A stretch of DNA of 64,000 bases, taken from Tachypleus tridentatus (lineage: Eukaryota > Arthropoda > Merostomata > Xiphosura > Limulidae). The notes beneath the pieces were generated by a model, which made no database searches, was not told the DNA's origin, and worked only from the letters and a program-made list of their open reading frames with translations. The stretch's first letter is position 1; every line of letters starts with the position of its first letter. Location of the stretch: positions 140,649,009 through 140,713,008 of the forward strand of contig NC_134834.1 in the NCBI RefSeq assembly GCF_004210375.1, in the 5' to 3' direction. Shown one piece after another: positions 1-64,000 of this stretch. The position numbers and the translations under genes were made by a program.

Positions 1-1559
1 CACCTAATTAAACGCCCACGAAATTTAGTTACTGATGTTACATGTCAAACAAACCAAAATCACCCAACAATTGGAGAGATAACATGTTGAGCAACCAACA
101 GAATTATCAGTTACTGACAGTGAAATGTCTGCTGTTTCAACGTTTGTGTATTACCACATAGTGTACTGTTGCAATAAGAAAGAGACTGAACAAGTAGCTT
201 AAGTAAATGCTTTCACTGAGCTACTTTAACAAGGATAATGGTTGATCCTGAATTGTGTTTTAAAAGTAAATGATGCTACACGAGACGAACATTCAACTCT
301 GGGTTATTTACAAGCGAAGTATGAGAAACAAAGGTGTTTTCGTCATGATAGGAAGCGCATAGTGAATTGACATTGACATTCTGAACATTGTTTCGCAAAT
401 TACAATGACTTGTTAACCCACAGCTAAAATAAAATCTATCCTGGACGATCCAATCTGACCGAAAAATTCTGGCTACAGCCTTGGGTAGTTTACCACCTCC
501 CTTTTCCTGATGTCTGATGTAGAAATCAGATAGTTATTGATCACTGGAAGAACCAGCGATAAATTAGTGACTGACTTACCAACACATCTTTCTTCCATTT
601 AGTTCTGGCATTACAAAGCATAAATATTCTGAGTATATGTTGGGATTGATTTTGTTTAATTAACAACAACAACAAAACTAGTTAATAAAAAAATTGTCTT
701 TCTAGCATCAATTTTTGGTCCAAATGTCCATATTTATATTAAAATTGTGAAATTTACACTTTACTTTCATAGTATAACATTCTATCCTCAATGATTTATA
801 TCTTAAGCGCATTTTACTTTTCAGTAATTGGACTTTCTTTTGAAGGTTTGCTCTGATTCTCTCGTGCTTTTATAAGATTTTAAGCTTTATAACAGTAACA
901 TTTGCTTGATTGTACTATGGCTCCATCTGGATTGTAGAAAGACACGAACTGAGCTATAATGAAATCAGTTGTGTTGCACAAAGACTAAAACTGGTTGTAC
1001 AATGTTCTTAATTCAATTCAATTGCGACCATACTTGAATTTCAGCGTAACCACATAATTAAATGAACACAAATGAATTTTAGTACGATACTTAGTTGTAC
1101 CATAGTTATATAAGATTATTAAAAATTGTTAATCTAGAAAGGAGTAATAGGCATGTTTAAAAGCTGTAATGTTTAGACAAGTTAAATAACGACTTGTACC
1201 TCGAGGCAGTAATTTCAACACTGTCTCAAAGGTCAGTTATTTATTTGCTTTTTTTGCGTTGCATGTTTACTTTAAGCTATCTGTCTTGTTTATGTATTTC
1301 CTTGAAAGACTTTTTACCCTTATTTTAAACGTTCACAATTTTAATAATCTAGTATAAAAGTACATTTTGCTCATCCTAGTGAGAGTTAAAGACAGAACCG
1401 AGGTTCCCAAATAGTGGTTTGTCCTCGAACCTTGATATTTCGTCTTGTTACAATAGTTAGATCACAGACGAAAGACAAAATGCACACGCACATAAATAAC
1501 AAATATTTTATAACACTATAATAATTTAAAATACAATAAATAATACATAATAACAGTTA
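1..1559. other. AT-rich intergenic stretch, nothing recognised
   Basis: I see no long reading frame, no tRNA-like or SINE motif and no protein match in either direction. The stretch is AT-rich with short homopolymer runs. It precedes the 3' end of the minus-strand LINE that begins at about 1560. Confidence 0.5.
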
Positions 1560-2011
1560 ATACTAGAGCAAGGGTTATTTTATTTGGAACTGACAAGGTT
1601 GATTGGTGGGCGTAAAGCAACAAGACAATCTACGCCAAACAACCGAGTAAAAGTAAACTTATAAAATGTAAAAAAATAAATCAAGTTAAAACAAAACAAT
1701 TTCCAAATTCAGATAAAAGATTTAAATGGAATTAAAAAGACCAGTAGCTCCTAAAAAGATAAAAACACAAGGAAGTTTTACAGTGACATCACCAATGACA
1801 CTGTCCAATGTCAGAGGTAAGTCCATAGACAAAGACATCTAAAATGGTGCTGTCGCTTACGTACGGGACGATTGTAAAAATGTGGGTTGTTGTGACTTCA
1901 GTGTCGCTCAGGCCACGCATTGGTATAGCCCAAGATTAAAGAAAACGATGAGTTAAAAAACCGATTAATGCATACCCTACCCAAGCTAGGACAAGTTCCT
2001 CCTTCTGATCC

Positions 2012-2456
2012 TTACGAAAAAAGATGGGCAAAGAACAGCTGGTTTGATTTGGAAAAGCTTATGACTTTGTTCACTCTAAGTCGACTGCCAACTGGCATGA
2101 AACCGTGCCTTAAATGTAAGACTAATCCATATACACAATAAGCATGACTGACGGAACCAGAGTATACGAATATAGCCTCGGTTTCAGCAAACTCGTTTCC
2201 CTGAATATCAACGAGGCCAGGCATCCAGAAAAATTGGATGCAAATAGAAGAAAGAAAAACGAGCAAGCCCTTGTTGAACTTCAACAATAGCAGGATGAGA
2301 ACTGACGTCAAGCGATTCCAGGACCAGTAGAGAGCTAAGAACAACCACAGAGTCACAACAAACTATGACAGAACCCACAAACTCACCTGATTTCAAACCA
2401 TCTATATAAGTGGGAATATAAGGATGGTTAAAACTATTCAAAGACGGCACTTTCAA
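2012..2456 (-). pseudogene. LINE ORF2 RNase H domain remnant
   Basis: The translation at 2456-2208 contains YIPTYIDGLKSGEFVGS, a worn form of the first RNase H motif (YTDGSKxxxGxG), then a stretch resembling the helix after the second motif. The overlapping frame at 2356-2012 contains WMPGLVDIQGNEFAETEA, a clear version of WxPGHxGxxGNExAD. Codons are out of phase between the two pieces, so the domain is not expressed. Confidence 0.75.
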
Positions 2457-2968
2457 GCGATAATATCCACGTTTCTTGGATGCCTCTAGGTTAGGTCACA
2501 GGTTGGGATGGTAATAAGCTATGTCGGGATGGGCTGACCGGTGGAGATTGCAATGGCATCCAATGACACACGTAACTCAGCCAGCTGAGCCTGGATACAA
2601 AAGACAGTGAGGAATAGCAGACTGCATTCCAAAAGAACTTTGCCCAATAAGAAAGGAAGATACAACCTCAGGTGGGATTCTGTCGTAAGAATTGAAATTG
2701 AAAGTCAAACTGCAAAGAAATATGCAAATGACAGGTTAAGAGATTTGCAGGACTTAGTGTACAAACTACAGACCGAAAAAATGCGGAAAGTCCCCCTATA
2801 AAGTTGAAGCCCTTAATGGTGAATGGAGTCCAGAATCTTTAAGGTTGAGGAGTCCTGGTGGAACCAAAGACCCATAATTTAGTTTAGATCAAATGAGAGC
2901 ATGTTATATCTTGTGCATTGATCTACTCCCAAAGAGGATGAAGACAGGGCACGGAAGGTGTTTATTGC

Positions 2969-4400
2969 CTACATACACTTGGCACATAACTGCTTGATGT
3001 GAGGAATGAAAGGCAGCTTACAGTAAAAGATAAGCTCCAAAACCTTTGACTCAGAAACCATAGGAAGAACAACATCAGCGTGACAGAGCTCATGATCAGG
3101 GTGTATATATCCTATTGGTGGAAAAAGTACATGCAAACTGTTTTGGAGAAAGAAAAGAAAACTATTTGCTGTGATCCACCTCAACAAGTGACAGAGCGGT
3201 CTGAAGGTATTACTCATGTTTGATGACTGACACGAGATATGAAAGTTGTCGACAGAACCCACTTGTAACAGTAGGAATAAGTTGTGTAGTGATAGCATTA
3301 ATCGTGTTACTGAAAAGTCTGACATCCAAGAGACAGCCCTGAGGAATTACAAGTTTCTGTAGGAAAGAATGAGAAGTGTTTAACCCACACGTATCTGGAA
3401 TCACCTTTCAGTAAATTATTCTGGATAAAAATGGATAAACAGCGTACGTAATCCTTAGGAGTGTAGGTTCCACAGAATGACATACCTCCACGTTGTGTTA
3501 TAAGCCTTCAAGGTCAAATAACAGGAACAAGATGTTTCCTCTTAAGGAAAACTTCCATGATCAACGTTTTAAGTCAAAGCAGGTGGTCCTTAGTGGACCA
3601 CTGTCCAGAGAACACGCATTTGGAGAGTGAGAAGAGGTTGTTTGATTCAAGGAACCAAAGACGACAAGCATTGACCATCACATCCTCTTAGATCTAACAG
3701 ACGGCTATTCAAACAAATGGTCGATAATTAGAAGTATTGGGATCTTTTCGAGAATTATAGAAAAGGAGGACAGCAGCCGAACACCAAGCATCAGAAAAAA
3801 AACATTCTATTACCAGATCCAATGAAAAACAACCAAAAGAACAGCAAAAGAGGCAGGAGAGAGATGGTGCAACATCTCATAGCGAAGGTTATTAGTTTCA
3901 ACCAACGTACAACCAGACCAGTGATGAGCAAGTACGAGTTCTACCAGTGTAAATGGACAGTAAAAGGGATAGAGATAATCTGCCTGAAAGGAAAAATGTA
4001 ATCACTCTACCAAAGAATTGGGGCCGTGAAAAAAAACGCGGGAAGGAAGAAAAGTGCTGAATGCACGAGAATAAGTCACGCCAAGAGTATCAGCGATACT
4101 ATGGGTATTAACAATTTATTTGTTATTGGAGAAAAAGATGGAAAGGAGATGTAAAGCATAATTTCAGACCTTTCGAATCTTGTCCCAGATGAATTTAGAA
4201 CCGGGGTAAGAAGAGATGTTAGTTACGAGAGTTAATCCAGGATTCCTTTTGGCTTTGATATCTAACCTGCCAAGTATGAGCACAGGCCCACTGAAAAGGC
4301 AATGCAGTGTCCCAGGTCTAAACAATGCAGTCATTCATTGCTACAATGCAATTATTAATCAATAGCAGGCAGATTATGTCAGGATCAAGTTCTCAGTGAG
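2969..4400 (-). pseudogene. LINE ORF2 reverse transcriptase domain remnant
   Basis: At 3404-3210 on the minus strand the translation holds VIPQGCLLDVRLFSNTINAI, a worn form of the PQGSVLSPxLFxxxINxI motif of reverse transcriptases, followed by a shifted copy of the region where YxDD should be (SQSSNMS is still readable just after it). At 3325-2969 follow RWITANSF, IHPDHELCHADVVLPMV and KVLELIFYCKLPFIPHI, matching the thumb region of I/Jockey-type elements. Frameshifts separate these blocks; the active-site aspartates are not in an open frame. Confidence 0.7.
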
Positions 4401-4499
4401 TGGTAAAAGAGGGTCAGTTGGTTTGGTACAACTTCCACCAAGGTATACAGGTTTGGTGACATCGATCACAGCCAAGTTACCTCAAAACAATAAAAAAAT

Positions 4500-5190
4500 G
4501 ATTATTACTCTGTAGGTCACTGACAACCCTCCAGGAAAAGGGAGAGTAAAGTGAACGGGAGCAGACAAATATCAATGGCAGTAAAATACTAACGAGGCGT
4601 GCGAAAATGAGTATAAATAGCAGTATTAAGAGAAAAGTTGCGATCCGAAATAATACGCTCTAAGAAACTACCACACCCATTAATATCAGCACCACCCAAT
4701 GGAGACTATATCCATTAAAGTCACTAGAGATGAAAAAGAAAGAACTATTCAACAATAGCATCAAGGTCTGATTGATGCTAAGTCTCCTCATGAAACATGT
4801 AGAAAGAATAAAAAGTGATGATATAACTCAGAAATATGGATGGCAATGGCTTCCAAGGGTGTACTAATCTGCAAACAGAGGGTAGAGTCCTACCCTTCGA
4901 CCAGCAATGTCACCCCACCATACATTCATCCATCACACAACTTGTCATTCCAGTATAAAGAAAACTGATGAAAGGTTATTGTATCGACAGATTTCAAAAG
5001 TATTTCCTGTACGAAAAGACACTGGTTTATAGGATTCAGTCAAGTCTTTTATATCATCCAGATTAGAATAGAAACCTTGACAGTCCTTGGGTATCAAAGT
5101 GGCCATTTTTATGAAAAAGAACTGGGTGGAGAACCCTTTGGTTTAGGACCACGGCATTTTTTTTTACTAGAAAAATGTCTGTATACTTCT
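4500..5190 (-). pseudogene. LINE ORF2 endonuclease domain remnant
   Basis: Minus-strand translation near 5120-4930 contains CQGFYSNLDDIKDL followed by YKPV, matching the start of LINE endonucleases (usual form W-N-C-x-G, then L..L...Y.P.....QET). Further on, near 4740-4700, comes SSDFNGYSLHW, a worn form of the catalytic GDFNxHxxxWG motif, followed after frameshifts by residues resembling AIDLSxCSP. The catalytic Gly before DFN is Ser here and stops interrupt the reading. Confidence 0.65.
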
Positions 5191-5399
5191 ATGTATACTG
5201 CCCTGGGTCTAGTGGGTAGATTCCAGAAACTGAAGACGTGGGCATATCGTTCTGCATCTCAGACTGAAGAACATGGACCCAAGCAGCTGTCAAAAGCCAG
5301 AATCAAAGGAAATTGGCCGGGAGTCGCTTGAATGAATGGTTGGGACAGAGATAGGAGTAGATGTTGATTTATTAACTCACTTATTCATATAGGGCAAAA

Positions 5400-6100
5400 T
5401 ACATTTCACGTGGTTAGAAAACGACTCTGTTGGAGACGCAAAGATTTATCTGCACTCCTGCTGTAGCAGTGGAATGTAGTTGGGAACAATAACGTCTGAG
5501 CCTTGTTGTAAATGTTGTTAATCATTTTCAAATGGTGTACGTGGTTTTTCCTCCATTCACCTATGGGAAGAACGAAAGTAAGTTTGGAGGGAACCATTAC
5601 AGTTAATGAAGTGTGGTTCCAGTTCACACTCGTAGGCGTCGCGATTTTTCCCACCACAATGAGCATATGTCAAAGAACCACGACATGATGCCTTTGAATG
5701 TCTGAGCCACTGTTATTGAAAGCATATGATTAAGAACATATGGACATACTCTATACATCAGTTAACCTGCCATAAATTCGTGCCTGCGAGTAGAGACATG
5801 AAGCACAGCGGAAATGCCTTGGCTGAATAAAATAAATAATTTCTGACTTAGAAATGTTCTTTAAATCCCTTTCAATGATCACCCCTTGGAAAGAAATCAA
5901 AATAGCATGGGAAGTAATCTCAATGGGTATATCACCAACGGTCTTCAACCTCAAGAGGAGCTCACTATGTGAAAGTGTTGATTTTTACACCAAAATGTCT
6001 CCAGAGTTCAACTTTGTCCAACTTTGGTAAGGCAGCAAGTCTCTGCGATTCCTTTTGGAGAAGAAAGGGAGATATTTGCCCTAGTGATTTGTTTAATAAA
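5400..6100 (-). pseudogene. LINE ORF1 (gag-like) remnant
   Basis: Two minus-strand segments carry the gag-like ORF1. At 5954-5751 the translation contains VGDIPIEITSH followed by GVIIERDLKNISKSEI, the RNA-binding-like part of such ORF1 proteins. At 5666-5406 it contains a degraded CCHC knuckle region and then EWRKNHVHHLKMINNIYNKA, matching the usual stretch after the knuckles (entry known to me as W-x-E-E-K-x-x-x-x-L-K, then NNI). Stops and frameshifts separate the pieces. This would bind element RNA in an intact copy. Confidence 0.65.
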
Positions 6101-6130
6101 GAGCAGAATTAAAACTCGTGGAATAGGTTC

Positions 6131-8273
6131 TGACTGTAATGATTTTGTAAGAATCATGTATGCTGTGTCATTTATCAATTATTTTTCTATTTTATTTTTT
6201 CAAATGCCAAACTAGAACAATACAGGAACACCATGGTTTTTGTGAGGACTATACCCAAACCTCAGCATCACACAAAATGCCCACATCTATTGAGAACGTC
6301 CAGCGATGGTGCTCATTTGACCCTAGCCCAGCAGAACCAACCGATTGACAATGGAGGAGGCACTCCAAGGCCACCCGTCTACAAAAATTCAAGGCAAGCA
6401 CAAAAACAAAATACGAAGTACACACGAAACTCCGAGTCTTTCTTAATAAAAATAAAAGTAATTAAAAATCAAAAACCGAAGATCTTTTCTGCTTTGCTTT
6501 TAGGGGTACAGTTATGGAAAGTGCAGTTTAAAGATTCTGTAGCCACACTAATTCTGAAGACACAAATTCATATTTCGCAGAACTACGCATAGCCTTAAAT
6601 ATGACAACCCGTCAAACCTAGAGTATATGAAGATTACTTATTGGTTTTTGTCAATTCAATTAGCTAATAGATAAAAACAGACTAAGGAGACCGTCCATAA
6701 TAATTACCTAATTCTTTAACAAGTCACTTCCCAGTAGAGCAGCAGTAAGTCTACAGATTTAAAACATTACAATCAGGAGTTTGATTTTATTCCATATAGA
6801 CTATAGGTAGCTCACTATGACACTGCTATAACCTTCACACACACACACTTTACAACAAAAATAACTTTGCTCATTAGTTAAGTGCTTTGTTATTGCTGTG
6901 AAAGAATTAGATAAGTAATCTTTTAAATTTTAGTTACACCTCATTTGCCACTGAAAATTAAGTTTACTTATTCGATCATTATAGATGTAAAAAACAGCTG
7001 GTATAGGTAGAGAAAGCACTACGTAGAGGAGCAAACAATATTTCAACTTTTGTTCGCTCCTCTACTTAGTGCTTTTTCTATCCATACCAGCCGATTTTTA
7101 CATATAATTTTCGCTGTAAGGGAGTTTTCTCGTTATCACGGATTACTTGATAAATTCATTGCGTCTTGAAGGGGAACTATGAAAACAGAACAGTAAATTT
7201 TCAAAAGTTTACGTTTTGATTAAAAGAAGTGGAAAATATATCTTGTTATAATACGAAGTCTAACCTGAAATTGTTATGCATTTTCGTCTTAAGGATTTCT
7301 ACTGATACATGCATACAGCGTTGTCTACAAGTTCTCCGTTGGATTCGAATTCAATATAACGAAAATAATTTGTAATTAACGCTAGAATCCTACTTTGTGT
7401 AGAATTCTAGATGCGAAAGGCCTTATATATGGAAATGTGATGGAAATCAATCTGTGGAAATTGACAAAGATCCAAACTGAAGTTTTAATAAACTAGGATT
7501 GAGAGAGGTATGATAAAACTAAAAATATATTAAATCTATGTTGGAAATCAATGACGTTCCTCACATTCGGACAAGCTACAGAAACTCCACGTACATCAGC
7601 CGTCGGTAATTTTGAACTGACGGCCTAAAATGCAGGAAGCTAGTCAATAACACATCGTAAAGTTTTCGACTACACCAATCCAAGAATAAAACTTCATTCG
7701 TTTAAAACACCCGCGTTCAGATTGCAATATTGCAAGAGCTGAAATCAAAGTCCGGCACACTGGGCCACGCCTAGAAATGAATATATTGTCTGTCAGTTTC
7801 GGGTAAATGTTGTCATAGATATTTAAGGAAAAGCACGTTCCACCATTTTATATTTTAAATTATGTAAAATTTAACCTGAAATGTTAAGCTGCTTTTATGG
7901 AATGTAGTCCTAAAAGTTCTCATCTATATACAACAAATCGAAATAATTGCTTTCCTATCTCAATAGCTCAAAATAAATAACCATATTTTATTTCAGAACA
8001 ATGTTTTGTAATGGATTTGTTATACATTTACGTTACGATATAAATTAAATATTGATATTAAACTTTGTCTTATTTCAGAGAGACGGAAAGTTTAAGTTAT
8101 GTACATAGTATGATAAATCGTAAATTCGTTCGAGATAAAGGTATAACATGTAACAGTTTAAACTGTTAATTTATCCTGTTCAATATTATAAATAGTAGGG
8201 ACCACCGTTTGGTATTTTTAACATCGATGACTTAAAACCATCGGAAACGCCAAGCTTCTGGTACAAAAGTACT
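6131..8273. other. Intergenic, no gene seen; contains one long hairpin
   Basis: Apart from the inverted repeat at 6985-7103 and a short CA run near 6839-6850, I see no coding signal, SINE or known repeat here. Confidence 0.45.
6985..7103. repeat. 54-bp inverted repeat with an 11-bp loop
   Basis: The left arm 6985-7038 and right arm 7050-7103 are reverse complements with about seven mismatches. The right arm carries a run ending in ATACCAGCC that is also seen at 48001-48012, next to a CTGAAGA...GAAA motif. That shared run suggests the arms are two opposed tails of one repeat family, possibly a Penelope-like element; the family call is an inference. Confidence 0.75.
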
Positions 8274-8549
8274 GGCCTGGCATGGTAAAGCGCGTAAGGC
8301 GTGCGACTCGTAATCCGAGGGTCGCGGGTTCGTGCCCGCGTCGCGCTAAACATGCTCGCCCTCCCAGCCGGGGGGGCGTATAATGTGACGGTCAATCCAC
8401 TATTCGTTGGTAAAAGAATAGCCCAAGAGTTGGCGGTGGGTGGTGATGACTAGCTGCCTTCCCTCTAGTCTTACACTGCTAAATTAGGGACGGCTAGCAC
8501 AGATAGCCCTCGGGTAGCTTTGTGCGAAATTCCAAAACAAACAAAATAC
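8274..8549 (+). mobile_element. Thr-tRNA-derived SINE, full length
   Basis: The head has Pol III A and B boxes (GTTCG-type B box near 8329) and an anticodon-like loop CTCGTAA, which would be CGT (Thr). The body reads through GATGACTAGCTGCC, CTCTAGTCTTACAC and GATAGCCCTCG and ends in GCGAAATTCC plus an A/C-rich tail. The same body recurs at least nine times in this window on both strands. It is the 5' part of a larger duplicated unit (see 8274-9006). Confidence 0.85.
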
Positions 8550-9006
8550 AAAAGTACTTAATGTAGGGCTGCTTACAAGGAAGTAATACTAGCCCGTAGC
8601 ACCAGGTGAACACAGATTACTCTCGAGTTTATTTAAATTTGCTAGTGGTTTCGATTTTAAAGTTTTCTAATTCTGAGTTAATTCAAAGGAAAACCTGCTC
8701 CTATATGTTGAATTATAGCGAGAGATTTCGTGAAGAAAAAAAAAAAAATGGAGGATTTTAGCAAGTAAAGATTGGCAAATCAGAAACTGGCTCGTGGCAA
8801 GTTTCTCTTTCAAATTAAAAAATCAGAATAGTTATTATGGTAAACTTATTGTATGTGGACCTTCGAATCTTACTATTCTTAAACGTTTCACTCACTTCTG
8901 TAACGCTCTCAAGCATATCATAGGCTTGAGTCTAACTTTCTGATATGCATTCCGGGATACTAGCTGTTAGGGCACACGACTAATAACCGTGAAAAAAAAA
9001 ATTGTT
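8274..9006 (+). repeat. Composite duplicated unit, copy 1 (SINE plus ~460 bp)
   Basis: The ~460 bp after the SINE is almost identical to 31260-31724, differing at about four places (one substitution, poly(A) length, small indels). It starts with AAAGTACTTAATG and ends in a degenerate SINE-like head, then an A-run and ATTGTT. At 9007 the match to copy 2 ends abruptly. Confidence 0.85.
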
Positions 9007-9861
9007 GGCTGTAGTGTAACAGTATGGAAAGAAAACTAAGACAGTTAGTTAAAATTTAATGTTAATTACGTTGTTGAATGAAAACTTGGCTTAAAACCTG
9101 TCACTTGTGGATAATTACTTCAATATACACAGTACTGGAAACATACTGGTAATTAAAAATGCAGGATTGCCAGTAAACTGAAGTTGTAATTAAAATACGA
9201 TATTATAAAACGTAAATAATTTGTGCTGTGTAATAGCATCTGTATTTGCTTTATATGACTAAAGTTACTTTTATTTAGTCAGTTGTTTAATGCGACTAAA
9301 ACAAGTAATTAAGGCCGGCATCTAGAACAGCAAGTAAGCAAATATGATCATGATTGAATTCCAACAAGTTCCTATAAATATAATTGTGTGATGAGGAGAC
9401 TGAAGTAATATGCATCTACTTGAATGTACGTCACATACCTAAAAATGCACTACCAGAGAACATGATCCAGTTTTGAAAATGTGGCGTAAATCAAGTATAT
9501 AATCATAGTAAGGAAGAGTATTATAAATTAGGGCATGGTAGGATAATGGATGATAACAGGCATGGTTTTGAGAAATATCAGGTGTGCAAGTATATATCAG
9601 TTGTTTAAGTATAATCTAAAAATGAAAACTGGTTTTAAAATACACCTTTCGAAAATTAAAATTTTGAAAATCTTCATTACACGAAGCGATCCCTAAGAGC
9701 TAACATACAAATGCGATCCAATTTACACTAAAAATTGTACGATATGATGGAAGTGACAAAAATGTAGATTCGTTTTGTGTTATCTACAACCAATATTGTG
9801 ATGTTTAGAATATAATATTCTTATAAAAAGAAATAACTTACGTTTATTATATTTGAGTGTC
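9007..9861. other. AT-rich intergenic, nothing recognised
   Basis: No open frame of note, no SINE motif and no protein similarity was found in this stretch. Confidence 0.4.
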
Positions 9862-10080
9862 GGGCAATGTCACACGAGGACTATCTGTGCTAGCCGTTCA
9901 ATTTAGTAGTACAAGACTAGAGGAGAGGCAGTTAGTCATCACCCCAAGAAATAGAGAGATCGGCTGAAAGATAACGCCCCAACGGCTGAAAGGGCGAGCA
10001 TGGTTGGTGGACATGAATTCGAACACGCGACCTTCAGATTACGAGGCGAGCACCCTAACCACCTGAACCTATGGCAGGTT
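9862..10080 (-). mobile_element. Thr-tRNA-derived SINE, diverged, minus strand
   Basis: Reverse-complement body motifs are readable in order: CACACGAGGACTATCTGTGC, TAGCCGT, AAGACTAGAGG, TAGTCATCACC, CGGCTGAAAGGGCGAGCATG and the tRNA-like part TTCGAAC...CAGATTACGAGGCGAGC. It carries many substitutions and a short deletion, so it is older than the copy at 8274. Confidence 0.8.
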
Positions 10081-10557
10081 CAAATTTGAAAAACCTTTAA
10101 TTTCTGTACAGTAACGATTCGGATATTTCATTTGCATAAAAGGGTATATCTAGTAAGCGCACTGGTCAGATTAGTAACAAAAATGTGTATTAGACCCAGA
10201 CTGAAACAAAGTTCATGAAGGCAGTCCAAGGTTCCCAAATTGTTGCTTCTTACATAATGATGTTCTTATACAGCTGAATTTCTAATAAGGAAATTAATAA
10301 GGAACCGAACTGATTGACCAGCGGTTAGATTAAGATAACAATAAATAATCTGTTTATAGTTTTGCATATTAAGTCATATCCTATCTCGATTCCTTTACTT
10401 ATTTTCCTATTCTAAGCGTTTTGCAGCGTCGTGAATGAAATTTCTTAAATAATTTTGTTGGAATTATAGCTTAAATCAAAGTCATTTACAGAATGTGCTT
10501 CAAACGATATGGCTGACGGACTAATTTATTTATTTCTGTAACAGATCAACATTGTAG
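10081..10557. other. Intergenic between SINE and minisatellite
   Basis: No gene, RNA or repeat signal was recognised here. The minisatellite begins at the right edge. Confidence 0.4.
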
Positions 10558-11096
10558 AATATATCCATCTTCTGTATGGTTTGAATAAATAAATATATCC
10601 ATCTTCTGTATGGTTTGAATAAATAAATATATCCATCTTCTGTATGGTTTGAATAAATAAATATATCCATCTTCTGTATGGTTTGAATAAATAAATATAT
10701 CCATCTTCTGTATGGTTTGAATAAATAAATATATCCATCTTCTGTATGGTTTGAATAAATAAATATATCCATCTTCTGTATGGTTTGAATAAATAAATAT
10801 ATCCATCTTCTGTATGGTTTGAATAAATAAATATATCCATCTTCTGTATGGTTTGAATAAATAAATATATCCATCTTCTGTATGGTTTGAATAAATAAAT
10901 ATATCCATCTTCTGTATGGTTTGAATAAATAAATATATCCATCTTCTGTATGGTTTGAATAAATAAATATATCCATCTTCTGTATGGTTTGAATAAATAA
11001 ATATATCCATCTTCTGTATGGTTTGAATAAATAAATATATCCATCTTCTGTATGGTTTGAATAAATAAATATATCCATCTTCTGTATGGTTTGAAT
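10558..11096. repeat. Minisatellite, 34-bp unit, 16 copies
   Basis: The core TCTGTATGGT recurs exactly every 34 bases from 10571 to 11081, sixteen times, and the internal copies are identical as far as I can see. The unit also contains TTGAATAAATAAATATATCC. Both outer edges lack part of the unit. Because 34 is not a multiple of three and the minus strand has no stop in the unit, all three minus frames stay open across the array; I do not regard these as genes. Confidence 0.95.
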
Positions 11097-12144
11097 ATGC
11101 TAAATGTTGTTTATAAATGCGGATGTTTAAATGTGAATGGACGAATATTGTCGAGGGTTTGACTTTCTCTAGCGCTTATGTATTGGTCTTTGAATCCATC
11201 GTTCTCCATTGTTAAAGTCCTTTCATTCGCATATACATGTAATTGTGCTATATGAATTTATAGACCTATGATTCTGATACAGAAAATTAGACGAGATCTG
11301 CAAGTCATTTGTGAAAAAGGAAAATTCTTTACACAAAGTTCACACGTTTTACAAAAGGGAGAGCACACATCTCCAGCTGCCTCACACACACATTGGTTTT
11401 GTTAAGGAAATGCAAGTAAACAGATCCCGCTTAAATAGTTTACATGTTTAACTGTTTTAAATTAAACTTGTGTATGCGATTAAGTTAACATTATGTCTCA
11501 AGATGTAATTGCCTCGTTGTTGCATGTTTCAGTGTAGTTTACGAAACAGGTTCAGAACGTGTTTATGCAAGTTAAATACAAGGGATTGAATTTGAGATTA
11601 GATAAAGGTTAAACAAAACTTAAGTTCTGTTCACAGCAAAGCTGAAGTGCTACACGAGTAGGTGTAAAGGGAATAGAATAAGGAATAAGTTCAGTTTGAA
11701 TAGAATTATTAAAATAGTCAGTTTATTTGTTAAAAGCATGTATACAAAATTACAAATGAAAACTAAGTAAACTTATAAAAAGATTAACAGTTAATTATAA
11801 ATGACCTCTTCAAAAGAAATTAAAGTTAAACGATAAAGTAATCAAATAAATGAAATAAGTCTTTAAGACCAGTGTATCTTAAAGCGTGGTGGTACTGTGG
11901 AACCTGCAAGATACCAGAAGAGAATTGTTCAGAATTACATTTAGTTAAACAATGAAAGTCAGAGCGAAAGTTAAAATAATGATTTGATTAGTATAAAACT
12001 AAGTAAGTAAAGACCAATCATTTTGCATAACGAATTTTCCTATACAGGAATAAAAAACAAACTTTAGTATTAAGATTTCAGGTCACAAAATTTAGAAGTG
12101 AACACAAAAGTTAAGATAGTTAACCAGGATATTTGTGCAAAATG
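11097..12144 (-). other. Downstream flank / probable 3' UTR of the EAR-repeat gene
   Basis: This AT-rich stretch follows the TAA at 12145-12147 of the minus-strand gene. A minus-strand AATAAA lies at 11727-11722, about 420 bases past the stop, and is a reasonable polyadenylation signal. No other coding signal was seen. Confidence 0.4.
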
Positions 12145-15075
12145 TTACGTAAAATTGAAGTATGGTGCGAAGGCGACTAATATACCTTTCATTTTTGCTT
12201 TCAGAATAGTTGAACTTAAGGCAAGTTCTCCTTGAGCTATTGCCACATATAGCTCATCTTTGGCAACAAAGGGTTTTACATCCCTTACATCTTCTCTCAC
12301 CAACATGGTTGTTGAAACAAAACCCCTTTCTCCTAAATTGAAAATCAGAAAAATAAATCACGGATTGAAAATGGTATGTACAAGTAAGAGAATATTCGTG
12401 GTTAAAACGTTTTACACAAGAAATAGGGTGATGCTGCTAAATGTAATAGAAACTAAACCATAGTAATAGAAGCCATATTAGGTGAAAATTTACTAGATGT
12501 GGATCGATTTATTTTTAGAACGTAGTATTCGACTAAACCGATAGTAGAGGATTATAGATCGGGGAATTTAAGACTTTAAACCCGTAAGAGATGAACTAAA
12601 ACAAAAAAATTTTGTTCTACGCAAGTACCACGTACTGTTACACTGCATTGATTCACAACCTGATAGTTAATACAATGTATTTACTAGAAATAAATTTAAC
12701 TGAAGTAATGTAATTATTAAAGTAGGGATAGTTATACTACTACTGTAGTAGTCAGAGTTCACCCTTACACTTGTTTAAGTGCTTGAGACGTAACTTCCTC
12801 TACGGAAGGAGAGGACATTATTCATTTGGAATGTTAGTCTATTTAAATTTGCTACAAGTCTGCACGTTTGATAATAGCTTTAAAAACTAAGATTTTAATC
12901 AAGCTCAGATCTTCCTGGTGGAAAGATCTTACTCTGGTGGTAAAACCAAATGGTCTATCCATTTCGACTTCCCTTCCCACCATCCCACCGCGCCGATACG
13001 CTTTTAATAAGACACCACATAAAAAGTTAAATTTAAAGAATTAAGCTCTAAAAAGATGTAGAAAGAAATAAGATTCATTTGTAATCTAATATGTAGCTAT
13101 GTTTTACAAGTATGCCAAAGTACTATTTTCCAAAGTACTATTTTATAAAGGAGGGCATTTGATGCTATAGTTCAAAAACTTACCTTGAAGATGATAAAAT
13201 TCTACTCCAGTTGAGTTTGAAATAATCATGTAAAGCTCTTGAAGACTACCCAGCTCAAAAACTTCTAGAGAAGTAGGATTATTAAAGGATATTTTCTGGT
13301 AGAGCCGGAAAGAGGTTTCAAGGTAATTGAAAGTGCGATAGACCTATAGGAGAAATATCTTCTATTTGAAATAAATCTTAAAGAAATACTTAAAAAGTTC
13401 AATCATTTTAAAAACACTGGTCTTAGAAGTTGAGAACGGGACACCAACCTGTACAGAGTTGGTTTCTAGAGCTTCGTGAACAGGAGCAACATTGGTAAAG
13501 ACCAGGTAGTGCTTTGCACCGTATTCGAAGTACACCACATCGTTACTAGCTGGTGCTGCTATCTCTTGAACTAGTTCAAGATTTCCGTTGCGTAGCTTCA
13601 ACAAGAGAGATGATCCTTGGGTGTACAGTGAAGGAAACTTTCTCGCAACTGCTACGTGAACCTCTTTCTTATGCAGAAGAAACCCAGCAATAGCTGTTGC
13701 TTCTACGTTTGGGAAGCAACGGGAGTAATTACGTATGCATATAGAAAAGAATATGTTAATGAAGTTTAAATTTATCTAAAAAAATGCAATTATAAACTTC
13801 GTCACGTTTGAAGTAAGAATGATTATTTAAGAATCAACTAAATATATACTATGTCTAATACATTAAAGTTGTGCAAGATTACATTAGGCAAGAGATTTAT
13901 TCATTGCTGCATACGAGATCAGATTAAGTACAAATTGAAAAAAGGTGTATACACGATATACAAAAGTGTTTTGAGTTAAGTTATCGTTCGATAACTAGCA
14001 AAGTGGTTAAATAGTGTAAAGCTTTTAATTTAAAGCTTAGTTTAGAAGTATTTGAAATCCGTTAACAATACTTCTGATACGGGATTCTATTAAGGCTTTT
14101 AAATTTCACTTATGGCCCGACAGAACATTAAAGCGTTGAGACACTACAGCGAGACTTTGTAAGCGAATTTTGTGCCCCGAGTACCTATGCCAAAGTTACA
14201 TAATTGATGAATTATTGTTGTATTGCTAGAAACCAAAGAAAAGTGGACATTCTTTATCCCTGCGGAAAACGACGTAGGGTTTCCCGAAGTACAAAGAGAT
14301 ATTGAAGTGAGATACTATATTATTCTGGCAATAGGAAGATTGCTTATGTTTAGAATACTAGTTCGAAGTTTCCGAAAACCGATAAGTTGCGTTTAAAAAA
14401 CTCAAAAGTTACGAGGTTATTTTAATTAAACTGTCATACATTAAGACATTAAAGTTACCTTTCCCGATATGTACAGAAGTCACTTCTGTTAGTAATGACT
14501 TATAACCATGATTTCCGAATACGTAAATCGTACAGGTACCTTCCACATCTAAGACAATTATGTTGCAGTGATATTCGTCTCTGTTTATTACAGAGACGTC
14601 CAATATACCTTGCCCAAGTGAGGCCACAGGTTGTTCCATTTCCATAATGGTAGTGTCTGAAAATAAGATAAATTTACGTTACCGTAAAGTTAAATTTTAA
14701 GATGCATTACTTTTCTAATGCTTTATTTCACAGGAATAGTAATTAGTATTGAATAGTAATTAGTATTTTCCGAAATACGTAAACTTTATATGCAAGTATA
14801 CATACCAACTGCAGAGTGGGCAGCAGCCACGTAGATTATAAAAACACGTTGGAGAATCAGGACAGGAACTCTACGTATTGTAGTTGTTGTAGCTATTGAA
14901 TCAAGGTAGAGTAACTTAGAATGTTCAAGTACAAACGTGTAAGTACTTCCGTAATAGCTGTTCCTTGGCATCTTAACAATGTTAAAGTCAGTCGCCTCTG
15001 GAAGAATATCCAGAAAGTCTCCCGTGACGTTGAGTGAAGCATAGAAAACGAATTTATCTAGCTGGTACAACGAAT
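12145..15075 (-). CDS. Exons 22-26 of the EAR gene: C-terminal EAR-like module
   Basis: The last five exons encode about residues 1671-2026. EAR-like units are clear: NLELVQEIAAPASNDVVYFE followed by AKHYLVFTN in exon 24, FRLYQKISFNNPTSLEVFE followed by ELYMIISNSTG in exon 25, and VKPFVAKDELYVAIAQG in exon 26; exons 22 and 23 hold weaker ones. Exon 26 reads to TAA at 12147-12145. An alternative is a further splice at a GTATAT site within exon 26, near 12191, to an exon I did not find; the clean overall frame makes the stop the simpler reading. Confidence 0.7.
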
Positions 15076-18000
15076 CTAAAAAGATAAAAACAAGTAAGAC
15101 CATTAAACAAAATCTTATGTAAAGCTATATGAAAAACTTCCATTTAAAAAGAAGCAAGCTTTAGTTTAGCGAACTTAGAAGATAGGTAAGTTATACCTTC
15201 CAGTATATCCCACAAGTAGTCTCCAATGTACCGCTGTATGCTCGTCTCTTTCAAGATATCTTGAGTTTCAGCTGTAAAGCTGATATCAAAACTAACTACC
15301 GATTTGTCTAACTTATCCAGATCAATGTGGTCCACTTCTCTTCCAACAAGTAGGTCCTTTTGAACTAATACTTCGGAAAGGAAAAATTCCTTTAAAACTT
15401 CTTGGGTGGTATCCAGATAGACAGCTTCTTCTATTAGCACCCGAACGTCAATCTTGTTTATCAGTCCTTAATGTAGAGCATAATGAATTAAAGTAATTTA
15501 CAATTCTGTGCCTCAATTTTAGGAGTTATTCAAATAAAGTACGATAAATTGAGCTTGCAATGGAAAATGGTACATCTTGTATAAAAGGCATACAGTACTA
15601 ACATTGTTCGTTAAAAGCACAAGATGCTAGGTAAGCGTCAAAATTTTAAAAAAAAGTTAATTTGTAATCAGAGGAAAGTTTTAACCATAAAAACAGAATG
15701 TACTTACCCTGGACGTAGAGGTTTCGAGATTTAACGCCACCGGAGAATTTTAATTCGCCAGATATTACGTTTTCAGAGTGCAGGTTTACGGTTTCTCTTA
15801 TACTGATATTGTTCACTCTAGATAAATGCAAGTCTTTCTCGCATAGAAGGTTACCCTGGTACAAAATAACTCGCTGTTTACAAAACAAATTTGGCATCGA
15901 CATAAAAGCGTACAAAGATTAAATTTTAGAGTTAAATTTTACCATCACTTGTGAGCAATTTTAAAATTATACTTACCTTTATCATCTTATAACCACTCAT
16001 GATCTGATTTCCAGTTGTTATTAGAGTATTACCGAGATGTTCCTTTAAAAGGAGAGAGTTCACCCTTTGGGTAACAGTTATGTGGTCTTTGAAGAGTACC
16101 ATGGTAAAGCTCTTTTCACCGTAAATAAGCTGGATATCACCCTCTAGATAGGTTTGAAAATCCAGCTTAGAATAAATGAATTAGAAAATAAATAAGCAAA
16201 TAGGGTATGCTTAATATCGTAACATTAGATTGTTTCGGATGAAAAAGAAATCTATGTAGTAATTTACTAAAATAGTCTGTAAACGAGGTTTATAAGGCAT
16301 TCTGCACTAACCTGTTCTGTTTACAGTAATAGCTCCTACAGACAAGTCTATATTGTTTATAGGACCGTAGATGGTAATAGTGCCATCAATATCTACGAAG
16401 TTAATAAAAATCTTCACATCTGAAAATAAAATCATGAAGTTACGTTAAAGAAAAGCTATTTAAAAACTATTAAAAACTAGGCAGCGACTTAAACTATTAA
16501 CGACTTAAAATTTAGAAGTCAAATTGGCAACCATAAATTAAGTTTAGCAAATTTCACAAGTTTTCCTTTAAACACCAAAACCCCTTAATACCGGCAGTTT
16601 TAAAGTTAACAGATTAGTATTGTCTATTCAGTTGTTAAACTGAACAAATGCAGAGTTAAGTGCGCTATTAAAAACTTAGTTACCTTCAATCTTTTGTGGT
16701 TTATCAACAAAAACTGCTTCTTTGGCAAGTCGGGCAATATCAGTACCATCTATGGTAGAAACAATAGGAGGACCTAAAACTTTAAGGTTGTTAAGTATCA
16801 CCACTTCTTCATTGAAGGTTTTAGAGGTTGGAATATTCTAGGAGGAAAAAGATAATTGTAAATAACATTTATGGAAAATAAGTAGAAATTAAAAATAAGT
16901 AGAAATTAAAAGAATAAAAAAGACAGAAGTTAACTAACTTGATCTCCAGTTATCCAGATCAAATCCGCTACGAAGTGTTCCATATATACGTTGTTCACCA
17001 CATTAGTGGTGAAGTTACGTTCTACAAAAACGTCGTTAGAAATACTCTTAAGGATTGTTATATGGTCTTTTTCATTAACCAAAATGGCTTCCGTCTGCAG
17101 CAGAGAGAAATTTATCCCATTTACTAAGTTCGAAACGGACAACTCCTTTATTTCCACTTCTACAAATACTAAATTTCCAAGTAATTTGTTATTGAGGTCC
17201 AGTTTCATTGTCATAGCACTCAAGTAAGAGACATCTATGCCATTTATTAGTCCTGATGTCAGGAGGTCTGAAGATAAGCCTAGTCCATGCTCAAATATGA
17301 ACACACCTGGAACGATATTAGTTTGTACGAAGAGTTAAAAAACAAGTAATGATGATATTTATATGCAAGGATAGAGGAAAATTTTGTAGAAAGAAATATT
17401 CAAGTTACGTTATACTTCAAATTTTAGATAATGTGGAAGTAATTTTTTAGATAATGAAGTAATTTTTTAAATGCAAGTAGTTGTTCAACTCAAAAAACAC
17501 TTTTGTAAATAATCATTGGAAAAATTATCGCTTCTTACGAAAACAGAAAATTTGAATTAAGCCTACTTTAATGAAGTAGGCGAAGTTTAATATTTTAGTT
17601 ATAGGTCAGTTTCTTCATTTTAGAGCGAAATGTTTGATGCAAGAATCATTGCAAAATTTTACTTACCTGTAAGTATTTGTGGAGCAGTTAGAGTAAGTAG
17701 CTTTTCAGGAAGATAAACACCGTTCACAAGTGCAGCATTAATATCTCCGTCTATTTGAAGTAAACTTTCGAAACGTACCGGTTGTGTTAGTATGTGATGA
17801 CCTTCTATCATCACAGAGTCTTCTACCAACTGAGCAATATTAATACTGCTTACACGTTCCTGTAGAACGAGATCCTCAGCCACTGATAAGACGTTCACGA
17901 ATATAAAGTATCCAGATAAAATATGATCTTCGTTCAGATGAATAGCATTTGAATTAACCCAATTTAGTCTAATAGTAGAGACTCCTTCACTTGTTCCAAT

Positions 18001-21000
18001 GTCCCCAAAAATTGAAATTTGACCTTCGAAAATAAGGTTTTCATTTTGAATACTCAAATAAATATATTTAGGATTAAAGTACTCACTACTGTACAGATGC
18101 GAGTTACTAAGAGTTATTTATATTATCGCGTAAAGTAGAAGTTTTGTAATTCACATTACGTACACAATTTAAAGGAAGCTTATGATGCAAGTAGTTTATG
18201 GCTTTACACTACAGTAATGTACAATCGCCTTTATTCTTTAGTAACAGTGTTGAAAACATTAACTTAATACTTTAACACTGATTATATAATACTTGCAGCA
18301 TTCATTCTTATTTCAGGTTTAAGCTATAAAAAGATAAAGTAAATATATTTAAAAAAAACCAAAAAACTTACTTTCGAAGCTCTTCTCAAATACTGTTTGA
18401 GGTTTACTGAGAGACATAACGCTTCCCGAAAGTTTAGTAAAATTAAAGTCGTTCACTCTATCAGCTTCTATTAGGACAGCGTCGTTATCACTGAAGATAA
18501 GTTCGACCAAAATATTCTGGTTAGAAGAAATTGTTATTCTTCGTCGAGCAAGTTCCGTCAAGTCAACTGCATCAAGTGTTGTTGCTACTTCAACATCACT
18601 CCTTATTCTCATCTCTCGAGTCAAAAGAGATGGCTTTTTATTTCTATTACCTACTAAGTTCGGCTTAAATATTTTCGTTTCAACTTCTTGGGGAAGAGAA
18701 ACCACGACAGCATTTTGTAGAATGACACCATCTACCGTTCCTGCTGTAGCATTTTCGACGAAAAGAATCTCAAAGAAGTTAAGGGGACCTTGTATTGTAC
18801 TCGAAGAACTGCGGGAAATTCGTTCCGTCTCCAAGAGTGCCAAGTCTACTTGGTCTATGATACTTAGACCTGTAAAAGAAAGTTTAAAAAAAAACATTCA
18901 TTTTTAAGAGAAAACATTAGCATGAAGGAAAATTAACTGCTAGTAAGACAGAAGGTATGAGCACACAAAAGAGTTTGTTGGTGTAAAAAGAAATTTGTTT
19001 GCTTACCACTTTGTAGATCTAAGAAAGAGGTCTCGTCAAGGAATTTTGTACCTAAAGTAAAAAGATTTGTTAGAAAGACAATACACTATTTAAAAACAAA
19101 TCTTAATTTACGTGATAAACGGTTCGAGATAAGTTGTTACGTAACTAAATATAGAAAGAAAAAACTTACCTCTTAACACTTGGTTGCCCCTAGTAAGCAT
19201 AAAATCTTCCATCCTTAGGCCATTAATAGTATCAATTGTAGAAGAACGAACCGTTAAAGCATTAAAGACCTTACGTGAATAAATATCCACCACGTTAGTT
19301 TTAAAAATGGCATCGCGATATGTCCTTTTAACATCTAATTCGTTAATTTTCTTCTGAACATCCATGTTTCGCTCCACAGTGACTCCAGCTAGGAAAGTTG
19401 TTTTCCCACTTAAGTGAGAGTCACTCTTTATTAAAAGAGTTATATTAGAAATGTCCACATTATCAACAAATCTTCCAATTATTACATCTTCATCTACTCC
19501 TATTCCTCGAGCAAATACTTTATCATACAAAGAATCTTCTAGCGTTAGAGTCACCAAGTCCGAAGTACGTATCTGGTCAACTAAACCACTAATGTAAGTT
19601 TTAGTAACTGACACATAACCATGGAAAGTTTTAATAGCAGTTAGATTTTGAAAGCTATTTAAATTAAAGAGGTCGTTCGGCAGATTTAATCTGTCCACCG
19701 TTCCTTTAATAGAAAGTCTATCGATAGCAGAGAAATTGTCCTCGAATGTCTTTTTTCCTAAAATAGAGGTTGGTTTGTCTATTCTTAGAATATTAGCTCC
19801 TAGTGCATTTAATTTTATATTATTAAATACGCCAGTTATTGTAACATCCTGCACTCGTATATCCTGACTAAATTCTTTAGTGAAGATTATTTGGGTTGAA
19901 TTTTCAGTAAGAGAGAAACGCTTCATTTCTTTGACATCGATCCCATCTATTAATTTAACGGTTAGATTTTCGTAGATGTGTATACTATCCTTCATAATTT
20001 TGTGTGCCTTTATTTTATGCTTTTTGTGCAGCGTTACCAACTCCTCAGATAGATCTACATTGTTTACTCTCCCAGAAATGTGTAGAGAATTTTCTATAAT
20101 CATAGGTCTTCTCATGTAGTAGTAAGCTACAACGAAAAAGAAATGTTCATAATGTTAGAATAGTGTAAATACAGTTTAACATTTTTAATTATAGCATTTT
20201 ACTTAATATGGGAATCATAATTGAAAACAAGTTAATTTAACAAATTTGTGCTAGATTAAGAAACGAACTACCTGTCGAATCTTGATCTTTGTCTGTAGCC
20301 ATAATATGTTGATCCAGGTCAAAGTTATTTACACAACAGCCTACATCAACCGACTCTTTTACTGTTACTGGCAATACGAAAGTTACTTCACCATTTATAA
20401 GAAGTGGGTTGTCAGAGCTGAAAAGAAATTATGTTAAGTGTTTTAGTACATCGCAATATGTACAAGTTTTGTTGAGAATGGATATGGAAGTTAAATACAA
20501 CAACAAATTCAAATGATACTATACCGATAGGTAGAACCTTGTAGGTTTATCAGGTCAGTTGCAGCTATGTTTTCCACATCTAAAACCAAAGCTTCTAACG
20601 ACGAACCTTCTGCAGCACGTATACGGTTTGTTCCAGTCATCACAGTAGATTGATCTAAAAGAGCAACGTCTGAAAGAGACGTATTTATGTTAAAGAAAAT
20701 TAAACGTTTTGATATGGCTTTCAAAAACAGTTTAAGTTAGTTCGACAAAACACTGATGATTTAAAATATTTATGGCTTATGAGACGAAAGCTTCGTATGA
20801 ATAAAATCAAGGTTTAAGTTGCATTGGGAATAACTTACTTACCTTGTAGACCAAAAATAACATCTTCTAGGTTTTGCTCAACATTATTCAGTTTTAAGTT
20901 AAGCGAATTAATCGTCCATTTGAAGTCGTCTAAAGTAAAGTGCGATCCTTCCAAGGATAGACTTTCTAACATCTTCAGAGCACCAATGCTTTTTTGCAAG

Positions 21001-24000
21001 ACATTCATTGTATGGAAAACTTGATGTTTAAAAATCAAAGAAGAATCTGTGACAGCGTGCTCCAAGACTAATGATAAATGTTCAACATTTATCATGTATT
21101 CTTCAAACCGACCCTATGAAAAAGGTTAGTAAAAATCGAGATTACGACCACTACGTTAGGACAAAAACAATCGTAAAGGAGATAACATAATGTTAAACTA
21201 ATTTACAAAGTTATTGCATACTTCATATAAGATTTAAAAAGTTAAGGGAGATTCTTATATTAACTGATATTGAATACAAGACTGAGAGTAACGTTTACCT
21301 GAATATGCTTTATTAAATTTTCCAGTTCTCTTACTCTATTAAGGAGTGGATCAGGTAGAGGCTTAAGACTAGCATTCAGAGCAAAAAGCCGCGGTCCTGT
21401 TCTTCTGTCTACGGACAGAAGATAAGTAGTTTTATTGTAGATGAAAGAAGCGATACTACCAGGCAGTAGGATGATATCCTTAGGAAAGCTCTCTATTACT
21501 AAGAAAAGGAATTAAAGCAAGTTTTAAAAGTTGTAAAAAATACTTGTAACGATAATGATAGAATTCAAAAGAAATATTGCAATTTCAGATAAATACAGGT
21601 TACTTACTCTGGGGAGGAGCTAAGAGTAGTTTTTGGTCCCGACTATGCCATGATAGTAAAGATATGGAGTTTGGCATCGTATCTTGGAATAGAAGAGCCA
21701 CAATATCATGTCTACATGAAGATAAAGGTGCTGTATGAAAATGAATTGCGTTTGGAAACTTCAATAGCTGCTTTCTGTGGAATTTTCCATTTCGCCATAC
21801 TAACAAGTATTGTTCGTAGGATGCGATAATACCAAAGAAGTGTTCGAAGCTGACACGAAAGCTATGTAGATCACGGATAGAGTCTAAATGTAATCTACAA
21901 AGAGAAAAGTTTCTGCTCTTGTAAAGTGTTAAAGAATGCTTGCAGTAAGTTAATTTACTATGCTTGTTCTAGGAAAAGGAAGTTAAATTGCTAACTATTT
22001 ACTTTCTGGCGAAGCGAAATTGTTAAAATCACTTACGTTTCTATCTCTGTATGGGATTGTAGAAACCAGTCTAGTTTGAAAATAAGACATGTGGATGAGT
22101 TGGCGACAGCGACGTAACCTAGTCCGTTTATAACAAAAGTTTCCAAGTCTACTGGATTAGGTAGCCAGATTTTAATGATGTTCTTCCAGCAACCAATACC
22201 TTTAAAATAGAGAGAACTTTACACAAGTTTCTGTAATAGTAGAAGTTCGGTTAAAATAGGAAAGGTAATGCTATGCAGAACCATCAGGAGCAAATTCTTA
22301 AATTTTGATTCATAAGTTGAAGTAAAAAAAAAAAAAAAGTTAATTTTACAAATTAAAGTAAATTGATGAAGTAAATATTAGATAACGGACAGGACAAAAA
22401 TAAGCTTACCATTCTCAATATATTTTACGTTGAAGCCAGATGAAGAGTGGTAGAGTAGGATAATAGAACTATCGAACCTTGTTGAAACGTAATCAACTTT
22501 AGTAGGGGTATCGTCCAAGTTAAGTAGCATGGCCTAGAAAGTTAAGAGTAAAATAGCGTTAAATATTTCACATCTTTGAATTAAGAGGATTAAAATAATT
22601 TGACTTCAGTGTTAAAGGAAACAAGTAAGAGAATGGAAAAAATATTTTCCAACTGAAACGTTGATAGATAAGAATGTTGTGTTAAAAAGATATTAGTATG
22701 AATATGAGAACTGTATTAAAAAGGTACTAATAAAAGGTTCTTATTGTAGTAAAGGTAATCTGCGAGTATTATTAAAACATGCAAACTATACATTTTGTAT
22801 AATGTTTATACAAAGTTTAAACTTTCTATAACCAAGGATAACTACTTTAGTAGTAGTGCCATAAGTTACATTTGGAGATAAGTAAAAGCCATCAACTTAC
22901 TATGGCTCCAACTTTTTCCTTGGATCATGTGTAAGGACGGTAGACTTTTGTAACAAAATTCCCCGTTGAAAGTTAGTTTTATTCTAAGTAAACAAGTTAT
23001 CTAAAAGATTCACCTACCTGGTTTGAGTATCCGTTTACTACCTGGTACACGATCAAACGTGAAGCGTATTCAGAAGCTTCCAGAATGACTACAGCTAACA
23101 TTTGTAACTGTTCGTAGGTTTTACCGAAAGTTATAGAATCAATGATAATAGCTGAAATTAAAAGAGTTCCCATAAATATTTCGGTTGGGAACATCATTTA
23201 AGTAGTAAAGTCTAAAGTGACTTAAAGATTGAGTAAGTGGATACAAGACATTCACGGTCCATGTGTAGCGAATTAAAAAACTTACAGCACGAGGTTAAAA
23301 TTGTACGTTGAAAAAACTTCTCACGAATAAAGACGATGTATTAAGGAATCTCTTATCGTATAGTAATTTTAGTCATTAAATAAGTTACAAAAAGTTCATG
23401 CTTAGAGACATTTAAGAATTTACCGTTGTTAGTCGTATACGTGAACATAGCCGTTGATGTTTCTAACTTCATCCAGTTTTCTACAGGATGAATTTGCCAC
23501 ATAAAAGCATTCTTGTTTCCAACGGAGAGTAAAAAGTCAGAGTTATTAAAACGAATGTAGCGCCATAGTTTTGGAGAAGAGTTCGTCCAAAATCTTTTCT
23601 CGTAGATATTTTGTATTAAGAGATCTAGAAAAAAAAAAAATTGTATAAGCTGTGTAGCTTACATTATGTAGTTTACGTTTTCTTAAAAGAAAATTTAGAT
23701 GAAATAATTTCATTAGTGGTCGCGTTAAAGCCGGTATAGGATGTAGGATACTTAGAAATAAGTTATCAGTTGTGGATGAGCTTTGTTAAACAATATTCAT
23801 TTTAGAACAAGAAGTCTCAATTCGTCTGGTGAGCATTCTCGCTGAAGGAAGTGAAAGTATTCGATAAAAGTATTGTATTCTCACGAGACATCCAATACAT
23901 TAGAAGATAATGCCCATCTTTAAAATTTGTTACGGAAAAGGTAACAAGTTGCATTAAGAGATTATAGAAGTTTGAGAGTGTGGCGTAAGTAGAATTATTA

Positions 24001-24716
24001 GGGCTTAAGTTAAATAATCATAAAAAGTGCTATGCATTTGAGAGTATTAGTATTAAGAACGTGTGATGTACGTACCCTTTAACAAAGTAAAGATTCGAGA
24101 AAGTAACCTACAAGATCTCGTCAGATGAGAGATTACTTATGCTTACACAAAAAGGAATAAGCAAAAGATAACAAGAGGGTATATTAATACTGGCCTGTAA
24201 GATAATACTTTAAGTTTTAAAGTTCACCTTCTCTATTGTTATAGCCCGTGTCTGGAGTAAAGCCATGAAAAAACTTAGGGGTTTTTTCAGCTTCTGGAAG
24301 ATCGTCGTAAAGAGAGAGATCATTTTCTCTAGCAAAGTACTGACGAGTCATATCCAAGACCACGGAATCAATAGTATCAGTAAAAAGACGATCATGGCGA
24401 TAGCTTGGAGGCTAGTAAAAGACAAGCCTAGTTTTAGTTAAACAGGCATTACACTTAAAATACAAGCAACTAAGAAGAGTAACTTAAACATTAAAAATAT
24501 AATTAACTAACTATATAAATCATACACGATTTTACGTTACGAAATATACTCTAACAAATAGTTAACATGAATCTTAAAGACAAGCAAAAAACTATTAGTT
24601 TAAGCAATTAGACGATGTTTCATAAATTAAGAATAACAAATAATACTAACCACATCTTCCGATCGTAAAGGCCGCCCTATCCATAACAACAAAATAAGAT
24701 AGGTTACCACCCACAT
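12145..24716 (-). CDS. Secreted EAR-repeat / 40-residue-repeat protein, 26 exons, 2,026 aa
   Basis: Exons in gene order: 24716-24651, 24411-24228, 23624-23424, 23151-23018, 22533-22410, 22199-22037, 21894-21608, 21498-21299, 21113-20843, 20669-20525, 20417-20272, 20126-19170, 19051-19007, 18869-18372, 18023-17667, 17306-16939, 16837-16684, 16419-16312, 16143-15977, 15873-15708, 15466-15197, 15075-14806, 14656-14459, 13702-13449, 13343-13184, 12332-12145. All introns are GT-AG, phases agree throughout, and the total is 6,081 nt ending in TAA. The start is the first ATG, opening a hydrophobic signal peptide (MWVVTYLILLLWIG). Order: EAR-like repeats (about 80-450), helical linker (about 430-560), about 26 repeats of ~40 residues (about 570-1670), EAR-like repeats (about 1672-2010). 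Acceptors of exons 15, 19, 21 and 24 were chosen by phase and repeat alignment. Function is unknown; the layout suggests extracellular protein binding. Insect eggshell/Torso-pathway proteins (Nasrat, polehole, closca) are of similar size and worth comparing, but I cannot show homology. Confidence 0.85.
15197..20669 (-). CDS. Exons 10-21 of the EAR gene: about 26 repeats of ~40 residues
   Basis: The motif [LVIT]-[VI]-[ND]-x-[IVL]-[DNKR]-[LVIF] recurs every 39-44 residues: RVNNVDL, LIDGIDV, VFNNIKL, TVDRLNL, LVDQIRT, FVDNVDI, KINELDV, TINGLRM, IIDQVDL, TVDGVIL, TLDAVDL, LVNGVYL, LINGIDV, LVNGINF, VVNNVYM, PINNIDL, RVNNISI, LINKIDV, EVDHIDL and others. Between them runs a pattern like L......I.G...F...I.V..L.I.G. 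I count about 26 units. The alternating hydrophobic spacing suggests a beta-rich solenoid. Most introns here are phase 1 and fall at the same place in the unit, just after the I.G or KxF strand, as expected of growth by exon duplication. Confidence 0.75.
20843..21113 (-). CDS. Exon 9 of the EAR gene: helical linker
   Basis: The end of exon 8 (LLNRVRELENLIKHIQ) and exon 9 form a run of about 120 residues with few prolines and regular Leu/Ile/Met spacing (for example VLQKSIGALKMLESL and LKLNNVEQNLEDVIFGLQ), typical of an alpha-helical or short coiled-coil segment. It separates the N-terminal EAR module from the repeat region. No known domain is recognised in it. Confidence 0.6.
21299..24411 (-). 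CDS. Exons 2-8 of the EAR gene: N-terminal EAR-like module
   Basis: Exons 2 to 8 encode about residues 23-453. Several segments match the EAR/EPTP pattern (a hydrophobic strand, then Y-L-x-V-A/S-N-like, then a W/F-rich strand): SDFLLSVGNKNAFMWQIHP in exon 3, DLETFVINGLGYVAVANSS in exon 6, EQYLLVWRNGKFHRKQLLKF in exon 7 and TTYLLSVDRRTGPRLFALN in exon 8. EAR repeats fold as a beta-propeller in TSPEAR, LGI and Vlgr-type proteins, usually seven blades. I count four clear and perhaps three weak units, so a propeller is plausible but not proven. Confidence 0.65.
24651..24716 (-). CDS. Exon 1 of the EAR gene: start codon and signal peptide
   Basis: The ATG at 24716-24714 opens 22 codons: a short start, a run of hydrophobic residues (VVTYLILLLWIG) and then charged residues. 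This is a normal eukaryotic signal peptide, so the protein should enter the secretory pathway. The exon ends at a GTTAGT donor in phase 0. Confidence 0.75.
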
Positions 24717-26825
24717 ATTAGCTGAAAACAAACGAAAATAGTTAACAACCCATTTCAATATTACCAAATGCATCCTCAAACAAAAACACTCATATATTTG
24801 ACTTTACTATACCTAATCCTATACTTACTAACAAAAAAAAGTAAACAAATAACAATACAAAACACACTGGTAACGAAAACGCTCGTGAATACTCTTAATA
24901 TAGTTAAGTTCTCTGCCCTAAAGCTGTGGGCGTGGCATACGACGTAGCGTAACCTGCCGACATAATTCGTATTAAAAATCATGATTTTGTTTAGTGTAAA
25001 AGAAAAAATTCACATGTTTTCTGTATGTTTCTTATGTTCCCAATTTATCATCCAATAAGTATGGGAACTTAATGGAAGAGTGTGTCTGCTTTCTAAGTTT
25101 TGATTCAGTTATTGAACAATTGTTTACCATTTTAGCTAATTGGAAGTTTCTAACATTGTAGATTAACTGAGAAAGAATGGTAGTAAATTAGTAGCTGGAG
25201 TGGACACTAAAAACAAGTTTACTGCATTTGAAATTATTTCATTTCTATATAATCATCAAGAGTTGGAAAATAAAAGGCTTTAAAATATTTAATTAAATTC
25301 ATAGTTTTCATTGCCATGCAGTTTCCAAAATACTCAGTTCGCATCTTAGTCCTTCACCCTCTTGTATCAAGACAAACTGTAGTGTGACATGAGACCAAAT
25401 CAACCTGCATGACACACACTATGTGTTATTAACAAGAGTGATAGTTTAGCGATTTTCTGCTTTCTGCAGCTCGAACTACGATGATTCAAACTAAATAACA
25501 TATTCAACTGGTGTGCTTTTCTGGACACTTGTATTACATACCAAATTTCAATCCATTTACGCGATATATAAAATTTCCAATTTTGACTTCTTATTACTTT
25601 TTCTTCACATTGAACATATAAAAATTTTATTTGATAGAAAACATATATACCTTATATGCATATTGTGGTTAACATAGTTGTCTAATCAGATTTCAAAATT
25701 ACTCCTATAACAAAATTCTTTAATTTTAATGAGCGACAAGGAAATTACTAATTTACCAACTCAGCGAAGAGTGAGCGTAAAAAAAAACAATACGAGAGTG
25801 CACAGTATTAATCAATATTATACTATTAGTCTTTGTCTACTACCAGGTTTCGTATTATTGGTACTGTTCTGGTAGCGCATTTAATCATTAGCATTTTCGT
25901 TATTTCTTTTAACATTTCAATAAGCAAGTACATATATTTATTTTTCTTAACTAGATAAATACTAAAAACGTCTCTTTGGAGATTTCTTCGTAAACACTTT
26001 TCAAGATGTCCCCAAACTGATCTACAGATGTTACACTGACTCGTGAGGGGTGTGTTGGAGCTTAAAGTGTAAAAATAATCGCAAAAAAATAAACATATAG
26101 GCTTAAAGTTTCAGACGTAGTGTTAACATTATTTCTTCAAATTATAAATTCGTATTTTAACTTTCCTAATTGTTACATTTTTTACACCTTGAGGTTCTTT
26201 GCTTACTTTATTTGCGACTGCATTTTCACTTCAAATTAGCTATCTTGTTTGTGGGATTTTGTAGAGATCTCTAGTTCCCCTTTTTAATAATCTTGTTTTC
26301 TTTATTTTTTATGTCTATTATGGACCTCCTTCCCTTTTTGAGCATTGTTAGTTTATTATACTTACTCGGGAAACAGTTACAACCTATCGACTGGTTTGAT
26401 GCAGATTGGATGACTATTGCTCCCAATATCATTGCCACAATGTTATCGTTAATAGTGGTGCTGCTTGTATGATTACATGATGATCAACATACTACATTTT
26501 ATGTATATGCTTTTACAATGTAAATAGTTACTATATTTATACCCTCAAGACACTACATTAAATTTATCATGGGAATCTGCAAACATTATTAAAGGGATTA
26601 GTGAACTATAGTGCAATTTCTAACCACATGCGTTTTATATATGTGTGCACATTCCACTACACACTGGCTAGAATATATATTAATTAGAAACCCTATAATC
26701 CGAGCGCTTTTTAAAGGTGGACCTTTCTTCTTCAAGGAGTAAACTGAACTTTATAGAGTTTTAAGATGGGAAGCCGTATATATATAGAAAGTCATATGAA
26801 TTTTTCAAGTTTATATATGCAAGTG
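24717..26825. other. Upstream flank of the EAR gene, no gene seen
   Basis: The promoter and any 5' UTR exon of the EAR gene should lie here, but no TATA box or other promoter element stands out from the AT-rich background. At 26705-26735 there is a worn CTGAAGA...GAAA-type motif on the minus strand (see findings). Confidence 0.35.
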
Positions 26826-26945
26826 TGTGTTTTCTTATAGCCACATCGGGCTATCTGCTGAGTCTACCGAGGGGAATCGAACCCGTGATTCCTTGATTTT
26901 AGCGTTATATATCCGTAGACTTATCGCTGTACTAGCGGGGGACTA
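26826..26945 (-). mobile_element. Val-tRNA-like SINE, 5' part, minus strand
   Basis: On the minus strand the tRNA-like head is readable: CGCTAGTACAGCGATAAG, CTACGGATATATAACGC, and a B box GGGTTCGATTCCCC followed by TCGGTAGACTCAGCAGATAG. In less worn copies the anticodon-like loop reads TTTACAA, that is TAC (Val). The 3' tail is short. Confidence 0.7.
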
Positions 26946-27501
26946 CATATATGCAAACATATATCTATCTATATATGTATATGTATACAATTCAAATATA
27001 AGACAATGTATCATAATATAACAGGATGTGTATACGAATAAGTATCTCTAATATTTATTATAGTTGTTATATTTCCACCTCCTCTTTGCTGACCATAATA
27101 AGGCTGGTTGCAGTTTTCTGCAGCTGGCTAGATTTCCTCTAAGATTGACATTTTGCATACTCTAAGAATCCAAAAACGGGCTAATTGACAGCTATGAATG
27201 GATTACATTAATAAATCTTAACCCTCATTTCTGGTGGAGTTTGGGTCGTGAAATATTTACGACCCTCTTCCACTTTGACGACCTGGTAGGCTGTTGTTGC
27301 TGCAAGCATTATCTGAAACAAAATATTCAATATAAGCCTATAAAACTTCTGTCACAGAATCGCCATCACTTTTGTCTTCTCCTGCTTTCAAAATTCTTAC
27401 CACTCCTTGTAGCCACCTCCAAAGAAGACCATTCTGTCTACAATATCTACAAAATTCGCAATCACGCAGTGTTGGATATAACTCGACATTTACCATCAGT
27501 C

Positions 27502-27770
27502 TGTTTGTTTGAATTCTGCGCAAAGCTACACATAAGCTATCTGCGCGAGGTGTCCCTAATTTATCAGTGTAAGATTAGAGGGAAGGTAACTAGTCATCAT
27601 CATCCATCGCCAGCTCTTGGACAACTCTTTTTTACAAACAAATAGTGGCATTGACGACCCTATTATAACGCTCTCACGACTAAATGGACGAGCATGTTTG
27701 GTGGGACGGGGATTCGAACTCGCGACCCTCAGATTACGAGTCGAGCGTCCTAATCACCCTACCATTAATC
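27502..27770 (-). mobile_element. Thr-tRNA-derived SINE, minus strand
   Basis: Read in reverse, all body blocks of the family are present: TCTGCGCAAAGCTACACATA, GCTATCTGCGCGAGGTGTCC, TAGAGGGAAGGTAACTAGTC, CGAGCATGTTTGGTGGGACG, then the B box GGGGATTCGAACTCGCGACC and CAGATTACGAGTCGAGCG. Moderately diverged. Confidence 0.85.
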
Positions 27771-28896
27771 ATTACCAGAATTGCCAATCCGATGCTCGTA
27801 ATTGAGCCTGGTACTATTTTTTAAAGTACTACTTAAATATTTCTTTTGTAAGAGACATGCTAGAACATGTGTAACATGGCCGAAATCGATTATGCAGTGT
27901 AAAAATCTGTGATCCTGTGAGCTTCTTCGTGTCCTAAAGGACAGGAACCCTATACATAAATAAATGATACGAGACATCAATACAGCTACAACAATAATTT
28001 AATAGTCGTTCTAGTACTTGTGCAGTGCTTGCCATAAAAACAATTAATTACATCCACAGCCTATAGGAAGCTATATACGTATGTGTGTAGTGGGTTATGA
28101 GGTTCCTTATAAGCCGCAGACTACATTAAAACGATAAGGTATGAACGGTTATCTGCTAGGTAACAAAATAAGCTCAAAAACTACCTTACACAATGTGGAG
28201 TTATGCGTTTAGTGATATTATTGAAGTATTAGTACAATATTTATAACCATTTTTGCTGTAGGCAGGTGGGAAAGTACTAAATACATATAATAAAAAAAAA
28301 CATATTGGTGATTCCCATTATGAATCACTGCCATAATAAATTCACGATAGTTGGATTATACAGTGACTAATGGTTGACTGGACTGTAACTTCAGTTGTTT
28401 TATACCGTATATTAAGCCAAATATTTCATTAATTACAACCTGGTTCTACTGGATACTGCTGAGACCGTCGTTGAATTTTAATATCATTCTCACTTGATTA
28501 AACCAGAAGACAAAGTAAGTTGTACATGGCATCATCTGACTTATAATTATAAAACCTACTGTAAAGAATCTGACTCATAATCACATATAGAAACCTAACA
28601 TTGGCAAGCCAGCTAGAATCTACAGTGTAAATAGCAAAAGACATATATAATAGAGGGCAAAGTAGGAATACAAATGCATAACCACAGTGGTGATGAAAGT
28701 ATTGTAGAGATCAGAACCATGCAAAAAAATCATGTTGACTGACTTTCATATGTGAATAGAGAAGGGTGGCCGACTTGGCCTCAAGGATAGTGATCCAAGA
28801 GTGTTTGTTAAATGATCTAGAGTGAGAAGAACACCAACTGAGAAGAGTGGAAGAAAGAGAAAGGAAGAAGAAAGAGAGAAAGAAGAAAAGAATTGC
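27771..28896. other. Intergenic, nothing recognised
   Basis: No gene, RNA gene or known repeat is visible. A purine-rich GAAAGAAG tract occurs near 28850-28890 just before the next SINE. Confidence 0.4.
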
Positions 28897-29030
28897 TTGT
28901 TTGTTTGTTTTTGAAGTTAAGTACAGATCAACACAATGGGCCATATCTGCTCTGCCCACCACTGGTATCTAAACCCAGATTCTAGCATTGTAAATCCATG
29001 GGACGTGCTGCTGTGCCACTAGGGAAGGCA
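28897..29030 (-). mobile_element. Val-tRNA-like SINE, minus strand
   Basis: From the tail inwards on the plus strand: TGTTTGTTTTTGAAGTTAAG, GGGCCATATCTGCTCTGCCC, ACCACTGGTATCTAAACCC and the tRNA-like head GCATTGTAAATCCATGGGAC with TGTGCCACTAGGG. Same family as 39040-39165 and 39848-39972. Confidence 0.7.
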
Positions 29031-29394
29031 AAGAAATGCCATCAACATCCGGTATTTCCAGGTGGTCACCTTCCCAAGTACTAACCGGGCCAAATGTTGC
29101 TTAGCCTAGGAAGAAAAGGGGAAAAAAAGAGAGATAATAGAAGCACAAAGAAGAATAAAAGAGAGAGGAGAGACAGAAAAAGAAAGAATATGGACACAAA
29201 CTGGGATCACCAAACTCAACCAACAGATAGAAAAAAAACCAAAAATGACAATGGGGTAAAAAAAAACACCCACACCAGGCTGCAAAAAGGAATGATCAAA
29301 AAGATGATATAAATGCTCTCTTGTTGAGTTATGATAGTTTTATCTAAAACCATATTTGGGAAAAAAAAATTATAGAGCAGCATGTCTCAGTCCT

Positions 29395-29900
29395 CTTCTC
29401 GCAGGAAAAACCTAGATAAGTATGTGGGCATGATATCAGAAGATGTCATGGGCTATAACACTTTAAAAATTGCCTTCCTGAAATGCTATAAACGCACCAA
29501 GGGATCCTTTTACTGAACGTTCAGTAAAGACAAACATAAAACTAGATAAATTGCATTTCATTTTGTGGAATATTTACCTTGATACTTCACAAGGTAGGCT
29601 AATATGGGAAAGTATGAAGATAGTTTTGAAGGACTGGCAGATCCAGTTATACGAAAACAGTTCATGATCACGTGCTTAACTAAATGTTACTGTTCCTAAA
29701 GGAGAGAATATTGAAAGACGGGGGCGAGATAATCAAACTGTCAGAACAATATATGGGAGCCCAAATAATAGGCAATTCTAAGACTAGTTGGTCGAAGTTG
29801 AAACCACGGATCACTGACCAGAAACAAAATGTTATCAAATGTGACAAGAAGTTAACACGAAAATGGAAAAAAGAGATGCTATGCTTCTTATAAAAGGGGT
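29395..29900 (+). pseudogene. Decayed LTR-retrotransposon gag (SCAN-like capsid) fragment
   Basis: The plus-strand translation, with one or two frame changes, reads KIAFLKCYKRTKGSFY, then IAFHFVEYLP, YEDSFEGLADPVIRKQFMIT and finally FLKERILKDGGEIIKLSEQY. This matches the gag of a group of invertebrate Gypsy-type elements with a SCAN-like capsid (usual form: LLKRYxLxxxGFRxKF, then QFxxRLxxYxxRW, then L.VREQF...C...L..FLRER.P....E...LAEQY). Stops occur near 29515 and 29695. No pol or LTR was seen nearby; the 3' end has been turned into the tandem array that follows. Confidence 0.65.
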
Positions 29901-30870
29901 TGAAAGTCTGTCACCAAGAAACAACAGTAGAAATAACCTCAATATAAGACAACTGGATCTACTCATAAATATGGTGTTGGCAAAAACCAAAACAAGAAAC
30001 AGAATGCTATCGAATGTGACAAGAAGTTAACACGGAAATGGAAAAGAGATGCTATGCTTCTTATAAAAGGGGTTGAAAGGCTGTCACCAAGAAACAACAG
30101 TAGAAATAACCTCAATATAAGACAACTGGATCTACTCATAAATATGGTGTTGGCAAAAACCAAAACAAGAAACAGAATGCTATCGAATGTGACAAGAAGT
30201 TAACACGGAAATGGAAAAGAGATGCTATGCTTCTTATAAAAGGGGTTGAAAGGCTGTCACCAAGAAACAACAGTAGAAATAACCTCAATATAAGACAACT
30301 GGATCTACTCATAAATATGGTGTTGGCAAAAACCAAAACAAGAAACAGAATGCTATCGAATGTGACAAGAAGTTAACACGGAAATGGAAAAAGAGATGCT
30401 ATGCTTCTTATAAAAGGGGTTGAAAGGCTGTCACCAAGAAACAACAGTAGAAATAACCTCAATATAAGACAACTGGATCTACTCATAAATATGGTGTTGG
30501 CAAAAACCAAAACAAGAAACAGAATGCTATCGAATGTGACAAGAAGTTAACACGGAAATGGAAAAAGAGATGCTATGCTTCTTATAAAAGGGGTTGAAAG
30601 GCTGTCACCAAGAAACAACAGTAGAAATAACCTCAATATAAGACAGCTGGATCTACTCATAAATATGGTGTTGGCAAAAACCAAAACAAGAAACAGAATG
30701 CTATCGAATGTGACAAGAAGTTAACACGGAAATGGAAAAAGAGATGCTATGCTTCTTACAAAAGGGGTTGAAAGGCTGTCACCAAGAAACAACAGTAGAA
30801 ATAACCTCAATATAAGACAGCTGGATCTACTCAAAAACATGTTGTTGGCAAGAACCAAAAAAAAATAAGG
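29815..30870. repeat. Tandem array, ~173-bp unit, about six copies
   Basis: The block GTGACAAGAAGTTAACACG starts at 29841, 30016, 30189, 30362, 30536 and 30710, giving spacings of 175, 173, 173, 174 and 174. Internal copies are almost identical; the first is the most different and continues the gag frame, so the array grew from gag sequence. The last copy breaks down at about 30835-30870. Confidence 0.93.
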
Positions 30871-30992
30871 CTGTCACCATGAATGCACCTGCTAGACAAA
30901 ATAAAATACAGATAACTCGTCAGTTTCACCACAAGGACATGGTAGCAACCAGAATAAGCAGTGCGTGATTAATGGCCGTCTCAAGTTACAAG

Positions 30993-31262
30993 GCCTGGTA
31001 TGGCCAAGCGTATCGTTCGACTCGTAATCCGAGGGTCGCAGGTTCGAATCCCGGTCACACTAAACATGCTCGCCCTTTCAGCCGTGGAGGCGTTATAATG
31101 TGACAGTCAAACCAATTATTCCTTGGTAAAAGAGTAGCCCAAGAGTTGGCGGTGGGTGGTGATGACTAGCTGCCTTCTCTCTAGTCTTACACTAGTAAAT
31201 TAGGGACGGCTAGCGCAGATAGCCCTCGGGTAGCTTTGTGCGAAATTCCAAAACAAACAAAA
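30993..31262 (+). mobile_element. Thr-tRNA-derived SINE, head of composite copy 2
   Basis: Head GGCCTGGTATGGCCAAGCG with a shortened D-arm, anticodon-like CTCGTAA, B box GGTTCGAATCCCGG, then the full body ending in CGGGTAGCTTTGTGCGAAAT and CCAAAACAAACAAAATAC. Compared with the SINE at 8274 it differs at a dozen or more positions, although the DNA that follows both is nearly identical. Confidence 0.85.
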
Positions 31263-31724
31263 TACAAAAGTACTTAATGTAGGGCTGCTTACAAGGAAGT
31301 AATACTAGCCCGTAGCACCAGGTGAACACAGATTACTCTTGAGTTTATTTAAATTTGCTAGTGGTTTCGATTTTAAAGTTTTCTAATTCTGAGTTAATTC
31401 AAAGGAAAACCTGCTCCTATATGTTGAATTATAGCGAGAGATTTCGTGAAGAAAAAAAAAATGGAGGATTTTAGCAAGTAAAGATTGGCAAATCAGAAAC
31501 TGGCTCGTGGCAAGTTTCTCTTTCAAATTAAAAATCAGAATAGTTATTATGGTAAACTTATTGTATGTGGACCTTCGAATCTTATACTATTCTTAAACGT
31601 TTCACTCACTTCTGTAACGCTCTCAAGCATATCATAGGCTTGAGTCTAACTTTCTGATATGCATTCCGGGATACTAGCTGTTAGGGCACACGACTAATAA
31701 CCGTGAAAAAAAAAAAATTGTTAT
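30993..31724 (+). repeat. Composite duplicated unit, copy 2 (SINE plus ~460 bp)
   Basis: The part 31260-31724 repeats 8545-9006 almost base for base. Copy 2 is followed at 31725-31768 by a SINE tail (ATAGCGCAGATAGCCCTCGA, then GCGAAATTC and an A/C tail), which copy 1 lacks. Confidence 0.85.
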
Positions 31725-31770
31725 AGCGCAGATAGCCCTCGAGTAGTTTAGCGCGAAATTCAAAAAACAA
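31664..31770 (+). mobile_element. Internally deleted SINE (head and tail only)
   Basis: TCCGGGATACTAGCTGTTAG and GGCACACGACTAATAACC look like a worn tRNA-type head; after an A-run the tail TAGCGCAGATAGCCCTCGAG follows directly. The middle of the SINE is missing. Confidence 0.5.
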
Positions 31771-34700
31771 AACAAACCTTCAACTTTTGAACTTTATCAC
31801 GACCTGCTCTGATTGAATGTTCTGGTATTAAAGTTTATATTTTTGCTATTGTTGCAAGGTGTTCAAGACATCCTCTACAGCAATAGGCCTAAAGTCATCA
31901 TGGAGATAGAAAGTTTTAGTCTAAATTTTACTATTAGTAAGCCCACTGGTAAAGTCACATTGTTTGCCAATATATCTGTCTTGGGATAATTCCCCGAAAT
32001 GATTAATGGGTTGGCACTATGGCCCCCTAGGGCCGGGCTGCCGATAATGACTATTTATGGTGGTACTGAAAAGTCTAGAAAGGTTTCCAACATCGAATCA
32101 ATAACCATAGTCTATCCAGCTTTTCGTGCCTCCCCTGTACCAAAGAGTGACAGGACGTGATAATATGTCCCATTATTAGGTATAGCACCATCACAGATGG
32201 GGCACTAAACCCCAAAAGAACATTATGATACTACTAAAGTTACTCTGAAGAGCATCCAAATATATTGAAGATAAAAGCAGAGCAGGCTATCTTTTATTTA
32301 CTTGAGTGTGTGTATAGAAGACAGATACCTAGCCATTTGTTTTTGGTGTTTATAAATACATTTTTTTACATAGGAGTGTACTCTTTCTTGGATGTGATTG
32401 TGCATGGAAGATTAGGGAGTGTCAGTTGTTTCCCAACAGTGTATGTATTTTCAAATTGTTTTTCCTTATTCATTTATTTATATTTGAGGCTATTATTTAT
32501 GTGCAGTGCGTAAGGTTTTAGAATTTTCACTTTATATTTGTACCTCTGCATGTCTTCATTTTTGTTGTACGAAGGGTTTTGTAATTACAGTATTTAATCT
32601 TCATATTTTTGCGTGTATTTTAAGTTACCTAAAAAGTAACTTTCAATATTTATTTCATTTCTGTATGATACATATGCACATTTATATATATATATATATA
32701 TAATATTCTTGTCACTCAGTGTTTCTCCGTGTCTCTTTATTTTCTCTTGTTTCTTTACTTCTAATTTGCATAAATGTGCGTGTACTTACGAGTTGCTTAT
32801 ATTTGCTAAAAGCTAGTTTCATGTATTTCTCAATTTTAAAAGATTTTTTTATTTTTCTTGTTCGTAAAAGATTACTTTTATTTAGTTAGTTTTCATTCTT
32901 TTAACAATATATTTTGTATTGTGTTTCACTCAAAAATTATAAATAAATATTGTGTTATTGTACTTGAGTTTCGAAGAGTTGCGTTGTTCATATGACGTGA
33001 AGAAAGAAATTTTAACAAAGTTCTTAACCATGTTACGAGTTCAAAGTTTATTGTTTTTAAGCTAAATTTTAAATGTTGGCTTGAGAAGAAGATATTGTTG
33101 TAGCATATCCAAATTGAAAGAATAACTGGCTGTTATATCCGTTACAGGCCGAATGGATGACCTCTATAACATATAGACAACGAATAATATTAGAGAACAA
33201 GGATCTTGAGGTGGAGTCAACTGGACAAATAAACCAAGTTTATCTGTTGCATTTTAGTTCTCAAGAGGTCACTTAAAACTGTAGATTTGATCATTGCCTT
33301 ATAGAATTGTCGATTGTAATTTTGTCAAGTAAGAACACTACTTTTTTCTCTTTTTTTTAGTTTAATAAGTTGTTTTTTTTTCTTTTTCTCGTTATTAAAT
33401 ATAATAGAAAAAAATCATGTAAGTTATATCACAATATTTCTGCTCGTTCCTGCTGTTAAAGCATTATGTCATTATAAAAATACCACATCTTCATATATTT
33501 TGGATTCAAACCAATGCTTCATTATGAACCAAAAAAAGGTCGTTGCATAGATTTGATTTCTATATAATTTTTCTCTCATGTGTCTCCGAACTGCTAACAG
33601 TCGAAATGAAATATTTTCACTCATAGCGCTACTTGTCTTCCGTCTGCATCTTTAAGCAACAAGAATTGACTCTTCTGTTCAATAATTCATTTCCTAAGGA
33701 AGAATTACCTCCATTTCATACCTTAACTTCAAGCTAAAATTTAATGTATGGTACAACATTTATCAACATCCTAAATTTATTTTTCTCTTCTGAGATAAAA
33801 GTACCATCAGTAATACATTTTGATGAGATTTAATAAAATATCTCACAGTTTGATGAAACTAAAATTGTCAGACTTTCAATCAATATAAAACCATTTTATT
33901 GGTATTTCCTGTTTGTTTTTGACCCATTGTAACACAGAAGAATAAAAATAGTTACCTGAAGGAAATACGTAGATGTGTATTTCTCTAAACTTTATGATAA
34001 CCAAAGTAATTAACAACATACCAAAGTTAATATTTCATTTTAACTGTAAATATACATGTTTGTATAATGAGTTAAACACAACACATAAAACAAAAACTAT
34101 ATATATATATTATGGCACGAAAATTTAAAAGAAGAAAATTTTACAAAAATCATTTTTGTATGATTCTGTACAGAAAAAAAAAGTCAGACCCCGTAGCTTT
34201 ATACTGTTTTACACAGTCTTTCCTTCACTACTACAAAGTTATTTAAACGTCATATTGAATTTTAGTTCGTCATATGTGCTCTAGCTACTTTATTACACTT
34301 CTGAAAATAATTTATTTTTAAAATTAAAATTTATTTGTAACACAGTTTGCAATGGAGGTAAAATTTTGTTATCACGAGGTTGAATAATACATTATGTAAG
34401 TTATTCTTTTCATGCAAGTAGATTTCTCAACACTGCATTATACACGTAAGATTTTCTTATGGGTCAGTCTAGTGGATTCAAGATTTATAAAATTCTGGAC
34501 AGATAATATTCATTGACAGATAAGACTGGAAATCCCAAATACGAAGGTGTTTGTTACTGGAAGAAGTGGCCATTTGAAATATGTGTAAATAACATATACC
34601 AGTAATTACCTCTTTTTTCATCCAGTTTATGAAGTTAGTAGATTAATCCAATAAACTTAACGTGAAAAACTTGAACTTTTTTCTGTGTCAGTTATTTTGC

Positions 34701-36018
34701 ACTTTCGACCTTTTTAACGATACTATTTCGGGGGATCTTAATCCAATGTTCATAAAGAATTACCTGATTTTTGCAACCAACATTTAATTTCATTATTATT
34801 GTTAGTTAGTTTTTATTTATATAGTTTTTAGAGGAGTTTTTTTTTGGGGGGTTGAAAAGTTCATTTGCTTCTATTTTCATGGAGGTTACTCATGAACAAA
34901 ATCATCTTATGGTTACTGGAAGAAAAGTCCATATTAGAACCTATCATAGTTTAGTAAGATCAAAGACATAAAACTGCTCGGTTGAAAATTTGCGATACAC
35001 TCATTCCTTACTTTCTAATAAGATATAAGTTCTGGTTGTATAACTTATTTGTATACATGAAACAAAGATATACATAAGAGTTTATTTCTGTTTGTCAGGT
35101 CTTCTTTGTACGTATGAATCGGATTGTTTACTGTACGTGTTGGTTCCTTATTGGCGATAAATGTCAACAATAAACAAAGAGCACACAATCCATTTGTTTT
35201 AAAATAATATAGTAAAACATGTCAGACGTATATAGATATGTTTATTATACTGTTAATTATCACAGTTGTATACAGAGCTTTAAATAATGTTCCCTTTCCA
35301 CGAAAAGTGCACACACTTGTTCAGTTACCTTAGAACCCAATTAACAAGATGAATTATTCTTCCCTACTCATTTGTTACAATATAACATGCGATAATTTTA
35401 CTTTAAAAATCGCCACTATATGCGTTTTATGGCTAAACTCACAGTCACGCAGTCTAGGCCCATCTATTTATCAATCTGATTATAATGAATTAACTTTATC
35501 AACGCATATATATATTCACGACACCAGTAAGGAACACTGCAGACACTATACTGTACGTTCTTGTGTGAGTTCTCGGAAAGTGTATAATACTGCTTGCAGG
35601 CATCTGTGCCCATTCCTAATAACATTACTTTCAGAAGGTTCGAGTAACATGACATCAGGTCAAAACAATTTAACTACAAAACTTATTATTAGTACACAGT
35701 TAAGTAACAAACCTCAGAGAAACTACCTCTTCTAAAAATAATTAACTTTAACACGTTCACTGTACTTAAACCATACAACTTATAGCACTCGCATTAACGT
35801 AAACAGTGGTGTATATTTAAAACTGTGCACAATTATCTTTTAGTGTTGTGATGTTTCTAGTAAAAATACATATCCGGTAGGCCAGTCAGTTAATTCCTCT
35901 GTCTTGAGGCTCAAATGACACTGGACTACAGAATGTAAATAATCTTCCTTTTTGAAGCCGAGTCTTCAAGAAAAACAAGCAGGAGTGATCTGATAAGTTC
36001 AAAATGTTTATTGATAAT
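31771..36018. other. Long AT-rich intergenic stretch, no gene seen
   Basis: The reading frames here look like background: low-complexity hydrophobic translations with no family resemblance. There is a TA microsatellite at 32681-32702, a T-rich stretch near 33341-33390, and a short GC-richer patch at 32015-32215 that I cannot identify. Confidence 0.4.
32681..32702. repeat. (TA)n microsatellite
   Basis: A run of about eleven TA/AT dinucleotides in AT-rich DNA. Confidence 0.8.
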
Positions 36019-36115
36019 TTTGTTTCTTTGTCTTTGGAATTAAGCACAAAGCTGTACAAAGCTGTTCTCTACTTATCACGGATATTGAAACCTTATCGAC
36101 ACAAATACATATCAC
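36019..36115 (-). mobile_element. Val-tRNA-like SINE, 3' part, minus strand
   Basis: TTTGTCTTTGGAATTAAGCA, CAAAGCTGTACAAAGCTGT, CTCTACTTATCACGGATATT and GAAACC follow the order of other minus-strand copies. The head is not recognisable. Confidence 0.5.
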
Positions 36116-39039
36116 TTACAACACAATCACAAGAACAGCTACACACGAGACAGGGTGCTCGTTGGACAAATAGGTGCGAGTGAAGACTTTATTGAATGAG
36201 CTCTAACTAGTTTAATTCCCCCCTCTCGTGTAGATTTAAATAAAGCTTCAAGTAAAAATAAACCCCAATTAAGTTTAATTCAACAATCTTACAAACACCA
36301 CTAACTTCACAAAGTTACAGTGAAAGTTAAAAATAAAGCCAAATACATTTATTATACATTCTACAAGTGAACAGAAAAACAAGCTTTCGGAAAGTTTAAA
36401 GTTATAACTATTATACATACTGAGTACGTTTCTGACTATCCTTAACAACTTAAATATCCTATCTCTCATCAAAACCTTTGCTGGTCCTTTTAGTTTCAAT
36501 ATCTCCGTTCTATAGAAACAAGCATAAATTTTTACGCAGAAGAAGAATACAAAATAAAAAAAAATATTTTCTCACGAGATGTACCTTATTACAAGACCTG
36601 TGTACACTTAGTTTCAAGCTTGAGTGCGCGGCTATCCCTGAACTTTATCTGGTTTATCAGCAGGAACAACCGTTTTATGTGTAGGAACATGACATGCTAT
36701 CTTTAAAAGAAACTAGTTTGTTGTCAATTAACCAGCCATATTTGGTATGCTTTCAAAATATGGAAAGTTAATGTGTTACTTGAGAAAAACTTGGCATTAA
36801 AACTAAATTTACAACGACAATTTTGTAACAAAATACATACGAACTAACTTAGCAGCAGGAATATAGCACTATTCTGTACTGCTGAGTAAAGGATTGAATA
36901 TCTAAACTTAATTACTAAAGTGTATACTGTTAATCCGCATAACTCAACTTGTGTGGACAAAATGAGGATCAAAAACGAGATATTTTGCTGTAAAGCTGTA
37001 CCATATGGTTAAAAACGACAGAAACAGACAAAGCAAAAAGTGAGCATCAAAAATTAAAACCTTCTGACGAAATTTTGATGAATTAAAAATATCCTTTTCA
37101 GATAATCAAAAATCTAAAATACGCAGCTATGATATATTGTGGCACAAAGATTTTCTTCAGAGGAATCAATAACTGGACATTCGAAGTATATCGCATTAGA
37201 GTGTTTATATTTTTGTCTTTCTGTGAACTATGAAAAACACCTTTTAAAACATCATACATATCTAAGATGATTACCCTACATAAATAAAACATCCAATAAA
37301 GTTACAATACATTAAAAGCAATAACCTTATCCTGAAGCAGAACTATTCTTAAAAACTAACCTTTACGTAAAAATTCACTAACCCAGAACTACACATAAAA
37401 CTTAAAATAAAAAATATATAAATATGTAAAATACACAAAACGAACGAAAATAATTTATAAATCATAAAATATAAATATGTTAACACTGATTACAAGATTA
37501 ATTTATAAACCATAAAATATAGATGCCATAATTGGAGCTTCTACGTCAAGGACAGGAATGTATGCTTGTCATGGACACCCTATAATAATACATGACACAT
37601 AAATTCTGACTTGTGAAGTTAATGTCCACTGTGTTAAAAAGAACATCAAAACTTAATGCACTGGATTAATGTGCACAATTTAGAACTTCAAATTAAACTT
37701 GTAAAAGTAAATAAAAATTAGAATTATGAATTAATTCATGTAGGATTTCAACTCATATCAATAAAAGTTAATTTGCTTTATAACTAAACATGAGTAAAAT
37801 GTATTTTCTACTAACCATTTTATTTTAATTATGTGATTGAATTTTATTTATGAAGTGGTGATACCCATGGCTTTTCACCTTAGTTTTAGGTCTATGATAT
37901 TATAAATAATATTATTCTCCATGCAGTTAAAGATCAATGTTTTAAAACTGTCTTAATTTTATTTGCTGCTGACATAATTATACACGTTTTTAAACACATT
38001 TATTTCCTTCTGAGTACAGTTTTTGTTATGTTTTCAGAATCATGTGACAAAGTAGATAAATTATGAACAAAATACTTATTTGAAGAATGGAAAAAAGATC
38101 ATTTGATTATTTTAAGAATAAAATCTCAAAAATTCAAATATTTTTCGTATTTTTAATGTCAAAGACAAGTATTCAAGAATACATTTAATTACGAAATTTT
38201 CAACATTGGTATTTCTGAAAGTGCTTAAAGCATTTTTGTGAGTATTTTTACAAAGAGGATAAAATTTGATGATCTTGTCACCTATCATATATTTTTGTAT
38301 CTGGAGAACAATAAATCAGTTACATTTATAATTTTAAAGAGAGAAGTAAGAATAAAATTTGAAAAATTAAATATGATGTAGAGATGGCAATGCCAAAAAG
38401 TACAAATACAAGACAAAGATGAATACACAAAAACAAATAAACATCATTAGTAGCCATTTCTCTCCAAGAATAACTTTTATTTATAACTAAATATTTGAAT
38501 TTCTGTCAGTTCTATGAATTCATAGTTGAAGTAAAACACTTATTTTACTGAAAACTTTTTGGCAAATGATTGTTTATGAAGTCACAAACGTTCTTATATT
38601 AGAACAAATAGCACTGTCATCTGGTGACCAGAAATAAGTCTATATTTATGAACCATGAAAAGAATAAATGTTTGTAAACTGAATTCACGATTAATTGTGT
38701 TATTTTTTTATTTCCCCACAAAAATACATTTGGTAAAAGACAGAATAATATTACTGTTATACAAACTGTGAAATATACGATAATGGGAATTAACTGTTCA
38801 AATAAGACTATAACTCAAGTTTAGCAATCAATTATGTCATAAAAACACGTATTTTTAAGAAGTTTTGATAGAAGTGAAATAAAAACCTTATAACCCAAAC
38901 GCTTTCGAAAGGTGGGCCTCTTTTCTTCAGGGAAAGGTGTCACAGATTAATAGATTGAACTTGCAATCATTATTACGTATTAGGCAGCACTGTGTTTTGT
39001 GATATTGATAATACGTTTTAAGTTCAACAATTGTTTTGT
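36116..39039. other. AT-rich intergenic, no gene seen
   Basis: No coding or RNA gene signal is visible. A minus-strand CTGAAGA...GAAA motif lies at 38901-38930 (see findings). Confidence 0.4.
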
Positions 39040-39165
39040 TTGTTTTATTTTGCTATTATGTACAAAGCTACACAAAAGGCTATCTGTGCTCTGTCCATCA
39101 CAGGTATCAAAACCCGGTTTCTAGTGGTATAAATCCACAACATACCATTAGCAGTACACATTTTC
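39040..39165 (-). mobile_element. Val-tRNA-like SINE, minus strand
   Basis: TTTGTTTTATTTTGCTATTA, ACAAAGCTACACAAAAGGCT, ATCTGTGCTCTGTCCATCAC, AGGTATCAAAACCCGG and GTGGTATAAATCCAC match the other copies of this family. Confidence 0.7.
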
Positions 39166-39739
39166 TGCTAATAATTCACAAGCATTCAATTTATATATTA
39201 GTGTTTGAGATGCTTAACAAATTGAATTACCATTGTCTGCACTATCTCATAAAGCATCTGATATTAAACAAAAATATTTATCCCATCTTATATCCAGAAG
39301 TTCATAAAATGGCATGTGCTGTGGAACAAAAGACATCTGCTGCTCTTATGAGGTAGCAAATAACAGAAAACTGCTCAAGATATACAAAGTAGTCTTAGCA
39401 GTGTATTTTCATATTAAGAAAGAAGTAAATCCTACGAGGTTAATTAAATCACGATTCTACAAACTTGTGAATATAGCATACTGTGTGATTGTGATCTAAG
39501 CTTAATATCTGTCTTTACCTGTTTTAATTTTGATAATATACAATCTCATCTTGAAAAATCTTATACTTAGTTATCAGTCATTGAAAGTCATTGAGATTGT
39601 TTCTATTTGCCACTGTCGAACTACTAAATATAAATAATTTCACATTATAATATACATATATATATATATATAATTAACTTGGAATATTCTAGCTCGAAAG
39701 ATGCTCATTATTTTTTGCCTAAATATTATCAACGATTTT

Positions 39740-40160
39740 AATATAAGGCCTGGCACTGTCTGGAGTTTGAGCCTTCAACTTTCAATGTGTGAGTCAGTGA
39801 TTTGGTTTTTGTTGCCTAAGATGCTCAATCATTTAGCTGTAGGGACCTTATTTGTTTTGTTATTATGCATAAAGCTCACTAAGGGCTATCTGTGCTCTGT
39901 CCACAATAGGTATTGAAACCCGGTTTCTAGCAGTATAAGTCAATGGATATACCACTGTGTCACTGCAGGAGAGAGCATAGGTACATTGTAATATGATGGT
40001 CAGTCTCACTTTTTGTTAGTAAAAAGTAATTCAAGAGTTGACAATAGATGGTATTGACTAGTTGTCATCCCTTTACTTTATTCCTTCTGCATTAGAAGTG
40101 GCTAGCACAGACATCCCTCGAGTAGCTTCATGTATATTTTAACAAACAAATAAGACTTTA
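39740..40160 (+). mobile_element. Thr-tRNA-derived SINE split by another SINE
   Basis: The worn head (AAGGCCTGGCACTGTCTGG, then GATGCTCAATCATTTAGCTG) lies at 39747-39845, and the body resumes at about 39975 (ATTGTAATATGATGGTCAGT, CAAGAGTTGACAATAGATGG, GGCTAGCACAGACATCCCTC). The gap is filled by a minus-strand Val-type SINE at 39848-39972. Confidence 0.6.
39848..39972 (-). mobile_element. Val-tRNA-like SINE nested in an older SINE
   Basis: TTTGTTTTGTTATTATGCAT, AAAGCTCACTAAGGGCTATC, TGTGCTCTGTCCACAATAGG, ATTGAAACCCGGTTTCTAGC and ATACCACTGTGTCACTGCAG give a nearly complete copy in reverse orientation. Confidence 0.65.
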
Positions 40161-40808
40161 ATATATGCATGTATTAAAATTTGATTATTTTTTTCAAAAT
40201 CTGTCACAACTTATATGGAAATAAACTTTCTTGCGAAACGTTTTCCTTGTTTAATGTTGTTTTTTTCACAAAGGCATCCTTAGGTTCAACAACTTGAGCC
40301 TTTGTTAGAATAGAAAATACACAGTGAAATAAGTAGATGTGTTAATGTTTTGATTAACCAAAATAACAATATGCAAATACCACTAGATTGAGTAGTTCAA
40401 ACAGACAACACAATCAATGCGTTATCTAGTGTTTAAGGATACAGTATGCAACAAAATATTTTCTTTTTCGTCTTCCTAGGCAGAAACTGTAATTTCCCAA
40501 TTGCTTATGCCAAAGGAAATGGAAAATACCAGTTTTTCTCTTCAATCTTTGCTTTTGTGACCTGGGTAATGAAATTTTCAAATTTACCCATTTTTCAGAA
40601 CATTCCAGTTTGATTCTGTGCTGAGTAGCTGATAGAGAATTTTCTCGAACTTACAGGAATTTTCAAGAACTTTCTAGAATGTTGTAGAACTTAAAAGAAT
40701 TTTCACGAACTTTCCATAGTAATATATATACAGAGACTCGCCACTCACCACTTCAATTTAGTTATGGCTGCATAAGTGAACACATAGACTTATCTGATTT
40801 TATTAGAG
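40161..40808. other. Left flank of the broken transposon gene
   Basis: A short run of worn repeats of the type GAATTTTC(A/T)(A/C)GAACTT occurs at 40635-40720, just upstream of the ATG at 40809. No gene is visible. It may be the 5' part of the transposable element, but no terminal repeats were identified. Confidence 0.35.
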
Positions 40809-42905
40809 ATGGCATCAAGAAGCTGCAAGCATTCTCCAGACGCATTCTGCTATGCATGTGGCCAACGTATCAAGACAAAAGCGAAAAAGTATTCTGTGAC
40901 AGCATCTGTTAAAATGCGTGAAGCCTATAAAGCATATTTCGGCATACCTGTCGGGAATAAAGACAAATCCTGACACCTCATTTTACCTGCAAGCACTGCA
41001 AAAAACTCTAGAAGGTAAGACGGAAGATCTTTGCTTGCATGAATAATAAGATTTTATATTATAAAAATTTTAGATTTTTTAAAATTTAAATATTTTTTTT
41101 AATTTCCAAGAGCATAGAAAAAATAACACGTATAAAATATTTTCCATGAACCTCTTGCACATTAGTTGTGGATGAAATAAATTAAATAAATAATTACTAA
41201 ATGAAAAAAGAGAGCCATGAAGTTCGCTATTCCAAAAATTTGGGGCCCGTCATGGCCAAGCGTGTTAAGGTGTGCGACTCGTAATATGAGGGTCGCGGGT
41301 TCGCATCCCCGTCGCGCCAAAATGCTCGCCCTCCCAGCCGTGGGGGCGTTATAATGTGACGGTCAATCCCACTATTCGTTAGCGAAAGAGTAGCCCAAGA
41401 GTTGGCGGTGGGTGGTGATGACTAGCTGCCTTCCCTCTAGTCTTACACTACTAAATTAGGGACGGCTAGCACAGATAGCCCTCGAGTAACTTTGTGCAAA
41501 ATTCAAAAAAGAAACAAACAAACATTTCAAGAATTTGGAGTAAACCAACTGACTACTCAAGCATTTGCTACTTCTGCATGGTGGACCCTTCGAAATTTGT
41601 GGCTGGCAAAAATATATTTGCTATCATGTATCCGGACCTTCCATCGTCCATCGCTCCAATGCCACACTGCCCTGAGCTCCCTGTACCCACTCCACCAGAG
41701 AGAAAGCAGCCATCCTCAGAAGAGGAGGTAGACGTTGAAGATCCAGATTACAATTTCAGAGGTGTAGCTGGTGAGAGAAACCTATACCACCTCAACCAAA
41801 GAGACCTCAATGATTTGATCACAGATCTTGGTCTAATAAAGTCGAATGCCGAGCTTTCTACATATATGCTCAAGGAGTGGAATTTGTTAGATGAAAGTGT
41901 GCAAGTCACAGGTCAGAGGAAGCGTCACCGACATTTTTCAAGCTTCTTCATTCGTCAAGATGGGCTCTGCTTCTGCCACAATGTATTCGGTCTGTGCAAG
42001 GCAATTGGAATTGTCTGTAACCCGAACGAGTGGCGCCTCTTCATTGATAGTTTATCCAGAAGCCTCAAAGCTGTGCTGCTCCATAAAGGGAATAAGTATC
42101 CGTCTCTTTCCCTAGCTTATTCGGTGCATCTCAGAGAGGAATACAACAGCGTGAAGACCTTGCTAGAAGCCTTGAAGTATGATGAGTATGGCTGGAAGGT
42201 TATCGGAGACTTCAAAATGGTGGTATTCCTGATGGGTCTCCAAGAAGGCTTTACCAAGTTTTCCTGTTACTTTTTGCCTTTTGAACAGCAGGGACACTGC
42301 AGCGCACTACAGCAGGAAGCACTGGCCACAACGGACCGAGTTCTCTGTTGGGAGGCACAATGTCAAGTGTGAGCCACTAGTAGACCTTCAGAAGGTGTTG
42401 TTTCCACCATTGCACATAAAATTGGGTTCTATGAAACAGTTTCTCACAACTCTTGATAAGGAGTCTGCAGTCTTCAAGTACCTTCAAGACTTCTTCCCTA
42501 AGCTGTCTGAGGCAAAGGTCAAAGCTGGTGTCTTCATTGGATCACAAATAAAGAAGATCCTGGATTGCACAGAATTCCTTAAGAAGCTCAGTAAGGAGGA
42601 AAAAAGCTTGGGGGAGTTGTCGCAGTTGTTCTTGGCTCCTTGGCCAATCATAAGGCCGAAAGTTATGTGGAACTGGTTGAGGCTCTGGTAAAGAACCACG
42701 GCAAAATGGATTGCAGAATGTCCCTGAAAGCTCATATCCTTGACGTTCATCTTGATAAATTCAAGGAGATCATGAAAACATACTCAGAGGAGTAAGGCGA
42801 GCGCTTTCACTAAAATATACTGGACTTTGAACGCCGCTACCAAGAAGCGTATAGTGAAAACATGAAGGGAGACTATATTTGGGCGCTGATACGTGAAAGT
42901 GATTT
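40809..42905 (+). pseudogene. Broken transposon-type gene of a dispersed arthropod family
   Basis: The ATG at 40809 starts a protein like a family I know as repeated uncharacterised ORFs in chelicerate and crustacean genomes. Readable blocks: MASRSCKHSPDAFCYACGQ and AYKAYFGIPVGNKDKS (40809-40960), AMKFAIPKIW (41214-41243), then after the SINE DYSSICYFCMVDPSKF, MYPDLPSSIAPMPHCPELPV, LNQRDLNDLITDLGLIKSNA, NPNEWRLFIDSLSRSLKAVL and, after a frameshift near 42285, VLFPPLHIKLGSMKQF and FPKLSEAKVKAGVFIGSQI, with a shifted tail to about 42905. Damage seen: a one-base loss near 40970, a SINE at 41244-41524, frameshifts near 42285 and 42630 and a stop near 42795. About 200 bp from 41015 begins GTAAGA and may be an intron. 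The CxxC and CYFC motifs suggest metal binding; the catalytic role is unknown to me. Confidence 0.7.
41244..41524 (+). mobile_element. Thr-tRNA-derived SINE inserted in a coding sequence
   Basis: Full-length copy: head GGCCCGTCATGGCCAAGCG, anticodon-like CTCGTAA, B box GGTTCGCATCCCCG, standard body and a tail ending AAACAAACAAACA. It is flanked by a 14-bp target-site duplication, TTCCAAAAATTTGG at 41230-41243 and TTTCAAGAATTTGG at 41525-41538 (two differences). The host codons line up on either side of it. Confidence 0.92.
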
Positions 42906-43016
42906 ATATTACGGTTGAAAATCTCGAAAAATTACTCACTTCTAAACATTTTTTATAACTTTAGTATAAATACATGTAAATCTTGATTCATATGTTGTTT
43001 CATTCAGACCTTATGA

Positions 43017-43296
43017 GACCCGGTATGGCTAGGTGGGTTAGGGCATGCCACTCGTTATTTGAGGATCGCAGATTCGAATCCCCTTCGCACTAAACATGCT
43101 TGCCTTTTCAGCCGTGGGGGCGTTATAATGTGCGGTAAATCCCACTATTCGTTGGTAAAAGAGTAGCCCAAGAGTTGGCGATAAGTGGTGATGACTAGCT
43201 GCCTTCCCTCTAGTCTTACACTACTAAATTAGGGACGGCTAGCGCAGATAGCCCTCGAGTAGCTTTGCGCGAAATAAAGAAAACAACAAAATAAAC
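43017..43296 (+). mobile_element. Thr-tRNA-derived SINE
   Basis: Head GACCCGGTATGGCTAGGTGG, anticodon-like CTCGTTA, B box GATTCGAATCCCCT, full body and tail GCGAAATAAAGAAAACAAC. It sits about 110 bp past the end of the broken transposon gene. Confidence 0.88.
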
Positions 43297-45673
43297 ATAC
43301 ATTATGTAAATGAAAATGTGCACATTTGCCCGTTTTTACATAGAAAATGGGTTAATTTCTAAATTTCATTATCCTGGTCACAAAAGCAATGTTTGAAGGG
43401 AATAATGGATATTTTCTGTACCTTTACAACCCAAGCAGTTAAGAAATAACACATACAATCCAGGAACAAAATTTGCATTACATAGTGATATCTATGGTGT
43501 TTACACTCTTCTGTTTAATTGAAATACACATTATCTTTAAAAAGAGCTTACACTAGTGCAGAAGTTGACCATGAAACATTAATAATATGATGTGTACCCA
43601 AGTAAAATTTAATATTCTCACCTTAGTATGGGTTTGATACTGTTTAAAACTGAAGTGGTCTTTACGGGGTCGATAAAGATGCTTTATTTATCCATGATCT
43701 GTATTATGTGTAGGCCATGACTAGAGTACTAAACCATTTGCCTCCTTGAATTGCATACGGAAGGTCTTTATTCATGACAAAAAAAAAAAACACATCAATG
43801 AGTGCAATGGTGTTCACACTGTTTTAAGTTCAACATTGTGAGCGCAATGGCAATCACCACTATAAATAAGCAAGTACTATTAGAGAGTTCTACAGTCCAT
43901 TTTTTAATGTTTTCATTCAAATCTAACATAATATCACTCACCAGAATGAACTAGTAGTCACTAAATAGACTAGTACCTTCGTTTGGTGTGTCTGAAACAT
44001 GAAAATATCCACCTAGATTATTGCAGCTCCTATGTCAAATTGGAACACTGTTTTGTTACTATGTATCATTCCTTATAGGCGTGTATCAAACTTTATCTAG
44101 CTCTGAAAGATTTAATTAGTCCATTAATCTTGCACTGTATAAGTGACAGCAGTTACTGCTTATTAGCATTCATTATTTTACGTCCATTAATTTCTGTAAA
44201 GACGGAAGAATTTATTTATCTTGATGCATGGCAAGATAAAGGTTATTCCATTATAAGTGCCCCTCCAGCCCAATAATCTGCCTAAAATGTCTTAAGAAAT
44301 TGTAAATGTTTTCCTTGACTGATCTATTTTGCTCCATAATGCAAATGCATGATCTTGGCACAGATCAGTCCTCTCTTCAGACTGGACAGTCTGATATGAT
44401 TAGCGCTTTTGATTAAGCAGACTCTGAGAGCTCTACATTCTGCTGAGTGTCAGCTTCCAAACCCAGGACGACTACAGAATATCAAGAAAAGGTTTATCTT
44501 GTCCATCGGTGCTTACCTACAATCAGTGGTTGTCTCTTTCTGAGGAAGAGTTCTTCTCTTCCATAGATCATCCTCCTCATCTGTGAATGCTGAGTGAATT
44601 CCTTTTTATCATCTTGTTTCTTGCCATGAAGTAGCTGGGTGATTCTCTACGAGGGTAGGCTTTTTTTTTTTTCAAATAATTACCAATATCCTCAATAAGT
44701 TCTCAATGCCTCATCTGTCAATAAGAAAGTCCATATTAAGATGTTGTACTGACCAAAGTTTGGGCTCTAACGCTCTGGTTGACAGGTACGTATAAGTGCT
44801 AAAAACACTTTTCCATTTGATCTTTGACATCCTAGGCTACTGATCATCTTAACAATCCTCAGTTGTCCATGTTACGCTCTGCCCAAGTTTAACAACTGAA
44901 AAGATTTTCATTGGTTCTTCGGAGTATACCACTTGAATACTATTCCCTTTTTTTGTGTTCAGGACTGGAGGGTGTTGTTCTCTAGGGATATTCACAGTAT
45001 TACCGGAAGTCAAAGATTCAGGAAATGACTTACACTGGGTTTAGGTACTCTTCTTGTAGGCCAAATTGTCTAGGCTACATACATATTATTCTCTAGCTCA
45101 AAATCCTACGTCCTGCAAAAATATCCTTTTAAGCGCTAACGCAATCTTGAAGTGATAACTGGTGTTGTCAAATCTAGTCATACACCCACATAGAAAGAAT
45201 ACAAACATCTTCAGCAGTGATATCCCTGGTGATGGAATCAAGGTTAAATAATAACCAAGGTCTTGAGCAGAAAGTTAGTGAAGGTTACAGTAAGACAACG
45301 AAGTATTTTATAGGGGCATCATTTGGCATTAGCCCACAGGAACTTTGTTTTCCTTAACTGAAGTAGCAGTTGCTTATTGGTATCCAATTCAAAATATTAT
45401 TGGTAACCAGTGACACCCCTAGTGTTTCTTTGTTTTGGCACAAATAGTGACAGTAAAATTGGAAGTTATATTTTATTTCTTTTTAATTTAGACATTTTGT
45501 TGTTTCTAATTAAAGAGAATTTTTCAAAGTATTAACAATATAAAAGGTATTTTAGACTATATTTATCTCCTTATTTATTGATTATTGAACTAGCCAATTA
45601 GCTAGTACAACATTGTAAATTTTTAGTTTGCTTCACAATGAAATTTTACAGATATAAAAGAAATTTACAAGTT
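43297..45673. other. Intergenic with an unidentified, less AT-rich patch
   Basis: From about 44335 to 45120 the base composition is more balanced than the surroundings and frames such as WLSLSEEEFFSSIDHPPH (near 44525) look protein-like. I could not assign it to a family; it may be the remnant of an unclassified transposable element. The rest shows nothing. Confidence 0.35.
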
Positions 45674-45790
45674 CCCCAAGTCGGATAGTGGTAAGTCTAC
45701 AAACTTACAATGGTAAAGTCCGAGTTTTTATTCTTTATGGTAAACACAACTGATAGCCCAATGTGGCTTTGCTCTAAAACTAACAAAAAT
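45674..45790 (+). mobile_element. Val-tRNA-like SINE, plus strand
   Basis: CCCAAGTCGGATAGTGGTAA, GTCTACAAACTTACAATGG, a worn B box, then GATAGCCCAATGTGGCTTTG and CTCTAAAACTAACAAAA. It faces the minus-strand copy that starts at 45793. Confidence 0.65.
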
Positions 45791-45792
45791 TT

Positions 45793-45928
45793 ATCTGTGA
45801 ATGTGTGTGTGTTTTTTTTCTTATAGCAAAGTCACATTGTGCCATCTGCTGTGTCCACCGAGGGGAATCGAACCCCTGGTTTCAGCGTGTAACTCCGTAG
45901 GCTTACCCGCTGCCCCAGCGGAGGACAA
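45793..45928 (-). mobile_element. Val-tRNA-like SINE, well preserved, minus strand
   Basis: On the minus strand the head reads CTCCGCTGGGGCAGCGGGTA, AGCCTACGGAGTTACACGC, with a perfect B box GGGGTTCGATTCCCCT, then CGGTGGACACAGCAGATGG and a T/GT-rich (plus-strand) tail. This is the clearest copy of its family in the window. Confidence 0.8.
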
Positions 45929-46021
45929 ATTTATCAGCAAATAGTTGTTTAGCACATTATGCTACATTTAGCTATTAAAATATTATACAAGTTGTAAAAC
46001 CTACGTTTACGAGATAATTGT

Positions 46022-46272
46022 TGTTTAATTTGAATTTCGCCCAAAGCTACACGGGAGTTATCTGTACTAGCCGTCCCTAATTCAGTAGTATAAGACTATA
46101 GCTAATCATCACCACACACCACCAAATCTTGGGCTATTTTTTTACTTACGAGTAGTGTGATTGACTGTCACATAATAACGCCACCACGGCTAAAAGAGCA
46201 GGAATGTTTGTTGTGACGGGGGATTATAACCAGCGACCCTCAGATTACGAGTCGAGTGCCTCTAAGCATTAG
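46022..46272 (-). mobile_element. Thr-tRNA-derived SINE, minus strand
   Basis: TTTGAATTTCGCCCAAAGCT, ACACGGGAGTTATCTGTACT, AGCCGTCCCTAATTCAGTAG, CATAATAACGCCACCACGGC and CCCTCAGATTACGAGTCGAG give the reversed family order, with a short loss in the middle. Confidence 0.82.
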
Positions 46273-47013
46273 GCCTTTTATTAAATAAAACGGTTTAATT
46301 ATATTTAAGGAATGCTATAGAGTAAGCTTTGAATTATTTTCACCCGATAACAAAAATTTCCTCCCAACAATACAAAGCATTATAAAGGTACTAAGACTGT
46401 AACAGTTGATATAAGACACAGCTAGTATAAGGAAATGTTTTATATTTATCGGAAGGTTAGTTAAACACTAATTGGCAATTAAATTATCTGTGTTCAGTCC
46501 AATACAAAGATTCAACTCGCAGCTTCTAGTGTTGTAAGCCTGTAAACTTAACAGCTCACCGACTGGAGAACACAGATTTAGAGATACCACAAGAACACTT
46601 CAGTGCTGTTTTCCTTACATTTTTTCTGAACTGGCTGAATCTAAGATCCAATAATAACAGATCTAAAAATAAATATTTATACCCCAGCGGCACAGCAAAA
46701 AATTTCAGAGCTATGAATGCTAAAATCTGGGGTTTATTATCTGCAGCTGACCCTATGCAGGCTGCTGATTGCACAGCTTTGTGCTAATATAAAAAAAAAA
46801 AAAAAAACTTTTAGCAACTTCAAATTAGTAATAGGTAGATTGTTAGATAATTATATTTTATAAACATCAGTGAATACGTAGAATTTAATAATTGTTAAAT
46901 CATGTGCAACTATAATTATTATAACTATAATTCTATAACTAGAAATATTAATAGAATCGAGATTAGGATCACTACGACTATTCTTGTAAGTTCAAAATAA
47001 CCTCAGGACCTAC
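46273..47013. other. Intergenic, possible worn SINE pieces
   Basis: A tRNA-like reverse fragment (TTGTAAGCCTGTAAACTTAA, then CAGCTCACCGACTGG) lies at 46534-46566 and a SINE-like tail ending in an A-run at 46740-46806. Neither is complete. No gene is visible. Confidence 0.35.
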
Positions 47014-47103
47014 GTTATCGAATAGTTAATGTATACAGTTTAAGTTATCGATTAGTTAACGTATACGGTTTAAGTTATCGACTAGTTAATGTGTACGGTT
47101 TAA
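47014..47103. repeat. Three 30-bp tandem repeats
   Basis: GTTATCGA(A/T/C)TAGTTAA(T/C)GT begins at 47014, 47044 and 47074. Copies differ by a few transitions. It lies just downstream (in gene sense) of the exon 8 pseudo-copy. Confidence 0.85.
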
Positions 47104-47881
47104 AAAGAAATAGATTTAAAGGTCGGGGGAGGGAGAAATTAATTCTTACATAATGGAGAGACCAACGTTTACCTGAACAGTTACAGTACTATACTAAATA
47201 TTAAATCAGGAAGAGGCTTAAGACTAGCATTCAGAGAAAAAAGTCACGATCCCCTTCTCCTGTCTGCAGATAAAGGATAGGTAGTTTTATTTATTAAGAA
47301 AAGCAATTAGAAGAGTAAGTTTTAGAGGCTTTAAACACTTATGATGACAATGATATAATGAAGTAATTCAAACGAAACCACAAATCTCACAATTTTATTC
47401 ATCCTGTAATTTTTTTTAATAATAAGACACAAATTACTTGCAATGTGGAGGCTCCAAAACCAGTAGTTTCCCTTCTCTTTACCATAGTAGTAAAGATACA
47501 GAGTTTGGTTTGTGCCTTAAAGTAATAGAGAAAATAATGTCATATCTATACGAAGACACAGGAACTGTATAAATATGCAATGCGTTTGGAAACTTCAAGA
47601 ATTGGTTTGAGTGGAATTTTACACTTATCCATATAAGTAAGTGTTATTCTTTGGATGCAAGGAAGTGTTCGAAGTCGAGACGATAAGTCTGGAGATCACG
47701 AATATGATCTACCTGCAATCTAGAAGGAAGAAAAATGTTTACTGTTCTTGCAGTTTAACTGGAATGGAATCATTCATCTCTAAAAGAAAACGCTTTTGTC
47801 AGGAGAGAGATTAAGTTACATTTCTCACACCTCCCCAAGGAAAAAGAAAAGAAGGCTTAGGTTTTTTTAAATAGGTAATTA

Positions 47882-48020
47882 GCAGTTTAGTTTGCTGCAG
47901 CAATCCAAAATAAAGGATTGGGCACTAATACTATGTTAACCTGAAGATGGCCTAGGAAGATCGAAACGTTGTTCTCTGCTTATGAATAAAAGTGTTGATA
48001 CCCATACCAGCCATTCTGAG
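47882..48020 (+). mobile_element. Repeat fragment, possibly Penelope-like, with a ribozyme-like core
   Basis: CTGAAGATGGCCTAGGAAGA then TCGAAACGTTGTTC, followed by AATAAAAGTGTTGATACCCA and TACCAGCC. The last run is shared with the hairpin at 6985-7103. This tail type is one I associate with Penelope-like elements, some of which carry hammerhead ribozymes; the assignment is tentative. Confidence 0.4.
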
Positions 48021-48171
48021 ATACATCTGTATGGGATCGTAGAAACCAAATCGGTATATAAAAAAAATTCTAAGTCTACTGGATTAAGCAACCCAATTTA
48101 AAAGATGTTTTTCGAGCATCCAATGTATTCGGAAATGAAGAGCATAGTTGCATATAGTAAGGAATTTTTGT

Positions 48172-48395
48172 TTATTTGTTTTGTGAATTTTGCGCAAATC
48201 TACACCAGGATTATCCTCGCTAGCCTTCCCTAATTTAGCAATGTAATACTACATACAAAGAAACTAGTCATTGCTGCCTACCGCCAACCCTTAAGATACT
48301 CTTTTACCAACGAATGGTGGAACTGACCGTCCATTATAAAATCCCTACAGCTGAAAGGGTGGGCATGTTTGGTGCGACGGACCAGGATTTTTTTT
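48172..48395 (-). mobile_element. Thr-tRNA-derived SINE in pseudogene intron, minus strand
   Basis: GTGAATTTTGCGCAAATCTA, CACCAGGATTATCCTCGCTA, GCCTTCCCTAATTTAGCAAT, TTAAGATACTCTTTTACCAA and AAAGGGTGGGCATGTTTGGT follow the reversed order. The tRNA-like head is cut short after GGTGCGACGG. Confidence 0.78.
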
Positions 48396-48417
48396 ATTAT
48401 GGTAGCGAAGTAGTAAG

Positions 48418-48650
48418 GTTTGGTTTGTTTAGAATTTCGCGCAAAGCTACACGAGGGCTATCTGCGCTATCCATCTCTAATTTTGCAGTGTAAGACTAGA
48501 GGGAAGGCAACTAGTCATCACCACCCACCGTTAGCTCTTGGGCTACTCTTTTACTAACAAATAATGGAATTGATCGTTACTTCATAATACCTCCACAGCT
48601 GAAAGGGCGAGCATGTCTGGTGTGATGGGGATTACAGTGCCTTATGTACC
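48418..48650 (-). mobile_element. Second Thr-tRNA-derived SINE in pseudogene intron, minus strand
   Basis: TTTAGAATTTCGCGCAAAGC, TACACGAGGGCTATCTGCGC, GACTAGAGGGAAGGCAACTA, GTCATCACCACCCACCG and GAAAGGGCGAGCATGTCTGG are all clear. It is less worn than the copy immediately to its left. Confidence 0.85.
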
Positions 48651-49586
48651 TTATCTACAGAAATGAGTGATGGTATAACACAAACATTAACAGTCAGTTT
48701 CCCAATGTTGTTAACTACTTTCGTTGCATGGTAGTAGCCTCCAACTCTGACTTTCAAAATGATCACTCATTTCTGTCAATTGTTAACAATTGGTTGTTTT
48801 ACCTCAACATATAAATAACATATTAATTTTACATTGTTAATAAGGGAACAAGTAAAAAAATATATATGTGAAATAAGAAGCTTACATTTCTCAATATATT
48901 GCATATTGAAACCTGATGAATAGTGTTAGAGCAGAATAAATGGAGTATGGAACTGCGTTGAAACGTAACCTACGTTGATAAGAGTATCATCCAAGTTAAG
49001 TAGCATGGCCTAGAATAAAATATAGTTTTCAAAGAGTTGTATCTAAATTAAATTTTAAAGTGAGGTAGCATTTGCTTTAGTTTCACATCTTTGAAAGAAA
49101 GGAGAGGGCAAGATTTAAGAATTCAAATTTAAAGTATATGTTAGAAATTAGTAATTTATTGCAATATAATGGAAGAAGGAAACATTTATATTACAGACAC
49201 TCACATAAAAGCACAGCAAGTGAGGCTGAGTTCAAAATATTTGCACAAAATATGCAAATGGTGCTGGCACTAGCTGCTTCTAGTTTTGGGCTGTCTGGAA
49301 AGTCTAAAACCACAGGCATTCGAAAAAAATTGTGTAGAATATTTTGCGTTGCAGTTGTTATGCTTTTAATTTGAACTAGGTTTAGATTAGTAGTAGGATT
49401 AAACTGAACATTTATGTTCTGATAGCGCCATAATCAGTAACGTATTTGAAAACTCAAGTAAATTCTCAAATTGTCGTTATTGTTCTTAACAAAACAATGT
49501 TCAAAGATAATCATTTAAAACTCAATTCTATTAAATAAAAGTGATATGTCCATTGAAACTAAGTGCTTAAAAATGTCCTCCTTTCA

Positions 49587-49657
49587 TGGCACAGTGGTAT
49601 GTATGCATATTACGACGTTAGAAACTAGTTTTTGATACTCATGAGGTACAGAGCATA
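49587..49657 (+). mobile_element. Val-tRNA-like SINE, left half (split by Tc1)
   Basis: TGGCACAGTGGTATGTATG, CATATTACGACGTTAGAAAC, and a worn B box TTTTTGATACTCATGAGGTA, then CAGAGCATA. The other half continues at 50652 with GATAGCCTATTGTGTAGTTT. Confidence 0.65.
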
Positions 49658-50649
49658 CACCTTTGTGCAAATTAATTGAAACAAATGGTCATTTTACAAT
49701 GTTTTCAGCATGGCAGCCGGTGTAGGCTCGCTGGACCCTCTGATTTCCTTTAATAATCATTTTCTCACACAGACGGCATCATTAGCTGTGTTTTGCAGTA
49801 TGGTCGATCTATTTTTGGGATATATGACGAAATTTTGAGGAATATTACGTCATTCGAAATTGCGTTAGAATGGCAAGGAGACCAGATAAAAAACAACTAC
49901 TTACCAACTCAATGAAGAAAAAACAGTATCAATGGGGTCTGAAATACAAAAATTAGACACAAGAACAATGGAGGATGGTGTTATTCGGTGACGAGACTCA
50001 ATTCTTCGTACAGTGTCAAAGAAGTCTGCATGTTTGCAGATTTCCAGGTGAGAAACTTCGAGAATCGCACATCAATCAGTTCGTAAAACATCCCTTGAAG
50101 AAGATGTTTTGGAGTTTTTTCAGCTACTATGGCGTCGGAGGCTTACATATCGTAGAAGGTATGATGCGAGGACCACAGTACATCGAAGTTTTGCAGAGAA
50201 TAGTAGTTCCAGAATTGAAAAAGAGATTTCCAGATGGATCTGGCATTTTTCAGCAAAATCTGGTCCGTGCCAGTCATCGAAACTTGTGAGGAAGTTTATA
50301 ACTACAACGCGAATAAAGGTACTGGACTGGCCTGGAAACTCTTCGGACTTAAATCCTACTGAAAATCTTTGGACGATTTGTAAAGAAAGACTTCGAGGAA
50401 AAGACTGTACTACGAAAGATAAGGTAATTGAGCCCATAATTGAGGTGTGGTACTGCGATCCAAAAATTAGTAAAGATTGCAGTCAACTCGTGGACTCAAT
50501 GCCAAAGCAGATTAATGATCTTCTGAAAAATAAAGGCGGTCATATCATGTATTAATTTGTGACTAATTTTTGGATTCTCAGAAATAAAACACAAAAAATT
50601 GAAAAAATCGTAATTTCCCGTTTTGTTTCAATTAATTTGCAAAAGGGTG
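49658..50649 (+). mobile_element. Tc1/mariner-type DNA transposon, defective
   Basis: The ends are inverted repeats of about 28 bp sharing the exact run CAAATTAATTGAAACAAA (49668-49685 and its complement at 50622-50640), flanked by TA dinucleotides at 49656-49657 and 50650-50651. The internal transposase is broken and the whole is about 990 bp, shorter than a full Tc1 element (about 1.3-1.7 kb), because the 5' coding part is deleted. Confidence 0.88.
49915..50555 (+). pseudogene. Tc1-type transposase remnant (DDE)
   Basis: The translation keeps FGDETQFF (first catalytic Asp) followed by KMFWSFFSYYGVGGLHIVEG, then after a frameshift near 50260 VLDWPGNSSDLNPTENLW, the standard C-terminal block with the last catalytic acid (Glu of ENLW). 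The middle block (usually QQDNAPCH) reads QQN and then shifts frame, so the second Asp is lost. Upstream, WGLKYKN followed by a stop is the end of the DNA-binding part; the helix-turn-helix region is missing. Confidence 0.85.
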
Positions 50650-50651
50650 TA

Positions 50652-50698
50652 GATAGCCTATTGTGTAGTTTTGTACTTAATTGCAAAAAAAAAAAAAA
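50652..50698 (+). mobile_element. Val-tRNA-like SINE, right half (split by Tc1)
   Basis: GATAGCCTATTGTGTAGTTT then TGTACTTAATTGC and an A-run: the 3' end of the SINE whose 5' part lies at 49587-49657. Confidence 0.65.
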
Positions 50699-52083
50699 CA
50701 CTTAAAAAGTAATGAATGAGTCTAAATGTTTACTTTTTGATGATATGATTATATGAAAACGGCTGTGTAGAACCAATTTATCCCTTGTCGCCTGGACGTT
50801 ACATAAGTTCACTATTTTATTAATAATTAAAATATGCGTTGAATTGCAGATTTTAACTGTGAATAAGGTACACGATACCAGATGGCAGGCCATAAGGTAG
50901 GTTTGGAGTTGACTCTCTTTAGTTAATATTGATTAATTTGAGCATTCTTGAAAGAAGAGTAAGCTATAATATCAGTCTTTTGTTCTCCAAAGCATTACAG
51001 TTAGAGCTTGTATTTTTCAAGTTTTTGTACGTAAACTTATTTGTATATTATACAGATAAAAGTTATGATTTGGAATTAATATAAAATTTTGAACTTTAAT
51101 AGATTAAAATTTTAAGAGTGAAGTCAAAAACAAGTATTAAGTTTGAACTAAGATTTACCATCCACTGAAATGAACTAAACTTTGTAAAAGGAAAGAAAAA
51201 CTCCATCCTTTAATATTTGATTGTGTTGATTTATTATTCCATCACCTTAAATTCTCATAAATTTATTGGATAATACTCATTCTAGAGTTTAATCAATCTG
51301 TTAAAAAAATAAAGCTGTCAAACTCAAACACTGAGCTGAAAATAAATTGTATACTGACAAAATATTTGTATCTCATAGCCTAACCATACTCTTTATTAAG
51401 TATAAAAAAAAAATATAATGCATTGATGCTATAACTTCCTCAAGTCTGAAACACCTTAATCAAATACCATGTAACTTCCTTTTTCTAAAGAACGTTTCAA
51501 CAATTTGTGACTGACCTTGTTTAAGAAATTTTCCATCATACATATCCTAGTAGTAGTAACCTATTTCTGAACTTTTTTCAACAGTTCAGTGTCATCTGCA
51601 AGATAAAAAAGGTCCAAGATGGAATTCATTATCCTAAATGAGATCTAACATTCACATCACGTGTGATGATGGATTTTGGTAAAAATTGAAATGCAGTAGG
51701 GATAATTTTGTAATTTTTTTGCTGTGTTATTTGCAAGTTTGAATAGTCAAATTTGGCAGAGAAAATGTTAGATTATAGTATATTTTGTAGATTTCTTTGT
51801 CTCACTTAAGTTCAGAAATATTATTGTTTCGTTAGGATGGTTATTGTTTTTTTGGGACAAAGTGAAGACCTATCAACATGCACAAATTCAAATTATCCTT
51901 CCATAACACTAGATGTATGGATAAAAAATAGCTTATCCAATAATTGTACTTTTCATTACAAAGTAGTGATGTTTATGTATATTTGTTATAAAATGAAGGG
52001 GTCATGTATAGTAACTATAAGAAAACTTCAGCAATTTTATGTTGATTTATTATTGGTTCAGGTTTACTTTACATATGTGCTAG
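50699..52083. other. Intergenic, upstream of TRAPPC12-like gene
   Basis: No coding signal or known repeat is visible. The promoter and a non-coding first exon of the gene at 52662 may be in this stretch or just after the SINE at 52084, but nothing specific can be pointed to. Confidence 0.35.
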
Positions 52084-52300
52084 GCTGGAATAGCCAGTTG
52101 ATTAGGGCACTTACAGTCGTGGTTTGAAATTCCCGTTTCAGCAAATGTGTTTCCCTTCTCAGTCAATCTCACTATTCATTGATAAAAAGGTAGCCCAAGA
52201 GTTGGATCATGACTGGCCACCTTCCCCTCTAGTCTTTCACTGCTAAATTAAGTTCAGTTATTGCAAATAGCCCTTGTGTAGCATTGCATGAAATTAAACC
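52084..52300 (+). mobile_element. Thr-tRNA-derived SINE, old copy
   Basis: GGCTGGAATAGCCAGTTGAT, TAGGGCACTTACAGTCGTGG, CAATCTCACTATTCATTGAT, AAAAAGGTAGCCCAAGAGTT, CTCTAGTCTTTCACTGCTAA and AGCCCTTGTGTAGCATTGCA follow the family order with many substitutions. Confidence 0.78.
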
Positions 52301-52661
52301 AAACCATGTATACTTTTGAAGCTATATTACATACCATTTAGATTATGTACTTTTTAATGGAATATTTAAACATGAGGCTTGTTTGACCACTATTACAGTA
52401 TAGTTTAAGATATTAGACTGTTTATTACTTGTGTAAATGTTTTCCAAACATTTTTTAATTTATATATTTTCTTTTAGTTTTCTGGAAGATATGCTGGTCT
52501 CTACCACTTCAACTATTTATAAATATATTGGATCTCCAGTTTGAAATACTAGGGTAATGAAAGAGGCTGTTAACTATTCTTTGGAGCAGAAGTTTGATTT
52601 TTATTTTACTTTTTTCAATAGAATTCATAAAGAGAATATCAGAATAATTTTTATTCTTGCT

Positions 52662-55600
52662 ATGGAAACAAACCATGACTTTGATGTACCCATAAGTGCA
52701 AGTATTTTGGATCAAGAGTCATTAGCTGATCAGTCTGAATTGGAGGACTTAGTAGTTGCAGATCCAACAGTATTGAACTTTCAGGAAGAACAAACAACTT
52801 CTACATTAGTTATTAATGATCAACTAGATCAAACAGTGAAAGCTGGAGGTGTTGCTTCAGATATAGAAAGAAGTCAGTCTCTTATTCCAGGTTCACTTGA
52901 CCTTGGCACTACATTTGAAGATGCTGTTTTTCCAAGGGTCAACTCCTATTCTCACTTTGGCCATATGGAGACAGTATCACTAGAAGTGATAGATGGTACA
53001 GAATTAGAACCTAAAGAAAAATCAGGTGTAACAAATTATGCATGTTATAGGATTGAGAATGAAAATACTGTAACAGACAAAACTGTTGTATTGCCTGCAG
53101 TGAAAGAAACAGGTGTGATCCAAAAAGCAAACAATGAAATAGGCACATTGGTTTCAGAAAAGTCTTCATTCACATGTGATAGTGTTGAAGAGAAGGAAGA
53201 CAGAACTACAGAGAACCAGAGCAAAGAAGATGGTCAAAACTTAACTGCATCTGTTTTGGACGATGTTGATAAGCATAGTATTCAACCCCAAATTATATTT
53301 CAGGTAAATCAACAGGCTTGAATTAAGGTTATTAACATATGAGCAGATTATCTTTCTAATTCTTATCTTATCTGATACTCACTCTTATCATTTGTACCAA
53401 AATTGCTCCATTTTTCCATATTTTCCAATCAGAATGATCTAAATGACAAGAGGCTATTTGGCTTATTGGGGTCATCCAACAGAACAACCAACTAAAGCAC
53501 TAAATCTGAGATTTGTGATGTTGATTACCAAGTTTGAGCCTACACACCCCTTTTTCCCTTAAACGTCTGAACATAAACTTGCTGTTATTGCTACTGTTCT
53601 CTATTCTCTGCTTTTTCCCATCTATAACTTGTAGCCTTTTATTTGTCTTTTAACATTTCTGATACTTGTGTGATGTATTTTATTTGTTTTGTGCATTTTC
53701 ATTTGTAAAATATGAAAATGTCACTGCAAAAGAATGTTATTGATTGTTTATTGTAATGTTTTATACGCAATCTGCTGTTGGTTCAAAAACTTAGAAATGA
53801 TGCTTAGACATAGCTCAAAAAACAGAAGAAACAGGCATGAAAATGTTATCTATAGGGAATAAGTTTGTTAGTTTAACTATCAACTGGTTGTATTCTGTGC
53901 AACATCTGTAACTGAGAAACTTATTTAAAAATAATTTTAGTACTGTGTTTCTAGCTGTTTACGTATACAGTACATATCAATTATCTTTTGCCGTTGTACT
54001 TAAGGACAAAAAATATACGTTGTAATTTAAAACACTTTGATGCATCTATTTTCAGTTACTATCTTTAGAAGGCTTTGAGTATTAGAAAAATGACTACATA
54101 ATATCTATACTAAAAGTACAGAATTTCTTTTATGCTTGCCACTTTAACATACATTCTTCTAGCTAAAGAATGAATACCTGTGCATGTTGTTACATAACGT
54201 GGTTAAATAAGTGAAAATCTTACCCCTAAGGTATTTTGTAACGTAGTGCAAAGTTTGTAATGGAACTAAATTTTTAAAAGTAGCTTCAGAGAATAGGGGC
54301 ACATGTTTTGAATAAGAAATACAATCAATGTTTTGTTTAATTTCACCTGTTTGAAGTTTCGTTACATTTGATGTGAGCTGTAAAAAGTGATCACATCTGT
54401 AATCTGTAAGCCAGCAAAAAAATTAGATAAAAATAATGCAATGAAATGCAAAGCTTCCAGGGGTATAATCCCTCATCCTAAACTCCTAGATTAGTTTCTG
54501 ACCAGATGAATTGTGTTGATTAAATGTAAAGGAAAAACATAGTCAAAATTATGAAGCAAATCATTCTTCAAGTATATAAGGACAACAATAATAATTCAGT
54601 CAAAAAACCATACCTGTATTTAAGCTATCAAAGCTTAAATTGAAAACCAATTTCATTCTTTAAAGATACTTGATTTAGGTGTTTACAAATTTAAAACTTG
54701 GATGATCAGCCTGTGTGAAAATAACCTTTTTCAGGTTGAAAATCCAACATTTTCATAAGAAGGATTCAGAACTCTATTTACATTTTTTTTTCTTTGACAT
54801 GGGTAAATATGCAGTTGACAGTTTCTGTTGTATTAATAACAAATCTTTCTTTCAAAATATAAGCCTATTCTGACACAAACGTTTCCTCCAAAACTCCCTG
54901 CAATTAAAAATACCAAAAATATTTCATTACAACAGTACTAACTTCTATTTATGTTAGTCTACATTTTTTCTTCCACGTATTTATATGAATTGTATCAGCA
55001 GTGGATGTGTTATAACTCTGATTTTTATTGAGAAAAGACAAAATTTGGACTATGATAGTTATGTTATGATTATCAATAACAGATTTAAAATTTACAGTGG
55101 TTATAGACATCACACCACATTTGGTTCTTTTTTACATCATTCTGTGTGATTTTATTGCATTAATTTTATAATGGTTTTTTCTCTGTATCCTTTATAGAAA
55201 TAGCTATTTCTAACTAATTTTGGGGCATACATTATGAAATTTATAATGGTTTTTATACTGGGTTATGTTTTTGAGATATTATATCACTGTCTTGATACTC
55301 GTGTATCATGTAGCTTGCTATTATTTTTAGGTTTTTACCAAAGAAAAATAAATTAATAAAGTTATTACAAAGAAGGATTTCAAAGGTGTTAAAAGTGGAA
55401 TTTTTGAGATTTTCACTTGAATACTGAGTCACTTATGCACTTGATTACCCAGCAGTAATCCAACTACCCTTGTAGTTTCTTCATTCTTTTAATACCTTTG
55501 TGAAAATATTTACTATGCTCATCTGACAAACCACCAAGATTTTCTGGGGAAAACTCTAAATGACTATGCAAAAAATGTATTTTTAATGACATTCATGCAC

Positions 55601-58600
55601 CAATGTCTTTTTAGGCTGCCAATGCTTCCTTAACCAAAGACTGATAGTAACTTGTTGTTGCCTCAGAAATTTTTGCATAACCTTTTAAAATTCTTTCAAG
55701 CACAAAGTACTTTCTTGTTTAAGCATTAGAGAAAACTAATAATTTTTGATGATCCATCAGAAGATGAGAATATGTTTTTGTCAGTTAATTGTGTGGGAAC
55801 TGAAATTGCTTTATTGTGAAAAACTGGCTTAATATCTGACTCCACATCTTCATACTGAACTTTGTGCCTGCTTTTTTTTGTTGTGATTCTACTAGCAATG
55901 AATTGACAGAAATAACAGTCACATGGTTCTTGGGTTCACACTAAATCACAGCTACTGCAAATTAAATGCTCTTTCTTTTACCACTAAACCATTCTCTCAG
56001 ATTTACCACACAGGAATTGCAGGAAATGTGTAGTGCTCAACTCCTATTTTGATCCCCAAGATAACAACCAAAGTAGAAGTAAGCAGTCTTGACAACAAGT
56101 GTAACATTTTTGACTTGTGAGATTGGTATAAAAATACCACAAACATAACAGAATGAATTGGGGTAATTTAAGAAACCTTTTGAAGAAGTCATTTCAATCT
56201 TATTTGATCTGGAAAAAAAAAAAAATTAACACAGTATTATAAAATATATTTATGAATAAGACATAACATTGTATAATATCATGTCATATTGCCATAAAGC
56301 GCCAATTTATTGCCATGTACCATTATCCACTTTATATTGAAAATCTAAACCTTATATGCAAATATGGGGTTTAATTCTGTAAACAGCTTTATCAGTTCAA
56401 TAAAAATTGGTGATTTTAGAGAAAATATGAATAAGGTGTGATGATCACTGTCTCAGGTCTACCCCTACATGCACTACTCTCCCTTATGCTGAAAAAAAAT
56501 TGTGCAAAAATAAGTTCATTTTCACAGTCAGTACTCTCAAATAAGTAAAGAATGATATATTGTTCAGTAAGATACAAAAATTTTGTTGACCAATGTAATT
56601 ATCAGAACTAGCTGTTTTATTTTTTATACTACCAGAAATAATTCCAACTTTGTTGTAGATTAATCCATTAAATGTGCTGATTTACACACATACAGTGTCA
56701 GTTAAATATTTAGGTGATATGAAAATTTCATAATGAAGATGACTATACATTTAGCAAAAGTATTTGTAATTATTGCTACTCATTTTGTGTTCACAGGTAC
56801 TCTCTCACATAAGCTTATTTTTGTCTTTAGGCATGTAACTTGTAAGTTTCATATTGTATAAATGAAAAAAATATTGCAATAATAGTTTTTTTGGACTGAT
56901 ACTTTAAAATTTACTTGATTGTGATTTAGATAAAGTAAAATTTCAATTTTTATATCATTCACTTCCAAACAAAACTATTAATGGTTATTTTGTGCATTAT
57001 TTTAAATTTAGATAAAGACTAGTTTATTTTAAGGTATTAATCATGGTATAATGTTATATGCTTTATATTTAACTTTTAATTCTCTGGTTGCTTTATATTT
57101 TTGACCAATTCTGAAAGAAGTATGTGCATTTCATTGATTAAGTTCTTAGCATATTCTTGAGTGTCTTACAATTTCTGTGTAATTATGTGTTTCAGCATTT
57201 CTTTAGCTTATGTATGGTATTTATCTTGAATGATTTCATGTGCATAGGAAGAAAAGTCCACTGATACATTGCAACAACCAACTTTGAGTCAGTATTTTTC
57301 ATGTTCACCACCTGATGAGCATGTTTCAAGAGATCCTTTGGGCCATAACTTTTTTGACACTTTAAATTTTTCTTCAGAATTTTCTCCAATGATGAAGAGT
57401 GTCTCTGACATAACTATATTGCCAGGAAATGAAGTATTTGCTGGGGATGTAAAAGGGATTTCAACAGAATCTCAACTAGCCTTAGATGCGAAAGGAACAG
57501 AACCTGTAAGCTTTACCATTGGTGGAGTAGAATTTGGAGTTCCTGATGAACCTGAAATTACCAGAACAAATGAAGTTGAAGAAGTTTTGGCTAAGCCTGA
57601 AGTAAATGATAAGAAGCATGCATTAAGCCAGTTTTTTGTGGAAGACAAAAGTGGAGGTGATGGAAATGGAAAAGCTTTTTTTGATGCTCTGACCTCTAAT
57701 GGTCCTGACCTAGTGTCTCCTGCTCCTTCTATGAATATGAGTCAGTCTAATTGTATTAGTGACGACTTGGTATGCAGTGGAGTTCCATCAAAAAACAAAA
57801 GTTCGTTCTCTACTTGTACATCATCATCTCCTGTCATGGAGGAAGAAAGTTTTTTGTCTTCATTAGGAGGAAGTGATCAGTGTCAGCATTTTGATGCCTG
57901 GATTCCCAGTGAACTCACCCGCCAAGCTCTAATTTCCATGGTAACATCTCCTCCAGGAACCTATTTCCCTCTGAAAGACCAGCTTACTATGCCTGGTATA
58001 GTCATTGAAGAAGAATTAGTAAGTTTCATATTTCAAAATTCTATTTTTATATTGGGTTTTTGAAATTTTACAATTTACAAAAGAAAATCTAAAATGACTG
58101 ACTGGGTCATTTGAAATATGTTGACTACTCTTAGTTTTCTGTGTGATATTAGTTTTATTTTAAATATATTTATATTTGCTTAGTAATGATTTTGTTCCAT
58201 ATAACATATCTAAAGAAGAAAAATTAGGAACTGGAACTTGTGTGTTTTGTATACTTCACCAATAAATCTTTTAAACTACTAGCAAAACATTTTTAGGGTA
58301 GTAGTTTCCAAACTATGTGTCGCATCCACCTGGATAGCATAGCCTTTTACCAGGAGAACCCAAAATTAATGATAAAAGAAGCAGAATAAAAGAAAAAATA
58401 AATATTTAATATAACATTTTTCACCTAATACTTAAAAACTTATTAAAGACAAGCAATGAAACTATGTGCTGTTATTATTAATTACAGAAATTATTCTATA
58501 TGAAGGAGAGGGATCACAAGAAACTAATGTTGAATTGGGGTGTGCCACTACATATAGTATAGAAACTACTGTTCTAGTGCAGTATTTTGCCATATGTAGC

Positions 58601-61600
58601 ATAAGCAAAGTAGGAAAAAAAATACATAAACACACACATACCAGTTATTGGCAGCTATGAATAGTTTCTATCATTGGTCTATACAATAAAAATGCAAGAT
58701 GTAGGTCTAGTTGTACTATCCACAGATGCTCCTCCTATTCAAGTCAAATTCAACCATCTGATCATTTTTTCACATTTGTCCCTACATATCACTCTACACA
58801 TGCATGAGGAAATAAACACAGATATCTTACTAGATGTACTTTTGCAAGATCCCCCAAAGCATTCTGTTTCAAGAGTAAATGAAATAAAAACTAGAAGTAA
58901 CAGATATTTAAATTTCTTGTTTTTGAAATTCATACATCATGCTATGTTGTAATGTGGTTCATGGCATTGTATATTTTACTAATGTCATGACATAACAAGT
59001 TGTAATATTAAGTTCCCCTCGTGTGACATCATTTTAATGCCTACTGACTGGCTCACAAACACACTACTGTGTGAGTGGCTAAAACAGGTGACCACTCCAG
59101 GCAGTCTTTAGCTCACTTTTGGTGAAATTAAATGAATAAATGTAGATACCCATAAATAAGAATTATACCTCTTAAATATACCATTTAAATAAACATTTTG
59201 TACAAAAGCAATATTTCTTGAATTTCATAAATAATTTTTAATTGTACAATTAAGATCAATTTCATCTGGAAGTATAGTCTGCTAATACATTATGGTATGA
59301 AAAAGATTGAAATGTTACTTATAAACTGTTTGAGACTAATTAGAGTTTGAACAATTTTACTGTCATTATAAGAACTGGTGAACTGGCAAGCTGTTCTTAC
59401 AATGTGTGCTATATGAAGTGGGTATGATGCTTGTTTTGCAAAGCAAACTACTTCAGCTTTGAATTGCTGTACTTGAATACAACCATTAGGATCATTTTGG
59501 TTGTTAGTAGTACAGGTTCCCATACATTATTAATATTATTTAACAATTTTCCAACTTAAATTATAGCCTAGTATTAATCAGTTACCTTCAACTAATTGAA
59601 AATACTAACCCATTGGATAGAAGAAAGAAAATATAGACCAGTTACATTAATACAAGGATATTTTCTCTTGCTAGCTTGCTCATTACCAATGTGGTCTTGT
59701 TAATTAGTGGAACACTAGAAAGAAATGGGCACAGGTTTAATTGGTAGTAATTTATATTCACCAAGTTTAAACTCTCTTGTATCCTTATAATGGGCACAGC
59801 ACATATAGTATATTATATAACTTTTTGCTTATGGAGAAATAAATAAGACCCCTTGTATTAAGTGAGACTTTTTCATAATATTTATACAACTGGTGTTGAG
59901 TAGGGGATCACAAATAGTTTGCTTTGTAAACTTTGATAGTATTGTGACTGTCATTTAGCATATGAAAGAATGTTTGAAAAAGCAATAGATATTAAGCCAG
60001 TGATACTAAACTAATTCAGTTTAGCTCAATTCTGCACAGACTATTTTAGAACTCTGTCTGTCTTTGTATAAGACAATTATTTATTACTGATATTATGTAA
60101 AAGTTAGATCACTAAAAAAAAGTATCACATTTGAACTGGTTGTCAATGATTTTTACATATACATGTTTAAATTTGAATAACTTGCATGCATTGACATACA
60201 CTGTCTAATTGTTCCATTACAGCTAATATTATTTTTTAATTTTATGGTATTGATGGAGGATACACATTACATTTACTGTGTAATATTGAATCCAAATTTA
60301 GTAACTTTTATGTGCAAGAAGTGAGGTTTCTATAGCAATAGAGTATTTTGGATTAATCAGTGTTGACCTTATAGTTCTAAAGTAACATAAGTAAAAGTCA
60401 AAAGTTAAAATAATGTTAATGTATTCTGATGTATAAAAATATTATTTATTGTAGTTTTAACTTACAAAGTTTGAAATGCAACAGGGATGAAGTGATAATA
60501 ATACATAGTCTTATAAGATGAATTTAGTTTTATTGTAGTGACAGTGGTTCAAATTATCATTTGAGAATGTGACCTAAGAAAAGGATAATTTACTCTAAGG
60601 CATTCTTTACAAATTTGAAGCTTTGGTACATTTTGTACCTTGGATTACATGAAAAAATGATGTTATTTTCTGCATATTAACAAACTTTCCTGAGTATGTG
60701 GCATAGAAACCTGGGTATACATGACCTCTGCTTACTGCTATATACCATAATTTTTTTTTTCTAAAATTTATTGTTGTTAATTTGTCATCAAGAAGAAATT
60801 AAGTTTCCAAAACATACTTAACACTGCTTATACTACAGCTGTTATTCAACATTATCCATCTAAACATTGATCTGATTTTTACTTTCTTACTTCATTCTTT
60901 AAACCCAACTTAATTGCAATAATGATATTTTTCTCATGATGCTCTCAACTTGTGTTGGTGCACCCTTCATCCTCATACTGTATATAAGCACCTCATTCAC
61001 ATAATGCCATCACTTTTTCTTGACAAAGCATTCACTAATAGGTTTCTTTGTGCTATCATTATTGGAGATATTTTGAGCATTTATCATCAAAATTTTTGTT
61101 TGGCAAGCCAATATAGGGCAAGAAATTTTGGATTGTTATTTCCAGCATGGAGGTAAATGAGGTTTTTCCTAACCCAACTTTAATATCTAGCATCACTCAA
61201 CAACTGAGGAGGAGAGGGATTAAGATTTGCTTTTTTATATACCTTCGTTTTTTCTGCTGGTGCCACAGGAGGCCACTTTGGAATAAGCTGCCTCAGGCAG
61301 CTTTTATTCAGTTGGTCCATAAGGTTTATAATATTTTGGGTCTACCCCAATTGCTTTTGAGCCTGCATTTTAATTGATGGGTGAAAGGTATGGAGGCAAA
61401 TATGGGATGGAGTTTTCTCTCCATCCAGCAACATTGTCATTCATGCAGGGAAGTTTACTGTTTTGTTACATGAAGGTACTGCTATGCCTTTCACTTCAGA
61501 ATTGTTGAAGCTATGTGATTTAGCCTACCAGCATGCTGGAAGCATATGCTAACTCAAAGAATGTATCTGTTCCTGGAAATTTGTGGTTCTTGTGCAGGGT

Positions 61601-64000
61601 TTGTTGTTAAACTGAATAGACCAATCTCCTCTGATGGGACAGTGGTAAGTCCACAACTCGAAAATATAATGTTTGATTCATTGCAGCAGATGCAATAGAC
61701 CATCCAATGTGTTATTTTCCTGAAACAAACAACTTTCTAATATTTGTCTAACCTTATATGTGGTACTGAGTTATTTATTATCTAAGTTTTGTTGGAAAAG
61801 CTAGGACAATTTTTAGCATATACATTGGTTTGATTGTCAGTTTCTACATTCTTCCATGTTGTTGTTGGTTTCTTGACTTCCATAAGCTCATACAGATGGT
61901 TGTAGTTTCTCCCATATTTGAGGGCCCCACTATCCAAATATTAGCTGCTCAATCCACTGGTATCCCAAGTAGATTCTATCCATATCCAATGGTTCTGCTG
62001 CTTAGTTAGAATGCTGCAAGCAACACTGGTGACCACTGTGTGCATTAGGGGTCTGCATGGGCTTGGCTCTGAGAATTTCTGAATGTGTGGTAAACCTTAT
62101 CCATGGATCCACAGAATTGGGATTTGTCATTCAGTTCAGATCTTCATCACCATTATCCAACCATCCTTTAAGATTTCTGTCTTGCACAGATCCTTCTGCA
62201 GCAAGAGTATCAAGGTGAAACACATCATGTGATTTGAACACACCCTAACTACACTACACTTATGGGCCTTCAGCCACTTGTGCGTGAATGCTCAGTTGGT
62301 AGTGATCAAATTCCACTCGACTCTGTAAAATTTTGGATTATTTTGCCTTTGTCACTGTTTTCTTCTGGGTAAAGAGTATACTCTGGTCAAAACAAGATAT
62401 GGTCTCTCATGGATGTACACCTATAGAGACTGTCACACTCCATAGGCTTTCCATTCAGGTGTTTTCAAACAGGAATTATCTAGATTTATGGTTGCACCAT
62501 CCAGTCCATCATTCCAGTATGGGGTTCTGTCTATTCTGTGTGAAAAGATGGGATATAATTTCAAAAGTTAACATTTTCTTTACCTGAAAATGTATTTCCA
62601 ACACATACTCATCTGTTCTCCCCACTTATTGTGCACTTTCTTCTTGCCTTATCTAAGAAGGAAGCTATTTTGAATATAAGTGCTTAAGAAGGTTGTGTCA
62701 TCCTCTTATTAGTGAAGGGCTATGTTGCATGATGGATATCATCGTGCACTATTGAAATTCATGTTAAATGTGATTTTCAGCTGGGAATTAAGTAAATGCT
62801 AATTTTGAATTTTCATCTAAATAACCCATTCCTTGGTATACCATGCATATAAAGAAAAAGTGCTTTAAGAAACGTTTAGGCATATATTTCCTACACTTAT
62901 ATATATCCTGCAAGCCAGACAGATTTTGAAAGGCAAGAACACTTAAAGAATCCTTTTACATTACATTCACACAATAAAACCTTAACTGAACAGGAATTCT
63001 GGACTAGAGGTGAGTAACCTGTGGCTGGTCATAGGTTGAAGTTTATGCTGACAATATGGGACACTGCAAGTGAAAACTGCTAGTCTTGGAATATGTGAGC
63101 AATCAATTAAGTCAGTTGTAGTGTATTCAAATACTAATTAATTAATTCAAAAATATTCATATTCATTCTTTGTCCTTTTGACAGAGAAAACAGATAAGAT
63201 TGCTAACAATGTATTTATTGGCCAATTGATGAATCTTTCCATGTGTTGAACAAGAACATAAATATATATTTCAAATAGGAAATTGACAATTTCAGTCTTT
63301 AAAACAAAACAAAAAAATACCTGCACACAATTGGCATTCTTGAAAATTTTCAACTTGTGATACTTCTGTAACATGTTCTATAATCGATACTTCCTTCCAT
63401 TTACCACTATGAATATTTTAGATAGATTAATTATTGAAATTATTTTACTGTTAGTTAATATACCTAATAATTTTGAGGTTTTGCTAAAAGTATGTGTATT
63501 ATAAAATGTTCAGAACTTCTATAAATAAAAGATGTTTTTCTCTTGTCCTCAGTCTTCACCTGTATTATTAAACTGTGTTTCTTCATGATTAATCTATGTC
63601 CACATTTACATTTAATTCAAAAGATGCACTTGTTTGTTTGTTTGTTTGTGAACATAAATTGTTATTAATACATTCAATACATGTACGTTTTTGTTATTAG
63701 GGAAATACTAGAATGAACATATATGAAGGTATAAAGTGTTTCGAAACTGAAAAAATAATTATGAAGATGATAGTAAACTGAGCAAACGACTTTAGAATGC
63801 ATTGCTGTTTTGTATATACATGTTCACTGTGTTGACAAGGGTATAAAAGTTTTTGTCTAACTTTAAATGCATTTTGATAGGGAGATCCATTGAAGGCTCT
63901 TTTAACAGAAGTTGATCGGGAAGAGGTTCATGCACGTTTTCCTTTAACAGCTGATAGTGTAACACAAGATGAAAATGGGCTGAGACAGTTAATAGTATGT
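52662..64000 (+). CDS. TRAPPC12: Probable TRAPPC12 orthologue, first three coding exons (partial)
   Basis: Coding exons 52662-53303, 57248-58018 and 63881-63994, all phase 0 with GT-AG introns of 3.9 and 5.9 kb, give 509 codons; the donor GTATGT lies at the window edge and the gene continues. The start chosen is the ATG at 52662 (METNHDFD), which has G at -3 and +4; an upstream in-frame ATG at 52557 has a weaker context. The first ~430 residues are acidic and low-complexity, with SF/FF-D motifs (HNFFDTLNF, KAFFDALTS). The identifying part is DAWIPSELTRQALISM, LTMPGIVIEEEL and GDPLKALLTEVD with LTADSVTQDENGLRQLI, which I recognise from the region just before the TPR repeats of TRAPPC12 (TTC15). 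TRAPPC12 is a metazoan TRAPP III subunit for ER-Golgi traffic and autophagy. The TPRs lie beyond the window, so the call rests on this stretch and memory. Confidence 0.7.
53304..57247 (+). other. Intron 1 of the TRAPPC12-like gene
   Basis: Bounded by CAG|GTAAAT at 53303 and a TGCATAG acceptor ending at 57247. No exon-like frame, SINE or recognisable element is visible; a worn tRNA-like piece may be present near 53440-53590 but is too degraded to call. Confidence 0.6.
58299..58572. mobile_element. Possible non-autonomous hAT-like remnant
   Basis: The left end TAGTAGTTTCCAAACTATG and the complement of the right end (CAGTAGTTTCTATACTAT) resemble each other, and the inner flanks TGTCGCATCCACCTGG and GGGGTGTGCCAC are partly complementary, as in hAT MITEs. 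I found no 8-bp target-site duplication, so this is tentative. Confidence 0.3.
61617..61735 (+). mobile_element. Val-tRNA-like SINE, worn
   Basis: TCTGATGGGACAGTGGTAAG, TCCACAACTCGAAAATATAA, TGTTTGATTCATTGCAGCAG, ATAGACCATCCAATGTGTTA and AACAAACAAC follow the family order. Confidence 0.5.

Follow-up and report, generated by a model that had tools for sequence, protein, structure and literature searches.

The window, i.e., the whole stretch of 64,000 nucleotides from Tachypleus tridentatus that was analysed, contains a gene of 26 exons on the minus strand, joined in phase from position 24716 to 12145 and encoding 2,026 codons plus a stop. The exons were assembled with an exon-chaining script and corrected against a diverged paralog, after which earlier models of 27-30 exons were superseded; the result was exactly the set of exons and codons that had originally been predicted. 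All 25 introns are bounded by GT-AG, with lengths of 101-851 bases (median 173). The features are listed below (aa, amino acid positions of the window protein).

Exon 1, 24651..24716, minus strand: aa 1-22, start codon and signal peptide; exon 1 of the paralog also has 66 bases
Exon 2, 24228..24411, minus strand: aa 23-83
Exon 3, 23424..23624, minus strand: aa 84-150, N-terminal EAR-like domain
Exon 4, 23018..23151, minus strand: aa 151-195, N-terminal EAR-like domain
Exon 5, 22410..22533, minus strand: aa 196-236, N-terminal EAR-like domain
Exon 6, 22037..22199, minus strand: aa 237-290; weak EPTP match at aa ~252-279 (14.7 bits, below the cut-off)
Exon 7, 21608..21894, minus strand: aa 291-386, N-terminal EAR-like domain; a single exon in the paralog too
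Exon 8, 21299..21498, minus strand: aa 387-453, end of the N-terminal domain and start of the helical linker
Exon 9, 20843..21113, minus strand: aa 454-543, helical linker; heptad windows at aa 440-467 (exons 8-9) and 511-538
Exon 10, 20525..20669, minus strand: aa 544-591, start of the rod
Exon 11, 20272..20417, minus strand: aa 592-640, rod
Exon 12, 19170..20126, minus strand: aa 641-959, rod, about 8 units
Exon 13, 19007..19051, minus strand: aa 960-974, rod
Exon 14, 18372..18869, minus strand: aa 975-1140, rod
Exon 15, 17667..18023, minus strand: aa 1141-1259, rod
Exon 16, 16939..17306, minus strand: aa 1260-1382, rod
Exon 17, 16684..16837, minus strand: aa 1383-1433, rod
Exon 18, 16312..16419, minus strand: aa 1434-1469, rod
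Exon 19, 15977..16143, minus strand: aa 1470-1525, rod
Exon 20, 15708..15873, minus strand: aa 1526-1580, rod; counterpart in the paralog shorter by 18 bases
Exon 21, 15197..15466, minus strand: aa 1581-1670, final units of the rod, then transition to the C-terminal domain
Exon 22, 14806..15075, minus strand: aa 1671-1760, C-terminal EAR domain
Exon 23, 14459..14656, minus strand: aa 1761-1826, C-terminal EAR domain
Exon 24, 13449..13702, minus strand: aa 1827-1911, C-terminal EAR domain; the surrounding open frame alone exceeds the EPTP cut-off (21.4 bits)
Exon 25, 13184..13343, minus strand: aa 1912-1964, C-terminal EAR domain
Exon 26, 12145..12332, minus strand: aa 1965-2026 plus stop codon; EPTP match strongest at aa 1979-2009
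Rod, 15318..20669, minus strand: about 26 units of about 41 residues

The paralog, C13a on contig C13, also has 26 exons (2,019 aa, after correction of the borders of exons 1 and 4 and of the stop), whose lengths are those of the window gene or differ from them by whole codons. Both genes share 59.6% identity over 2,010 aligned codons, with differences of 0.275, 0.173, and 0.415 at the first, second, and third codon positions. The pair is under purifying selection, as illustrated by a NG86 dN of 0.256 and a dS of 0.930 (dN/dS of about 0.28). That the exons of separate genes had been wrongly joined is highly improbable, as a paralog diverged by 40% keeps all 26 exons in the same order, strand and phase, and as the models of two further loci, C13b and C8, show the same domain order, which the C6 model shows in part. 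The 26-exon window gene is confirmed as a real gene. Besides, the genome contains at least five related loci, falling into three groups with 16-22% identity between them, plus one decayed copy, and the three divergent groups carry rods of nearly equal length. The first C13a and C8 models were trimmed of spurious leading exons (and, for C13a, of some inner and trailing ones), the C13b model is untrimmed and may contain wrong exons, and for C6 there is only a partial, uncertain model, which contributed 1,258 aa to the repeat counts. The original prediction could name no family for this protein; it was right in that no Pfam model fits the repeats of the window protein, but the protein is not an orphan.

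At the N-terminus, a signal peptide was recognised by eye only (MWVVTYLILLLWIGRPLRS), which is the basis on which the proposed secretion is supported. The C-terminal end is an EAR/EPTP domain, with 50.5 bits when this end was searched alone and 51.8 bits within the whole protein, for a Pfam cut-off of 21. At the other end the EPTP match reached 14.7 bits (E 0.032), under the same cut-off. The presence of EAR repeats at both ends had been proposed; this holds at the C-terminus, whereas at the N-terminus the match stays below the cut-off in the window protein itself and exceeds it in its relative C13b (40.3 bits), but not in C8, C13a and C6. Among the five related proteins, three C-termini and one N-terminus exceed the EPTP cut-off, and Pfam recognises some propeller blades only. 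Profiles of the N- and C-terminal domains align with each other with a probability of 85 in global and 59 in local mode, and the N-terminal end is probably a second EAR-type propeller domain. A profile built from four C-terminal ends had no match in the PDB, and phmmer searches there with the sequences of either end and of exon 12 gave no meaningful match. A direct genome search with PF03736 had no match, but as it had none in any of the 14 control genomes either, this negative is uninformative. The claimed helical linker is supported by a home-made heptad score, the two best windows of the window protein falling at aa 440-467 and 511-538. In all five genes the best heptad window lies between the N-terminal domain and the rod, and it exceeds all 50 shuffles in three of them, which is not the case in the other two.

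The known EAR/EPTP proteins, LGI1-4, TSPEAR and ADGRV1, resemble the window protein in that EPTP exceeds the Pfam cut-off and in that the window protein is, judged by eye, secreted. The presence of an EAR domain would thus be compatible with a neural or sensory protein of the LGI, TSPEAR or ADGRV1 type instead of an egg-coat component. However, EPTP was the only Pfam match at E ≤ 1 over the whole 2,026 aa, with no LRR, laminin-G-like or 7TM partner domain, and the window protein differs further by its long rod and its probable second EAR domain. The LGI, TSPEAR and ADGRV1 families are not known to have a long repeat rod, and we consider a protein of this type quite unlikely.

Between the linker and the C-terminal domain, 25 repeat units spaced by 37-57 residues were found in the window protein with a repeat profile, and a weaker one at aa ~544 was added by eye, in agreement with the predicted number of about 26. 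Each unit spans about 41 residues, with a helix-like part followed by about five six-residue strand segments separated by glycine and asparagine turns. A profile seeded solely on two other genes retrieved 15 units of the window protein in the first round. After iteration, 120 units were found in the five proteins against 3 in 100 shuffled sequences, a profile trained on these same proteins, with the C13a model untrimmed and C6 partial. The units counted after the linker amounted to 25, 24, 26, and 26 in the window protein, C13a, C8, and C13b, respectively (25, 25, 26, and 28 by span). In a self-offset test of aa 421-1640 from an earlier model, the best score was -0.59, within the range given by 300 shuffled sequences, whose best scores averaged -0.65 and went up to -0.54; hence the period of the rod is visible only with a profile. 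With the units aligned by fitting to the iterated profile, the hydrophobicity of the strand columns recurs every six residues in the three groups (lag-6 autocorrelation of 0.42-0.48, permutation p of 0.001-0.003), with a p of 0.0026 for the window protein. The long beta-rich repeat rod of the original prediction is supported.

A profile of 41 units from five genes was then compared with the PDB, these units being what remained of the 50 out of 120 that passed 28 bits with near-full coverage, after 9 were omitted by hand. It retrieved 10 sequences at E values from 9e-6 to 0.0022, the next one being at 0.12. These were two entries named "Major structural protein 1" (5e7t/5e7f, which we take to be BppL of phage Tuc2009), seven receptor-binding proteins of TP901-1-type baseplates and "orf22" of 9efk. 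Nine of the 10 belong to one close phage family and are therefore not independent. A profile of 30 units (18 from the window protein, 12 from C13a), whose rows were chosen and cut by eye, gave 5e7t/5e7f at E 1e-5 and the seven TP901-1-type proteins at 0.032-0.044. With reversed sequences, the best E value of the repeat profile was 0.078, for a lactate dehydrogenase. The match to the phage necks spans 28-36 of the 49 profile positions. In addition, the rod of C8 passes the Pfam BppL_N model (28.0 bits for a cut-off of 25.8, in 3 stretches) and has one match in PHROGs, phrog_10512 "virion structural protein", at E 2.8e-6. The TP901-1 neck is described as a six-residue hydrophobic repeat that follows a helix bundle and in which three chains are interlaced, and the stems and necks of Tuc2009 and TP901-1 as highly alike (PMC3893620).

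By profile comparison, the rod unit thus has its match in the neck, a helix plus a beta-prism, of the trimeric receptor-binding proteins of lactococcal phages. In both, a helix precedes six-residue strands of the same motif, a likeness that is new with respect to the earlier reading. The phage neck is present in one copy, against about 26 tandem copies in the window protein, which is a secreted animal protein in which no receptor-binding head was found. Phmmer of the C8 rod reached phage neck proteins only at E 0.6, and tblastn of the same rod against 50,697 phage records returned nothing at E 0.01; therefore the likeness may be due to convergence rather than to common descent.

From these data, we propose, with a probability of about 0.5, that the window protein is a subunit of a secreted fibre, probably trimeric and made of propeller heads and a rod, and a candidate chelicerate counterpart of Nasrat, Polehole and Closca. 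The chain would begin with a signal peptide, followed by an N-terminal propeller, probably of EAR type, then by a helical linker, a rod of about 26 tandem units and, at the C-terminus, an EAR propeller. The layout of each unit is that of the stem and neck of the phage receptor-binding proteins, a short helix and then about five six-residue strands, and in the phage proteins these strands interlace among three chains in a beta-prism. Three chains of the window type may accordingly twist together into a single long, stiff rod that carries propeller heads at its ends, and these heads could attach to other matrix proteins and hold them. As three divergent groups have rods of near-equal length, a heterotrimer assembled from them is possible. 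The arthropod egg coat would be the closest known setting. The N-terminal propeller, the trimer, the hetero-assembly and the egg-coat role are what we infer here. If true, an animal matrix protein would contain an interlaced beta-prism of phage type in many tandem copies.

A bivalent adaptor with two propellers held apart by the rod had originally been predicted. It is supported in part: secretion, the C-terminal EAR domain, the rod and the probable second EAR domain agree with it, and it is here refined to a possible fibre of three chains with several heads at each end. In the alternative, which keeps the original prediction, the protein would be a monomer with one propeller per end and a rod folded as a single-chain beta-solenoid. 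A rhythm of six-residue strands that turn at glycine and asparagine is compatible with such a fold too, and interlaced trimers and single-chain solenoids of similar strand rhythm cannot be separated by sequence alone. Weak Bactofilin matches came from the C8 rod (E 0.71) and from two of the 41 units searched singly, the better one at E 0.066. However, the score of the C8 rod (10.6 bits) is far under the Bactofilin cut-off of 27.9, a Pfam scan of the window protein had no Bactofilin match at E ≤ 1, and the significant matches are to necks that are trimeric and in which the strands follow the helix as they do here. We therefore regard the monomeric solenoid as rather unlikely. Since the unit resembles a trimeric phage neck, a three-chain fibre would be as likely as a single bivalent chain, or likelier.

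For the insect eggshell proteins Nasrat, Polehole and Closca, assembly into a heterotrimer has been reported, as has the dependence of each on the others for incorporation (PMC10576393; PMC6303783). The likeness to the window protein lies in a secreted coat, three related members, low identity between species and this reported heterotrimer with its mutual requirement. The window gene family has the corresponding trait of a set of large secreted paralogs, its five or more loci falling into three groups and secretion being judged by eye. The comparison would be in keeping with the size, the secretion, the presence of several divergent paralogs and the heterotrimer reported for the insect proteins, and the window protein perhaps has an eggshell role. 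This likeness is one of description, between insects and a chelicerate, and the passages on these proteins in PMC10576393 and PMC6303783 mention neither EAR domains nor prism-like repeats. The mitochondrial contig of 15,008 bases carries both tRNA-Leu genes behind nad1 and none between cox1 and cox2, an order that marks arthropods outside Pancrustacea and agrees with a host that is not an insect. That Nasrat, Polehole or Closca simply has its chelicerate orthologue in the window gene, which would then be no more than a further member of a known family whose domains had previously gone unnamed, has in our view slightly better than an even chance. Size, secretion and paralogs that are 16-22% identical between groups point to it, in line with the insect orthologues themselves, which share only about 22-25% identity between mosquito and fly (PMC10576393), and with the crustacean relatives annotated in transcriptomes. 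Against it, Nasrat-type and EAR terms co-occur in one of the papers listed, in separate table rows; therefore no printed link between them is found among these papers. In favour of the proposed egg-coat counterpart, an ovary bias is reported for crustacean proteins annotated as "nasrat", as "polehole-like" and as "EAR repeat" (PMC6131155; PMC4659196). Against that counterpart, nasrat and polehole are listed as not found in a Tachypleus embryo transcriptome (PMC4711587).

More tentatively, the three paralogous chains, both in the Nasrat/Polehole/Closca set and in its chelicerate counterparts, could each carry an EAR propeller at either end and, in between, about 26 tandem units of helix plus beta-prism. 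Built like a giant version of a phage tail-fibre neck, the three different chains would form a heterotrimeric rod of tens of nanometres that serves as a scaffold of the egg coat. Such a rod, if true, would explain the mutual dependence of the insect proteins: a trimeric rod fails to form when one chain is missing. Arthropod proteins known mainly by their mutant phenotype would gain a structural logic, and the propeller heads could hold partners such as Torso-like or Nudel. Besides, the repeat profile of about 41 residues provides a means of seeking this family across arthropods.

A script that joins candidate exons by their splice sites and codon usage recovered most of the gene under study. 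A paralog then served to correct three points (exon 7 is a single exon, and exon 10 ends and exon 11 begins at revised positions), giving:

24716..12145, minus strand, gene of 26 exons and 2,026 codons plus stop

The exon and codon numbers of the original prediction were reproduced, and 25/25 introns (101-851 bases) are GT-AG. When exon 12 was searched against the animal's genome (205 contigs, 2.17 Gb), a second gene emerged on contig C13 (C13a), 58% identical over that exon. Its 26 exons are each of the same length as in the window gene or differ by whole codons (after correction of its stop position and of where exons 1 and 4 begin and end), and its protein of 2,019 aa is 59.6% identical to the window protein across 2,010 aligned codons. 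The two genes differ by 0.275, 0.173 and 0.415 at codon positions 1, 2 and 3, and dN and dS (NG86) were 0.256 and 0.930. Hence, with a dN/dS of about 0.28, both have been maintained as protein-coding genes. Judged from sequence, the 26-exon layout and its C13a counterpart make the window gene more than a product of chance.

Searches with exon 12 and with the repeat rod of a relative on C8 yielded at least three further related loci, on C6, on C8 and on C13 at 144.4 Mb (C13b). The C13b model (2,232 aa, possibly including wrong exons) and the C8 model (2,110 aa from a signal-peptide-like start) share the same domain order, i.e., N-terminal domain, heptad region, repeat rod and C-terminal domain. 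Across whole proteins, identity between the three divergent groups is 16-22%; C6 shares 24% with either the window gene or C13a, the C6 model being partial and C13b possibly holding wrong exons. In a five-row FastTree phylogeny, partial C6 joined the window gene and C13a, with C8 and C13b apart. The window gene belongs to a sound gene family without a name. The C8 gene also has a copy on C2 (C2:118887713-118893876), matching in stretches of 57-93% identity in the same order, with in-frame stops within an exon that stays open in C8; it reads as a decayed duplicate.

A repeat profile was started from nine C8 and C13b repeats and then iterated. Its first round detected 15 units in the window protein, and iteration raised this to 25, in line with the roughly 26 repeats predicted; the first count is the cleaner figure because these same proteins served to train the iterated profile. 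The latter also found 24 units in C13a (untrimmed model), 27 in C8, 27 in C13b and 17 in C6 (partial), 120 in total, and 3 in 100 shuffled sequences. The consensus is INGVDLSELAEDVVLLDGPQTITGEKTFKGDVLVEGNLTVSGTVNGIDL, its final six positions overlapping the next unit. Over 79 full units, column statistics indicated strands whose hydrophobic residues, spaced two apart, alternate with glycine or polar ones; we read the first part of the unit as helix-like. On the alignment fitted to the iterated profile, strand columns followed a six-residue period (lag-6 autocorrelation of 0.42, p 0.0026, for the window protein; 0.48, p 0.0012, for C8; 0.43, p 0.003, for C13b). Past the linker, 25, 24, 26 and 26 units were counted in the window protein, C13a, C8 and C13b, or 25, 25, 26 and 28 by span.

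A profile built from 41 of the 120 units was compared with PDB chain sequences. Ten sequences matched at E<=0.0022 over 28-36 of 49 profile positions, with none further under 0.12: two entries of "Major structural protein 1" (5e7t, 5e7f; E 9e-6), seven sequences of the TP901-1-type baseplate receptor-binding protein or its chimera (E ~5e-5) and "orf22" of 9efk (E 0.0022), nine of the ten representing one close phage family. The best reversed-sequence control was lactate dehydrogenase (E 0.078). When the profile was limited to 30 units, all from the window gene or C13a, 5e7t and 5e7f matched at E 1e-5; E was 0.032-0.044 for the seven TP901-1-type sequences. The C8 rod scored 28.0 bits against Pfam BppL_N (cut-off 25.8) and only E 0.6 against TP901-1 by phmmer. 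Counting against the resemblance are the single close phage family behind nine of the ten hits, the incomplete coverage of the profile, and tblastn of this rod against 50,697 phage records, which gave no match at E 0.01. PMC3893620 describes the matched stretch of TP901-1 as a linker that follows a helix bundle, plus a beta-prism neck; three chains interlace there, and a six-residue motif recurs regularly. PMC9437275 reports predictions of consecutive beta-prisms for further phage proteins. The six-residue strand rhythm is common to the TP901-1 neck and the rod, the three-chain interlacing coming from the TP901-1 description. We read this as a shared fold logic, which may reflect either descent or convergence.

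Between the N-terminal domain and the rod, a heptad-type linker is suggested: the best heptad window exceeded all 50 shuffles in 3/5 proteins (window 1.77 vs 1.74, C13a 1.83 vs 1.81, C13b 1.84 vs 1.70) and stayed below the highest shuffle in C8 (1.69 vs 1.73) and C6 (1.69 vs 1.77). EAR repeats, which are held to form a seven-bladed propeller (PMC2949613), had been predicted at both ends. At the C-terminus this stood, with Pfam EPTP at 51.8 bits within the whole protein (50.5 as isolated end; cut-off 21) and nothing else at E<=1; at the N-terminus the score was 14.7 bits, below the cut-off. Among the relatives, C-terminal scores were 49.4 (C8), 29.1 (C13a) and 15.1 bits (C13b), with no match in partial C6, so that 3/5 C-termini passed. 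A profile of four C-terminal ends had no match among PDB sequences at E<=10. Only the N-terminus of C13b passed (40.3 bits; 1/5), those of C8, C13a and C6 giving no EPTP match. The five N-terminal and five C-terminal domain profiles aligned with hhalign probabilities of 85 (global) and 59 (local). From these scores and probabilities, an N-terminal EAR domain in the window protein is probable, not proven.

Joined via their linker helices, three chains could twist into a rod of about 26 prism units whose propellers, at one end or both, would stay available for partner binding. At 4.8 angstrom per strand and about five strands in each unit, the prism parts would by themselves measure an estimated ~60 nm. 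Rod length is nearly equal among the three groups of chains, which is compatible with a heterotrimer; common descent would give the same. The two propellers on a beta-rich rod originally envisaged are supported in part and sharpened, the repeat unit matching phage necks (E 1e-5). This gives the family a specific structural idea, open to test.

Drosophila Nasrat, Closca and Polehole are described as a heterotrimeric complex, and Aedes RNAi against each reduced egg viability to <11%, with mosquito-fly identities of ~25% (Nasrat, Closca) and 22% (Polehole), according to PMC10576393. In Drosophila, they are reported to need one another for eggshell incorporation, and Torso-like fails to accumulate without them (PMC6303783). 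One orthologue of each is reported in Nasonia (PMC6777369), while the pea aphid is described as being without Nasrat and Polehole (PMC3639227), and nasrat and polehole are listed as not found in a Tachypleus embryo transcriptome (PMC4711587). In shrimp, "nasrat" appears among annotated transcripts highest in female gonad (PMC6131155), and an ovary-biased gene table includes "polehole-like" and a "laminin G domain and EAR repeat-containing" protein (PMC4659196). The window gene may be considered a candidate member of this set; these literature facts do not establish membership.

The animal's mitochondrial contig (15,008 bases) carries its two tRNA-Leu genes adjacent to each other following nad1, with no tRNA-Leu between cox1 and cox2; together with genome size, this arrangement suggests a chelicerate, perhaps a horseshoe crab. 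In the same genome, COX1 fragments, most with stops, occur in the large (nuclear) contigs C3, C8, C9 and C13 and are probably nuclear copies of mitochondrial DNA. Within the window, open frames of 258 aa (52545-53321) and 271 aa (57248-58063) on the plus strand, possibly exons of a neighbouring gene, had no Pfam match over cut-off, nor had two overlapping plus-strand frames of 297 and 152 aa (41479-42691), presumably part of a repeated element. Overlapping frames of 110 and 167 aa at 49957-50555 (+) look DDE transposase-like, which we take to be of Tc1/mariner type; Pfam DDE_3 scored 28.4 bits in the longer, just under the cut-off of 28.6, and did not match the shorter. A perfect tandem repeat (15.9 copies) lies at 10558-11097; its 34-base unit is not divisible by three, and three minus-strand frames run through it without a stop. 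Another, at 29820-30860, comprises six copies of a 174-base unit with 98% matches.
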